Of a stretch of DNA of 64,000 bases, positions 1-64,000 are shown one piece after another. This DNA is from Rhizophagus irregularis (lineage: Eukaryota > Glomeromycota > Glomeromycetes > Glomerales > Glomeraceae), in contig NC_089435.1 in NCBI RefSeq assembly GCF_026210795.1, forward strand, positions 992,001 to 1,056,000, read 5' to 3'. A program made the position numbers and the translations under genes. The notes under the pieces were generated by a model. It did not search any database. It was not told where the DNA came from and saw nothing but the letters and a program-made list of their open reading frames with translations. Every line of letters begins with the position of its first letter. The first letter of the stretch is position 1.

Positions 1-1000
1 TAATCTTATTAATGTAATTTAGTAATTTTTTAATTTTATAAAAAAAGATCTCTAATGAAATTCTTTATTAAAAAAAAAATTTCAAGCCAAAATTCTCGAT
101 ACCCTTATTAAAAAAAAAACTATTTTCTAACAAAATTCTCCATCAAAAAAATAAAAAAACTTTTCAACCAACAATTCTCTAATGAAATTCTCAATCAAAA
201 AAAATATCCCTGATTAAGAAAAATTTCTAACGAAAATCTTCCATCAAAAAATACATTTTCCCTATTAAAAAAAAATTCAAAGATTCTTTACCTATTAAAA
301 AAAGTTCTCAAAAGAATTTCTATCAAAAAAAAACTTCCCTCCTATTAAAAAAAAAAATTCTTTACCAAAATTTTCTATCAAAAAAAAAAATCTCCTGTTA
401 AAAAAATTATTAACGAAATGATCTATCAAAAAAAAAAAAATTCTCTAATAAAATTCTCCGTCAAAAAATACTTTCACCTATTAAAAAAAATTCCCAAAAG
501 AATTCTTTATCAAGGAAAACTCCCTCCTATTAAAAAAAATTCTTAACGAAATTCTCTATCAAAAAAAAATCTCACTTGTTAAAAAAATTTTCTAGTAACG
601 AAATTATCTATCAAAAAAAAAATCTTCCCTATTAAAAAAATTCTTCAAATAATTTTCTGCAAAAAAAAAAAAAATTCTCAATTAATTCTTTATCAAAAAA
701 AAAATCTCTCCTATCAAAAAAAATTGTTAAGTACATATCAAAAAAAAAATCTTATCAAAAAAAAAATTCTCCAATAAAATTTCTATCAAATAAAAGTTTT
801 TAACGAAATTATCATCAAAAAAAAAACTCAGAAATGTTCCTATCAATGAAAAAAAATTTTCTAACGAAATTTTTTATCAAAAAAAATCTTATTAAAAAAA
901 TTCCCAAAGAAATTCTATCAAACTAAGCCTTTGCCTATATTAAAAATAAAAATTCTCTACAAAATTTGTTTATAAAAAAAAGCCAATAAAAAAAAAAAAT
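1..1000. repeat. A-rich degenerate tandem repeat
   Basis: About 1 kb made of imperfect units of 20-30 bases alternating runs of A (7-12) with short cores such as TTCTCTATC, TCTCCTATT and TTCTAACG. No reading frame of any length survives. It looks like a diverged low-complexity satellite. Confidence 0.8.
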
Positions 1001-1094
1001 TTTTTAAAACTATGCTAAACTTAAAACATGTGACCAACAAAATATCAACCCTGTGCTGACAAAGAAACTAATTTTTGACAAAGATAAAATTATT

Positions 1095-1560
1095 GAGCAT
1101 AGTTGGATTAAATCAAATACAGTTGGACAAAAACATCAAGCACAGACGGACAAAAATATCAAGCACAAATGGATAAAAACATAAAGCACGGACGGATAAA
1201 AATGTCAAGCATGGTCAGATAAAAACATCAAGCACGTACAGATAAAAACATCAAGCACGTACAGATAAATATCAAGCATGTACAGATAAACATCAAACAC
1301 GTACAAATAAAACATCAAGCACGTACAGATAAAACATCAAGCACGTACAGATAAACATCAAGCATGAACAGATAAAAATATCAAGCACGTGATAGATAAA
1401 CATCAAGCATGAACAGATAAAAATATCAAGCACGTACAGATAAATATCAAGCACGGGACAGATGAAAATCAAGCATAAACAGGTAAAATGTCAGACACGG
1501 GGTGACATTTTGTCAAGCCATGCTTGATATTTTATCGCACAATGTCTGATAATTATGTCC
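1095..1560. repeat. 22-bp satellite (ACATCAAGCACGTACAGATA)
   Basis: Around 18 head-to-tail copies of a unit close to ACATCAAGCACGTACAGATA plus AA, with copies varying mainly in the CACGTAC block. The end of the array inverts: around 1515-1545 the motif appears in reverse orientation (CATGCTTGATATTTTATC), and inverted copies of TTGGAC flank the array. It may therefore be the body of a foldback element. Confidence 0.8.
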
Positions 1561-2410
1561 AACTCGGCTTGCCATAATATAGCTATAGTATAAGATTCAA
1601 CTACGAAGTTCACATGGTGCATTCCCAAAAAGATGAAAATCTGCATGAAGATCAGAGGACAAACTACAAATTAAGCGAAAAAGTGAATGAATAAGGAAGG
1701 TCATGCAGGATGATCACCACTTCAAAATCATACTATCGCCAAATAAGTACAATAAATAATACCTAAATAAATACAAAAACGCGTTTTATATAAAGAGATA
1801 TAAAAAATGTATAATGAGTTTAATATTGTTACTATAGTTGTTAAGCAACTTTATTTAGTCTTCAAAGAATAGTTTGCTTTGACCAAAGTACCAAAATTAT
1901 GTTCTAAATCTTTGTATAAAGAAGATAAACAACAAATAAAAACAGTTAATATAGTAATTAAAAATAATAAACCAGTAATAAATTTTATACTTAAATAATT
2001 ATTAAACTTGATATTTTCAGCTTTTTATAAACCTTTGCCTGACATTAAAAAAGAAAAGGAACAAGAAGGGAGAGTTTCAAAGTTACAAAATCACTACCGT
2101 TAAATAAATCAGGCACAAAACAGGGTAAAAAAGATTCATACATATAACGGTAAAATCACATGATTACTCCGCTTTAGACTATTATCACCAACAGATTTAA
2201 TTATATAGATATAGATTTCATATTAAAATTCAAGAATAACTTGAAGAATTAGAAGTGTAATTTATTATATACAAAATTACTGCAGACTACTTAAACAAAA
2301 AAAAATGCAAATTAATTTAGAAAAATTAAATTTCTCGTAACATCAATTTTTTATTTAGTTTATATTCTAGATTTATTCATTTTTTTAATAATGAGAAATA
2401 AATTTGCAGC
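1561..2410. other. AT-rich intergenic, no gene seen
   Basis: No frame of more than 60 codons and no recognised family is visible here. It lies downstream of the decayed kinase on the minus strand. Confidence 0.5.
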
Positions 2411-3614
2411 AAGGACTATATATATCATTACCAGGAATGAGCACTCTTTTTCATTGAAAATCATTTTCAATTCTTTAGCAGCCGGACTTTTTTTTTTTGA
2501 GATCACCTTTTCATTAATTCTGCACATTCAGGTATACTAGTAGTTCCTTTTATAATTTCTGGTCTAATACCTTTACAAATATCTAAATAAATATGAAAGT
2601 CATGAGAAATATTATGAAATTCTGAGACCCCTGATGTCAACTCCTTCCTATATTACTGTATAATGATACACATCAGCAGCTTTTGTACTATATACTGTAT
2701 ATATATATAAAACTACTCCACATATATTATTTTTTATGTTAGATTGATTAACTGGTTTACATAATCCAAGATCACTAATCATATTTCTCTATGCTATAGA
2801 AATCTCCAAAAACAAAATTTGAATCAAGGATTCCTTCATATTGAGATATGCATGATATAAAATTCTAAATTTATCATTTGGATTATATTTTATTTCTAAA
2901 ACTACCCACTGTTGGATGTATTACAATCATGCAAATTAATGTGTCTGGATTCCAAATAATGGGGTAAGATATGAACCATTTGATCTTTGCTGGCATTGTC
3001 AATGCAACTACTACGTTTATTAAAAAATAACATCAATCATTACATGAAATTAAAATATTTCTATAATTAATGACAAAGTTTAAAATAATTAATCACCTCG
3101 GTTAACTTTCTAAGCGCTATAGGATACTTTTCATTAAATTTAAGAAAAATTTTAAGATCATTTGCATCTTTATTATCTCATACATCAATTTTAAAAACCG
3201 TTCACTTTCGATCTTGTTTCTCATAATCCCAATGGTCTATAAATTCATCTAACCAAGTGCCTATATAAACTGTGCTAAAACCTTCTTGTGCAAGAAATTT
3301 AATATTCCTTAATTGTGCATAAGGGATTCATTCAAGTAACTCATATTTATTTCTTACTTTTAATTGTGATTTACGTATAAATTTATCAACATGTTCATTT
3401 CTACTAGTCCAATTACTAAAATTTTTCTGAAATCTTTTGGAGTTACATTTCCTTAAACCAATTATAAAAAGTATTTAATTTATTACATTCAGGACATAAG
3501 CCAAATTCTTGATTAAGTATTATGTGTTCGTGGATATCAAACCATCATCGGAAGAATCATTTGAGTTTGCAAAATTAATTTCTTTATCCTCATCAAATAA
3601 TATTCATTTTTTTT
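2411..3614 (-). pseudogene. Decayed protein kinase (Glomeromycotina TKL-like)
   Basis: Reading the minus strand from a start-like ATG at 3614 gives broken pieces in the correct order of a Rhizophagus-type kinase. First comes a cysteine-containing N-terminus (FGLCPECNK, about 3500). Next is the N-lobe, NKYELLE-stop-IPYAQ, followed by EGFSTVYIGTWLDEF (about 3240-3370), which is the glycine loop and VYK region. Then come ISDLGLCKPV (DFG region, about 2775), STKAADVYHY and ELTSGVSEFH. The last piece is the C-lobe, DICKGIRPEIIKGT and CAELMKR (about 2480-2590). Several stops and frameshifts (including a stop soon after the ATG) rule out a kinase product. The same C-terminal motif recurs at 16.1-16.3 kb, so the copies are related. 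Confidence 0.85.
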
Positions 3615-4880
3615 AAAGAATTTCGTTAATAAATTACTTATTCTGTAAGCTAAAATATAATATTGCTTTGCGGGATTATTGTAAATGTCAGTTGATCAAA
3701 TAAAATGGCGCAGTAATGATGTTTATGAATGTAAGATATCTGACAGATCATTAGTCCGAAGTGTAACGAAGGACTATATATTTCTATGGATGTCACTCAT
3801 CACAGAAACTGAACCTATTTTCCTTAGACAACAGATTGTTTCCATTTTCCTAGTACAATTAGGTAATCATGAATTCAAAGTTATTAATATACTAATTTGC
3901 AAAATATGGTTCAAAATATTTATAATTCAATTTCAAGCAAACTACGTCAATAGAAGCTAATGTATGTATATATAAATGTATAACAATCACGCACATGAGT
4001 ACCGTTTCTGCTTAAATATATTGATTCTGGACGTTTCGCTTTGAACCCTTGTTGATATTTGTTTGTTTAAACGTGAAATATACCTTCAACAACAATATTG
4101 ATGTTAATCGTTGCAAAATTCAAAGCAATTAAGGATTTATCAAAAATTAATCCGTCAATTTTATTCGCAAGTGAAATGATGATAATGCACGCGTCTACAA
4201 TTAGAACATTTATTATTAAATACTATTTTAACGATTCTTATTGATTGAAATTTATTTAATAAATTCTTATATGTTAAATTAAATGTGTGTGAAAAAAAAA
4301 AATAATTATTATTTTAATTTAAATTGATTAAACTTCAAAACTTGATGTTTGTTAATTAAGTTTTTATACTGCAAATGTAATGGAGTAATGGGTAAATGTT
4401 TCTATTTAATATATTTAATAACAATATAATGCATACATGAATTTCTAATTTGCAACTTATCAGAAATAAAAAACACTACAAAAATTGTGGTTGAAAGAAA
4501 TTTATTGGTCGTTTGCCTAGTACGTTCTTTTGGCGATTCACGGTTATTACTAGTAAAATCTTTATTAAAAAAATAAATGAAAATCGAAAAAAAAAATTAA
4601 AAAGAAAGCTTTTTTAGCAATAACATTTTTTTTTTTAAAAAAAAAATAAAAGTTTGAAATATAAACTTTGCCAAAATATTATAATAAATAACAAGAAATA
4701 TTCTATCTCTAGAAAAACAATTCACATATATCGTATAATAAATTATTAACTGAATTCACATCACAAAAGAATTTTGATATTACAAAATTTGACGTCAGAA
4801 ATGTCGATCGCATATTTGACTAACCATTTAGGTAAATATTCATATGAAGCCTTTTAATACTGACGAAATTTCTACGTTCA
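3615..4880. other. AT-rich intergenic
   Basis: This is the upstream region of the decayed kinase. It contains one 91-codon open stretch (3685-3960, plus strand) with no recognisable motif, which I judge non-coding. Short poly-T/poly-A blocks occur at 4620-4650. No RNA gene is seen. Confidence 0.5.
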
Positions 4881-4920
4881 TTTTTCGGAAAAAAAATTTG
4901 TTTTTTTTCTTTTTTAAATT
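4881..4920 (+). promoter_or_regulatory. Poly-A/poly-T tract before the BTB-gene start
   Basis: A block of A8 and T8 runs followed by CTTTTTTAAATT lies directly against the ATG at 4921. The same kind of T/A tract sits directly upstream of other starts in this window (11751, 26126), suggesting a common nucleosome-free promoter feature. This is an inference from position only. Confidence 0.35.
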
Positions 4921-6065
4921 ATGTCACGTAATTTTGAATCTGAAATCTCTAAAGCATTCGAACAATTATTAAAAAATGAAACGGATTATAATGTTATAAT
5001 TTATATTGGAGAAGAACCCAATATTAAAGAATTCCATGCTCATCATATTATATTACGTTGTAGATCCGAATATTTTAATAAAATACTTTCTGATGAGAAT
5101 ATAAAGAAAAAAGATGGAAATTATATAATTGAGAATTCAAATATCGATCCCCAATCTTTTAAATCTATTCTCAAGTAAGTTATCAAATGAAATTATTATT
5201 ATAAATTTACGTTATGTAACATTTACATTTTTATAAAATTGAATTAACACATGTATATACTGTACTGTATATATATATATATAATAGGTATCTTTATACT
5301 GGTCATATTAATATCACAAATAAAAATGAAACCGAACTTTTAAATATTTTGATAGCCTCTGACGAATTAAAATTGAAACGATTAACAAAACTTACGGAAG
5401 AATTTATTATTGAAAAACATCATCAATTCTTACAAAATGATCCGGTTGGAATTCTTCAAACCGTTTATTATCGTAAATTTCTTGTTAAATTACAAGAATT
5501 TTGTTTAGAATTAATCTGTTATAAACCTAAAATTTTATTCAATTCTGATAAATTTATTAATTTACCTGCTTCTTTATTAGAAATTATTTTAAAAAGAGAT
5601 GATTTAAATTTAAGTGAAATAGAAATTTGGGAAAATTTAATTAAATGGGGATTATCACAAGAACAAGAATTTAATCAAGAAATTTTTCAATGGAATCAAG
5701 ATGATATTAATATTTTTAAAGGAATTCTTCAAAAATTTATTCCTTTAATTAGATTTTATGAAATATCTTCTGAAGATTATTATAACAAAGTTAAACCTTA
5801 TGAAGGAATTTTATCTAAAGAATTAATAGATGAGATTTTAAAATTTCATATGGTTCCAGGTTACAGACGAACTCTTAATATTTATGGCCCAAGACATTCA
5901 AATTATGGAATTATAAATAATATAAGGTATGATATAATCATAATTTATTTAATTTTACGTCAATTAATTGTGAAACTATTGAATCACCCACGATCACATA
6001 TTAATTATTCGATAATATTTATCACTATACGAATTTATATAAATTACGAGGTAAATATAATTTGA
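4921..6065 (+). CDS. BTB-BACK domain protein, two exons, no TLDc
   Basis: Exon 1 runs 4921-5174 and exon 2 begins at 5288. The intron 5175-5287 starts GTAAGT and ends AATAG, and joining restores KYLYTGH. The product begins with a BTB fold (NVIIYIGEE, then FHAHHIILRCRSEYF) and continues through a BACK-like helical region (EIEIWENLIKWG, then FIPLIRFYEI). Proteins of this kind commonly act as substrate adaptors for cullin-3 ubiquitin ligases. It is related to the tandem pair at 58-62.5 kb but lacks their C-terminal TLDc domain. The 3' end is uncertain. The open frame runs to 6065, but a donor at 5927 and an acceptor ending at 6121 would replace the last 46 residues with a short basic tail stopping at 6146. 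The last 40 codons of the long version look unlike protein and the shorter end may be right. Confidence 0.8.
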
Positions 6066-6142
6066 CGTTTTATGACTTATTTCGAATGGAAGTTGATTAT
6101 TATTTGATTTATTTTTTGTAGATTAGTTCGTTTTTTTCGAAA

Positions 6143-6376
6143 ATGAAATATTATCAAGCTATCATCGATATCATCAATTTCATCATCTTCGATGATGAAA
6201 TTAATCCGATATCACCGCTTGAATTACCTCCGCCAAAATTACCTTCTCCACATTTAGTTTTATATATTTTATTATTGATTTTATTAATATTAGATTATTT
6301 TGATGGAGTTATTGTATTTAAAACTCTTTATTCTATCTGGGCATGTTTTTTTTATCATCGAATAATTGCGAGATGA
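6143..6376 (+). other. Short ORF with one hydrophobic segment, doubtful
   Basis: A 77-codon frame starts 78 bases after the BTB frame. It has a proline-rich patch (PLELPPPKLPSP) followed by a leucine/isoleucine stretch that could span a membrane. No family is recognised. It could equally be part of the 3' untranslated region of the BTB gene. Confidence 0.15.
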
Positions 6377-7390
6377 TTTGCCATTTGACCAATTGAAAAA
6401 AAGGTGGTAGGATGTACCAACACGATGTATATCGACATATCGGTATATTAATATTAACTATTTTTCTATTTTTGCAATTAATATTTTTTACAAAATAAAA
6501 AGTTCTTTTATATAACCAGTTGATTAACGACACGTTTTTATTACTTACTTATAATATTCTAAAATTTGAAGCAATATATCATTATTTACCGCTGAGAGAA
6601 TAATAAAATTAGATAATATCAAGCGCTTTTTCATCATTTATATCTTGCGGAAGTTATTATAAATGAATTACGTTGTTTATCAATTATGTTTTATTCATTC
6701 GTAATCACATTAGTTTAATGTTTGGAATAGGTTTTCACATAAAATAAATATTTAAATATTTATTAAATTATTGGTGTCAAATTTCGCGCCTTATTTGAAA
6801 ATTAACTCAAGAACTTCAATTGAAATGAAAATGGCAGTCATAACATTGACAGGATGATTGAACCGGCAAAAAACAATTGATTTGATGTATGTAGGTATGT
6901 AGAGTCTTTTTCACTATATGGTAAAAATTACCGCGCTTGTTGAAGATTGCATTTTGTTCTCTTTAAAAGGTTCACCAAGTTTTCTACTTCAACGCTTCGC
7001 GGTTTACAAAATTTTTAAGACACGACATCATCAATTACGCAAAACAAATTTCGAAAAAAAAGTTCAAAATAAACTGCAGTTATTATATTAAAGAAATATA
7101 TACAAATATTGTCATGAAATTATTAGGAAATAATTAAAAACTAAATTTTATTACTTTGTGCCACTTCATCTTTAAATAAATCATTAACTTTTATTAATTC
7201 TGTACGAAATGAAAACTTGGATTTTTTTTAAAGAAAAATCAATCATAAAAAAAATTTCTCTAATCCACGAATATGTACTTGAAATATTTATCATTTAAAT
7301 TATTACTATATAATAAGCATTAATAAAAATATATACAGTATATAGATATAAACTTAACTTACCGGATAAAGAAAATTAATCTATCCTTTT
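6377..7390. other. AT-rich intergenic, nothing recognised
   Basis: No frame above 66 codons and no RNA gene or repeat family could be identified. Confidence 0.5.
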
Positions 7391-7394
7391 AGTT

Positions 7395-7566
7395 TTAAAT
7401 ATCACATAAAGAAGGAAGTTTCATCACCTCTATTAGGTTCAGAACCTCTTTAATTGAACCTTCATTATCAGGTCCTGGGATCGCTTTAACTGGGTCCATC
7501 AACAGATCCTGGAATGCAGCAATGATGGAACAAGCTATTTCTTTAGTAGTATAATCAAGGAATGAT
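7395..7566 (-). pseudogene. Short coding-like fragment
   Basis: The minus strand holds a protein-like stretch of about 57 codons (KEIACSIIAAFQDLLM, then IKEVLNLIEVMKLPSLC) bounded by stops, with no start codon. The segment IKEVLNLIEVMKLP resembles IKERLEMIKVVHMLKLP of the gene at 11751-12680, so it may be the end of a dead relative. The similarity is short and judged by eye. Confidence 0.3.
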
Positions 7567-8447
7567 TATAGTCGAGTTTATTTGGTGAGCAACACTCGAT
7601 ATTTTTATAGGTGAAATTCCCACTTCTAGCTAAATTGAATATATAGTCCAAAAACTAGGAACTCGTAATTAATCAACCTATAAGTGTAAAGATCTTGCAT
7701 CACGAGAAATCCTTCTAGAAATTCATTAGAATAGAAAATATATCAATAATAATTGTATCACTTGTAATTTTGGTCATTGTACAGTACTTGATGGCAAATT
7801 TAGCATTCTTTACCATTAACAGGAAGATCAGAGTTAATTGATTCTGAATCAAATGATAGAGGTAATGATGGACATGTGATGATTATATTAATTATTGAGA
7901 ACGCAATCATAAATTAAATTTCGTGTATCGATAACTTGTGCTTTGATAAATTTCAGATTCGATTCCTTTCTTATAAGTAAAAAGTACAAGTTATTCAGAT
8001 TTTCTTAAAGTGTTCTTGATTCAAAAATGTTTCTTGTAAAAAGCAAGATTTAATATTAAAAAATATTTAAGCTAGTTTAAACGCCCATATAAAGTTACGA
8101 ATCATTATTATGCATCGTTACTGTATCTATATATTGTAAATAATTCAATTAAAATTTTGTTGATGTATTGTAGTACTTCGTACTGTATAACAAATTACAA
8201 GATCACGAGAGGAAATTAATTCTTTGGAATATATACAACATAATTAGACTTTTTAACAAGTGTCATAAGAGCGTTAAAAAGTTACTTTTGTAAAAGATCA
8301 TTGAATAAAATTATTCGACATACTTAAATTTTCAAACATGTAATAGATTTATTCAAATACTTTATCTCCAAAAACAAAACAAAAAAAGAAAGGAAAAAAA
8401 AAGAAATATATTCTAATAATTCTAAAATGAATCAACAAAGAATTTAA
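7567..8447. other. AT-rich intergenic, nothing recognised
   Basis: No open frame, repeat array or RNA gene could be identified. It lies 3' of the kinase gene on the minus strand. Confidence 0.5.
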
Positions 8448-9725
8448 CTATTCGGTTTCTAATTCTTTAAGAGATAAAACAATATCATATATATTAGGAC
8501 GTTTATCAGGATCATCCACCCAACAAGCTAAATTATATAATTAAATTATAAAAAAAGAAAAGAAAGTGATATACGTTAATTATGTTAATAATTTTATCTT
8601 AATAAAAAAAAAAATAATAATATTTTTTATTTACCTGTATACAAATTACTATATTTAACCGGAGTATCTTCAACAATTTCTTCCCTTTTACCTTTTTTAA
8701 TTTCTTTAACTAAATCTATATCATATTCTATACCTTCAGGATAAAAAGGTCTACGACAACTTGAAATTTGCCATAAAATAACACCCAAACTATAAATATC
8801 CGATTTACTATTCAATTCGTAAGGTTTAATTTCTTCTTGAAGTTTATACATACTATATAAACTTTGAGGATCCATATAAGGAATAATACCCAATTTATTT
8901 GTAAAAATCTCATCATAATGTGAATCTTCGGTTATTTTTCTTGATAATCCAAAATTTGTTAACTTGATATTATTCTGATGTACGAGTATATTATAAGAAT
9001 TCTATAAATAAAGAATAAAAAAAAATAAAAAAAATAAAAAAATCATTTTTGATTAAAAATCATTTGATTCAAAAATCGTTTTGATTAATTATTTTGATTA
9101 ATATTAAAATATGATAATAATTTATAAAAAATTTATAAAAAAATTTTATACCAAATCTCCATGAACGATATCTTCATTATGAATACATGATATAGCGTTT
9201 GCAAGTTGTATTGCTAAACGTAATTTATCATTCCAATCAAGTCTATTAAAATTTTCAATCAAATAACTATGTAACGTGCCGCCATCAGCATATTCCATGA
9301 TCAACAAATACTTATTCATTTGATGAATTAATCCGGTTCTCAATTTAGAGATTCCATAAAATCGTAAAATATTTGTATGAAAATCCACCTCACGTTGTAT
9401 TTTCAACTATTATTAAAAAAAAAAATTTAATATTTTTAAAAAAACTTAAATAAATTTAGTATTTATATTCACAGTTTAAAATAATAATTACCTCATTTAC
9501 AATTTCTTGAACGGTTAATTTATATGATGATTTTAAAACTAATACAGTATCAGAATCTTTCCAATTTGCACGAAAGATATTTCCTACAGAACCGATACTA
9601 ATTTCTTGTATATTATTAAAATGAGAATAATCATAAAATTTAATATGTTCTTCTACGATGGCTTTTTCTAACCAATCAATATCAGCGCTTGAATCAGTTT
9701 CTTGTTTTTTGTAAATGGATGACAT
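8448..9725 (-). CDS. Protein kinase-like gene, four exons, NFG in place of DFG
   Basis: Exons on the minus strand are 9725-9492, 9406-9152, 9001-8635 and 8527-8448. All junctions are GT-AG and keep frame, giving 311 aa. The glycine loop is weak (SIGSVGNIFRANW, residues 43-55). The ATP-anchoring lysine is K65 (VLVLK). The catalytic loop is HGDLNSYN with Asp162 and Asn167. The metal-binding DFG motif reads NFG (Asn179). The C-lobe has IPYMDPQSLY, SDIYSLGVILWQ and ends WVDDPDKRPN followed by a short tail. By family knowledge this is a TKL-type kinase of the class amplified in Rhizophagus. The D-to-N change and loose glycine loop suggest weak or absent phosphotransfer, so it may be a pseudokinase. 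The clean four-exon structure without stops argues that it is expressed. The start was chosen as the first ATG of the conserved N-terminus. Confidence 0.88.
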
Positions 9726-11710
9726 TGTATCGCAAGTAAAAAAAAAAATAAGAAAGAAATTTATTTTTATTCGTTTGTAAAAAAAAAACAAAACTTTAAT
9801 TTATAGCTATTATTACTGATCGTCAATTCGCATGTGTGATCAACATATTACGTATTATAAAAATCATACTCGGAGAAAAGATTTTTACGGTTTATCAATT
9901 ATAATACATGGACTCTTGGACTTTCAAATTTTCGATACAATTTAAAAAAATAATTTACGATAAAATAGTCGGTGTAAAATTTTTTTTAAAACTTTAAGGA
10001 AAAAAAGATTTGGTGAAATCGAAGCGTCACGTGAAACATTGAGTACCCCAAAAACAAACTCCGGAGCTAAATTAATTTTATTTGGTAAGATCAATTCCTT
10101 ATTATGGTTTTCAATCACCAAACGGGGTATCATTCATTTATGACGCAAGCGAATACATTTTTTTTAGCCTTCTTTATTATCACCTGGATTGGATGACGGA
10201 GTGGTGACGGATTCTCCGATAAAAATAACTAAACCTTTTAAAGTATACTACAAAAAAGAATTCTAAGACTTATATATCCATGAAAAAATTGATTGTTTTT
10301 TAACAATTAATTTTATATTTTAATTCATTTTATTGTTCTTTAAAACTAAAAAAACACGATTATGCAATCGACATAATTGTTTTTTTTGTATAATTTTGTG
10401 GGCGTTATTGTAATTGTTATAAAGCACAAAGAAAATTTTTAATTGTTTATTTATTATTTGTTTATTTTTTTTTTTACATACTAATTATATGCAACTGAAC
10501 TCGATAAAAATAATACCTACCTTCCTTCTATGTGATCATTAAATGTGATATATTTACATCTGTCGGGCGTTTCTACTGAAAAAAAAAAAAAAATAGTAAA
10601 ATAAAAAATTAATTTTTTTTTCGATACAAAAAGATGAAATGTTACGAAACGGACGTAATTATAATATGTTGATTAAATTTTCTTAAATTACGCTTAATCT
10701 CCCGTCAATTTTTAATATTTTTAATATTAACGAAGACAAAAAAGTTTTTGGTAATTAATTACATACCACATTAAGTTACTTTGTCATTTTTCAATGCATC
10801 GTTATAACATTTTTATGATTTTTACCGTATTTTTTACCAAATTTTGAAAAATTGAAGCTAAAGATAAATACATAAAATTTTTTTCATATAATTTACAAAA
10901 ATAATAAAATAATTTCTCGCCGATTTTTGATTTGATTTATCATCTTAACGTTGAATGCACTGACGCCATTATCTAGCGTCCTAAAACTCGAGTTATTCAC
11001 TCATATGGTTAAACGTTATTATTGTTGATTTATACTTTTTGATTGGCGGGAACTATTTTGTAAACTCAGTAATCATACACTGAATAAGGTTTTTTCAATT
11101 ATTATTGTAAATTTTCTGTATGTTTTCTACTGTATAATGTTAGTAGTCATTCATGCACAGTAAAGATGTGTACTATACAAATAAAAAAGAAACATTTCCT
11201 ATTTATAGAAATTCATCAATGTAATGTTTTTGTGCGAAAAAAATTCTATATCCTATATTTAGTAAAACAAATATAATTTTTAAAAAAATTTAAATTTATG
11301 AAACCTTAAACATGTTTGAAGTAGCGATTAAGTTTCAGTATTATGATCATTTTATTAAAAAAAATATTAATGACGTGCTAAAAATAAATTATTTTGTTTT
11401 TTTGTTTTTTTTGGGTTTCTTTGTTTGATTTCAATTTTTCAAAAAACAGTAATTATTAAAATTTTTTTTAACTCGCATAAAATTAGAAAAGGTGCTTGAA
11501 TAATCCTTTATTAAGTAAAGTTCTGTGACTTTTGTCTCATAGGTATAGAAATTATGTGTATCAGCCTATGTTTGATGTGCATATTGATTGTCACACAAGT
11601 GAAGGCGCGGAATGTATACACCGTTGGATACCTTTAAAGGTAGACAAAAAAAAGTTAAAATTTAAAATATATAAAGTTTTAATTCTTTATTATATTTCAT
11701 ATTTTTTCAT
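9726..11710. other. AT-rich intergenic with one doubtful small ORF
   Basis: About 2 kb without a recognised gene. A 63-codon minus-strand frame (10133-9942, beginning MIPRLVIENHNKE) looks mildly protein-like but matches nothing I know. The frame running into the next gene from 11532 begins at TTG and passes through low-complexity DNA, so I do not count it as coding. Confidence 0.4.
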
Positions 11711-11750
11711 CAAACTTTTTTTTTTAAAAAAAAAAATTTTTTTTTTAAAA
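11711..11750 (+). promoter_or_regulatory. Poly-T/poly-A tract before ATG 11751
   Basis: Alternating runs of T, A, T and A of about 10 bases each end directly at the ATG. The position and form match the tract upstream of the BTB gene at 4921. Confidence 0.35.
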
Positions 11751-12680
11751 ATGAATACTTTTCAATCTCAAGGTTACATTCCAACCGCAAAATTTCTTTC
11801 AGTTAGTGATAAGGATATGAAAGAAATGATTGACCACATACTTGAACAACAAAAAAATCGATCGGATCGGATTTTGATGGTTGGACAAATCGGTGATTTT
11901 ATTCCATTTTATGAACTTGCCTTTAAAGTTATTCAGAATGTATTGGAATATATTAGCGAAAAAGAATCAATTCATGAACAACTTATGGAACGAAAAATTG
12001 ATCGTGCGATAACAAAACATGCTATGAATACAATGATAGCTGAAATAAATGTTATTGAAAATCATATTAAACGTATGGGGGACATTAACCTTACTTTAAA
12101 AGAACGAAAAATTGAAGTACCTTACGTATTAGGTTCTTGTCTTAAGATTTTAAACGAGTTCAATAATAAACAACATATTTATTATATGCATCCTCTTATT
12201 ACTTCCCCTTTCTTAATTGCTTTCTCTCAGATATATATTACTGCTTGTACATATGGAATTGAACTTATTCCTTCATATGAAGAAAGAGTTGAAAAGGAAA
12301 AGAAATTATTAAAAGAAGTTATTGAAGAATATAAAACGAATACCATTAAAGAAAGACTCGAAATGATTAAAGTTGTTCATATGTTAAAACTTCCACATTA
12401 TGAAGGTGATATTAAAGATAATATGATTGAATTAATAAATCCTGCGAATATTGGAAATATTCTTAATAATTTGAAAAAAGATACGGAACTTTTATCATTA
12501 CATGAAGTAGATATTGTTAAGGATGGTTTTGGTTTTGATAGTAAACCTAATGAATTACATTATTGGGATCGTACATTTTGGGATCAAAAACAACAATGTT
12601 CGAATAATTATGATTATTCAATAGTAGTAAAAATTGCATACGAGCAATATTTTGATGAAGTTCTTTCTTCCATTTATTAG
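11751..12680 (+). CDS. Unrecognised mostly helical protein, 309 aa
   Basis: A single uninterrupted exon. The ATG at 11751 (MNTFQSQGYIPTAKF) is preferred over the upstream extension, because the extension passes through a homopolymer tract and begins at TTG. The sequence looks helical and rich in charged residues: GQIGDFIPFYELAFKVIQ near residue 46, a central hydrophobic block (ITSPFLIAFSQIYITACTYG), a coiled-coil-like stretch (EERVEKEKKLLKEVIEEY), and an aromatic C-terminus with NELHYWDRTFWDQ. I see no signal peptide or catalytic motif. The absence of stops and biased codon use support a real gene. Function is unknown; it may be a lineage-specific family, since a fragment at 7395-7566 shares a short motif. 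Confidence 0.75.
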   Translation: MNTFQSQGYIPTAKFLSVSDKDMKEMIDHILEQQKNRSDRILMVGQIGDFIPFYELAFKVIQNVLEYISEKESIHEQLMERKIDRAITKHAMNTMIAEINVIENHIKRMGDINLTLKERKIEVPYVLGSCLKILNEFNNKQHIYYMHPLITSPFLIAFSQIYITACTYGIELIPSYEERVEKEKKLLKEVIEEYKTNTIKERLEMIKVVHMLKLPHYEGDIKDNMIELINPANIGNILNNLKKDTELLSLHEVDIVKDGFGFDSKPNELHYWDRTFWDQKQQCSNNYDYSIVVKIAYEQYFDEVLSSIY

Positions 12681-14242
12681 ATAATTTAGCGAGTTTTACG
12701 ACGTGTAGATATTTTGACCTTATAGTATTTTCTTTTCATTTTGTTTTTTACACTAGATTACAAATAAGAGATAATTATTATTTGTATAATAGTATATAAA
12801 AAGTATTTAGATGTTTACTGTGATATTTAAAATATATCAGTCCATAAATAATAGAGGAAGACAAGGATTATTTTCATTCATGACCGCATTCCAATTATTT
12901 TTCGCATAGTTCTGTACATTTTGATAACTTACAATATTATTTACTTTAAATAAATCATTTACTAAATATTATATATTTTTCATTCTTAAAACATCATGCA
13001 ATGTCACGATGATCAAAATATGTGCAAGATATCTTTCATTAACAAAATAGATATTTTTTAACGTTCTTGTCATGCTCAAATTTAAAATAATACTGTATAT
13101 ATAAAATTTGTTTAATAAAAACATGGATAAAAAAATTAAAAGGAATTAGATACAGGATCGAAATTAATTCATTTTTATTATCATATTCTAATTATATAAA
13201 AAAAAATAGTATCATACATTTATCATTTTGATATTTTTGAACGAAAAAAAAAATGATAGACTTATCGCCAATATCACATAATCATTATGTCGAATGATTT
13301 GAGATTCATAAAAATTTTTTATTTTCTATTCCGAATCCGAAATAATGAATTTTACTATATTAATTTTTACAGGCAAGGATTATGAAATTGATAAACGAAA
13401 TTATAATCATAAAATCAAAAATTCTCACTGAAAGTAGTTGATAAGTATTGGTTACCTAATAGTACTTAAAAAATATTAATAAGCATTTCATAGATGAAAT
13501 AATCAAACCGAACTTTATAATAAAATGGTAAGGTGCAAAATAATTAACAAGTATAAATGTTTTTATATTAACTGTTAATATAACTTTATAAGAACGAGAT
13601 ATAAAGTTTTTTAAAAAATTATAATTCCATATTACCTATCGTACAGATAATACATTTTTAAATAACTCTATCTAGAAGCTAATGTAATTTGAATTCTTTA
13701 ATATTACGTCCTTTGTCAAATATAACTTTTACATTATAGTTAATAAGTTTCTTGGAGAAAATTCAAAAAATCACTGGGTAAGGTACGATTTAAATTTTGC
13801 AAATTAAAAAAAAATAGAAAAAAGAAATTTAGCAATTTAATACATGATAAAAAAACATTTTAAAACCATTACTAACTAAATAAAATAAAGTAAAATGAAA
13901 TGCCATCAATATTTATATGGTTCAATAATTTATCCTAAGGAGAAATTATATCGAAGCAATCACTTGTTAACGTGATCAAAGGTGATTAAAGTGTAAGACG
14001 ACAAAATAATGAATGTGAGACTTTTCCGGAGTCCTGAAATAAATACTAACAAAAATTAAACCGTTTGTAGTATAACAACTTTGTCACTACATTACAAATT
14101 TTGATTTAATCTAATCTACAATTTTAATTATGACAGACAATATTAAGTAATTGTGGAAAATATATCTGCAAACGATGCTTATTACCGTACATTGAAAATG
14201 TAGCGAATAACGCACTCATATAAATATTGTTACAAATTATAT
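12681..14242. other. AT-rich intergenic, nothing recognised
   Basis: About 1.5 kb with no frame above 60 codons and no repeat family detected. Confidence 0.5.
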
Positions 14243-14350
14243 CCCTATAAAAAATGTTTCAGAAAAATGATCACGTGTCTGAGTTTCTTCGGAATAAAAA
14301 CTAGAAAAATGATCATTTTTCAGAGTTTTTCACAGAATCATTTCATAGGG
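14243..14350 (+). mobile_element. 108-bp MITE with CCCTATAAA ends, copy 1
   Basis: The segment starts CCCTATAAAAAATG and ends CATTTCATAGGG, so its tips are inverted. Its interior (GATCACGTGTCTGAGTTTCT, then CGGAATAAAAACTAGAAAAA) is repeated in reverse orientation at 49532-49640 with only a few differences. Two copies in unrelated places with shared inverted tips indicate a small non-autonomous element. TAT lies at both borders and could be a target duplication. Confidence 0.7.
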
Positions 14351-14884
14351 TATTCCTTGTATTAAACATGAGTTAACAAAACAGTGTAATCTATTTGATA
14401 GTATTCTTCTGGATTTAGAATAAACTATTCCAATTCTTTAAGATTTGCAATCATAACCTAAAATTTTTAATCAATTTATATAAAAATTGAATGTACTATA
14501 GATATTATTTGAAACAGATATAATTACTCAATGTAAAAATGTAAATTAATATCATTGATATTACAAATGTTAGTGGTGGAAATCGCAAGATAGATAAATT
14601 TTTATTTTCACAAGAACAAATACTGTTAATTGTGGAATTAAATGAATAATATAAATGATGATTCATATTCTTTAAACGTATATAGTTTTATTGAACGAAT
14701 ATTACTAATTCAAAGCGCACTATTTATAAAGCAATTTTGTTAATTAAGACTCAGATTTTCAAATTCACACGATATTAGAAAATAATATTAAATAATTATA
14801 GCCATATAATTTAATATACAGTACGTGGATCCTTTTATTCCAAGTAATGAAATAAAGTACCATTTGATGTTACTTCTTATTAAA

Positions 14885-15660
14885 AATAGGTAGTAATTTT
14901 GTGACTAAACAATAATTTAAACAAATCTGACAAATATTTGAAGATTCATTTAAACTTTTTTGCACTATTGAATAACCATACTTTTCACTAATAAGAGCAT
15001 TTTTAATTTCGGGGCATCATTTGTCACCTTCATAATATTTTACGTTAACTTCATAAGTTTTATTTTTTCAACCTTATTACTAATAATACCAATTATGTAA
15101 TTACAAATTCATTCAACAAAATTCATTTGTAAACCGTGCCAAAAGGTCTTGTGTAAGAAATTGAAATTTATTTGTTATCCATATTGGGTTAAATTTATAC
15201 TATCCGTATATTTGATTCTGGATATTCGAAATTAATTATAGTGCTGGCAGAGTATCAATAGTGTTGGCCGACATTTAAAATCCCGTGATCCACATTCGCA
15301 GTTTTTTAAATTCATATTAGTTGATATTTTCAACGGATAATAACGACAACAGATTGTCTGACGGATAAACAGAAATTAATCGTTTTAGGCGGATAATCTA
15401 TATGGTCGGGTTTCGGTTCGCATCTCTGACCCTTCATTGTGTATAAGGAGTATAAGGGGTCCACTCAAATAATTCGTATTTATTCCTTGCTTTTAATGCA
15501 ATTCTTGAATCGACTCGTCCAATTGCCAAAATTTTGCTGAAATCATTTGTAGTGGCATTCTCTGCATATAGATATTAATATCACTATCAGAAGAATCATT
15601 TAAATTCGCAATACTATTAATTTTACTAGTAACATTATCGTTATATAACGAATTATTGCT
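14885..15660 (-). pseudogene. Scattered kinase fragments
   Basis: Minus-strand pieces of a Rhizophagus-type kinase are visible but heavily broken. Near 15440-15660 are an Asn/Ser-rich N-terminus and KARNKYELFEWTPYTP, the lead-in to the N-lobe. Near 15120-15180 is PFGTVYK, the glycine loop. Between them (15200-15430) lies unrelated sequence, probably an insertion. No usable frame remains. Confidence 0.55.
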
Positions 15661-15904
15661 TAATTTTATAGATTAAAAAAAAAATATAATTTTAATTTAT
15701 TTTCAATAATTCATAGGCTATATAACTCAAATAAATGATTATAATCTTGACGAATCGCCTTATCACGATACGTCTGATAAAAATTTGTTAAATATCTCAA
15801 TATAAATACGGGAAAAAATTATCCGTTTTTTGCCATGTTTAAATCTTAAATCATACATTCATCTAAATAGGAAAACATTTATTTAATTACATAATATAAA
15901 AATA

Positions 15905-16559
15905 TTATATATACGTACCAAAATATTCGTTCATTTCAGTATTATCATAATTCATAATTACAATTTTATCACTTAACGAGTCTTGTGATAAATATTCATT
16001 CAATTTAGCTGAATATTTAATTTTTCTACTTGTATAACAAGAATTCGGATGATATTTAATTTTTAATTCATTCTCTAAAAAGAAAAAAAAATTGGTAAAA
16101 TAAAATGTAATTTTATATTAAATGATTAAGTGTATAATTACCAGGTATATGTACTATTTTTTTCATCGTTATCCTCTTGGAATTTACAGTATCAACCCAT
16201 TTTTCATAAATCATTTTCAATTCTTTAGCAGTTGGCCTTTTTTTAGGATCATCATTCCAACGCCTTTTCATTAATTCTGCATATTCAGGCATACTACTAG
16301 TTCCTCCCATAATTTCCGGTCTAATACCTTTACAAATATCTATAAATTTATCAACATGTTCATTTCCACCGGTCCAATTATCAAAATTTTTCCGAAATTT
16401 TTAGAATTACATTCTTTCACCAATTGTCATGAGACATTCAGGGAATAAGCCGTAATCTTGATTAAGTATTCTCTCTTCAATAATATTTAAGTCATCATTG
16501 GAAGAATCATTTGCAATAATAATTTTATTAGCAACTTTATCCTCTTCAATAATATTCAT
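15905..16559 (-). pseudogene. Kinase gene with the catalytic core deleted
   Basis: From ATG 16559 the N-terminus reads MNIIEEDKVANKI, then after a frameshift NFDNWTGGNEHVDKFI. It continues immediately as DICKGIRPEIMGGTSS, which is normally about 250 residues further on. The N-lobe, catalytic loop and DFG region are therefore missing. The C-lobe end (EYAELMKRRWNDDPKKRPTA) and the tail remain. An intron from 16141 to 16075 (GTAATT...TTTTTAG) joins HIP to ENELKIKYHPNSCYTSRKI, a tail typical of these kinases. Without a catalytic centre it cannot be an active enzyme. Confidence 0.8.
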
Positions 16560-17740
16560 TTTTTTTTTGAAGTTTTAGTAACGTAAAAAATGAAAATTCT
16601 AACTCATGAGGAAAATCTGAAAGCAACGAAAAATTTATATTTTCGTTTTAAAGAATTCGTTAGTAAGTTGATTAATTCTGTAATCAAATATGTTTGGGTT
16701 AAATAATGATTATATTTTGTCTTCCAAATTTAGAATTAATTGTGAATCCAAAATATAACGGCGCAGCAATTGCCTTTCTTACTTTAATTAAAATTCATAT
16801 GTATAAAACAACGTACTAATTTATATTGGTCAAGTATGAAATCCTTTTCTCATTATTTCTTAAAATATCAGTTAACGTGAAATCCATTATATCGCATAGT
16901 TGTTATATAGTGTTCTGTATTTAATGATTTTTTCCTCTTTGTATAAATTATAAAATTTTACTTTGTATTTAGCATGTAAAATTGAAATCGTCATTCCAAA
17001 TATATGAAACTTAATTATTTTTTTTTAAAACGTTATGGATCGTTAGTCACTGTTGCACGTGATCCAGATAATAACGTGATTTACATTGTAACATTAGTAT
17101 TCTTATATGGTTACTCCTCTCTCAGAAATAAATCTTAAAAAAATTATACGCAACTAGTATCTAAAGTGAAACGAATAAAAAAAAAATTTATCATGCATTT
17201 TTAATGGAATATTTTAATAAAAATTTAATATGCTATTATAACAGCTCATAAAGATATATTTTTTGAAGAAAAAAATAATATTAAAGGTTATATTTGTTAA
17301 TAAAATAATCTAAAATATTTAAAAGATCGATATGAGAAAAAGGTATTCATTTCCTACAAAAACAAAATAATATATTAAAGATTCACTTTACAGTACTTTC
17401 AGCATATTATGAGTTTCTCTTAAAATAGTACACTACTCTCTATTTTCCTATTAACATTTTATTTTTGACTAAGAACTACACAACTACACTCGTCTCAAAT
17501 CAAAATTTTTTGCGCAATTATATACTTGAATACTTTATTATAATATAAAAAAAAAATTGCTGAAGTTAAACAATAAAAAAAAATAATATTAAAATTTCAA
17601 AAAATTTTAATAATAATTCAGATATTTAAAAATAATCTATCGATCTATTCTAATAAACACATTTGTTTAAAAAATATTTATCTACTATATTTATGTACTA
17701 AAAAGACTGACACATTTAATTATTTGAATCACTCTTTGTA
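16560..17740. other. AT-rich intergenic
   Basis: Upstream region of the deleted kinase and 3' flank of the Sel1 gene. A short string, GGCGCAGCAAT, near 16760 resembles GGCGCAGTAAT near 3707, at a similar distance upstream of the kinase relic at 2.4-3.6 kb. This suggests a shared promoter remnant. Nothing else is recognised. Confidence 0.4.
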
Positions 17741-20602
17741 TCAATCAATTTCATTTTGTTCATTTAATAATGTAAGAATCTTTTTTGCATCATCATTTCC
17801 ACCTTCGGCTGCTTCTTTATATAAATTAAAAGCCCTTTCCTTATCAACATTAACTATAATTCCATTATCATAATAATAACCGAGCTTACATTTTCCATTT
17901 ACACATCCTTCTTCGGCTGCCTGTTTATAATAACCAAATGCTCTAATCTCATTCCTATTTACACCTTTTCCTAATTCATAAATTTCTCCTAATTTATATA
18001 AAGCAAGTTTATCATTTTCTGCTGATCTTTTATACCAATAATTAACCATATTTAAATCATTTACTAGTTTTTCATTATCTTCATACATTAATTTAAGATA
18101 TTCCATTGCATTATTTTTTCCTTTTACAATCGCCTCATCATATAATATCATTCCTTTTTCTTTATCAACTTTTGTTCCAATTCCATTAACATAACAATAT
18201 CCAAGATGAAATTTTGCATTTACATATCCTTTTTCAGCTGATTTCTTATAATATTCAAATGCTTTATTTTTATCTTTTACTGTACCTATTCCTAATTCAT
18301 GACATATACCCATGTTATCACACGTAACTTCATTTTCATTTGTTGCCGCTTTTTGGAACCAATAATTGGCTTTTTCAAAATCTTTTTCAGTTCCTTCTCC
18401 CATAATATATAAAAATCCAAGATTATTTTGTGCATCTATATATCCTTTTTCAGCTGCTCTTTTATATAACTCAAAAGCTTTTATTTCATCTTTTTCAACT
18501 CCTATACCAAATTTATAATGATATCCTAAATTATGTAATGCTAATTCACACCCATTTTCTGCTGCTTCTCTATACCAATAAATAGCTTGTACTAAATCTT
18601 TTTCTGTACCTTCTCCATTTTCATATAAATATCCGATTTTACTTTTTGCAACATTAAGTCCTCTTTCAGCTGCAATTTTATACAATTCAAACGACTTATC
18701 CTTATTAATTTCAGTTCCAATACCTAAATAATAACAATTTCCAAGTTCAAACTGTGCATTTAAGAATCCTTTATCAGACGCCATTTCATAATATTCAAAC
18801 GCTTTTTTTTCATTCTTTTCAACACCAAACCCGTTGTAATAACAGACACCTAAATTATATTGTGCTGCTATAACTCCATTCTCAGCTGCTTTATTATGCC
18901 AGTAAACAGCTTTTTCTGGATCTATTTCTGTTCCTACTCCACTTTGATATAAAATTCCAAGATTACTTTGCCCAATATTATGTCCTCTTTCTGCTGTAAT
19001 TTTATATAATTCAAATGCTTTTGTCTTATCAACTTCAGTTCCAAGTCCTTTATCATAACAATATCCAAGTTCAAATTGAGCTTCTAAATGTCCTTGTTTA
19101 GCTGATTTTTTAAAATATTCAAATGATTTAACATCATCTCTTTTAACACTTATACCATGTTTATAGTAATATGCTAAATTATATTGTGCTATTTTACATC
19201 CATTTTCTGCTGCTTTATTGTACCAATAAATAGCTTTTGCTAAATCTAGTTTTATATATTTACCATTTTTATATAAAGTTCCAAGAGCACTTTGCGCTGC
19301 AGTCTGTCCCTTTTCAGAAGCAATTGTATATAATTTAAATGCTTTAATTAAATTAGTATCAACTCCAATTCCATTTTCATAACAATATCCAAGTTCATAT
19401 TGAGAATCTAAATATCCTTGATTAGCTGATTTTTTAAAATATTCAAATGATTTTTTTTCATTTTCCTCATTTTTATAATGAATACCTAATTTATATTGTG
19501 ATAATTTATTTCCATTTTCAGCTGATTTTTCATACCAATAAATAGATTTTTCTAAATCTTTTTCTATATTTTGATAATAATCACCTAATATATTTTGCGC
19601 TAATGAATATCCTCCTTCAGCAGATTTAAAATACCATTCAAAAGATTCCTTATCATCTTTTTTTATTCCAATTCCATTTTGATAACAAATACCAAGATTA
19701 TATTGTGCATGTATATTCCCTTCATTAGCAGATTTAAAATACCATTCAAATGCTTTCTTTTCATCTTTTATTATTCCAATCCCATTTTGATAACAATAAC
19801 CTAAATTATTTTGTGCATCAATATTTCCTCCTTTTGCTGATTTTAAATAATATTCAAATGATTTAAATAAATCCTTCTTTTTTCCTATACCATATTGATA
19901 ACAATGACCTAAATTATTTAATTCTATTAATTCTTTCTTTTTATCATAATCTATTTGATTTTCATTATTATTATTAGAACAATATTTATTTTTTGATTCA
20001 AAATATTCTTCCATAATATTTATTTCATCCTTACATAAATTTATTTCTAATCCATTAAAATTTTCAAATTGATTATTATATGACATTGTATGTTTCTTTT
20101 CTTCTAAATTTTTAAATTCTTTTATAATCAAATCTCTTTTATTTAAAATAATATCTTTATAATAATAAAATGATAATAAATATTTTGATATAATAATATT
20201 AAGTAATTGATAAATAGAAATTAAATTATTATTAATTTCATCATCATCATCATTATTATTATCATCATCATCATTTTTTTTAGTATATTTATTAATTGAT
20301 AATAAATATAATTTTAAAGATTTATCATCATCATCAAAAAGATTTGATAAATCATTATCATTTATTAAATCATAATCATAAAAAAATCCTATTAAACCTG
20401 AAAACCAATTTTCATTTTCTTCATGATCTTCCATTAATTTTAAAATTTTTTCATGATTTAATTCATTATTAATTAAATAATCTTGTACCCAATCAATTAA
20501 AATATTTTCAAAATTATTATAATTATCTATTTTTATTATTTGACGATAAAATCCTTTTAAAAATTTTTTTAATAAATTATTATTCTCATTATCTAAATTC
20601 AT
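17741..20602 (-). CDS. Sel1-repeat (SLR/TPR-like) protein, 953 aa
   Basis: One uninterrupted exon on the minus strand. Residues 1 to about 220 are rich in Asn and Asp (a run of DDDDNNNDDDDE near residue 113) and predicted mostly disordered or helical. From about residue 228 to the end there are roughly 20 Sel1-like repeats of 36 residues. Examples are AQNNLGYCYQNGIG, then KKAFEWYFKSANEGN, recurring with the pattern A-x3-LG-x-Y-x2-G-x-G-x4-KA-x3-Y-x2-AA-x2-G. Such solenoids are protein-protein scaffolds; members elsewhere work in cell-wall synthesis control and ER-associated degradation. In Rhizophagus, Sel1 proteins form a large family and some are fused to kinases, but no kinase domain is present here. 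No signal peptide or membrane segment is visible. Confidence 0.93.
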   Translation of the reverse strand: MNLDNENNNLLKKFLKGFYRQIIKIDNYNNFENILIDWVQDYLINNELNHEKILKLMEDHEENENWFSGLIGFFYDYDLINDNDLSNLFDDDDKSLKLYLLSINKYTKKNDDDDNNNDDDDEINNNLISIYQLLNIIISKYLLSFYYYKDIILNKRDLIIKEFKNLEEKKHTMSYNNQFENFNGLEINLCKDEINIMEEYFESKNKYCSNNNNENQIDYDKKKELIELNNLGHCYQYGIGKKKDLFKSFEYYLKSAKGGNIDAQNNLGYCYQNGIGIIKDEKKAFEWYFKSANEGNIHAQYNLGICYQNGIGIKKDDKESFEWYFKSAEGGYSLAQNILGDYYQNIEKDLEKSIYWYEKSAENGNKLSQYKLGIHYKNEENEKKSFEYFKKSANQGYLDSQYELGYCYENGIGVDTNLIKAFKLYTIASEKGQTAAQSALGTLYKNGKYIKLDLAKAIYWYNKAAENGCKIAQYNLAYYYKHGISVKRDDVKSFEYFKKSAKQGHLEAQFELGYCYDKGLGTEVDKTKAFELYKITAERGHNIGQSNLGILYQSGVGTEIDPEKAVYWHNKAAENGVIAAQYNLGVCYYNGFGVEKNEKKAFEYYEMASDKGFLNAQFELGNCYYLGIGTEINKDKSFELYKIAAERGLNVAKSKIGYLYENGEGTEKDLVQAIYWYREAAENGCELALHNLGYHYKFGIGVEKDEIKAFELYKRAAEKGYIDAQNNLGFLYIMGEGTEKDFEKANYWFQKAATNENEVTCDNMGICHELGIGTVKDKNKAFEYYKKSAEKGYVNAKFHLGYCYVNGIGTKVDKEKGMILYDEAIVKGKNNAMEYLKLMYEDNEKLVNDLNMVNYWYKRSAENDKLALYKLGEIYELGKGVNRNEIRAFGYYKQAAEEGCVNGKCKLGYYYDNGIIVNVDKERAFNLYKEAAEGGNDDAKKILTLLNEQNEID

Positions 20603-21540
20603 TTTATTTTTATTTCGTTTATGAAGAAGTCTTTTAAAAAAGAGGAAGAGAAATAATAGACGTACAAATTAAATTAACGTTACAATTAATAACTAATTAT
20701 AGGAGATTAAAACACTGCGCATAAAGGAAATAATAAATTCGCTATTAACCGCTGTAGCCACTGTCACACTAACTTATAATGGTAATTTGGCGGCTTGGCG
20801 CTTGTTGCTGCGGTATTGCTGCGGTATAATGAGAATTATTTTTAGGATAAACGTTTATCAAAATATGCAAACAGCCATTGCAGCCAGTCACACCAAGACT
20901 GTTGCTGCGGTATTGTTGTTTCACGAATCTGTACATAAATTTTATCAAAGAGAATTACTTTACGTTAATGGTTTTGATTGACGAAGGATTTGCTAAACAA
21001 GTTAAAGGCGGACTTCAATATTTTTATATTATTCATGAGATTAAATATATTTATTGCATATAAATATAATAATTTTATTAAATAAAATTTAAAATGTTTA
21101 TTATACTGCCGTACAGTAAAAAAAAAACTTTTTTATTCTGTCTAGACATAAAATTGAAGTCACATTTATTAATCCAATATGGAAGAATTTTATGCTTACT
21201 GATAATATATTTGAGATTATATAAAAATAAATGATAATCATTTCATTGGAACTTAATAATTACCTAAGATGAAATGATTAACCAGTTACTGCGATTTTGT
21301 AATAATTGATATACATTCCGGTTGTGTAAAATTTGTTTGTCATACAGTATATACATTGCAGAAACTTTTAAAATCGAAACCATATCGTGACCATGTCAAA
21401 ATTTTATCGTAGGAATTATAACCAAGACTTGGTCGCGACATAGTTTCACATTGCCACGATAAGTTTAATATAATCGTATGAGTAAAGTTACTGCATATTA
21501 AGAAAACTGTCGCTGGGTCATACAAGATCGTAAAGTATTA
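20603..21540. other. Intergenic, nothing firm
   Basis: Upstream region of the Sel1 gene. A 15-base string GTTGCTGCGGTATTG occurs twice (about 20806 and 20899). Two overlapping 60-codon frames here have no recognisable motif. Confidence 0.4.
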
Positions 21541-21544
21541 GTAA

Positions 21545-21805
21545 GCTAAATATTAAACATATATTCAAGTTATGTTAAAGTTGCAGTAAATGTATATTTA
21601 AGTTATATTGAATAAATATCAAAGTTAAAGTAAATGTATATTTAAGTTATATTGAATAAATATCAAAGTTAAAGTAAATGTATATTTAAGTTATTTCGAA
21701 TAGTTATTAAAGTTAAAGTAAACTAATCTTTAATGTATTTTTAAGTTATGTCGAATAGATATTAAAGTTAAATTAAACATATATTTAATTTATATTGAAT
21801 AAATA
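21545..21805. repeat. About 44-bp tandem repeat, 5-6 copies
   Basis: The unit AAAGTTAAAGTAAATGTATA followed by TTTAAGTTATATTGAATAAATATC repeats head to tail with increasing divergence toward the right. It lies directly against the left end of the inverted-repeat element at 21823. Confidence 0.8.
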
Positions 21806-21822
21806 TGAAAGGAATATATAGA

Positions 21823-23222
21823 AAGTAAGTAACGGAAATTGGCTAAGTAAGTAACGTAAAGTCACATGATCTATTACGTTACTTTACGTTACTCTTATTG
21901 CTAAAGGTCTTCAGTCACGTGACGGATTTAATATTTTTGATTGGCCAAATTGGCCACATGATCGCATCATGTTTATTTGTTTATCGAATCTCGAGGGCAG
22001 TTCTTTCAGTCTCAAGGTATTTTTCTTTTCTTTTATTTTTATTTCTAACTTACATTCTGCTTACACTTTGTTTCTTACTAACTCTATTTCATCATTTTTA
22101 GGTCCTTTAGTCCTTCCAGTTATGCAATTAAAGTTCAGTTGTTTTTCACTTTACGTTTCGTTTCTTATTCATTTTTTTATTTTTTTTATTTTGTTTCTGT
22201 TTCATATTTCGTTTTTCACTAATTTATTTCATTTTTTTTAGATATTTTAGTTCTTTCGGTTTTACAATTAATAAAGGTATGCTTTTTTATTTTTTATTTT
22301 TTTTTATTTCATTTTATCTTATATTTCGTTTCTTACTAACTTCATTTTTTTTTTACTTTATGGTTTTATTTTTAACTTGGTTTCCCAACCTCTTATCATG
22401 ATCATTTTTTATTTTTTGTCTCCCATCATTTTTCACCTCATATTACTTCTCATTATTCGTCTCCTATTATTTTCTATTACATCTTTTCATTTTCCATCAT
22501 TTCTTTTTCTCTCCTGTTTATTTCCCATCATTTCTTTTTGTCTCTCATTTCTTTTTGTCTCTCATCGCTTCTTTTTGTCTCTCATCACTTCTTTTCGTTT
22601 CCCATCACTTCTTTTCGTTTCCCATCACTCCTCTTCATCTTCCCATCACTTCTTTTCGTCTTCCATCACTCTTTTTCATCATCCATCATGTCCTATTTCT
22701 CCTTTTCGTTACACTTCTCATTACTCTTTTTTACTCCCTTTCTTCTTCTATTACTTTCCATTACTCCATTGTTATTTCTTTTTTTTATTAGCATCTTTCT
22801 CCTTGATCATTGTAATTTACTTATCTTTTTTATTTTTTGTTATTGTTTTTTTATATGTATCACTTTAAAAATAAATAGTGATTTTTTTCTTTAAAATCGA
22901 AAATGTGGGACTTAAATTTTAATATTTTCAAATAAAATTTCATTAAATTTGATTATTTTGAATAAATATATTTGCAAAAAAATTTTTTAAAATATCTTTG
23001 CAATAAAATTATAAGTTTAAATGATCAGCCATCAGTCAATTAATAAATTTACTTTATACTGTATATTGTACATCATGTGACATATGATGTTTAGTACCTT
23101 GGAGTAACGTAAAGCAAATATAATTGACTTTACGTTCCGTGCCTTATATAAGGAAAGTAACGTAAATTGACCTAAAATAGTAATTTTACGTTACTTACTT
23201 AGCCAATTTCCGTTACTTACTT
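21823..23222. mobile_element. 1.4-kb element with perfect 38-bp inverted ends
   Basis: The left end 21823-21860 (AAGTAAGTAACGGAAATTGG...) is the exact reverse complement of 23185-23222. Further TAACGTAAA motifs lie just inside both ends. The interior is a pyrimidine-rich stretch rather than a transposase gene, so the element is non-autonomous. Just inside the left end is CACGTGAC followed by ATTTTTGATTGGCCAA, almost the same as in the element at 53780-55683. No clear target duplication could be defined by eye. Confidence 0.8.
22490..22720. repeat. Pyrimidine-rich tandem repeat inside the element
   Basis: Repeats of about 17 bases, TCTTTTCGTTTCCCATCACT and TTTTTGTCTCTCATC variants. The long frames seen here in three phases are artefacts of the low stop frequency in pyrimidine DNA. 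Confidence 0.8.
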
Positions 23223-23640
23223 GCTACCTACCGATATGAAAGTCATAGTAAAGTTATATAATAAATTTATTTCCGAAGCCGTAAATAAGTCGTAAAGTAT
23301 TCTATTGACTCTATTTAAGAAATAGTAGTCTCTAATCTAAATCTAATCTTATTACATAATACAATAAAATAAACCTAAACTAGTCGCATAAAGGAAACAA
23401 TGCAATTAATAAGAAGAAAAATAAATTAAAACAAAAATACTAATCTAAAAACTGTACCTAAGATCCTTCATATGCCCCAACTTAAACCCAGAGAGTAAGT
23501 TCCAGGCCAACTATCCAGAGAGTTAAGTCCTAAAATAATCTAAGTCCAAAAGAGAAAAGTGACCCAACAATCCGAACTGTTTGACTAAACAGAAAATCTA
23601 AAACCTGTGACCACCAAGTTTCGCCTTGCATAATAGTGTC
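23223..23640. other. Intergenic between element and LINE relic
   Basis: No open frame or repeat is recognised. It may be the 3' flank of the LINE relic on the minus strand. Confidence 0.35.
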
Positions 23641-24860
23641 TCGAAGTCAAGTCTCCAATTCTGACTTCAGGGGATAATTCTGTTGAAAATGAGAGAGACA
23701 AGAACCAGTATTAAGAAGGAGAGATCGGGAAGAGGAATGGTAAGCTCATTTATCTTTAGTGGAAATATTTTGAGAGGTTTCCCATGCAATAAAAGCATTA
23801 CAATATGCATGCTATAAATAACGATAAATGCGAAGTTGAAAGTGGAAGAGAGCAGAATAAATAATTCCGGTAGAGCATTTTTCGGTAAAAACGTGTAAAA
23901 AGACACTGATCTAGTCCTTTGGGATGAAACCACGCACAAGGTCGTGAGAGATTGGCAAATGTGACAATGGAAAGATGGAATTGATTTCATGCTATATGGA
24001 TAAAGTGTCAAAAGTAGTCAGGATGGAAGAGTCGTGAGAGTTTAAATGTTTAATAGCAGAAGCTAATCTTTTCTTAAGGTTATGTTTGAAGAAAAAGAGA
24101 AATTCTGAAAACATGTAAAAAGTATGGCCAGTTTCATCTGTGTGAAAAGCATGTGTAGCAGAGCAAGTCCATAAATGAGATAGCGTTTCCAGAGCAGATT
24201 GGCATATCGAACACAAAGGTTGATGTGTGTAAAGATCAGGTGCATGCGCAGCCAGGTCGATAGAGTCAGGTGTATCAAACATAAGCTTGGGATATTCTTA
24301 AAATAGGTGCTAGGACCATAATATAAAGAAAACTGGAAAAAATTCCAAGTGGCATTCCATGAGTAAAAGGATGCATTATATATGTAGCGGGAAAACCTAA
24401 AAAGCATAAAAAGGTTGGAGAAATGTAATTGATCATAAGAAATTTCTGCAGATCAGAATCAATCTTATGATCTTGTTATTGGCAGGTCGTCTGAAATAGT
24501 TAAATCATTTGGTGAATAAAAGGAATTTAAAGAAGAATGAACTTTTGCAAGGGAATCAGCACAGTCATTAATAAGCGGATCATCCGAATGCGTAGGAATT
24601 AACGTTGAATCACAAAGAAGTTTGAATGGATAGATGAGGAATGGACAGGAAGAATAAAGTTATTTTCATTAGTTTGTATTCAGCCAAGGCCCATGGTTAT
24701 GTTGGCAGCACCAAAATATTAGACAGAGCCATCGGTGTAAATAAAATAATTATTATCATCAATTGGGAAAAGATATGGGACCGAAAGAGCAGAAATACGA
24801 GAAGGACCAAAATCTTTAAAACTTTTTTGTAATAGGTTTAATGCTGGTGGTCTTTGATTA
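23640..24860 (-). pseudogene. LINE retrotransposon relic (RNase H and C-terminal zinc knuckle)
   Basis: Read from right to left, the minus strand gives in broken frames NYFIYTDGS near 24740 (first active-site Asp of RNase H), then IPTHSDDPLINDCADSLAK near 24560-24600 (last RNase H block). After these comes PLCSICQSALETLSHLWTC near 24180-24230, a Cys/His knuckle typical of LINE C-termini. Stops separate the blocks. Upstream reverse-transcriptase motifs are not in evidence, so this is a 5'-truncated, dead copy. Confidence 0.75.
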
Positions 24861-24939
24861 TAATAAAGAAGAAAATATTGAATAATAAGAAGTCTTACTG
24901 TAACAGGTTAAGATGAAAATGAAAAGTTATTGCAAATCA

Positions 24940-25200
24940 TAAATTGACGATTTCATCCTCGCCTGAACCCTCTTTGCCTGCTTCTTCTCTATCATCTTCG
25001 TCTCTTTCATTTTCATCATCTTCTATTACCTTCATCTTCGTCTCTTTCATTAAACTCCATCATCATTCTTTCATATTCACTTTCAAGCACTATACCATTT
25101 TCGCTTACTTCTTCATTTTCAATATTGATGGTCGGTATCATTTCTTCTCCTTTATTGTAAATATCCATAATATCATGATCATTACTATTAATAGTCGTAC
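24940..25200 (-). pseudogene. Acidic coding-like fragment
   Basis: The minus strand encodes a Glu/Asp-rich stretch (NSNDHDIMDIYNKGEE, then NEEVSENGIVLESEYERMMM, then a run of Glu/Asp/Arg) with a frameshift near 25020. It is not part of the RNase H relic and no family is recognised. It could be a remnant of another repeated gene inserted beside the LINE. Confidence 0.3.
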
Positions 25201-25244
25201 TAAAAGAATAAAAATGATGTTAGAACAAGCGTACATGTCATAAT

Positions 25245-26125
25245 AACAAATGTCGATATTTACAATATTTACCGTTTGTTCTAAAATGTATTTCATTCAA
25301 CGTTGAAGGTATATTAAACATGTATTATTGTCTAATATAACTGCATTACTAATGTTAGGAGCATAGTGACTTCAGAACATTTTCTCAAAGTGAGAATGTA
25401 GTTAAAAATTTTACTTTTGATTAAAAAAATATTCTGAATATAGTTAAATTAAAATAAAATACATTGAAAATATAGCTTAATTTGAATTTAATTTTCAAAT
25501 GACTTAAAATTTAACTTTCGGTTTAAAACAAAAATATAGCTTAATTTGAAAATATAGCTTAAAATTTAACTTCGGTTTAAAATAAAATACACTAAAAATA
25601 TGTCATAATATGATATGAAAAGAAAAAAAAAGAAAAAGAAAAACAACTTTCAGTTGAAATTAAAATCATCACTAAAAAATTTCTATTGTTAATTCCTTTT
25701 GTTTAAAATCATCACTAAAAAATTTTTTTTGTTTAAAATTATCACTAAACTGTTTTCGGACAAAATATTATTAATTATTACGTTTACCATACAATATTGC
25801 TACAGACTTTTTTTTTGTTCTTATACTGATAAAATCTATAAACAGTACCTAATAAAGAAACTTTTGAGTAATAAACTTTCATACTATAAATATGTTGAAA
25901 AGTTTAATAATTTTATTTATAGATTCAGTTAAGCATAGTAATAAACTTTTTTGATTATAAGCTTACAGATATAATAAACTCATTAATTATAAGCTTTGTT
26001 AAATTTTTCAATTCGTGATGTGTACTATGTAAACTTTTTCTTTAAAAAAGAATCATATATTTCACTTTCCTAGAGAAATCATTAATTTCTTCCTAAAAAA
26101 ATATTTTTTTAAAAAAAAAATCGCT
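25245..26125. other. AT-rich with short direct repeats
   Basis: Short motifs recur: AAATATAGCTTAATTTGAA (about 25470-25560) and AAAATCATCACTAAAAAATT (about 25660-25720). No gene is recognised. The 77-codon frame at 25699 lies in repetitive AT sequence and is judged non-coding. Confidence 0.45.
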
Positions 26126-27756
26126 ATGCCACCAAAAAAACAGGAATAGTATCAAGCAAAAAGGAGATCAGCTTCCAACTACTACTGTATCAACCCGTGG
26201 CCGCAAGAAGAAAGAAGTGTGTCTGTCACTGCTTTATCAACAAAGGTTAATACTACTACACTGAAACATAGTTACAAGAAAAAAGAGCAAGATCATGTAA
26301 TTAATATACTATTGAGAGATGATGACATCGTACCATTACTAGAAGGTGATTATGAACAACCTGCAAATGTATCACTCGTACCATTACTAGAAGGTGATTA
26401 TGAACAACAAATGTATCACTCGTACCATTACTAGAAGGTGATTATGAACAACCTGCAAATGTATTACTCGTACCATTACTAGAAGGTGATTATGAACAAC
26501 CTGCAAATGTATCACTCATACCATTACTAGAAGGTGATTATGAACAACCTGCAAATGTATCACTCGTACCATTACTAGAAGATGATGATGATCAAGGTAA
26601 ATGGTACTCTGATAAATTTTGCGATTTTTGGTACACCTATTAATTATAATTTTTCCTTAGCTTCAAATCATGCATCAAATAACAATGATGAAGATATTAC
26701 AGCCTTTAATTCTTTTAACTACATTAAGAAATGATATTGATTTGTCTCCAAATCATCCATTAAGTGATCATGATGATATTGAGGTTTCAAACATTATTAG
26801 ACATAAAGAGATCACAAAACGAAGCTTAAATCCATTAAGGCTTCCACTGTTAGTTCCAGCATCAAATAATTCAAACATCAATTCAAATAATTTTTCACCA
26901 TTATTATCAACACCAAATAATTCAAACATCAATCATAATAATGTATCAAGTGGTGCCAGCCAATTTGATAGCATTTTTGGGTTAAATGATGGAGCTATCG
27001 ACTCAGTTCATGGTAGTGTACAAATCCTAACATTTTGAAACAGGCTAATAGTATGTATTCATTAATGCAAGTACTAATGGCGGATGGGAGACGATTTACA
27101 ATGCCTATTTCTTCAAACTCATCAACCTCAGTGCATCATCAAGATGACAAAGTAAGTTTTACATAAATTATTAAAATATTTGTCATAGGTGATGGCTCAT
27201 TGTGACTTCTTAGAGGAACTAAAATGTCTGTTCCTATGAGTTCAAAATCCTCCAAGAAGTGCGCTTGAAAATTTGGCACTCCAGATTATTAACTGTGACT
27301 TAAATTCGAATGAAGGAATCAATTGGCTTAAATAGCCAGTAAGTACTTTTGGTGACTTTCGTAACAAGTTGGTCAATAGTATTCAAATTATTCAAAGAAA
27401 ACAATGCACGGTTAGTGGTTTTCACTTTTACTCATGTAAAATTACGATTAACATTTTTACTAATTAATTTTCTTGAGACTACAGGGAATCAATTAATCCG
27501 CAAATGGAAGAGATTGCTGCATTCGTAGATAAGTCTGTAACGGTCCACGTGCTAAACCGATGGTTAAATGCCACAAAAATGGACGAATTACGAGCCAAAA
27601 TTCAATGGTGAATTTGCATAGATTTGTTATAAGAGCTTTTGCCATAAATTATTATCAAGAGACCCAGAAAAAATGAAAGCTTTAAACAATATAACGCGCA
27701 ATATTTCTGTGCCATCACGAAATGGTAAAAATTACGCCAGCAATTTGCAACTTTAA
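26126..27756 (+). pseudogene. Decayed lineage-specific repeat-family gene
   Basis: Starts MPPKK at ATG 26126, after a poly-T/poly-A tract. A frameshifted basic stretch follows (TTTVSTRGRKKKE), then six copies of a 16-residue repeat. An intron 26597-26660 (GTAAAT...CCTTAG) then joins to an Asn/Ser-rich exon (VPASNNSNINSNNFSPLLS). Later pieces include SMYSLMQVLMADGRRFTMPI near 27060 and FVDKSVTVHVLNRWLNATKM near 27520. It ends VPSRNGKNYASNLQL before a stop. Several frameshifts and stops show decay. I do not recognise the family; the layout suggests a dispersed multi-copy fungal gene or transposon ORF. Confidence 0.5.
26330..26596 (+). repeat. 48-bp coding minisatellite (VPLLEGDYEQPANVSL)
   Basis: Six head-to-tail copies of a 48-bp unit encode VPLLEGDYEQPANVSL. 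The second copy lacks 4 bases (CCTG), shifting the frame; the last copy turns into an acidic run (EDDDDQ) at a splice donor. The unit length is a multiple of three, so the repeat grew while the gene was coding. Confidence 0.85.
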
Positions 27757-28148
27757 TATTTATTTATCATCGCTATTTTATATTAGTATATTTTATTATT
27801 TTTATAAGTTTTATATAACAAATATTCCTTATTATGATATAACGGATAATACGCTTTTTACAATTATTAGTATTAGAAAAGTATTAAAAATTTTACTAAT
27901 ATATAATTGGCTTTTTATTAAAATGTATTTTATACTTAATAAATAAATGTATCAAAAAAAAAAATAAATGAAGAAATCGGTAAATAATATATAATGCATC
28001 GAAAAAGTATATTAGATTAATTGTTTCAGCTAATTTTCGATGATATTTCCTAGCTATTTAAGACCATGTCACAACCATGTCACAACTTCGACAAGACTAC
28101 GAAAAAGCCTGTCATCAATGGTTCCACAAGATAGTCCGACACCATCTT
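27757..28148. other. AT-rich intergenic
   Basis: AT-rich sequence and the flank of the following element. The 74-codon frame at 27722-27946 is AT-rich and hydrophobic by composition only. Confidence 0.4.
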
Positions 28149-28389
28149 CCCCAGTATCGCCAGAAAATTTTTTCACCCCCACGTGACCCTAAATAATTTG
28201 TCACTTGTGTCACATCCCTCCACTTTCTCATTTTTTATAAGTATTCTGGGGACTTAGATTTTTTTCGGTGTCTAAAATCCTATTCGTCACACGTTATTCG
28301 ACACATGGTTAATTTCTTAATTCCAGCCAAATCTTATAATGCCGGCCAAAGTCACGTGGGGGTGAAAAAATTTTCTGGCGATACTGGGG
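28149..28389. mobile_element. 241-bp MITE with perfect 39-bp inverted ends
   Basis: The left arm 28149-28187 (CCCCAGTATCGCCAGAAAAT...) and right arm 28351-28389 are exact reverse complements, each containing CACGTG. The interior is about 160 bp with no coding capacity. The 11-mer GTCCGACACCA lies on both flanks (28134-28144 and 28395-28405), though not directly at the tips. Confidence 0.85.
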
Positions 28390-28617
28390 TAGATGTCCGA
28401 CACCACGATAGTCACGTGTCTGATACTAGATCGTTGTGATTTATTGGCGATCACTTATGGGTTTCTGCAATGTAATCACCACTTTTGCATATAATACATT
28501 TTGCATAAATATTGTTACCATATTTATTCATACTAATAAAGGCGTTTAATAATAAAAAAAAAAGAAAAAAAGATATTTACTTTATCTTTTTCAATTAGGG
28601 AGAATTTTGATATAGCA

Positions 28618-31600
28618 ATGGGTGGTAAAGGTAAAGCATACAGTATAACATGAATAATAATATAAATTAGATTTATCAAAATTATTAAAACAAATTTGTA
28701 ATGTAATAAAACTAGTTTTGTGTGATACCAAAGAACATATAATATATGAAACAAAATTGAAATATTAAGATTTTTATTTATTAAATAAACTTAATTGGTA
28801 ATAATCAAATATAATTAAACCAAATTTGCAATTTAACAAACTAGTTTCCAGCAATATCAAAGAATTTGAAGAAAGTGGTACTGAAGAATTTGAAAGTAGT
28901 AGTATTGAGAAATTTGAAGGAAGTAACACCAAGGAATCAAAAGGTATATCAAACAAGCTGAAATATTAAGTTTTATTTATAAACAATTCAAATACTACTA
29001 GACTAACTATATTATATAAATATTATATTAAATACTTAGCTTGTAAGTTAATATAATTGAATAAAGATAAATTACTCATTAATTTTATTGTATTTCATAT
29101 AACTAAATAATTTATTAATGATTAATAATACTGTAGTTAGTAAGTTATCGGTTATTTAAATCTTTAGTCCTCTACTTTATTTATTTTACATAACATTCAA
29201 ATAACTAAATTCTTTGTCTATATAACTATTTAATAATTGATTATATTACAGATGGTAAGCTATAGTAATATATATATTATATTTATTTGTTTAATATTTT
29301 ACATAATTCAACTAATTATATTCTTAATTTAATTAACTAGATTGTAAGTAATATATATGATTTACAGTAAATACTTTTATATTATCTTTATATCTAACAA
29401 ATTAATAATTAATACTATAGGGTGTAAGTTATATGATGTCTATATTTATATTATTTATATAATTTAACTAATTTCTTTATTTGAAAAATTATTAAATAAT
29501 ATAGTTCGTAAGTTATTTATTTAATTCTATTATTACTTATTATTATAACATTTACATATAATTTAAACTAACTAATTTCTTTATTTAAAAAATTATTTTG
29601 TAATTATTTTAGTTGGTAAGTTATAAGTTATTTACTTAATTCTATTATTACTTATTGGTTATAATATTTACATATAATTTAAACTAAATAATTTATTTAT
29701 TTTAAAAATTATTTTATAGATAGTAAGTTAATTATTTAATTCTATTATTACTTATTGTTATAATATTTACATATAATTTAAACTAACTAATGTCTTTATT
29801 TAAAAAATTATTAAATAATATAGTTTGTAAGTTATTTATTTAATTATATTATTACTTTTGTTATAATATTTACATATAATTTAAACTAACTAATTAATAT
29901 AGTTTGTAAGTTATTTATTTAATTCTATTATTACTTATTGTTATAATATTTACATATAATTTAAACTAACTAATTTCTTTATTTTAAAAATTATTAAATA
30001 ATATAGGGAGTAAGTTAATTATTTAATTCTATTATTACTTATTGCTATAATATTTACATATAATTTAAACTAACTAATTTCTTTATTTAAAAAATTATTA
30101 AATAATATAGAGAGTAAGTTATTTATTTAATTCTATTATTACCTATTGTTATAATATTTACATATAATTTTAACTAACTAATTTCTTTATTTAAAAAATT
30201 ATTAAATAATATAGTTTGTAAGTTATTTATTTAATTCTATTATTACTTTTGTTATAATATTTACATATAATTTAAACTAACTAATTTCTTTTTTTAAAAA
30301 ATTATTAAATAATATAGCGAGTAAGTTATTTATTTAATTCTATTATTACTTATTGTTATAATATTTACATACAATTTAAACTAACTAATTTCTTTATTTA
30401 AAAAATTATTAAATAATATAGGGAGTAAGTTAATTATTTAATTCTATTATTACTTATTGTTATAATACTTACATATAATTTAAACTAACTAATTTCTTCA
30501 TTTAATTTATTTTAGTGGGTAAGTTATAAGTTATTTATTTAGTTCTATTATTACTTATTGGTTATAATATTTACATATAATTTAAACTAAATAATTTATT
30601 TATTTTAAAAATTATTTTATAGATAGTAAGTTATATATTTAATTCTATTATTACTTATTGTTATAATATTTACATATAATTTAAACTAACTAATTTCTTC
30701 ATTTAAAAAATTATTTTGTAATTTATTTTAGTTGGTAAGTTATAAGTTATTTATTTAATTCTATTATTACTTTTGTTATAATATTTACATATAATTTAAA
30801 CTAACTAATTTCTTTTTTTAAAAATTATTAAATAATAAAGCGAGTAAGTTATTATTTAATTCTATTATCGCTTATTGATATAATATTTACATATAATTTT
30901 AACTAACTAATTTCTTTATTTAAAAAATTATTAATAATATAGGGGGTAAGTTATTTATTTAATTCTATTATTACTTATTGTTATAATATTTACATATAAT
31001 TTAAACTAACTAATTTATTTATTTAAAAAATTATTAAATAATATAGAGAGTAAGTTATTTATTTAATTCTACTATTACTTATTGTTATAATATTTACATA
31101 TAATTTAAACTAACTAATTTTTTCATTTAAAAAATTATTTTGTAATTTATTTTAGTTGGTAAGTTATAAGTTATTTATTTAATTCTATTATTACTTTTGT
31201 TATAATATTTACATATAATTTAAACTAACTAATTTCTTTTTTTAAAAATTATTAAATAATATAGCGAGTAAGTTATTTATTTAATTCTATTATTACTTAT
31301 TGTTATAATATTTACATATAATTTAAACTAACTAATTTCTTTATTTAAAAAATTATTTTGTAATTTACTTTAGTGGGTAAGTTATAAGTTATTTATTTAG
31401 TTCTATTATTACTTATTGGTTATAATATTTACATATAATTTAAACTAAATAATTTATTTATTTTAAAATTATTTTATAGATAGTAAGTTATTTATTTAAT
31501 TCTATTATTACTTATTGTTATAATATTTACATATAATTTAAACTAACTAATTTCTTTATTTAAAAAAATATTTTGTAATTTATTTTAGTTGGTAAGTTAT

Positions 31601-33232
31601 GATAACCCAGAAAATTCTTCTATCACGTGACATGTTTATATTTGGGAAATTGGTTCCTTTTTTGGCTTTTTTGGTGTAATGATATTTTGCATTAATAAGT
31701 TATTTATTTAATTCTACTATTACTTATTGTTATAATATTTACATATAATTTAAACTAACTAATTTCTTCATTTAAAAAATTATTAAATAATACAGTTTGT
31801 AAGTTATTTATTTAATTCTATTATTACTTTTGTTATAATATTTACATATAATTTAAACTAACTAATTTCTTTTTTTAAAAATTATTAAATAACATAGCGA
31901 GTAAGTTATTTATTTAATTCTATTATTACTTTTGTTATAATATTTACATATAATTTAAACTAACTAATTTCTTTATTTAAAAAATTATTTTGTAATTTAT
32001 TTTAGTTGGTAAGTTATAAGTTATTTATTTAATTCTATTATTACTTTTGTTATAATATTTACATATAATTTAAACTAACTAATTTCTTTATTTAAAAATT
32101 ATTAAATAACATAGCGAGTAAGTTTAATATTTATTTAATTCTATTATTACTTATTGTTATAATATTTACATATAATTTAAACTAACTAATTTTTTTATTT
32201 AAAAATTATTAAATTATTAAATAATATAGTGTGTAAGTTATTTATTTAATTCTATTATTACTTATTGTTATAATATTTACATATAATTTAAACTAACTAA
32301 TTTCTTTATTTAAAAATTATTTTATAGATGGTAAGGTTTTTATTTAATTCTATTATTACTTATTGTTATAATATTTACATATAATTTAAACTAACTAATT
32401 TCTTTATTTAAAAAATTATTAAAATTAATATTAGGGGGTAAGTTATTTAATTCTATTATTACTTATTGTTATAATATTTACATATAATTTAAACTAACTA
32501 ATTTTTTTATTTTAAAAATTATTTTGTTATTTATTTTAGTTGGTAAGTTATAAGTTATTTATTAATTCTATTATTAACTTATTGTTATAATATTTACATA
32601 TAATTTAAACTAACTAATTTCTTTATTTATTTAATAGATCGTAAGTTATAAGTTATTTATTTAATTCTATTATTACTTATTGTTATAATGTTTACATATA
32701 ATTTAAACTAACTAATTTCTTTATTTATTTAATAGATCGTAAGTTATAAGTTATTTATTTAATTCTATTATTACTTATTGTTATAATATTTACATATAAT
32801 TTAAACTAACTAATTTCTTTATTTAAAAATTATTTTACAGATGGTAAGTTTTTTATTTAATTCTATTATTATTATTGTTATAACATTTAATATAATTTAA
32901 ACTAACTAATTTCTTTATTTAAAAAATTATTTTTGATCTAGCTTGTAAGTATCTCTATCATTATATATTTTATATAGTATTTATTTGTTAACTGAATTCT
33001 TTCATTTGAAAAATATCTGTTACTTTAGTTGGTAAGTTGTAAAATGTAAATTATAGGTTATTATATGTATTTATCCAAAAATTAAGACTTATATTATATT
33101 ACATTAAATTCCTAATTAAATTTTAGAGTAAGTAATAATTTGTTTTGTGTATATTATAATACAGTCTATAATATCTATAATATAATTTTAATTATTTAAA
33201 TTTATAGATTTGGGAAAAGTAGAAATACAATT
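28618..33232 (+). CDS. Possible microexon-coded N-terminal extension of the kinase gene (model)
   Basis: Candidate exons in order are: 28618-28630 (ATG GGT GGT AAA G, followed by GTAAAG); 28845-28943 (99 nt, entering and leaving in phase 1, coding VSSNIKEFEESGTEEFESSS and more acidic sequence); then 39 exons of 3 nt spread over 29040-33031. A 1-nt exon at 33127 follows, and then 33208 onward, which is open through FGKSRNTI into the Met at 33233. In phase 1 the triplets make 39 codons with no stop, including MDIAREIA followed by MDIVSIA. The last microexon supplies G, the 1-nt exon A, and 33208 a further A, forming GAA in frame with the kinase. All splice sites are GT-AG. Nothing shows that these exons are really joined in RNA; the simpler alternative is that the gene starts at 33233 and this region is satellite DNA. 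Confidence 0.35.
29040..33127 (+). repeat. Tandem array of about 40 intron-like units with 3-nt spacers
   Basis: Units of about 76-112 bp read GTAAGTTATTTATTTAATTC, then TTATAATATTTACATATAAT, then TTAAACTAACTAATTTC (an ACTAAC branch-point-like motif), then T-rich and A-rich sequence ending ATATAG or TTTTAG. I located 39 consecutive junctions in which an AG (TAG 35 or more times, otherwise CAG or AAG) is followed by exactly three bases and then GTAAG. The triplets are TTG (7), CGA (5), TTT (4), ATA and ATG (3 each), GGA, AGA, TGG, GGG, ATC, CTT (2 each), and TTA, ATT, GGT, TTC, TGT (1 each). The fortieth gap, at 33127, is one base. The first five units are more divergent than the rest, and the unit starting at 31592 carries an insertion. 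Confidence 0.93.
31601..31696. mobile_element. 96-bp insertion inside one array unit
   Basis: The unit that begins GTAAGTTAT at 31592 is interrupted by about 96 bp (GATAACCCAGAAAATTCTTC, then TATCACGTGACATG, ending GCATTAAT) before continuing AAGTTATTTATTT. Related units read GTAAGTTATAAGTTATTTATTT without the insertion, so the limits are well defined. CCAGAAAATT and CACGTGAC echo the ends of the 28149 element, suggesting a relative. It only lengthens the putative intron. Confidence 0.6.
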
Positions 33233-34451
33233 ATGGATGATTTTATCCTTGAAAAAAGATTAAGATGGATTCCTTATAACAAATTTAAAAATATTGAATA
33301 TTTTAGTGAAGGAGGATTTGGTACTATATACAAAGCTATTTGGTTAAAGAATAATGGAGATGAAGAAGTAATTCTTAAATGTCACAAGAATTTAAATGAA
33401 AATTTAAATGAATTTTTAAAAGAAGTATGATAGTATATTATTTCCATTTTTTAATTTAAATTAAAATTAATAAATTATTATTATTTTTTATAGTGGAAAT
33501 ATCATACAAATGTTTTAAGTTCGAATGATATTATATTTTTTTATGGATTTACAGAAGATCCAAATACTTCAAAATATATGGTAGTAATGGAATATGCAAA
33601 TAAAGGTAATTTAAGAGAAAATTTAACAAGAATAGTCAAAAATAATTGGAATCAAAAATTATATATGTTGTACGAAATTATTTCTGGACTTAGTGAAATA
33701 CATAAAAAAAATCTTATTCATTGTGATTTTCATGATGGTAATATTTTAAATCATAATCATGAGGATAAGGATAAAATTTATGTGTGTGATTTAGGATTAT
33801 GCCAACCTGTAAAATCATTTTTGAAAAAGTATGATGTTTATGGTGTAATGCCATTTATGGCTCCAGAAGTTTTAAGAGGTAAATCTTATACTCCAGCTAG
33901 TGATATATATAGTTTTTCTATGATTATGTGGGAACTTACATCCGGGGTACCACCATTTAATAATAGAGCACATGATATGCAACTTAGTTTTAGTATTTGT
34001 AAAGGTGAACGTCCTGAAATTATTGAAAATACTCCACAATGTTATGTAGATTTAATGAAAGAATGTTGGAATGAAGATTTATCAAAAAGACCATCTTCTA
34101 AAGAAGTATTAAAAATTATTGAAAAATGGATTTTCTGTCCTCCTTATGATGAAATTAATGAAGAATTAAAAAGCAACATTATGGAATTTATAAATGCACC
34201 AATTAGGCAGTATAACAATCTTGTTATTGAATCACATCCACAAGCATGCTATACAAGTCGCTTACTTGATTTTACTAGTAAAAAATTGAATGAAATGATA
34301 GCAAGTGAAGGTTTGAGTGAATATATGGTTAATTCGAAGCCATTAGGTATGTAATATAGTATATAAAGAAAATTAATCTTGCAAATTATTTGTGTGAAAT
34401 TAATTTTATTTAATATTTAATTATTTAGATATTAAAACAGATGAAAATTAA
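33233..34451 (+). CDS. Protein kinase, TKL-like, all catalytic residues present
   Basis: Exons 33233-33424, 33494-34346 and 34429-34451 with GT-AG introns of 69 and 82 nt; 355 aa if translation starts at this ATG. The order of motifs is complete. The N-lobe lead-in is RLRWIPYNKFKNIEYF, the glycine loop GGFG (residues 27-30), and the anchoring lysine K49 (VILK). The catalytic loop is HCDFHDGN with Asp142 and Asn147, the metal-binding motif is DLG (Asp163), and APE is at 187-189. The C-lobe has DIYSFSMIMWELTSGVPPF and WNEDLSKRPS. The tail SRLLDFTSKKLNE, spliced to a final SKPLDIKTDEN, is usual for Rhizophagus kinases; using the first stop after 34346 instead gives a tail two residues longer than the donor site (GM). 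The likely role is signalling by Ser/Thr/Tyr phosphorylation; the substrate is unknown. The frame is open upstream to 33208, so the true start may lie further 5'. Confidence 0.92.
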
Positions 34452-35189
34452 CTAATTATTGTTTGTTTTTAAAAAAATTTATAGTTTTTTTAAGTGATAT
34501 TTGATATTACACATTCAAAAGAAATTTTATTTTATTTTATTCTTTTTAAACTTATTTAAACACTAAGGCTAGAGTAGTAAAATATTTTACAAGTCTCTTA
34601 GTTTGTAATTTAAATAATTCTTTTTCACTTTTTTTTTATTATACTTAGAATATTTAAACACTAAGATTAGAGTAGAAGATATTTTACAAGTTTCTTAGTT
34701 TGTAATTTAAATAAATCTTTTTTTATAACTTTTACAATTATGAGATATAAATTATCAAAATAATAATACAAAACCATTTCCAAAGATAATGTAAAATTTT
34801 TTATACTTATTTCAATAGCTAATTGTATTTAATCTATATTTGTTGACTTTTAAATATTTTGATAAGAAACTACACCAAGCTGGATTATATAATGCATCAG
34901 TTATTTATTTTTCTTAATAAACTAAAGTCTTCTAACTTTATTCTACTGTATTTCGAATTTCGATGTACAAGTAAAAATGTACATGCTAAAATGAATATAT
35001 GTAATAATTTATTGCTTAATGTAATTAAATTAAAAAAAAAAATTCAAACGTACAATAAATTATTATACTACAAATCACAGTAAACAATTCACTTGTTAAT
35101 AATAATAATAAGAAGAATCGGGAAAAAAGGCAATTACCGTGGTGCCGCAGCATCAATTCGATCACTGATCTAAATCTAAATGGTTTAAG
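34452..35189. other. AT-rich flank with a 75-bp direct repeat
   Basis: Two copies of a unit of about 75 bp (CACTAAGGCTAGAGTAGTAA, then TATTTTACAAGTCTCTTAGT, then TTGTAATTTAAATAA) lie at about 34560-34635 and 34660-34730. The rest has no recognised gene. Confidence 0.6.
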
Positions 35190-35900
35190 AATGTGGTTCA
35201 GAAAAAAATTTGGTTTGAAAAAAAAGGCCAAACCGAAAAAGAAAAGGTGAAAAAAATTTTCAGATTGGGAAAGAAGTCAAAAGCAAACCTGAAAAAAGAA
35301 AAGTGAAAAAAGAAAAAGGATAAAAAAGGAAATCAGTTTAAAAAAAGGGAAATTTTCAAAAAAAAGAATCCGTAAAAAAAAAAATTCTGAAAAAAAAGGA
35401 CAAATAATCCGGTCCAAAAAGACCGAAAAAAAAAATTTTAAAAAAAATTAATAATACGGTCTAAAAAAAGACTGAAAAAATAATAATATAAAAAATCAGT
35501 CTTGAAAGACCAAAACAATAGGATTATTTAATAAAAAAAAAAAATTCAGTTTGGGAAAAAAACCAAACCTAAACGGGGAAAGAATGAAAAAAAACCTAAA
35601 AAATTCTCGTGTTGAAAAAAAAACCAAACCGAAAAAAGAAAGAGGAAAAAAAAATGAAAATTTTTTAAAAAAAGGAAAAAAAAAGGAAAAGAAAAAGGAA
35701 AAAGGTGGTTCGAAAGAGAAAAGAGGAAATTTAAGAAAAATAAAGAACCGAAAGTAAAAGATCGATTCAAGAAAAAAAAAAATTAAAAAAAAAGGGAACT
35801 GAAAGAATTCAAATCAGTTCGAAAGAAAAGGAAAAAATTTTAAAAATGGGTTTAAAAAAAAATGAAAAAATAAAAAAATAAATCGGTAGTCAAAAAAAAT
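35190..35900. repeat. Purine-rich low-complexity tract
   Basis: Plus strand almost entirely A and G with small interruptions such as CCAAACCGAAAAA. The apparent frames on both strands (Lys-rich on plus, Phe/Leu-rich on minus) are compositional and not genes. Confidence 0.8.
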
Positions 35901-36833
35901 TTCCTTCATTAACCATATACAACATGACTTGCGGGTCTTAGCTTTTAAGAATACGGATCAGCAATTCAAAATTCGAGCTACTGAAAAGTAGAATTTTTTT
36001 GATCGTTTTAATAAAAAATTAAAAACGGACGAAACTAAAAAAAGAAAAATTAACATGAATCATTGAATCAAGTACAAATTAGCGGAAAAACGTACTAATA
36101 CTGACTATGTCCTCAACTCAATTTTGAATCTGATGACCAAAAATCTGAAGAATAGGCCTTGCAACTATGCGGTTAGTCATATTATATTGAATAAAATTGG
36201 TCAAAATAAATTTAAGAAATACTTACACAGCCCATCTTTGATAAACTTTTCCACCATAACATCGACAATAATCATGTCTCTTTTGCCTATTAAAATATAT
36301 TAAAATTAGTAGTGTTTAACGAAGTAAAAGAACCACCGACCACATGACGGAAATCATAGGTTAATCCCAGGTATTATAACTTATTAAGAATTTTTTAACA
36401 CAGACCTTTAAAGTAACCTATTAACATATATCCCATATAATGATAGCTATAGAATTGATATTCGGACGCTTGCCTAGATCTATAATTCTGCAACATTCAC
36501 TTTGAGTTTTTTAGCTTAAGTGTAATTAAGCATTGTATGATTAATTTCTGATTAGTTTTAATAGAATAAAATGAAAGATTTATTTATTGATGTTCTGTTG
36601 AGTATAGTAGAAATTTGTTAGTGTATAAATAAACTATTGAGTGGTTTGCAATAGAGAATGCATATGACGATTTTCATTCTGCGGATTGGCGGATTTCACG
36701 GAACCTTAGATTTTACCAAATATGTATTAATATTGGTGATTTTTCCAAAATAGATAAAGTTTAATTTGCTAAAATAATTAATAAATGTAAACTTGTAACG
36801 CACAAATATACATATTTCTTTTTGAAAAAAAAA
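35901..36833. other. AT-rich intergenic
   Basis: No firm gene. A broken plus-strand frame around 36060-36290 is weakly protein-like but unrecognised. Confidence 0.4.
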
Positions 36834-38250
36834 ATGCCTCGTCAACTTATTGCTGATTGTCTTAGTTATATATATTTGAATATTTAGAAGATAAAAATAC
36901 CTTATATTCATGTTTATTAGTTAATCGTCAATTCAGTGAAATTTCCGTCAGAATTTTGTGGAGAGATATTTGGAATTATCAAGTTTATTATCTAGAAGAA
37001 TATAATTTTAAATCATATATATGTATCATTATCAATTATTAGAATATTGGTACGGTACTTACTTTTTTTCCTGAGGAATCAAAGGATTTTTTACAAAAAG
37101 AAAACTTTTTCATTATCAATCTAACTCAAACTCGAAAATCTCCAATGTTTAATTACCCGTCATTTATTAGAGTGATTACAATCCATGGATTTTGCTATCG
37201 AATGATTTAAAGATTTCCTTCTGATTTAAGAGGTTTAGGATATAATGAAAACTTATTATTACAAGAATTATTAAAAAATGTTTATGAATCAATTTTCATA
37301 ATTGAAAACTTTGTATTATTATTCAGGACAATACATTGAAAATATTTTGAATTTATTTATCCACCTGGAGCGAAAATCTGTTTAGCAAATCTCACAGAAT
37401 TCCGGTGTCTTTCAGATACTTGTTCAGAATTTTTTATCAATCATTAAACATAAAATTTACTTATACTACTTCAGATGGATTAAAAGAATTAATTTCTTCA
37501 CAAAATAATCTAAAAAGTATACTTTTTGAATCTTCATTGTTACAAAAATCGGTGATATTGTAAAAGCTATATTCCCCTCATTAATTAAATTTTCTTTATC
37601 ATTAACCGAATTAATGTTGTATACCTTTATCATTTATAACTAAGTTTAAAAATTTACAAGTACTTAAATTTTTTTAAAAGCCGATTCATTTTATGACTTT
37701 GATCAGTTACAATACATTCATTTTTCAAAATTGAAAATTTTGAAATTTTAGATTCATTCCCAAAAGTAGAAATTTTTATTAGATTTTTAGAAATTAATGG
37801 AAAAAATTTAATAGAATTAAATATACCTAAAAATCCCGATAATTCATTAAATTCGGTAATAGCTAAATTTTGTCCAAACTTATCCATAATCTTTGAAGTG
37901 GATGAATTTGAAACTTTTAAAATTAATCCTAAATAATTGTCAAGATTTAGAAATATTCAGATTTGAATATATTATTGGATATTTTAATATTAAAACCTTC
38001 TTTAATGTTTTGACAAAAATATGCAATAAAAAATTTTTATGAATTGGGGTTGTCTTTGAAAGTTTCTTTTTAACATTTGAAAAGATTTGTGAAGAATTAG
38101 AATAATTTTTTACAAATTGGAAAGATCGTATACCAAAAAAATCACTTTCAACAGTTATTAGTACATGAAAATAATGATTGAAAAATATAAGAAAATGGGT
38201 ATTATTAGGGAATTTAAAACTACAAAGTATATAGAAACTTAATATAGTTG
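36834..38250 (+). pseudogene. Decayed F-box/LRR gene
   Basis: From ATG 36834 the sequence reads MPRQLIADCL, then with frameshifts EDKNTLYSCLLVNRQFSEIS and VRILWRDIWNYQ, the F-box region typical of Rhizophagus F-box proteins. Then come FFPEESKDFLQ, FNYPSFIRVI and, near the end, NWKDRIPKKSLSTVIST. Many stops and frame changes mean it cannot be translated. It belongs to a different subfamily from the MSCSKIF genes that follow. Confidence 0.8.
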
Positions 38251-39849
38251 ATTTCTTTTTATATTGCAAATAACAAAAAAAATTAAAATTTCCTCATTGA
38301 GAATTCTAAATATTCTTAAACCTTTTAATAATAATAATTATTATATTTTTTTATTTTTTATAAAAACGAGAGTTACAAGTTACAACATCATACTTTGAAA
38401 TTTAATTTAAAAGTGAAAATAGTTTTTTTTTCTGCTAGTTATATTTCTTCAATAATTAAAAGTGAATTTTAATATTTCTTTTAAAATGATTTATAACTCC
38501 TTCGATTTTCACGTTATGTTCTACACGACTTTGAATAAACATTTTTACGTGATATTCAATACAAAATAGCACAAAAAAATCTAAAAATATGTAAAATAAA
38601 ATAATGCTTGCTCTTGGCCAGATGTATGGTAAATTAACCTACAACTGTTTCTCCTGAACACCACGTAGAGGTGGCAAGCTTCGTTCAGGGAAAAAAAAGA
38701 AACCACTTACCTGTAATTTTATACAACCAGTTTATAATTAATATGATTAAAAAAAATAATAATATTTAGGTTGTTAAGAACAAAAATTTGAGCAGAGACG
38801 TTCGGACATATAGATATATAATATAACAACATTCACAACTTGACCAATTCTATATGTAAACTGTGTTTTTTTAGTTATGTTCTGGCCCCAGATACTACTA
38901 CTTATGCGCAAGAACATCAAAACAACAAGAAAGACAAGAAAGAAAATTATAAAGACGTAAAAATCAAAACAAATAAAAAAAATGCACAAGCGCATCAGAA
39001 CAAGAAAGAAATTATTTTTGTAAAATCAAAAATAAGCTTTCTCATCCCCCCATCTAATTATTTGGTTTACATATATACACAATACGTACTATGTACATAC
39101 ATACATAAAATACGTACGTATATATACGTAATGTGGGAAAGTCGATCGAGCAATAAACACAGGTTTCTCTACTCAAATTTCATTAAAAATTTGTTTAAGT
39201 ATGGTTTTAACTTTTAACGGGTTTTTTCAACTTTTTCAACGTGGCGTCGGTCGGTTTTAAAATGTGATACGGAGTTGGTTGTACCTTACCTCTTACCATA
39301 CTTAACAAAAAAAAATTAAAAGAAAAAGAAACCGAGAAAGAGAAAAGAAAGAGGGTTAAAGTGAATAAAGAGAAAATAGCTATTTTATGTATTTTAATCA
39401 TGTATTACTTAAATCATGATGAATCATGATGATAATGAGTAACGTCATTATATACATGACGACCATGACGTCATATTTTATCAAAACCAATTTGATTCTG
39501 TGTAACTTAAATTATTTTCAAAAATTATCACGTTATTAAGAATATACTTAATTAAGATGACGTTACATTTTTTATTATGTAAGCGAAAGAAAATTATAAA
39601 CAATAACAGTAATTTCCGGTAGCAAAATTTTTTTTTATAAAAACATCATACAGATTGCAAAATCATCTACGTGATACTATACAGGACTAGATAGACTCCT
39701 CCTACAAAGTTTAAAACATCGATCTTCTGTATTACCGATAATGTACCGAATACCGATGATGTAAATTGTTTGGTTCCTGCACAATGTAAACAAAGCCTTC
39801 TCTAACAACAATAACGACAAAAATCGCAATTTAAATTAATAACAGGATT
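38251..39849. other. Intergenic, no firm gene
   Basis: A 125-codon plus-strand frame at 38840-39217 is Asn/Lys-rich and overlaps microsatellite-like TACGTA/TATATA sequence. A 64-codon minus frame (39401-39207) includes MVRGKVQPTPYHILKPTDAT, which looks somewhat protein-like. Neither is recognised and I do not call them genes. Confidence 0.35.
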
Positions 39850-40625
39850 AAGTTGGTCAAATATTAGCTGACATCTTTGATTTTATGGCAAACCCTGAGC
39901 AACATTGTGATGAATTATCCATTTTATTGAAAGACTCTGTGGAACGGAGCCCGTTTTTTAAATGGACTTCCACTCGTAACATTTCTATCACTACCGATCG
40001 GTTAATTTAATCTGTCATACCTGATCCCAACAGGCTTAAAATACAGTATATACTATCTTTGCATCATAGTTGCGTCGTCAAATCCTCATGTCTTCCTAAT
40101 TAACCTCACTAATGATATATATCAAAATATTTGGAAACTACATTGTGAATTATTCAAACAATGGAATCTTTACTCTACATCTCCAAGCGCTGCTTCAGAC
40201 AACGCCAAAATGCACATCAAAACGCGTTTCAGCACCAAATTTACGCTGAAATATTAACACTTTTCAATATTACTCTCCATCCGATCCTCCATCTAATCCA
40301 CTTTAATTACAATTCTGGATTCAGTGGTCGCCAAATAATTTTTTACATAATAGCTCTTGGTTACGTTTTTTGAACTCTTCTTTCAATTATTTTTCTGCCT
40401 CCCGTAATTTTTTGGTCACCATCTGTAAATAAATTTACAATAGAGACTGTTGTGTCATTTCGATTTTCATTTTCGAAGGGTGGGATTGTCAATATGGTGA
40501 ACGGTGGTCTAAAAGAATGTAGTCTTGCTTATGTCCGTCGTTAGTGTAGTTATTTTTAGACTTATTTTCTTTGACTACTCTTCCTGTATAACAAACAAAC
40601 AAACAAATAAATAAAATAAGTTGGT
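39850..40625 (+). pseudogene. 3' end of a LINE-like retrotransposon with CAAA tail
   Basis: In shifting frames the plus strand gives ANPEQHCDELSILLKDSVER, then NDIYQNIWKLHCELFKQW, the conserved NIW...C block near the C-terminus of Rhizophagus LINE-type ORFs. Later there is no usable frame. The sequence ends with ACAAACAAACAAACAAATAA (about 40592-40615), the simple-repeat tail expected at a LINE 3' end. No reverse-transcriptase core is present, so it is 5'-truncated. Confidence 0.5.
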
Positions 40626-40916
40626 GTGTTGTCACGTTCCTTCTAATATTCAACCTAACGCGGATCAAAAGCGAAAATCTTAAAATATTTACTGCGTAAA
40701 ATAAGAAAATAAGAATTTTTAACTACATTACGTTACTGTAAAATTTTCAAGAAAAATAAATGCACAGTATGCAGTTCATAATCAGGAACTTTTTTTATTG
40801 TATAATCAGTTCTGTTTCAAATAATACCCTAAATGTCCTGATTTAAAGATTCTTTTATGCACATCCGGAACGTGTAATCTTCTTAGTGGCATCACACTTT
40901 TCAAAAAAGAAAAATC

Positions 40917-41303
40917 ATGCTCTTATGGGATTATTGGGATATCGGTCTACCGGATATTACTGTGGGGTTCGGCATGATGACCATTTTAAGTACTATATAT
41001 AGTAAATTTTTGACCATTTCTAGTAAATTTAGGCGCATAAATATTCAATTAGTGCGACCCCCTGATTATGTAATCAAATTGAAGGCTGACTTAAAAGTTT
41101 TAATCACAGAATCTGGAACGATAAACAATAAGAACAATATCAGTAATTATATCATTGAAATTGTTTGGAGGCACAAAAGGACCCGACTCCAAATTTTCAT
41201 AAAAATTTGTCAAAATGTTCCAGAAACTTTTAAGGATAAATATTTTTCAAGAAAAGAAATGGAAAATTTGCTTGAGTTGAAAGATATAATTAACTACTTA
41301 TAA
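40917..41303 (+). CDS. Hypothetical protein, 128 aa
   Basis: An open frame from ATG 40917 (MLLWDYWDIGLPDITVGFGM) to 41303. The second half (ADLKVLITESGTINNK, then IIEIVWRHKRTRLQIFIKIC and FSRKEMENLLELKDI) has the residue mix of a folded protein. No domain is recognised. An A-rich context precedes the ATG. It could be a small gene or the last exon of a lost one. Confidence 0.4.
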   Translation: MLLWDYWDIGLPDITVGFGMMTILSTIYSKFLTISSKFRRINIQLVRPPDYVIKLKADLKVLITESGTINNKNNISNYIIEIVWRHKRTRLQIFIKICQNVPETFKDKYFSRKEMENLLELKDIINYL

Positions 41304-41802
41304 TTAATTAATACTGTTTCTTTTTTTTTTATTGTTTTCATTCGTAATATTTGAAAATTATTAAATTCATTTTATTTATTATAAAAAATTTTAATCAAAC
41401 CAAGATTTTAAAACTTTAAAACAATTATTACCTGTTACATTTTCAGATTTCCGATCGGCAGTTTTACAATAATCACAGTAAAAAATTTACAAACAAAAAT
41501 TTGTTAATTAGTTTGTCCCAAAAGATACACATTATATTTCAAAATATCGATATTGGCATGTTTGTTAACAAGAAAAATCAAAAATAAATTAAGTAAGCTT
41601 TAAAATGTATTTTTTTTTTAGCACTGCGTCAGTTCATCAAAATTGCTGCGCCTCAAAATTTAGGTAAATTTATCCTGTTAAGTAATGATCTGCAAATCGT
41701 GACCTTATTACGCCCAATTATTAATTAACACGAATTGTACGACGGAATAACAACTCTGAAAATTATCGATCGTACACAAATACTTTTTTCTCTTCGCTTA
41801 CA

Positions 41803-43309
41803 ATGTCTTGTTCAAAAATATTTTCAGGAGATTTACCTGAGATAACATATTATATTATAAAAAATTTTCAAAATGATTTTTCAACTTTATATTCATGTAT
41901 TCTAGTTAACAGATTATGGTGTCGTTTAGCAATTCCATTATTATGGGAAAATCCTTTTTCAATTACTAATAGACGGGTCAATAATATTGGAGACCATAAA
42001 TTTATTGAAATATACTTATATAATTTAAATAGTGATTTAAAATCGAAATTAAATGAATATAAAATTAATGATAATTTATTACCTTCAAACACACTTTTCA
42101 ATTATCCTAATTTTATAAAATATTTGAATACATCGAATATTATTCAATCTATTAAAAAGTGGACTGCTGTAAAAGTTATTAAAGATTTAGATTCAGAATC
42201 TGAATTTAGAAGATTAATTCAAACATCCCTATTTAAAGTGTTTATTGAAAATGAAGTAAAATTACATACCCTTGAAATTGAAGTCTTCTCTAGTTCAAAT
42301 TATAATTCCTATAATTATGATATATTGGAATTAATTTTACAAAATACAAATTTCATTCATAATATTATAAATTTAAAACCTTATATTTTTTCTGAAGAAG
42401 ATAAACTAATGGAGAAATCTTGTATTACAAATAATTTATTTACATCAAAATCTTAAAAAGTTAACATTGGGTTGTGATGATTTTTCCTTATATCAATCAT
42501 TATTATTATCTAAAGATTATAATTGTTCAAATACTTTAAATACTATCATATTATACCACATTAGAAGTATAAACAATTTAAATAAAATATTTGAACAATT
42601 AAATGTTATGGAATCCATTCATATCATTTATTGTCGATTTTTAAACAGTAGTTTTATTCAACAAATTATTAATTTGTCTAAACCTTTTAAATTAAAATCT
42701 TTATTTACATGTGGGGATTTAAAAAGTGAACTATTAATATTATTATTGCAAAAATCTGGTGATTATTTAGAGAATTTTAGGGATGACCTTAGTTGTTGTG
42801 ATCAAAAATTATCAGAATTAATTATAAAATATTGTAAAAATCTCAAATTTCTTGATATTTTTACCACCACAAATCAGATTATTTACCAAATATTCAATTT
42901 GATTGAGAATATTAATTATCTTACTATTAATTGTGGAAAATATATTGGCAGCTCAATTTTATTACAAAATTTAGGACAAAACCTTCCTTCTAGATTAGAA
43001 TATTTAAATTTAATTCTTCACATTAAAGCAAGTGATTTTGAAATATTCCTAAAAAATTCCCAAGATACTTTTATTAAGAAATTGTTAATTTCAAATTCAA
43101 TGCTAAATGGTGATGATATTTTACCTTATATAAAAGAATATATTATGAAGGAGAAAAGGGTCAGGTATTTGACTTTTGAGGATATTGCAAATAATGAATT
43201 AATTAATTTAGATGATGAAGTGGAGGAATTTAAGTTACATAATATTATAGTCCAGAATTATAGTTATCTGTGTATCAACGAATATCAATTTATACAGGAA
43301 CTTTATTAA
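41803..43309 (+). pseudogene. F-box/LRR gene broken by one frameshift
   Basis: ATG 41803 begins MSCSKIFSGDLPEITYYI, then SCILVNRLWCRLAIPLLWEN, an F-box. The frame stops at 42456, and the rest of the protein continues from about 42430 to 43309 in another frame (LGCDDFSLYQSLLLSKDYNC onward). Against the intact paralogue at 44708-46318 the break is a loss of about 14 bases near 42435, between AAATAAT and TTACATCAA. The second half keeps the leucine-rich pattern to its natural end. With only one lesion the loss is recent. An unspliced rescue is not obvious because no GT-AG pair spans it. Confidence 0.8.
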
Positions 43310-43824
43310 TTATTATAATTACGATTAAAAATGAGATTTAGAGGGTTATAAATCTACACATAATATAAAATTTACATTTTAAAGAACTATGACAGTTATT
43401 ACATTATTTTTGTTCAATACGAAACAGTTGTTTGTTTCTTTTAATATGATACCTAAATTCACTTATAAATAATCATTTATATTCTTACTCTTCCATAGAA
43501 ATTCATACTTGAATCTCAAAGAGTTAATAATAATGTGGCTAAATTACGTTACAAATCATCATAAATTCAGTGTCCTAATCATGTGAATTACGTGCGAGTT
43601 CCATGCAAATTCCATTTCCAAATTGTGCATTTTCCGTGCCCCTTCAACGGATTATTATGATACGCTATTTCTAAGGAAAAAAAATCGTATAAAAACATTA
43701 TTAAAAACATATCGTTTTTTTACAGGGCTGAAGGACGATTTGGATTGGATTAATGTTTTTTTATTTTTATTTCTTTATTTCTCAAAGTACCGTATACATC
43801 CGAAATTAAGCACCTATTTTGACC

Positions 43825-43870
43825 GTAATTCTGGCCAGAAGATTATGAAGTATTCCAAGTAATTAAAAAA
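43825..43870 (+). pseudogene. Fragment of a TLDc C-terminus
   Basis: Encodes PEDYEVFQVIKK and a stop, the same final residues as the BTB-TLDc genes at 59.6 and 62.5 kb (VEDYEVFQVIKK). Upstream sequence is not recognisably TLDc. A leftover of a lost gene copy. Confidence 0.6.
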
Positions 43871-44707
43871 TAAAAAAAAAATCAGTATTTATGCTTTTTG
43901 TTAATTAATTAATTAAACTTTTTACAAATAAAGTTTTAACTATGTTGAAGAAAACTAATTAAATATAAAATTGAGATACTTTTTTTTATTTTTTTTTATT
44001 TTTTTATTTTTTCATAATGTATAATTCAAGGTAGCTTATTTCAAAACTAAAATTATACCAAAATTTAAAAACTGATAAAAGTTATCCAGAGACGAAAAAA
44101 AGTGGACAATATGATTTATAACTTATATATATAAAGCCTAAATTCAGTTGCTTATTTTAGGCTTTATTATGAAAATTGCATGAAAATTTTAAACATTCAA
44201 ATTTATAGAGTATCATGTGATTGCAATTAAGATTAACTAGTTTACATTCTTTTTAGGAAAGGTTAGTTATTTTATCCGTTTTTTCAAAGCTTTATAAGGA
44301 ATCTGAAAAATAATTTTTTTAAAAAAATTGATGAATATTAAAATCGTACAGACATACAGTTTCAGAAGGCAACAAGATCCTAAAAATTATTATAGGCGAA
44401 AATTTTCATCATATATTTCATTTATTTGTAAAGAGCAAAAGATACATAATAAAGTGGGCATTTGATTTATTACATTTTGTAAAAAACAATTATTATACGT
44501 AATTTAGTAAATTTTCTTTCGCTATGTTCCAATTTTTATGTAACATAGGATATAAATTACATGTCAAAATTACTTTATCACAAAATATTAAATGTATAAA
44601 AATTCATGAATTACTTTATTATAAAATAATAAATTTATAAGCAATTATATTTAATACTACACTATTCCTATCTGATATTTTAAAATTACCACTCTAGTAC
44701 TAAATAA
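43871..44707. other. AT-rich intergenic between convergent F-box genes
   Basis: No gene recognised; T-rich simple sequence at 43978-44015. Confidence 0.45.
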
Positions 44708-46318
44708 TTAATAATTCCGAGTAAATTCAGGAAAACTTACCATTAAGCTTTTATGACTTTGCACTTTAATATCATACAACTTAAATTCCTCCACTTCATC
44801 TTTCAATGAAACCAATTCCTTATAGTCATAGTTTCCATAATCTGATGTACTTTCAAAGGAATCTATAATAGCCAAATATTTTACTCTTTTCTTTTTCATA
44901 ATATATTTTTTTATACAAGATAAAATATCTTGACCTTCTAAATTTTTGATCAACAATTTCTTAATAAAAGTATCTTGAGAATTTTTCAAGAATACTTCAA
45001 AATCACTCAATTTAATGTGAAGACACAAATCTAAATATTCTAATTTAAAAGGAAGAATTTGTCCTAAATTTTGTAATACAATTGAATTATATTCAATATA
45101 ATTTTTCCAATCTGTTATCTTAATTGTAAGATAATTAAGACTTTGTTTCAAATTTTCAATCAGATTGAATAATAAATAAATAATCCGATTTTCAAATTTT
45201 TCAAATTTACTTAAATTAAGTAATTTAATATTTTTACAATATTTTATAATTGATTCAAATAATTGTTCATTTTGAATTACAAATTCACTCCCAAAATTCT
45301 CTAAATATCCACCACATTTTTGTAATAATAATTGAAATGATGATTCATCAATTATCTCACTTATAATTAAAGATTTTAATTTAAATGGTCTATTTAAATT
45401 AGTAATTTGTTGAATAAAGCTAGTATTTAAGGGATGACAATAAATGAGATGAACAGATTCTAAAACTTTTAATTGATCAAATATTTTATCTAAATTGATT
45501 ATACGTTTAAACTTAACTCCATATAATGTGATAGTATTTAAAGTGTTTGAACAATTATAATCTTTTGTTAATAATAATGACTGATATAAAAAAAAGTCAT
45601 TAGCCTTTAAAGAAATTACTTTAAGATTTTGATGTAAATTAATTAATTTTAATATATTATTTTTAATTATCATATTTTTATTAGGACCACTAGAAAAACT
45701 ATTACAAATATAAAGGTTTAAATTTTTAACATTGTGAATAAAATTTGGATTTTGTAAAATTAATAATAAAATATCATTCAAATAATAATCCAAATTATAA
45801 AAGATCTCAATTTCAAAAGTATTTAAATTTGTCTCATTATTAATAAATAGTTTAAATAATGACATTTGAATTAATCTTTCAAAATCATCATTCTCAATTA
45901 AACATCTTTTTTCAGGTTTTAAAGTTTTAATAATATTTTTATACCACTCATGAGTAGAAAATTTAATCTCAAATGTATTCAAATATTTTATAAAACTAGG
46001 ATAATTGAAAAGTGTATTTGAAGGAAATAAATTATCCTCAATTCCATATTCATTTAATTTTGTATTTAAATCTTCATTTAAATTATGTAAATAAATTTCA
46101 ATAAAGTTATATTTTTTTGTTTCTGAACTACAAAAAAAATATTTCACATTCGGAGGATTTGAAAATGGATTTTCCCATAATAATGGAATTGTTAAACGAC
46201 ACCATAATCTGTTAACTAAAATACATGAATATAAAGTTGAAAAATCATTTTTAAAATACTTTAAAATATCATATGTTAATTCTGGTAATTCTCCCGAGAA
46301 TATTTTTGAACAAGACAT
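44708..46318 (-). CDS. F-box/LRR protein, 536 aa
   Basis: One exon on the minus strand from ATG 46318 (MSCSKIFSGELPELTYDILK). The N-terminal 50 residues form an F-box (LYSCILVNRLWCRLTIPLLW). The remainder is a leucine/asparagine-rich repeat region (for instance LHQNLKVISLKA, FDQLKVLESVHLIYC, FKLKSLIIS). The expected role is the substrate-recognition subunit of an SCF ubiquitin ligase: the F-box binds Skp1 and the repeats bind the target. It is the only intact member of the local group; the plus-strand copy at 41803 is frameshifted and the copy at 50668 is decayed. The last residues are uncertain: AATGGTAAGT at 44741 could be a donor with an acceptor ending 41 bases on, giving a product ending KSLMY instead of the longer tail. 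Confidence 0.9.
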   Translation of the reverse strand: MSCSKIFSGELPELTYDILKYFKNDFSTLYSCILVNRLWCRLTIPLLWENPFSNPPNVKYFFCSSETKKYNFIEIYLHNLNEDLNTKLNEYGIEDNLFPSNTLFNYPSFIKYLNTFEIKFSTHEWYKNIIKTLKPEKRCLIENDDFERLIQMSLFKLFINNETNLNTFEIEIFYNLDYYLNDILLLILQNPNFIHNVKNLNLYICNSFSSGPNKNMIIKNNILKLINLHQNLKVISLKANDFFLYQSLLLTKDYNCSNTLNTITLYGVKFKRIINLDKIFDQLKVLESVHLIYCHPLNTSFIQQITNLNRPFKLKSLIISEIIDESSFQLLLQKCGGYLENFGSEFVIQNEQLFESIIKYCKNIKLLNLSKFEKFENRIIYLLFNLIENLKQSLNYLTIKITDWKNYIEYNSIVLQNLGQILPFKLEYLDLCLHIKLSDFEVFLKNSQDTFIKKLLIKNLEGQDILSCIKKYIMKKKRVKYLAIIDSFESTSDYGNYDYKELVSLKDEVEEFKLYDIKVQSHKSLMVSFPEFTRNY

Positions 46319-46824
46319 AGTGGAGAGCAAAAGAAAAAGTATTTGTAAAACTATTGTGTCAGCCGCCGGATAAATTTAATTAATTTTTAGAACGGCAAAT
46401 ACATAAAAAGGTAACAATCATGAAAAAAATGTGTAGTGCTGATCTCTTGTTACCTATTTATATATTTTCCCGATAATAGTCGTACAAGTCGTACAATTCA
46501 TGTCAATTAATAGTAACAATTGTGACGTAAAAAAATGCTGATCCGCATGTGATCGATAGAATTTCTATAAGTATATAGCTATGCCGTTCAATCCGTTCAT
46601 CAATTTAAATAATAATTGTTTGTTGTCAGAGCAAGATTTTTTTTTTAAAAAAAAAGGTTCTCTTTGTATACTGATATGAAAATTTTTTACAATCAATTTG
46701 TTATTTAATTATTATAGTATTTATTGAGTTCATCTAATAATTCAGTAAGAAGATCAATATCTTGTCGTAACATTCTATGATTTATACTAATTTATTTATT
46801 TTATATATTTGGTTCAAATATTAT

Positions 46825-46939
46825 GTCACACTTTATTGAAATTTATTTACATAATTTAAATGATTATGATATGGAATTAGTTATGATTATTTCCTTCAAT
46901 ACATTATTTAATTTTCCTAGTTTTATTAAATGTGTTTAG
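46825..46939 (+). pseudogene. F-box gene fragment
   Basis: Plus strand encodes HFIEIYLHNLNDYDMELVMI, then FNTLFNFPSFIKCV, and a stop. This corresponds to residues about 60-110 of the intact F-box protein at 44708-46318 (FIEIYLHNLNEDL, then NTLFNYPSFIKYL). It has no F-box start or repeat region. A poly-T/poly-A block like that before other starts lies near 46640. Confidence 0.7.
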
Positions 46940-49330
46940 ATACCCATCACCCCTACTGACCGATAATAATATCCAACAACAGATAACTATAGTTTGTTAA
47001 ATTTAATATATGAATATATACGAAATTTCATCCAAAAGATAGGCTGGCTTTTAGACGCAGTAAAATTACTCGATAAGATTACTTGATTTCAAATCTGCAA
47101 AATAAATAGCAACTGAGGCAGAAAAATAAAACAACATTACTGATTCACATTTCACTACACTCTGCCTCATATTTTTTTATCTCCCTCGATGCTTTTACTG
47201 ATTACTATCAGTGCATCACGTATTTCACGCATCACGGGATCAGTTCTCGGTATCTGTGATCTGATAAAAGTCACACTTTATTAAAGAGTCACAAATCCAC
47301 AAGAAATTTTGTTAACTACCACCTAAAACTTAAAAGAAAAAAAAATGAAATTTAGTCTTGAAAGAAATGAAAAAGAAACAAGAATTACTAAGATATCAAC
47401 CTCAATTTTCAAAGAAAATCAGTGGAATCTAAAAAAAAAAAGAAGAGCTGCTGAAACCTAAAAAGAAAGAAAAAATATGAAGGGTTTATTTTTTTAAAAT
47501 TAGTTTAATATACCATTCAAAAGGACTTTTATTTGGAAATTATAGCGATGCAAGTTATTTTACATGTGCTTGATGGTCATCAAAGTCTGGTAACTTTATG
47601 TTTTCAATATATTCCTTTCAATTTTTCTTAACAATTATCAAATTTCAGTCTTTTTTTAAGCGAAATTGTCACGTGTTAAATTATAACAATATCTTTGCAA
47701 GAAAAACTTTTAAAAGTCGTTGAATAAACCTAAAGTAATTCAAGATTATCAGCAGAAATTGTGACATCAATAAGACTATTTAACCAATAATAATTAACAA
47801 TATAAAAATAATTTTTTTTTATTAATAAAATGGAAATAGATTACTTTAAAAATATAATTCTATTTTCTTTCTTTGCTCTTTTTATAGATAATGCATTTTT
47901 AAAATAATTTGAAGATAAAAGATAATGTTTACAATTTTTTTTAGAATCGACACTGCGGATTCGGTCGTTCGTGATCACGTGATGATTGACAATTTTTAGA
48001 AGATTGCTGAATGTAATAATATCCTTTCCTTTACCTAATCAAATAGTATAAGGTATGATTCATATTTGTGAATTTGTAAATTAAAAGAAAAAAAAAGCGA
48101 AAAAAGAAATTTCGTATATACGACAGAAAAATAAACTAATCCTAACTCAAAAAATGAAATGATATGAAATGAAATTTACTGATGAAAATAAAAAATAATA
48201 TAAATGAATAAATATAAGTAACCAATTCTATCTATTGTTATATAATTCAATTTCAGCAAGATTTATATGGTTAAATGATTTATTTCAAGCAAGAAAAGGA
48301 AAATCGAAATAAAAATGGTTGATATATAGTATGTTAAATTCGTTAAGATGAATTTTAAGTTAATAAAATTATTATGCATTATCATGTCTTTTGATCATAA
48401 AAATAAATAAAATTATTAATTAAATTGCAAAAAAAATTACGTCTTTTCTGACTTAAAGTAAAAAAAGTAAAAATTACCATAATTAATATATATTTAACAT
48501 TTATAATTTTTTTAATCGTGTAAGATTTTATTTATTTAAAAATCAAGCTGCAAGATATTACAGGCCAGTTTTAAGCCAAGTACGGTCCGACCAAAAATTT
48601 AATAATAATTATATAGGCCAAAAACGGATGTTGTGAAACTTTTTTTTTATTTCTAATTAGAAATGTAACTTGTCATTTTTTTACTTTCTATTTTTGTAGA
48701 TTTCGGTTTCAAGTATAGAAAACAGAAATGTATGCATCAAGTATTGCAAAACTTTTTTTTTAATATATTAATTAGGAACGTTTATTAACGTTTCTTGTTG
48801 TTTTTTAGATTTTCAGGTTCGAAACACTGAAACACCATAACAGCAAGTTTTACAACACCTGTTGTGAAACTTAATTCTTATTTATATTTGTTTTCATTTT
48901 TTTTTAAAAAAAAGAAAACGATTACTAAATTTCCCGTTTCTCTTTACGAACTTTTATTTATTTATTTTATTATTAATATCATTCTTTAATTTTTCTCTAA
49001 AGTGTGAATTATCAAACACTTTATACGCCTATTTGTGACTTCCTGATGTTTATTTAAATAGAATCCATTGATTATTTATTAAAGCTATTTCTTGATAGGT
49101 GTATAATAAACATATATTCAATACATATAATACAATATACTGCAGTACACCTCAGATTTTTCGATTGATAAAATCGTTGCACTGTACAATAAATAAAAAA
49201 TATCATGATAATCTCTGTAATAAATAAATGTATATTTTATTTAAAATATAAAAAGCAAATTTACAAGCGACTTTATATGAAAGTTTATTCCCATCTGATA
49301 TTTTTAAATTGCTATATAACTGTAATTAAT
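46940..49330. other. AT-rich intergenic, 2.4 kb
   Basis: No open frame above 60 codons. A loosely repeated motif (GTTGTGAAACTT and TTGCAAAACTTTTTTTT) occurs at 48610-48880. Nothing else recognised. Confidence 0.5.
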
Positions 49331-50668
49331 CAATTGCCCTCATAAACTTAGACACGCCAATCACTGAACTATAGAAATCTACAAATTCAATATTGTACAA
49401 CCTAAAACTCTCCTTCTTTCAATAAAAACAATTCCTTACTACCAGTAGCCGTTTCACAATAAGATTCATTAATAGCCAAATACTTCACTCTTTTCTTTTT
49501 CATTATATATTTTTCTATGGAGGGTATCCATCCCTATAAAAAAAACTCTGGAAAAAACTCTGATAAATGTTCATTTTTCTAGTTTTCATTCCGAAGAAAC
49601 TCAGACACGTGATCATTTTTCTAAAAAATTTTTTATAGGGCCTAATTTATGTAATAATGGATTAATAATTTCTTAATAAAAGTATTTTGAGAATTCTTTA
49701 GAAACAACTTTAAAATCCCTTCTCTTAATGAAATAAAGTTATAAACATGAATATTCTAATTTAGGAGGAACTAATTTTTTAATACTATTGAGCTACATTT
49801 AGTATCATGCTGTAAATGAATTGAAAGATAACTGAGATTTTGTTTAATATTTTCAATTAAATATAATATTTGATAAATAATCTGCCATAAAATTTAAGTA
49901 ATTTGATTTTTTTTACAATATTTTATAATTAATTCAAATAATTATTGATTATTGGCAGAATATTTGTGGTGGTTCATAACTACTAGAATCAATCCCAAAA
50001 TTTTTTAAATAATTACAAAATTTTTTGTAATAATAAATCTAATGATTCAATTTGTGAATATTTCACTTATAAATAATGATTTCAATTTGAAATGGTTTAG
50101 TTAAATTAATAATTTGTTGAGAAAAATTATTATTTAAGGAAGAACAATGAATGATATGAATAGATTCTAAAACATTTAATTGTTCAATTGCTTCATCCAG
50201 ATTGTAAAAATCAACGTAATAAAAAATGATTGTATTTAAAGTATTTGAACAATTATATATATTTGATGATAATAATGATTTAAATAAAGATAAAAAACCT
50301 TTATTTATTAAAATTTTCTTGAGATTTTGATGTGATTGAATTACTTGTAATATGCGATTTTCAATTATCGTACATTCAACGCCAATGACAAATTATGTGT
50401 ATTAAAATATTTTAAAAACTTAGGACAATTGAACAGTGTATTCAAATATAATGAATTAGTAATAATTTTATATAATCATTTGCGTAAGTATCAATAACAT
50501 GATAAATTTTTTTTAGTTGAAAATGGATTTTCCCATAATAATGGAATCGCTAGGTGACACCATAATCTGTTAACTAAAATGCATGAATGTAAAGTTGAAT
50601 TGAAAATATTCTATAATTTTTTATATTAGCTCGGGTAAATCTCCTGAAAATATTTTTGAACACGACAT
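49331..50668 (-). pseudogene. Decayed F-box/LRR gene, third MSCSKIF copy
   Basis: ATG 50668 gives MSCSKIFSGDLPELI and then a stop. Downstream pieces of the same family appear in several frames and in order: the LWENPF equivalent near 50530, the FNCPKFLKYFNT equivalent near 50410, the SNTLNTI equivalent near 50230, and the C-terminal KRVKYLAINESYCETATGSK equivalent near 49450-49500. It has many stops and shifts. A small inverted-repeat element (49532-49640) interrupts its 3' part. Confidence 0.8.
49532..49640 (-). mobile_element. 109-bp MITE with CCCTATAAA ends, copy 2
   Basis: Reverse-orientation copy of the 14243-14350 element: starts CCCTATAAAAAAAACTCTGG and ends TTTTTTATAGGG. The tips are better inverted repeats here than in copy 1. 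It lies inside the F-box relic, so insertion came after the gene family spread. Confidence 0.75.
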
Positions 50669-51129
50669 ATTGTAATTGAAAGTGAAAGGGGAGGGAAGGG
50701 GAAGTATTAAATTGTTATTATTACGCTGATCTGAGTAAATTTATATTCATTTTTGGAGTGAGGCGCAGTTTTAATAAAACCATGGAAATTGTGGCTATAC
50801 TAATTTCGCCCCGGGGGCTAAAAACTCTTTCCGCCGATCATCATATCCACAAATTTTAGGACGAATGAAAAGTGGAAGAGTGCAACAAGGCTTATGTAAA
50901 ATTTATTTTAGAACCAGACAAATTCGTTTCGTGGCGATGCAACAAAATACAGCACATGGCTTGCCATAGGCGGCATGATCAAAAAGGAAATAAAAACTTT
51001 TTCGAGGAACCAATAATATTTTATTTTATTTTAAAAATTTAGACAATGACGGAAGCCATACAAGTAGGAACCAATAATATGGAAGATTGGTGCACTATCG
51101 GTTAGGCGACTTAGGCGTCACCATTTTTC
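50669..51129. other. Less AT-rich intergenic
   Basis: Slightly higher GC with a CCCCGGGGG block near 50810. No gene recognised. Confidence 0.4.
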
Positions 51130-52534
51130 GCATCATTTAAAAATCAATCATGAACATGATTGCAATCTTGCACTGGAAATTATTAATGGAGCGAGACCAA
51201 GTATTATATCAGGTACTCCCTTTGTATATAAGCAGTTAATGACACAATGTTTGGAGGCTGATTCAAAGAGACCTGCTGATATAGGTTGTCTTTATAATAA
51301 AATATTTGAAATAAGAAATATTTATTATCAAAATAGTTTAAAGAACCCATGTGATGAACTACCATTCCACAAGTGTAATATTAATTTATATCATTTTTTT
51401 TCGATCAAACAAAAGTAGAAGTTTTATAACAGATTATGGAAGCCGATAAATTACAAGTAAATTTTATAACTTTGAAAATTTATCATCATTAAAACCTAAA
51501 AATGCGACAGAACGTACTAAATCATATTATTTGTGTGTTATATTTAAAAATATTGAACTAATTTATAAATTCTTTTGATTCGACCAAAAATAGAGAAACA
51601 AAGAGGTATATAATTTATTATTATAACATGACATGATATAGTAAGTAGTATTCATTAAAATTATTGATACATTTATAGCGTTTCATAGTAAACCTTATGT
51701 TTTTAATTTTTCTGATAGTAGTAAGTATTAAAACATTTATTTTTTTTTAATGTGATTTTCTTATTAATTTTTTATTGAATTTAGATAATTCAAGCACATT
51801 AAAAAAAGTACAGAGCTGTTTTGAGGGTAATTAAATTAACTATTATATAATAATTTGTGTTATTTAAAAGTAACCATTTTTTAATAATTCGATTAGACCT
51901 TAGTGTAAATTTGACAAACAAATTTAAAAAAATAAAGATAAATTCCAAAAATGGTAAGAAATCGATTGTAATTTTAATGAAAAATTGAAAATTATTAATT
52001 GACTTAAATTTAATTATTTGTCTAGATAAGAAAATGAATTATTCCAACAAAGAAACAAATAATAATATAAATAATAATCATTATAACATGAACTTCTAAA
52101 GTAAGGTTTTATTCTAATATATATAATGAAGCAGTAATTAAATTTTATAATTAGTATGCATATTAATAGTCATACTTATTAATAATTATACTTTTTTCAA
52201 ACAAATGATAATAGTGGAAGAAGGTAGGTATTTATTAAAATATATGGTATTGCATTATTACTGTACTGTACATGTAGTTTTTGATTAATTATTTAATTAC
52301 TTCAGTTGATAGTATCTCGAGTAAAGATTTGACAAATGAACAGTATAATTACAGGTAAATTATTTTAACCAATATAAACTAATTATGTCATCTCATTGGA
52401 TAGTAAAAAATAATCAAAAAATATAGTATAAAGTTGGTAATTGAATCTTTTTCAAGTTTAAAAAAAAAAAGATTATGTAGACATAATTAATTCAGAAGAT
52501 CAAGATGAGTTGGAAATTCCTGATGGTAAATAAA
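51130..52534 (+). pseudogene. 5'-truncated kinase with phase-1 mini-exon tail
   Basis: Starts inside the C-lobe (INHEHDCNLALEIINGARPS, then YKQLMTQCLEADSKRP); the N-lobe and catalytic loop are missing. A tail region with FENLSSLKPKNATERTKSYY follows in another frame. Then come short exons bounded by GT-AG that begin and end in phase 1. These are near 51785 (DNSSTLKKVQSCFEG), near 51898 (DLSVNLTNKFKKIKINSKNG) and at 52215-52223 (9 nt, VEEG across the joins). The last begins near 52471 and ends SEDQDELEIPDGK with a stop at 52534. One exon (near 52026) runs into a stop, so the tail may be decayed or alternatively spliced. The tail style matches the region upstream of the kinase at 33233. Confidence 0.65.
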
Positions 52535-52789
52535 AAGAGGGCTTATATTAAAGTATTGATTTTTACTAATAGATTATTTATATTGTTCAAACACTTAGTA
52601 AAATAATAGAAACTCTATTAGTCTGTGATTTGAAATATTAATGTTGAAGTTTTACATGATCGAAATTCCTATTTATATGAATAATTAACATATAAAATAT
52701 AAATAATATAAATGTAAAAATATTTAAAATTTTATATGAAAATTATAAATTATAAATAATAAATAATAAATAAATAATTAAGATAATAA

Positions 52790-53545
52790 ATATAATTAAA
52801 ATTTATTCAATACCTCTAATATCTCTCATGAGATTTTTTTCTTTTGTTATCATTTCAATGTACTTGTACCACTGATGCATGAAGCTATTTAAAGTATGAA
52901 CGACTGAATATCTTTGTATTGCATGATAAATATCATAGGCAGTAATACTTTCTATTTAATTTTTCTATACAATTAATTTTTCTTTTGAGTATCAAAATCT
53001 ATGTTTAATTTTTTTTTTTTTTTATTACAAAGGAAAAATTTATTATAAAAGAAAAATATACAAAATTGAACTAATTTAGTTTAAATACAAGATCAAATAA
53101 AAACTAATAAAAACCTTGGTGACTTAAGAACATGTGTTCAAAAGAACTATCTACCATCATGCCTGCCCAAATACTTTCACATGCATAAAGCATCCTACTG
53201 GTATTTGTACATCCTTTGGTGACTAGCTCAAAGATATTTCTCTACAAAAAAAAATAATAAAACAAAAAAATAAAACAATTCTAAAACCTAAAAAAATCTA
53301 GTATATCCTAAATTAATTTATGTAAAACATCTAAAATTTCCACTAAGACCTTAGATCATGATGTTTTACGGGACTTATCTTCCTTCTGCATTTTATGTTT
53401 CTCAGATTTTGTCTCTTGTGGTTTCTTTTTAGAATTCTTAGAATTCTTTTGACTTTTATCAGTCTTTCAACTTCCTGAAGTTCTTTTCTGATCCTTGTTG
53501 GCATTATTGCCTAGAGTTCCGAATGGGACAGGTCAGGTCAGGTTA
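52790..53545 (-). pseudogene. Unidentified gene remnant, three pieces
   Basis: In minus-strand order there is a Lys-rich segment near 53370-53540 (KTDKSQKNSKNSKKKPQETK, then SEKHKMQKEDKSRKTS and a stop). Next is RNIFELVTKGCTNTSRMLYA, then CESIWAGMMVDSSFEHMFLS, near 53110-53240, ending in a stop. Last is ESITAYDIYHAIQRYSVVHT, then LNSFMHQWYKYIEMITKEKN, near 52805-52955, ending in a stop. Residue composition is clearly protein-like, but frames do not connect. The family is not recognised. It may be one gene with introns and decay or two neighbours. Confidence 0.5.
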
Positions 53546-53779
53546 ATTGATAAACCTGACCTGAAATTTTTTTTCAGGTCAGGTCAGGTCAGGTCATATC
53601 AGATTATCTGTTTGACCTGACCTGAACTGAAACCTGAAAATTTTCAGGATTTATATTAAAATATCAAAAAAAATGGTGCAAAACATTTGTTTTTGAAATA
53701 TCACGATTCAGTTTTTTATATTAAAATCATATAAAAAGGTGAATCGCAATACTGCAACTAACTTTTTAAATATAAAATC
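53514..53779. mobile_element. Element end with GACCT pentamer repeats
   Basis: Begins AGAGTTCCGAATGGGACAGG, then runs of GACCT/AGGTC in both orientations to about 53645, followed by AT-rich sequence containing one hairpin unit (AAAAAGGTGAATCGCAATAC, then TGCAACTAACTTTTT). This hairpin unit is the same kind as the satellite at 57221-57820. The element seems cut at 53779 by the following one. Confidence 0.5.
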
Positions 53780-54642
53780 AATGGCGGCGACCCTGTCGCC
53801 ATGGTGACCCTAATCACGTGATTTTATACTATATTTTGATTGGTCAACTTTTTTTATTTTTGTTAAAAAATTTGCAACACTTTAATTCGCAAAAAGTTTT
53901 TGATTTTACACAATAAAATAATGATATACTGTATAGTTAAAAATCGTTTAATTAAAGTTTACTAATAGAGAAACATTGTAAAATTTATATTTTATTTTTA
54001 ACAGAACTAGTAATTTTGATACACAAAAAAAAAATGACAACAACAGAGTTAAAAACAAAATCAAGATGAAAAACAAGACTCACAAAGAAAGTTGAAGAAT
54101 TAAATGATAATGAAACCCATGAAATCAAAGAACAAACCCTATGACATTGAAAAGTAAAGCCTGCGAAGTCAAAGAGTGGCATAAAGTAAAAAAAATATAG
54201 TTAGTAAAGTATAATGTAAACAAGAACCTAAAGAATAAAAAAGAAAAAAAGAAAAAAATACTCAACGCGAAAAAAAGCTCATAATAAGGCTAAAGGATGA
54301 AACTTATAAAGTAAGTTAAAGAACAAAATAATAACAAAACCTGTGAAGTTAAAAGTAAAACGCGTCATATAGTGTTGAAGAGGAAGGAGTTAAAGAACGG
54401 CATAGAGAGTCAGTAAAGAACAAATTAAAAAACAAAGGCAAGAAAAAAAAGGATGTACCTTAATTGTAAAACTGGAAGAACCTAAAGACCTAAAAAAAAA
54501 AAGAAAAACAAAAAAAGCAAGAAAAGAATGAAAAAACATACCAAAAAAATGAAAAGGAAGGAAAAAAGGAAAGGAAAATAAAATCAAAAAAGAGAAAAGG
54601 GAAATAAAACGAAAAAAAAGTCAAAATTAAAACAAGTAATAG

Positions 54643-55507
54643 AGCTCTGAAACCTGACTCAACAGATCAGGTGACCTGACGAGTTGACCCAAAATATTCA
54701 GGTCAGGTCATCAAATTCATGACCTGATACGGGTCGGGTCAGTGCTGGTCAGTACCCGACCCGACCCATTGACCTGACATATATTTGGGTCAAATAAATT
54801 AAATAACGCCAAAACTTATAATGATTCCAGCGTTTTTACATGTAAAATCAAAAGAAAAATGCCAGAACTAATGATTCTGGCGTTTTTACATGTAAAATCA
54901 AAAAAAAATGCCGAAACTATCAGTTTTGGCATTTTTACATGTAAAATCAAAAGAAAAACACCAGAACTAATGATTCTGGCACTTTTACATGTAAAATCAA
55001 AAAAAAATGCTGAAACTATCAGTTTCGGCATTTTTACATGTAAAATCAAAAGGAAAAATGCCGGAACTAATGATTCTGGCATTTTTACATGTAAAATTGA
55101 AAAAAAAATGCCGAAACTATCAGTTTCGGCATTTTTACATGTAAAATCAAAAAGGAAAAATGCTGGAACTAATGATTCTGGTGTTTTTACATGTAAAATT
55201 GAAAAATAAATGCCAAAACTATCAGTTTCGGCATTTTTACATGTAAAATCAAAAGGAAAAATGCTGAAACAAATAGTTTTGGCATTTTATATAAAAACAA
55301 AAAGTAAAAAACGTTACAAAACATTTTTTTACAATATTTAATAATAAAACTTTGGGTAACCCAAGTTACCTGAAGTGACCTGAATACTTTTAGGTCAAAT
55401 GGGTCGGGTCAGATCAGAACAGTTTACCCGACCCGACCTGACCTGAAAAAAAATTTCGGTTCGGGTTAACCAGGTAACCTGACCTGACCTGGCCCATTCA
55501 GAGCTCT
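54643..55507. mobile_element. Nested foldback element with GACCT ends and hairpin core
   Basis: The left tip AGAGCTCTGAAACCTGACTC and right tip (reverse) AGAGCTCTGAATGGGCCAGG are inverted, each followed by irregular GACCT/GACCC pentamer runs (to 54790 and from 55355). The middle is the hairpin satellite described separately. It lies within the 53780-55683 element, so it inserted later. Confidence 0.65.
54810..55320. repeat. Hairpin satellite, about 60-bp units
   Basis: About nine units in which GCCAGAACTAATGATTCTGGC or GCCGAAACTATCAGTTTCGGC (each a short hairpin) alternate, separated by GTTTTTACATGTAAAATCAAA. ACATGT is itself palindromic, so each unit can form two stems. The long frames on both strands here come from the repeat and are not genes. 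Confidence 0.85.
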
Positions 55508-55685
55508 AACAAGTAAAGCAATAATAAAGAGAAAAGGAAACAAAAAAAGGAGGGAAAAAGAATAACAAAAAAAGGGGGAAATAATAACAAATAACTGAAG
55601 ACTGACATAATTGTAAATATTAATTGGCCAATCAAATTTGATCACATGATTTAGGGTCACACTGGCGATACGGGTCGCCAATGAC

Positions 55686-57203
55686 TAAAGCTCTGAACAG
55701 TTCGGGCTAAACTGGGGAACCGATCCGAAACTGGCTCAAAATTCGGTTCAGTTCAGTTCGGGTATTAGAACTGAAAAACTGGCGGTTCGGTTCGGTTTAA
55801 TCTGATTTTTATAAAAATGCAAAAAATCGAATAGCCGGCCATCTGGTGATCATATAAAGTCGACCAATATATTATTGGATTTCTCTCGACGAGATGCGTC
55901 GAATGGTGGTAAGATCATGTCTCTAGCATCGATAGATCACACGTTAATCCACGCTAAATGATTTATAAATAATTGGAATTAGAAGGCTATCTATCGGTGC
56001 TAGAGACATGATCTTAGCACCATTCGACGCGTCTCAGTGAGACGAATCCAATGAATATAAATTAGTTCGTGTACGACCACTGGATGGCGAATAATATCAA
56101 GTTTCGCATTTTTTTAAAATTTTCGAGCGTTAAAAATTAAAAATTCCGATACATGAATTTATTCGTCGTCCAATGGTCGTAAAATATGAATTAGGACTCA
56201 TTAGATTCGTCTCGATGAGACGAGTCGAATGGTGGTAAGATCACGTCTCTAGCATCGACAAATAGCTTGCTAATGCCATTTTTTATAAATTATTTAGCGT
56301 GAATTAACATACGATCTATCAATAATAGAGACATGTTCTCACCACCATTCGACTCGTCTCATCGAGACGAATCCAATGAGTCCTAATTCATATTTGTAGG
56401 ACCATTGGACGACGAATAAATTCATGTATCGGAATTTTTAATTTTTAACGCTCGAAAATTTAAAAAAAATGCGAAACTTGATATTATTCGCCATCTAGTG
56501 GTCATACACGAACAAATTTATATTCATTGGATTCATCTCACTTAGACGCGTCGAATGGTGCTAAGATCATGTCTCTAGCACCGATAGATAGCTTGCTAAT
56601 TCCAATTATTGATAAATCATTTAGCGTAGGTTAACATGTGATCTATCGATGCTATAGACATGATCCTACCACCATTCGACTCGTCTCATCGAGACGAATC
56701 TAATGAGTCCTAATTCATATTTGTACGACCATTGGACGACGAATAAATTCATGTATCGGAATTTTTAATTTTAACGCTCGAAAATTTTAAAAAAATGCGA
56801 AACTTGATATTATTCGCCATCCAGTGGTCGTACGCGAACTAATTTATATTCATTGGATTCGTCTCACTGAGACGCGTCGAATGGTGCTAAGATCATGTCT
56901 CTAGCACCGATAGATAGCCTTCTAATTCCAATTATTTATAAATCATTTAGCGTAGGTTAACATGTGATCTATCGATGCTAAAGACATGATTTTACCACCA
57001 TTCGACGCGTCTCGTCGAGACGAATCCAATGATATATGGCTCGACTTTACACGATCACTAGATGGCCGGCTATTCGATTTTTCGCATTTTTATAAAAATC
57101 AGATTAAACCGAACCGAACCGCCGGTTTTTCGGTTTGGTTCTTACGGATTTCGGCTCTAATCCGAACCGTCTATAATCCGGACCAAACCGACCCGTTTGA
57201 TGC
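55686..57203. mobile_element. 1.5-kb compound foldback element with CGGTT ends
   Basis: Outer arms: 55686-55880 (with CGGTTCGGTTCGGTTTAATC, then GAATAGCCGGCCATCT) pair in reverse with 57040-57203. Inside are several inverted and direct copies of a module containing TCGAATGGTGCTAAGATCAT, then GTCTCTAGCACCGATAGAT, plus small palindromes such as CGTCTCACTGAGACG. The segment from about 56340-56530 recurs directly at about 56670-56850. The whole region can fold into nested stems. No coding frame of interest. Confidence 0.75.
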
Positions 57204-57220
57204 TTTACCTATGACATTTT

Positions 57221-57820
57221 CCCTAAAATCAATATAAAAAAAGTGAATTCTGATACTGCAATTCACTTTTTATATATAAAATTGATATAAAAAAGTGAAT
57301 TCTGATACCGCAATTCACTTTTTATATCTAAAATCAATATAAAAAAGTGAATTCTGATACCGCAATTCACTTTTTATATCTAAAATCAATATAAACAAGT
57401 GAATTCCGATACCGCAATTCACTTTTTATATCTAAAATCGATATAAAAAAGTGAATTCCGATACCGCAATTCACTTTTTATATCTAAAATTGATATAAAA
57501 AAGTGAATTCCGATACCGCAATTCACTTTTTATATCTAAAATTGATATAAAAAAGTGAATTCCGATACCGCAATTCACTTTTTATATTTAAAATCGATAT
57601 AAAAAAGTGAATTCTAATACCGCAATTCACTTTTATATCTAAAATCAATATAAAAAAGTGAATTCTGATACCGCAATTCACTTTTTATATCTAAAATCAA
57701 TATAAAAAAGTGAATTCTAATACCGCAATTCATTTTTTATATCTAAAATCAATATAAAAAAGTGAATTCTGATACCGCAATTCACTTTCTATATATAAAA
57801 TTGATATAAAAAAGTGAAAA
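57221..57820. repeat. About 52-bp hairpin satellite, 11 copies
   Basis: Units of the form AAAAAGTGAATTCTGATACC, then GCAATTCACTTTTTATATCT, then AAAATCAATAT. Within each unit AAAAAGTGAATT and AATTCACTTTTT pair, leaving a 10-base loop. Copies differ at few sites, so the array is young. Confidence 0.9.
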
Positions 57821-57946
57821 AATTTCTCTGTGTCCTAGATACTTATGAAAAATGGAAACAAGGAAAGGCATGACGCTGGTGATGAAAAACCTCACGTGAT
57901 TTTTCATGACATTTTTTTCAGGTCATGCTGGAAAAATCTTAATATT

Positions 57947-58036
57947 TCCCAACCAAATAATCAACATAGTTTCTAAGTTAAGTGGGCGTGCACTACATCT
58001 CAGCTTATAAACTATGTCAATCATTTGGCTGGGTGC
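57947..58036. mobile_element. 90-bp insertion with 5-bp target duplication
   Basis: Begins TCCCAACCAAATAATC and ends ATTTGGCTGGGTGC, with inverted CCCAACCAAAT/ATTTGGCTGGG tips (one mismatch). It is flanked by ATATT at 57942-57946 and 58037-58041. The duplicated gene copy downstream has the empty site at 60859-60863 with a single ATATT. Confidence 0.85.
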
Positions 58037-58183
58037 ATATTCCTGAAACTTTTCCGGTTATAGAAGTTGATCATCATAGAATAATATAAAAATGCAATAC
58101 CTCAAACTTAAATTTTTTAGTTTTTTACCGCATTTTCTGCATTTCTTGCTTATTCTAATTACTACGTTTATAAATTAAAAACA

Positions 58184-59648
58184 ATGTCTTCAAAATTTTG
58201 GGCAGAATTATCTAACGATTATGAAAAACTTTTTGAGACAGAAATTGGATATGATGTTATTATTTACGCTGGTGAAGAGCAATATGTTAAGGAAATTCAT
58301 GCTCATTCAAATATTTTATCTATTAGGTCTCAATACTTTCGTTCTGCTTTTTCTAATGAATGGGCTGAGAAAAAGGACGGAAAATTTATTTTCAAAAAGC
58401 CAAATATTTCTCCACAATTATTTAATATTATTCTTAGGTATTTGTAATGTTTATAATAATTTTTATGTTAAAAAGGAAATTCTAATTAATATTATATTAT
58501 TGTACTAAATTAGGTTTATTTATTGTGGAAATATTGAATTAAAGAATTTACAAGGTCCTGATGTATTGAAATTGCTAATTGCAGTTGATGAGCTTAATAT
58601 TCATCCTTTAGTTTCTCATATTCAAGAATTTTTGATTGAACACCAAATTGAATTTTTATACCAAAATCCAACTGGAATTCTTGAAACTGTTTATCAACAT
58701 GAAACATTTACAGATTTATGGAATTTCTGTCTTGAAAAAATTTGTGAAGAACCTAAAGTTTTATTTGATTCTGATAAATTTATTGACTTAAAAGCTCCTT
58801 TATTAGAATTATTGTTAAAAAGAGATGATTTAAATATGGAAGAAATTGAAATTTGGGAAAATTTGTTAAAATGGTGTTTTTCTCAACAAAATATGAAGAA
58901 TGAACCATTAAAATGGAATAAAGAAGATATTACAAAGATCGAGAGGGCATTGTACAGATTTATTCCTTTAATTCGATTTTATGATATTGAACCTACAGAT
59001 TTCTTTTATAAAGTTTATTGTTATAAAGATATCTTACCACAAGATTTAATTCATAATCTCTTAGAATTTCATATAGTTCCCAATATGAAATCTAAAGCTA
59101 ATTTGAAACCTTCAAGGAAACCTAGCATTAAATCAACCTTGATTGAATCAAATTATATTCCTATTTTTGCTTCATGGATTGATAAAATGGATTCTTCACA
59201 TTATAATAGAAAAAATATTCCTTATGACTTTAAATTATTATATCGATCAAGTCAGGATGGAAATGATGTTTTATCTTTTCATAAAAATTGTGATGATAAA
59301 GGAGCTACTATTTGGATCGCAAAAATCAAAAATTCTACACAATTAATTGGTGGGTATAATCCACTTAATTGGGATCAAAGTAGGTCTTACAAAACTACAG
59401 CAGATAGTTTTTTATTTAATTTTACAAATGAAAGAGATATTTCTATTGCAAAAAAATGTTATGTTAGTAAACCAGATAGGGCTGTTTATTGTCACAATAG
59501 TTTTGGACCAGCTATGGGTAATTTATTCTGTGAAAATAATGTTTGGACTTATAGAAATTATGATAATGGAAATCGTTATCCTAAAATAGGAATCCCAGCA
59601 AATTTTGAAGTAGAAGATTATGAAGTATTTCAAGTAATTAAAAAATAA
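58184..59648 (+). CDS. BTB-BACK-TLDc protein, copy 1, 462 aa
   Basis: Exons 58184-58437 and 58514-59648; the 76-nt intron (GTATTT...AATTAG) joins in phase 2 to give LRFIYCGNI. Residues about 20-110 are BTB (YDVIIYAGEEQYVKEIHAHS, then ILSIRSQYFRSAFS), about 120-265 a BACK-like helical region (EIEIWENLLKWCF, then FIPLIRFYDIEP), and about 292-462 a TLDc domain (IPIFASWIDKM, DFKLLYRSSQDG, LIGGYNPLNWDQ, ending EDYEVFQVIKK). By family knowledge the BTB part recruits cullin-3 and TLDc domains are linked to oxidative-stress responses and V-ATPase binding. It is one of a tandem pair (period about 2.83 kb) with the gene at 61017. The 200 bases before the ATG are nearly identical in both copies, so their regulation is probably shared. 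Confidence 0.94.
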
Positions 59649-60753
59649 AATAAAAAATTTAATTAATAAATGAATTTAGAATTTTGTTTCATCTTCTAGC
59701 ATTTTTTTGTTTATTTAAGCAAGATTTATATTCAATTTGAGTTTATGAAAATAATTAAGTTCATAATAATAAAATGTATACATAATTATTTGGCATAATT
59801 ATAGTACTCTTTATACAGATTTTAAGTGAGCAATATTAAATACTGTACTCAAATTAAGCTTTAAATAAGTTATAGAATAACCAATCTCAGAAAAAATTAT
59901 TAGATATTAAAATAATTTTATCACAACTTATTGCTATACTCCTTTAATGGATTTCATTTTTTATTATTTTTATGAATTTTCTGGCAAGTGGTTGAAATGA
60001 TTGAAGTTTATATTAATAAAATCAAGGCAACTTTAAAACAATTAACAAGATAATTCAAAATTAGCAAACAACTAAATTACTCTATAATGAAACTATCTAG
60101 ATGACCAAACTATTATCAAAAAAAAAATAAATTAAGGAAAAAAAATACATATTTACTTATTTTGAATGAAATTTTGTGATTCTATTTGTCCATAACTTTT
60201 CTTAATCCTCTATACTGAACCCATAGGTATTTTTATTTTTTGTGATTGAGATTAAGCAAATTAAATTTTATAAGTCATGAATTTTAAATTAGTAATGAAG
60301 GAAGTTATTAATTCGTTAATTTCGTTAAGTAATTATGTTCCTTAGGAACTTTAAGAGAGTGAATACTTGTAAATTAAATTTACAGTATTTTATATATTCT
60401 GGAATTAATTAATAATTTAAATTAAGTTATTCTCCATGCTTGGAGAAACTAATAAATTTGAAATTGTGGTACTTCATCGTGGAAATTTTAAATATTCAAA
60501 TTTAAATATGATAATATGTAAATCAAACTGAATTAACCGCTTTTGTAGTTAAAAATTATAATAACAATCACACATACAGTTGATAATTATGAAAGTGCAG
60601 CATATGGCCAGTAGATTTATTACTGAAAGCCAATCAAACAATCCACAAATAAATCTATCTAAATTAAACTACTGAAATTTACGGCGTTATGCACTAACAC
60701 GTGAAAATAAACAGTGACGAATAAGGTGTGACGAATACGTTTTTACTTACTAA
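59649..60753. other. Spacer between tandem gene copies
   Basis: The first 210 bases (to about 59858) repeat after the second copy. The rest is unique AT-rich sequence without a gene. Confidence 0.6.
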
Positions 60754-61016
60754 GTCCCTCAGATACTTATGAAAAATGGAAACAAGGAATGGTGTGACAG
60801 ACGTGACAAAAAACAGTCACGTGTTTTATATTGTGACATTTTTGAAGGGTAAATCTTAATATTCCTGAAACTTTTCCGGTTATAGAAATTGATCATCATA
60901 GAATAGTATAAAAATGGTTTCGTACCTCAATACCTCAAACTTAAATTTTTTAGTTTTTTACCGCATTTTCTGCATTTCTTGCTTATTCTAATTACTACGT
61001 TTATAAATTAAAAACA

Positions 61017-62481
61017 ATGTCTTCAAAATTTTGGGCAGAATTATCTAACGATTACGAAAAACTTTTTGAGACAGAAATTGGATATGACGTTATTATTTAC
61101 GCTGGTGAAGAGCAATATGTTAAGGAAATTCATGCTCATTCAAATATTTTATCTATTAGGTCTCAATACTTTCGTTCTGCTTTTTCTAATGAATGGGCTG
61201 AGAAAAAGGATGGAAAATTTATTTTCAAAAAACCAAATATTTCTCCACAATTATTTAATATTATTCTTAGGTATTTGTAATGTTTATAATAATTTTTATG
61301 TTAAAAAGGAAATTCTAATTAATATTATATTATTGTATGTTAGGTTTATTTATTGTGGAAATATTGAATTAAAGAATTTACAAGGTCCTGATGTATTGAA
61401 ATTATTAATTGCAGTTGATGAGCTTAATATTCATTCTTTAGTTTCTCATATTCAAGAATTTTTGATTGAACACCAAACTGAATTTTTATACCAAGATCCA
61501 ACTGGAATTCTTGAAACTGTTTATCAACATGAAACATTTACAGATTTATGGAATTTCTGTCTTGAAAAAATCTGTGAAGAACCTAAAGTTTTATTCAATT
61601 CTGATAAATTTATTAATTTAAAAGCTCCTTTATTAGAATTATTGTTAAAAAGAGATGATTTAAATATGGATGAAATTGAAATTTGGGAAAATTTGTTAAA
61701 ATGGTGTTTTACTCAACAAAATGTGAAGAATAAACCATCAAAATGGAATAAAGAAGATATTACAAAGATTGAGAGAGCATTATATAGATTTATTCCATTA
61801 ATTCGATTTTATGATATTGAACCTACAGATTTCTTTTATAAAGTTTATTGTTATAAAGATATCTTACCACAAGATTTAATTCATAATCTTTTAGAATTTT
61901 ATATAGTTCCTAATATGAAACCTAAAAATGATTTGACACCTTCAAGAAAACCTAGCATTAAATCAACCTTGATTGAATCAAACCATATTCCTATTTTTGC
62001 TTCATGGATTGATAAAAAAGATTCTTCACATTATAATAGAAAAAATATTCCTTGTGACTTTAAATTATTATATCGTTCAAGTCAGGATGGGAATGATACT
62101 TTATCTTTTCATAGAAATTGTGACAATAAAGGAGCTACTATTTGGATTGCAAAAATTAAAAATTCTACACAATTAATTGGTGGGTATAATCCACTTGATT
62201 GGGATCAAAGTAACAGTTGGAAAACTACAGCAGATAGTTTTTTATTTAATTTTACAAATGGAAGAGATATTTCTACTTCAAAAAGAAGTTATGTTAGTAT
62301 ACAGAATTATGCTGTTTTTTGTGGCCCTAGGTATGGACCAACTATGGGTAATTTATTCTGTGAAAATAATGTTTGGTCTTATAATAATGGTTATGATAAT
62401 GGAAATCGTTATCCTAAAATAGGAATCCCAGCAAATTTTGAAGTAGAAGATTATGAAGTATTTCAAGTAATTAAAAAATAA
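61017..62481 (+). CDS. BTB-BACK-TLDc protein, copy 2, 463 aa
   Basis: Exons 61017-61270 and 61344-62481, 73-nt intron (GTATTT...TGTTAG). Exon 1 is identical in protein to copy 1. The TLDc part differs most, for instance LIGGYNPLDWDQSNSWKT, FTNGRDISTSKRSYVS and YNNGYDNGNRYP, the last with one extra residue. The pattern (identical BTB, diverged TLDc C-terminus) suggests a recent duplication with change concentrated in the TLDc surface. A frame starting at 61066 reads through the intron without a stop, but exon 1 in that frame is a shadow of the BTB frame. Confidence 0.94.
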
Positions 62482-63340
62482 AATAAAAAATTTAATTAAT
62501 AAATGTATTTAGAATTTTTTTTCATTTTCTAGTACCATTTTTTGTTTATTTAAGCAAGATTTATATTCAATTTGAATTTATGAAAATAATTAAGTTCATA
62601 ATAATAAAATGTATATATTATTATTTGGCACTCTTTATACAGATTTTAAGTGAGCAATATTTAATACTGTACTCAAATTACTAATACTCTATATTGATTT
62701 CCGAAGGTACTTTTATTTTTTAATGAATAATATACTAATTAAATATTTTAATGAAATTATTAAAACAACTCAAAAATTTTGAATTGTAATGAAGAGAATT
62801 CAAAATTATTAATTTTGTTAAGAAGTACCTTCCCTTTAATTGATGCCAGAATAGCTACATAGCTTGAAGAAAATCTTAAAATACTTGAATATAAATATTA
62901 TTACAAAAAGAAGAGAAGTGATTTAATGAAGTAACTAAGCAAACTGAAATTCAATTCCTTACTCAAATAAATGTTTACATTTTTGATAAATCATATCTCA
63001 AAAAAAATGTTGAAATGCCTAATAAATTTGAGCCTATATTACAAGTACATATAATTTTGAAAGATAATGACGGAATTTTAATTTTCACTTTTTCTTGATG
63101 ATTTGTTCATAATTTATCGTTGATATAAAGAATGAATACATTAAAATTATTATTGTATTTAGAATCAATAATACTAAGTTCTGAATTTACTTAGCGAATA
63201 TCTGGTCATTTATCTGGTTCGTATATCCAACATTTAATATTCGAATAAACAATAAGAAAAAATTATACTAGATCAGAAAGTATTGATTGCCTTTTAATAC
63301 TAATAAAATAATGTTTCTATTCGACATTTTTTTTGTAAGA
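62482..63340. other. AT-rich flank of the second copy
   Basis: Duplicate-unit sequence to about 62681, then AT-rich DNA without a recognised gene. Confidence 0.5.
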
Positions 63341-64000
63341 AAATTTTTTTAAAAAAGGCCAATCATCCTGTCCAAAAATTCTAGGAACTTTTTGGCCGAG
63401 AAATTTGAAAACTAATAGGCGACGTCTACCAAACTAGCCTCAAACGGTTCATAAAGGAACAGTTGGTGATGTTGAAATGCGTCGAAAAATGAACTACTTT
63501 TGAACTCTTCCACCTTTTTTTTTTGTGGTTTCTTGGGAATTTTTCGTCGCAAATTTTTTCGGTCAGCGCAGCAAAAATTTAGCACGCGGCTGGATTCTAA
63601 AAGTAGTAACGGACAATTTAGCGAGAAGCGAGGTGATTTACTGTAAACAAAAATTGCGGCAACAAATTTACCCGAAGCTGGGGCCATGTCCGCAGCAAAT
63701 CACGTGGTCTGTGCGAAAGTACCTTATTCTCCGTGTTCGCACGAAAAAAATTTTCGATAAAAAAGTAAAAGGTTTCTTGATGGATCTCCTGTGGAATTTG
63801 AGGAATTGGGCTGGACAAGTGTACCGCAGAACCAACCGAGCTGCTACGTCGGACGACTTGCTTTATGCTTCGCGTTCAACTGGAGTTACGGCTAGTTTAG
63901 TTTCTTGGGAATACATACTAACGTTTTGTTTTGTAGGTTGTTGGTACTTGGCGTTGGAAAGGAGGTGTTCCTATTCTTTTTTTCTGAACAAGTGATAAGC
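63341..64000 (+). other. Less AT-rich end segment, possible partial gene
   Basis: Base composition changes noticeably. A plus frame runs 63525-63995 (initiating at GTG, so possibly an internal exon) with NLRNWAGQVYRRTNRAATSD and a Trp/Cys-rich end. A minus frame (63687-63412) overlaps it. Neither is recognised. A gene continuing beyond the window or part of a repeat are both possible. Confidence 0.25.

Follow-up and report, generated by a model that had tools for sequence, protein, structure and literature searches.

The window, the whole stretch of 64,000 nucleotides of Rhizophagus irregularis DNA analysed here, carries on its plus strand a protein kinase gene that is preceded by an array of 39 predicted exons of three nucleotides each (Table 1). 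The gene model that joins exon 1, exon 2, the 39 triplets, the one-nucleotide exon A and the kinase is a single open reading frame of 1323 nt (440 amino acids); the predicted joined sequence includes GAATCAAAAGCTTTTAATGATTGG... and ...CATGCTTTTGAATTTGGGAAA, and the peptide predicted to span the array is FNDWFLDIFWKISRMDIAR.... When PF07714 and PF00069 were used to recognise protein kinases, PF07714 matched residues 108-356 of the model, and the kinase domain is complete, with the catalytic-loop Asp (HCDFHDGN) and the DFG-like Asp (DLG). The kinase part of the gene sits in ordinary exons. The N-terminus (MGGK/MDQC) does not obviously contain a clear signal peptide, as far as can be judged from its residues. 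The exon of 99 nt with a phase-1 end, which an initial inspection of the DNA (hereafter the sequence-only reading) had placed immediately upstream of the array, was recovered at the same position in the gene model.

Table 1. Predicted features of the kinase gene and its array in the window
Feature	Position	Strand	Description	Basis or remark
Exon 1	28618..28630	+	ATGGGTGGTAAAG, phase-1 end, donor gtaaag	matching ATG exons elsewhere in the family
Remnant of a further symmetric exon (27 nt, phase 1)	28716..28739	+	TTTTGTGTGATACCAAAGAAC..., donor lost	by eye
Exon 2	28845..28943	+	99 nt, phase 1 at both ends, acidic repeat (VSSNIKEFEESGTEEFESSSIEKFEGSNTKESK)	gene model
Putative array of 39 exons	29040..33031	+	3 nt each, flanked by AG and GTAAG	first CTT 29040-29042; last TTG 33029-33031
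Longest array intron	31592..31795	+	204 nt	96-nt insertion 31601-31696; splice sites kept
Putative one-nucleotide exon A	33127..33127	+	TTTTAG^A^GTAAGT, phase 1 to phase 2	joins array to kinase frame
Kinase first exon	33208..33424	+	FGKSRNTIMDDFILEKRLRWIPYNKFKNIEYFSEGGFG...	gene model; at least 151 genome matches to the exon
Kinase second exon	33494..34346	+	HCDFHDGN and DLG motifs	Pfam PF07714, E 6e-43
Last coding exon	34429..34451	+	ends in TAA	gene model

The window contains 46 occurrences of the motif AGNNNGTAAG, of which 39 fall in 29038-33036 on the plus strand, as against a mean of 3.1 and a maximum of 8 in 100 dinucleotide shuffles of the window. When spacings of 0-12 between AG and GTAAG were examined in 28618-33300, the spacing was 3 in 39 cases; the sole other spacing was 1, in three cases, of which two are within AGAGAGTAAG and one is the base at 33127. 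These counts confirm the 39 AG-NNN-GTAAG junctions described in the sequence-only reading, and the intron-like units that it had listed between the triplets (76-112 nt, with a single one of 204 nt) were correct in size and coordinates. The final unit (33032-33207, 176 nt) is cut by the one-base exon into 95 and 80 nt. Intron insertions bigger than the 96 nt in the window are found in arrays of other loci. The program TRF reported a tandem repeat of 103-104 bp with about 30 copies in the window, and the G+C content of the triplets is 0.376 versus 0.08-0.21 in the intervening units. By their ends and their branch-like motif, the array introns appear to be GT-AG spliceosomal introns: GTAAG directly follows 964 of the 1035 triplets of 36 arrays, and CTAAY lies 12-60 nt 5' of the acceptor in 778 of the 948 introns that measure 132 nt or less in the arrays of the same 36 loci. 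The exact ACTAAC that had been noted as the branch-point-like motif is present in 463 of these 948 introns and lacking in the remainder.

For the family analysis we examined a genome of 146.7 Mb in 32 contigs. The 36 loci used for the tests, all from one kinase family, were the window, 11 loci with a match to the intron core, 16 with a match to the array 3' edge, and 8 taken from a list of kinases (61-90% identity to the query exon; seven without an edge match, and L039 with one). The array is present in 36 of the 36 loci, a count to which the 11 intron-core and 16 edge loci contribute no independent proof because of how they were chosen. The arrays contain 1035 triplets in all (9-66 per array in the 28 fullest), and total numbers of arrays or kinases in the genome are extrapolations. 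All 36 tested arrays stand 5' of the same kinase family, which bears on whether, as for introners or transposon-borne introns, copies lie in unrelated genes with target-site duplications. A permissive pattern supplied triplets with donors other than GTAAG, which make up 27 of 435 triplets in the first set of 12 loci and 16 of 427 in the following 16; the weaker donors found in this way underlie 71 of the 1035 triplets. Distant junctions were dropped before counting, namely the last two AG-NNN-GTAAG in L012 and the last in L013 (0.8-2.6 kb off the array), the first in L023 (1580 bp off) and one outside the cluster in L026. Five extra stretches (L044-L048) were left out of every count: L045 has an array and a kinase, L044 and L047 have arrays and no kinase exon in the sequence examined, and L046 and L048 have an isolated junction each. 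Units with broken exons or exons of other sizes exist in the arrays, and where parsed junctions lie more than 135 nt apart, 10 candidate odd exons were found (four of 6 nt, three of 4 nt, two of 2 nt and one of 0 nt).

ATG exons of 13, 19 or 22 nt end in phase 1 in all 24 loci with a match to the pattern used; the other 12 of the 36 loci gave no match. Exon 2, recovered by pattern in 12 loci, is 42-132 nt long, every length being a multiple of 3; in L011, L013, L014 and others no such exon was visible 5' of the array. The 27-nt symmetric exon that is a remnant in the window was found by eye with its donor present in L009, L016, L024 and L030. On the 3' side, a Met ahead of the glycine loop is missing in 31 of the 36 kinase first exons, and the exon of the window does have one, at 33233. 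One of the 36 (L027) contains a stop, indicating that the kinase family has damaged members. An equivalent of the one-base exon was found in 36 of 36 loci (A in 34, T in one and G in one), with the donor GTAAGT in 35 and GTGAGT in one. The selection pattern had included the one-base exon for 16 of the loci; the other 20 were chosen independently of it, and it was found in all 20. If exon A is left out, 30 stops interrupt the window model, beginning at residue 95. The in-frame run of the triplets into the kinase, as originally proposed, holds if exon A at 33127 is used and fails without it; the one-nucleotide exon had not been mentioned in the proposal.

Read in phase 1, the array of the window would give (A)FNDWFLDIFWKISRMDIAREIAMDIVSIAMYGVDHHAF, and the last array codon in this phase is Phe in 36 of 36 loci. 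Phase-1 stops number 2 in the 1035 triplets, compared with a mean of 35.3 and a minimum of 21 in 3000 shuffles of triplet order (0 vs 11.0 expected in the first 12 loci, 2 vs 15.5 in the next 16, and 0 vs 8.7 in the 8 kinase-chosen loci). When only GTAAG units with ordinary introns were counted, there was 1 stop vs 31.4 expected, and before the permissive donors were added, the 396 codons of the first 12 loci held a single phase-1 stop, in L011, where it spanned a TTG^GCAAG unit that had not been parsed. The two stops in the full count are CGT|AAC in L021 and TTT|AAC in L024. The avoidance is confined to neighbouring triplets: at lag 1 there were 2 stops vs 38.8 expected (p 5e-19) and at lag 2 37 vs 34.9, lags 3-7 showed no clear depletion (lowest p 0.04, at lag 3, 21 vs 29.0, with repeats counted once), and reversal of the triplet order gave 43 vs 36.5. 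The P values assume that related units are independent, a weakness that the order shuffles and separate locus sets lessen and do not abolish. Shuffling T3 within arrays gave the same outcome as the order shuffle. The readings in phase 0 and phase 2 were rejected, since their stops are near expectation (3 vs 3.5 and 148 vs 144, respectively).

The most depleted junction trinucleotide is TAG (0 vs 25.7 expected). In whole arrays TGA (0 vs 6.4) and TAA (2 vs 6.7) are not ranked second and third, and the sense codons GTT, ACT, CAT and GGG deviate in z as much as or more than these two, suggesting that neighbouring triplets are non-random for additional reasons. In trimmed arrays (first five and last two triplets removed, arrays of 12 or fewer dropped, trinucleotides with an expectation of at least 4), TAG (0 vs 17.1), TGA (0 vs 5.7) and TAA (0 vs 4.5) are the three most depleted trinucleotides, a count on which we do not lean because the trimming also takes out both known stops.

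At junctions with near-identical flanks the triplets differ by 0.20-0.43 per site (T1 0.33, T2 0.20, T3 0.43) vs 0.017 in the flanks, and unlike arrays accompany kinase first exons that are 98% alike; L015 and L016 are two kinases whose first exons nearly match. Positive selection was not accepted from these rates alone, because the higher values at T3 and T1 than at T2 fit either diversifying selection in phase 1 or ordinary constraint in phase 0.

The phase-1 stop avoidance between neighbours only, the phase-1 ATG exons, the one-base exon and the missing Met in 31 of 36 loci together suggest that the triplets are kept in the mRNA and translated, and strongly support the earlier proposal of an N-terminal extension of the kinase built one residue per exon. 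Judged by evolutionary constraint on the DNA, the array is very probably coding, as ordered three-nucleotide exons and a final one-nucleotide exon translated as a hypervariable segment of the kinase. Every NNN would be a constitutive exon amid ordinary introns of about 100 nt, whose donors are strong and usually GTAAGT, whose acceptor is AG, and most of which contain a branch-like CTAAY. As the array introns are all of phase 1, codons would be split, with base 1 from one triplet and bases 2-3 from the next; the triplets would be joined in order, and the final one-nucleotide exon would restore the kinase frame, so that the product of the window would have an acidic N-terminus and then the hypervariable segment on the kinase. 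Because an exon of three nucleotides is too small for two spliceosomes, the introns would be defined singly and removed separately, probably recursively. We searched the genome for spliced retrocopies and found none: with up to 3 mismatches allowed, neither a 40-nt sequence across the joined 3' junction nor a 27-nt sequence across the joined 5' junction matched any place.

The ratchet points of long fly introns have an acceptor and a donor that almost touch, are expected to allow stepwise removal, and leave zero bases in the mRNA, unlike the array, which would retain three translated bases per point. Recursive splice points that strip a 4-kb intron stepwise had been the alternative in the sequence-only reading; the mechanical part may well stand, since three-nucleotide exons are probably joined stepwise, and removal as a long non-coding intron, with the triplets untranslated, is at odds with the stop avoidance. 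Tandem AG-NNN-GTAAG does resemble ratchet points, and recursive splicing is expected for small exons according to the available part of one report (PMC4674806), but nothing evident would make untranslated triplets disfavour T|AG, T|GA and T|AA, and do so at adjacent positions alone. C|AG, which would serve just as well as an acceptor, shows no depletion (16 vs 15.1 expected in 28 arrays), and the frame-repairing exon is retained in every locus. The adjacent-triplet avoidance in a single phase likewise speaks against splice points that leave no translated sequence, and we consider a purely non-coding array very unlikely. A minisatellite origin, in which recent duplication preserved the splice-like motifs and the kinase uses its own start, would agree with the TRF repeat and with the Met of the window kinase exon. 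It is exceedingly improbable given the general lack of such a Met, the persistence of AG-3-GTAAG at array ends and in divergent arrays with changed introns, the variation of the triplets far above that of their flanks, and the phase-1 stop avoidance.

Translation in phase 0, with each triplet a whole codon and the kinase reached via a 5-nt exon AGTAA (donor GTAATA), is highly improbable. It would account for the predicted strings in the public models P0001, P0006, P0023 (R. diaphanus), P0046 (R. diaphanus), P0066 and P0093, which are rich in G/L/I/M/V and end in SK before FGKS or a variant, and for the T1/T2/T3 differences, which look like those of ordinary codon positions. However, stops are avoided in phase 1 and not in phase 0, a phase shift is needed because the ATG exon, like exon 2, has its end in phase 1, and the donor of the 5-nt exon is weak and lost in GTGTTA variants. 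The public phase-0 models are presumably gene-finder products; as evidence of splicing, public proteins were set aside because the models are mutually inconsistent and some read through introns. An argument for phase 0 from the fixed array edges, where CTC/CTT and TTG/TTA are synonymous, was also rejected, as TTG/TCG at the 3' edge are synonymous in phase 1 only. A generator of alternative transcripts with differing triplet subsets, always in frame, is unlikely: the array exons are all symmetric, so that a single skip keeps the frame, and the frame of the window model survives a skip of the whole array (401 aa), but the lag-2 stops that single skips would create are not avoided, suggesting that skipping is not the main use of the array. 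Rare or untranslated skips are compatible with this result.

Under the preferred reading, constitutive one-codon exons translated in phase 1, the near-identical introns would place each codon in a separate cassette for recombination, about 100 bp long, and we lean towards the idea that exchange and conversion alter single codons with the frame intact. In this view codons would be added, dropped, copied and reshuffled as arrays undergo unequal exchange and conversion, both internally and with one another. It is rather likely that selection for residue diversity keeps the triplets unlike while the introns are homogenised. The hypervariable segment could possibly form a surface for recognition or docking that gives each kinase its own identity; as a tentative extension, codon-cassette diversification may operate in perhaps more than 100 Rhizophagus kinases, whose segments (with many R, D, W, Y, N and F residues) would be private surfaces of this kind. 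Suggested roles are self/non-self discrimination at hyphal fusion, or partner recognition.

If the triplets are used in this way, a single fungus would faithfully splice dozens of consecutive three-nucleotide exons and a one-nucleotide exon in many of its genes, and exon-intron structure would turn single codons into units of recombination, a route to hypervariable proteins distinct from repeat domains, V(D)J joining and alternative cassettes. Many current gene models of this large kinase family, in an important plant symbiont, would then probably be wrong at their N-termini. Fungal NLR-like HET repeats and lamprey VLR also combine homogenised repeat cassettes and hypervariable positions with reshuffling by recombination, but their cassettes are protein repeats of tens of residues, whereas the fungal cassette here would be one codon and an intron.

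The portions at hand of a study of Schistosoma MEG genes (PMC10526429) describe genes that have 10-20 short exons each, most of 15 bp (range 6-81 bp in the main text and 3-81 in the abstract), with introns that span 100 to nearly 5000 bp, and that encode secreted products. Like the arrays, these are families with serial tiny exons, mainly multiples of three, that trouble automatic annotation. Unlike them, the array exons are of 3 nt with few exceptions and number up to 66 per gene, the introns are of about 100 nt and near-copies of each other, and the product is a kinase; the 39 exons of the window gene would encode about 40 of 440 residues, and most of its coding sequence is not in short symmetric exons. 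The aphid bicycle genes, putative salivary effectors, similarly form a large family with unusually numerous small exons, and megacycle has more than 100 microexons, but the consulted part of that account (PMC9168663) contains no array of single-codon exons. Frame-keeping exons of one nucleotide are described, in the extracts available, for APC11 and VPS55 in plants and CYP621A in Fusarium (PMC4674806, PMC8831610, PMC12940212), as isolated cases in single or few genes, whereas the predicted one-base exon of the present family terminates the array at all 36 loci. Human RPS24 and Drosophila homothorax show that isolated three-nucleotide microexons are competent for splicing, with three consecutive microexons of 3, 18 and 22 bp in RPS24; in the sections seen (PMC12686416, PMC7392893), each gene has one three-nucleotide exon, alternatively spliced, unlike the arrays. 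Arrays used as proposed here would far exceed the isolated microexons in the portions of literature consulted, and would test the limits of intron definition.

Thirty-nine successive AG-NNN-GTAAG junctions lie in the very A+T-rich window between an ATG exon and a protein kinase, and shuffled window sequences give about 3 such sites. The sequence-only reading had described this row, with acceptor and donor always three bases apart and inter-junction units of 76-112 nt (one of 204 nt), and our count agreed with it throughout: the three-base spacing is true for 39 of 39 junctions and the unit lengths were measured the same. The ACTAAC branch-point-like motif that it had reported sits in a uniform core, about 80 nt long, which is common to most units; next to the junctions a few sequence classes can be told apart, and the outermost units are divergent. 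In one class of 14 units, pairwise differences amount to about 5% of sites in the 20 nt on each side, and to 78, 44 and 63% at the three triplet positions. The 204-nt unit includes a 96-nt insertion, which by eye resembles the ends of the MITE-like element upstream of the gene. These and the other features of the window are listed in the table.

Features of the window (protein names, given from the sequence of the open reading frames, are presumptive)
Feature	Position	Strand	Details
Sel1-like repeat protein, large	17741-20602	-	ORF
Tandem repeat	26328-26609		48 bp
Inverted repeat, MITE-like	28143-28395		two 45-nt arms, 98% complementary, with 163 nt between them; lies about 220 nt upstream of the ATG exon
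ATG exon (exon 1)	28618		start
Exon 2	28845-28943		99 nt
Array of 3-nt exons	29040-33031		39 triplets
Insertion in array intron	31601-31696		96 nt; contains CAGAAAATTCTTCTATCACGTGAC
One-nucleotide exon	33127		TTTTAG-A-GTAAGT
Kinase first exon	33208-33424
F-box-like proteins	41803-46330		ORFs
Tandem repeat	54819-55288		50 bp
Tandem repeat	55868-57032		326 bp
Tandem repeat	57223-57818		52 bp; 11.5 copies, 94% alike
BTB/TLDc-like protein pair, closely similar	58566-59648, 61066-62481	+	ORFs

We searched the genome (146.7 Mb, 32 contigs; the window is C7:992001-1056000) and found 1568 places for 45 bases taken from the intron core (up to 3 mismatches; reversed control 0), 81 for the pattern of the 3' edge of the array (up to 2 mismatches; controls 3 and 1), 1459 for the junction class AATATAG-NNN-GTAAGTTATTTATTTAATTC alone (1 mismatch allowed; control 0) and at least 151 for the kinase exon (150 of 3792 candidates scored). 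The sample of 36 loci comprised the window, 11 loci chosen by core matches, 16 by exact edge matches and eight picked among the listed kinase first exons; in these eight, the stretches end at 2.9 kb, the first exon is 61-90% identical to the query, and one locus (L039) also lies by an edge match, the other seven not. The array was present in all 36 loci, each with the same kind of kinase exon downstream. Array size ranges from 9 to 66 triplets in the 28 fullest loci (862 in total, 819 followed by GTAAG), and all 36 loci have 1035 (964 followed by GTAAG). The sample covers one genome and 36 loci out of the at least 151 kinase-exon matches, and extrapolation from the mean array and the number of these matches suggests several thousand 3-nt exons genome-wide. 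Outside these counts, five further stretches were taken at junction matches away from any listed kinase. One (L045) combines an array with a kinase. In two others the array has 29 (L044) or 16 (L047) triplets, and no kinase exon was found in the sequence examined around it; the last two (L046 and L048) each show one isolated AG-NNN-GTAAG junction matching the array class. Some members are damaged, two with a phase-1 stop (L021 and L024) and one with a stop in the kinase (L027). Fixed 217-nt slices of the kinase exon contain a stop in 4 of 36 loci, three of which (L014, L015 and L016) have it past the exon donor.

The array introns are about 100 nt each with a strong donor, and 778 of 948 have the branch-like motif. 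Two loci have blocks of units with GC-AG donors: in L042 there are seven ATG^GCAAG units and one TTT^GCAAG unit, and in L011 eight units in which GCAAG follows TTG or TTA. The array introns of L010, L015, L016, L017, L019, L020, L026 and L027 carry insertions tens to hundreds of bases long, some of which look transposon-like by eye, with the splice sites intact.

The sequence-only reading also held that the triplets run in frame into the kinase. The array exits in phase 1 and mismatches the kinase exon, which needs phase 2, so that the claim stands only with an additional one-nucleotide exon that gives the missing base: its inclusion makes the window gene one open reading frame of 440 residues in 45 exons, and without it the frame breaks. 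This exon occurs in all 36 loci (A in 34, T in one and G in one; donor GTAAGT in 35 and GTGAGT in one), having been part of the selection pattern for 16 loci and absent from the choice of the other 20. No Met precedes the glycine loop in the kinase first exon of 31 of the 36 loci, so translation must start upstream of that exon.

The reading phase can be predicted from the flanking exons, independently of the array. The ATG exon, found by pattern in 24 loci, is 13, 19 or 22 nt long and gives phase 1 in all 24; among the 12 loci where the pattern did not find it, 11 have 601 or fewer upstream bases searchable, and in L015 no such exon was found in 2 kb. Exon 2 was recovered in 12 loci; its length there ranges from 42 to 132 nt and is divisible by three in every case. 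Since a phase-1 codon is split between two triplets, one giving the first base and the next the other two, stops can arise only between neighbours. The 36 arrays contain 2 phase-1 stops, compared with a mean of 35.3 and a minimum of 21 in 3000 shuffles of the order within arrays, in statistics that count related units as independent. The 12 loci on which the effect was noticed have 0 (11.0 expected), the 16 fetched afterwards 2 (15.5) and the eight kinase-chosen loci 0 (8.7). The two stops are CGT then AAC in L021, and TTT then AAC across a damaged unit in L024; when the count is limited to GTAAG units and to introns of ordinary length, there is 1 stop against 31.4. When the third bases were shuffled, phase 0 had 3 stops against 3.5, phase 1 had 2 against 35.9 and phase 2 had 148 against 144.

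The avoidance is confined to immediate neighbours. Triplets ending in T and followed by one starting with AG, GA or AA number 2 against 38.8 at lag 1, 37 against 34.9 at lag 2 and 27-37 against 31-34 at lags 3 to 7 (lowest p 0.04, repeated pairs counted once), and reversed neighbour order gives 43 stop pairs against 36.5. Of all junction trinucleotides in the whole arrays, TAG shows the strongest depletion (0 against 25.7), and TGA (0 against 6.4) and TAA (2 against 6.7) are also depleted; some sense codons deviate as much (GTT, 43 against 69.3; ACT, 4 against 14.5), so the neighbour order is non-random in other respects too. With array ends and short arrays excluded, which also drops both known stops, TAG, TGA and TAA are the three most depleted. 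A splicing reason for the avoidance of T|AG is unlikely, because C|AG between neighbours is at expectation (16 against 15.1). From the lag-2 count, single-exon skipping does not appear to be a common, selected outcome, since skipped products would have stops at a nearly random rate. The constraint indicates that the triplets stay in the mRNA in their genomic order and that phase 1 is the translated frame, and its restriction to that phase and to neighbours favours the earlier reading that the array would encode an N-terminal extension of the kinase, one residue per exon.

The triplets are hypervariable relative to their flanks. Among 398 nearest junction pairs, selected for having 3 or fewer differences in 80 flanking bases, the triplet positions differ at 0.33, 0.20 and 0.43, compared with 0.017 per flank site. 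The triplets differ in 12,805 of 15,369 pairs with identical flanks (15+15), and in 795 of 1314 such pairs inside one array, compared with 6-23% for control windows within introns under the same conditioning. L015 and L016 have kinase first exons 98.2% identical and unlike arrays, with 12 of 42 triplets in common order. In 10 of the 36 arrays, blocks of 4-7 triplets recur, some of which are runs of a single triplet, as expected from unit duplication. The array ends are conserved: the last phase-1 codon is Phe in all 36 loci, and an early [LFIM][DNE][DN]W-like start occurs in 24 of 36 (loose pattern; some stretches cut). The phase-1 composition, ends excluded, is R 13.9%, D 9.3%, N 7.4%, W 7.3%, Y 7.3%, G 7.2% and F 6.0%, which follows in part from which triplets are common.

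The proteins closest to the predicted product (best 120 of 1160) are kinase-like proteins of R. irregularis, many from DAOM 181602 (= DAOM 197198), with records of R. diaphanus and R. clarus ranking lower. Several of these 120 models include array-like residues but disagree with one another. Six (P0001, P0006, P0023, P0046, P0066 and P0093) have strings fitting phase 0, ending in SK before an FGKS motif or variant; two (P0064 and P0071) have stretches after exon 2 fitting phase 1; and others listed seem to splice over the array or enter an intron. We take these models as gene-finder products and not as transcript evidence. The N-termini of these eight records resemble misread triplet arrays. 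Three of them (P0023, P0046 and P0071) come from R. diaphanus, which suggests that this species has arrays too.

The introns, with their strong donors, would be recognised singly and removed in successive steps; stepwise removal was proposed earlier for an Arabidopsis one-base exon (PMC4674806). Because the intron cores are identical across contigs while the triplets are diverse, we infer that recombination homogenises the introns and that selection maintains or generates the variety of codons; in a purely neutral array, the triplets would become uniform along with their flanks. A recognition or docking role of the encoded segment is possible, if somewhat doubtful.

Among the papers listed in full-text searches of mostly open literature, no description was found of consecutive one-codon exons or, in mycorrhizal fungi, of this exon structure. 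Nearest to it among published kinds are schistosome MEG genes (PMC10526429) and aphid bicycle genes (PMC9168663), along with the one-base exons of plants and Fusarium (PMC4674806, PMC8831610, PMC12940212) and 3-bp exons that occur singly (PMC12686416, PMC7392893). The parts are already known; rows of exons of one codon each, serving as a hypervariable coding device, are, as far as we could find, new.
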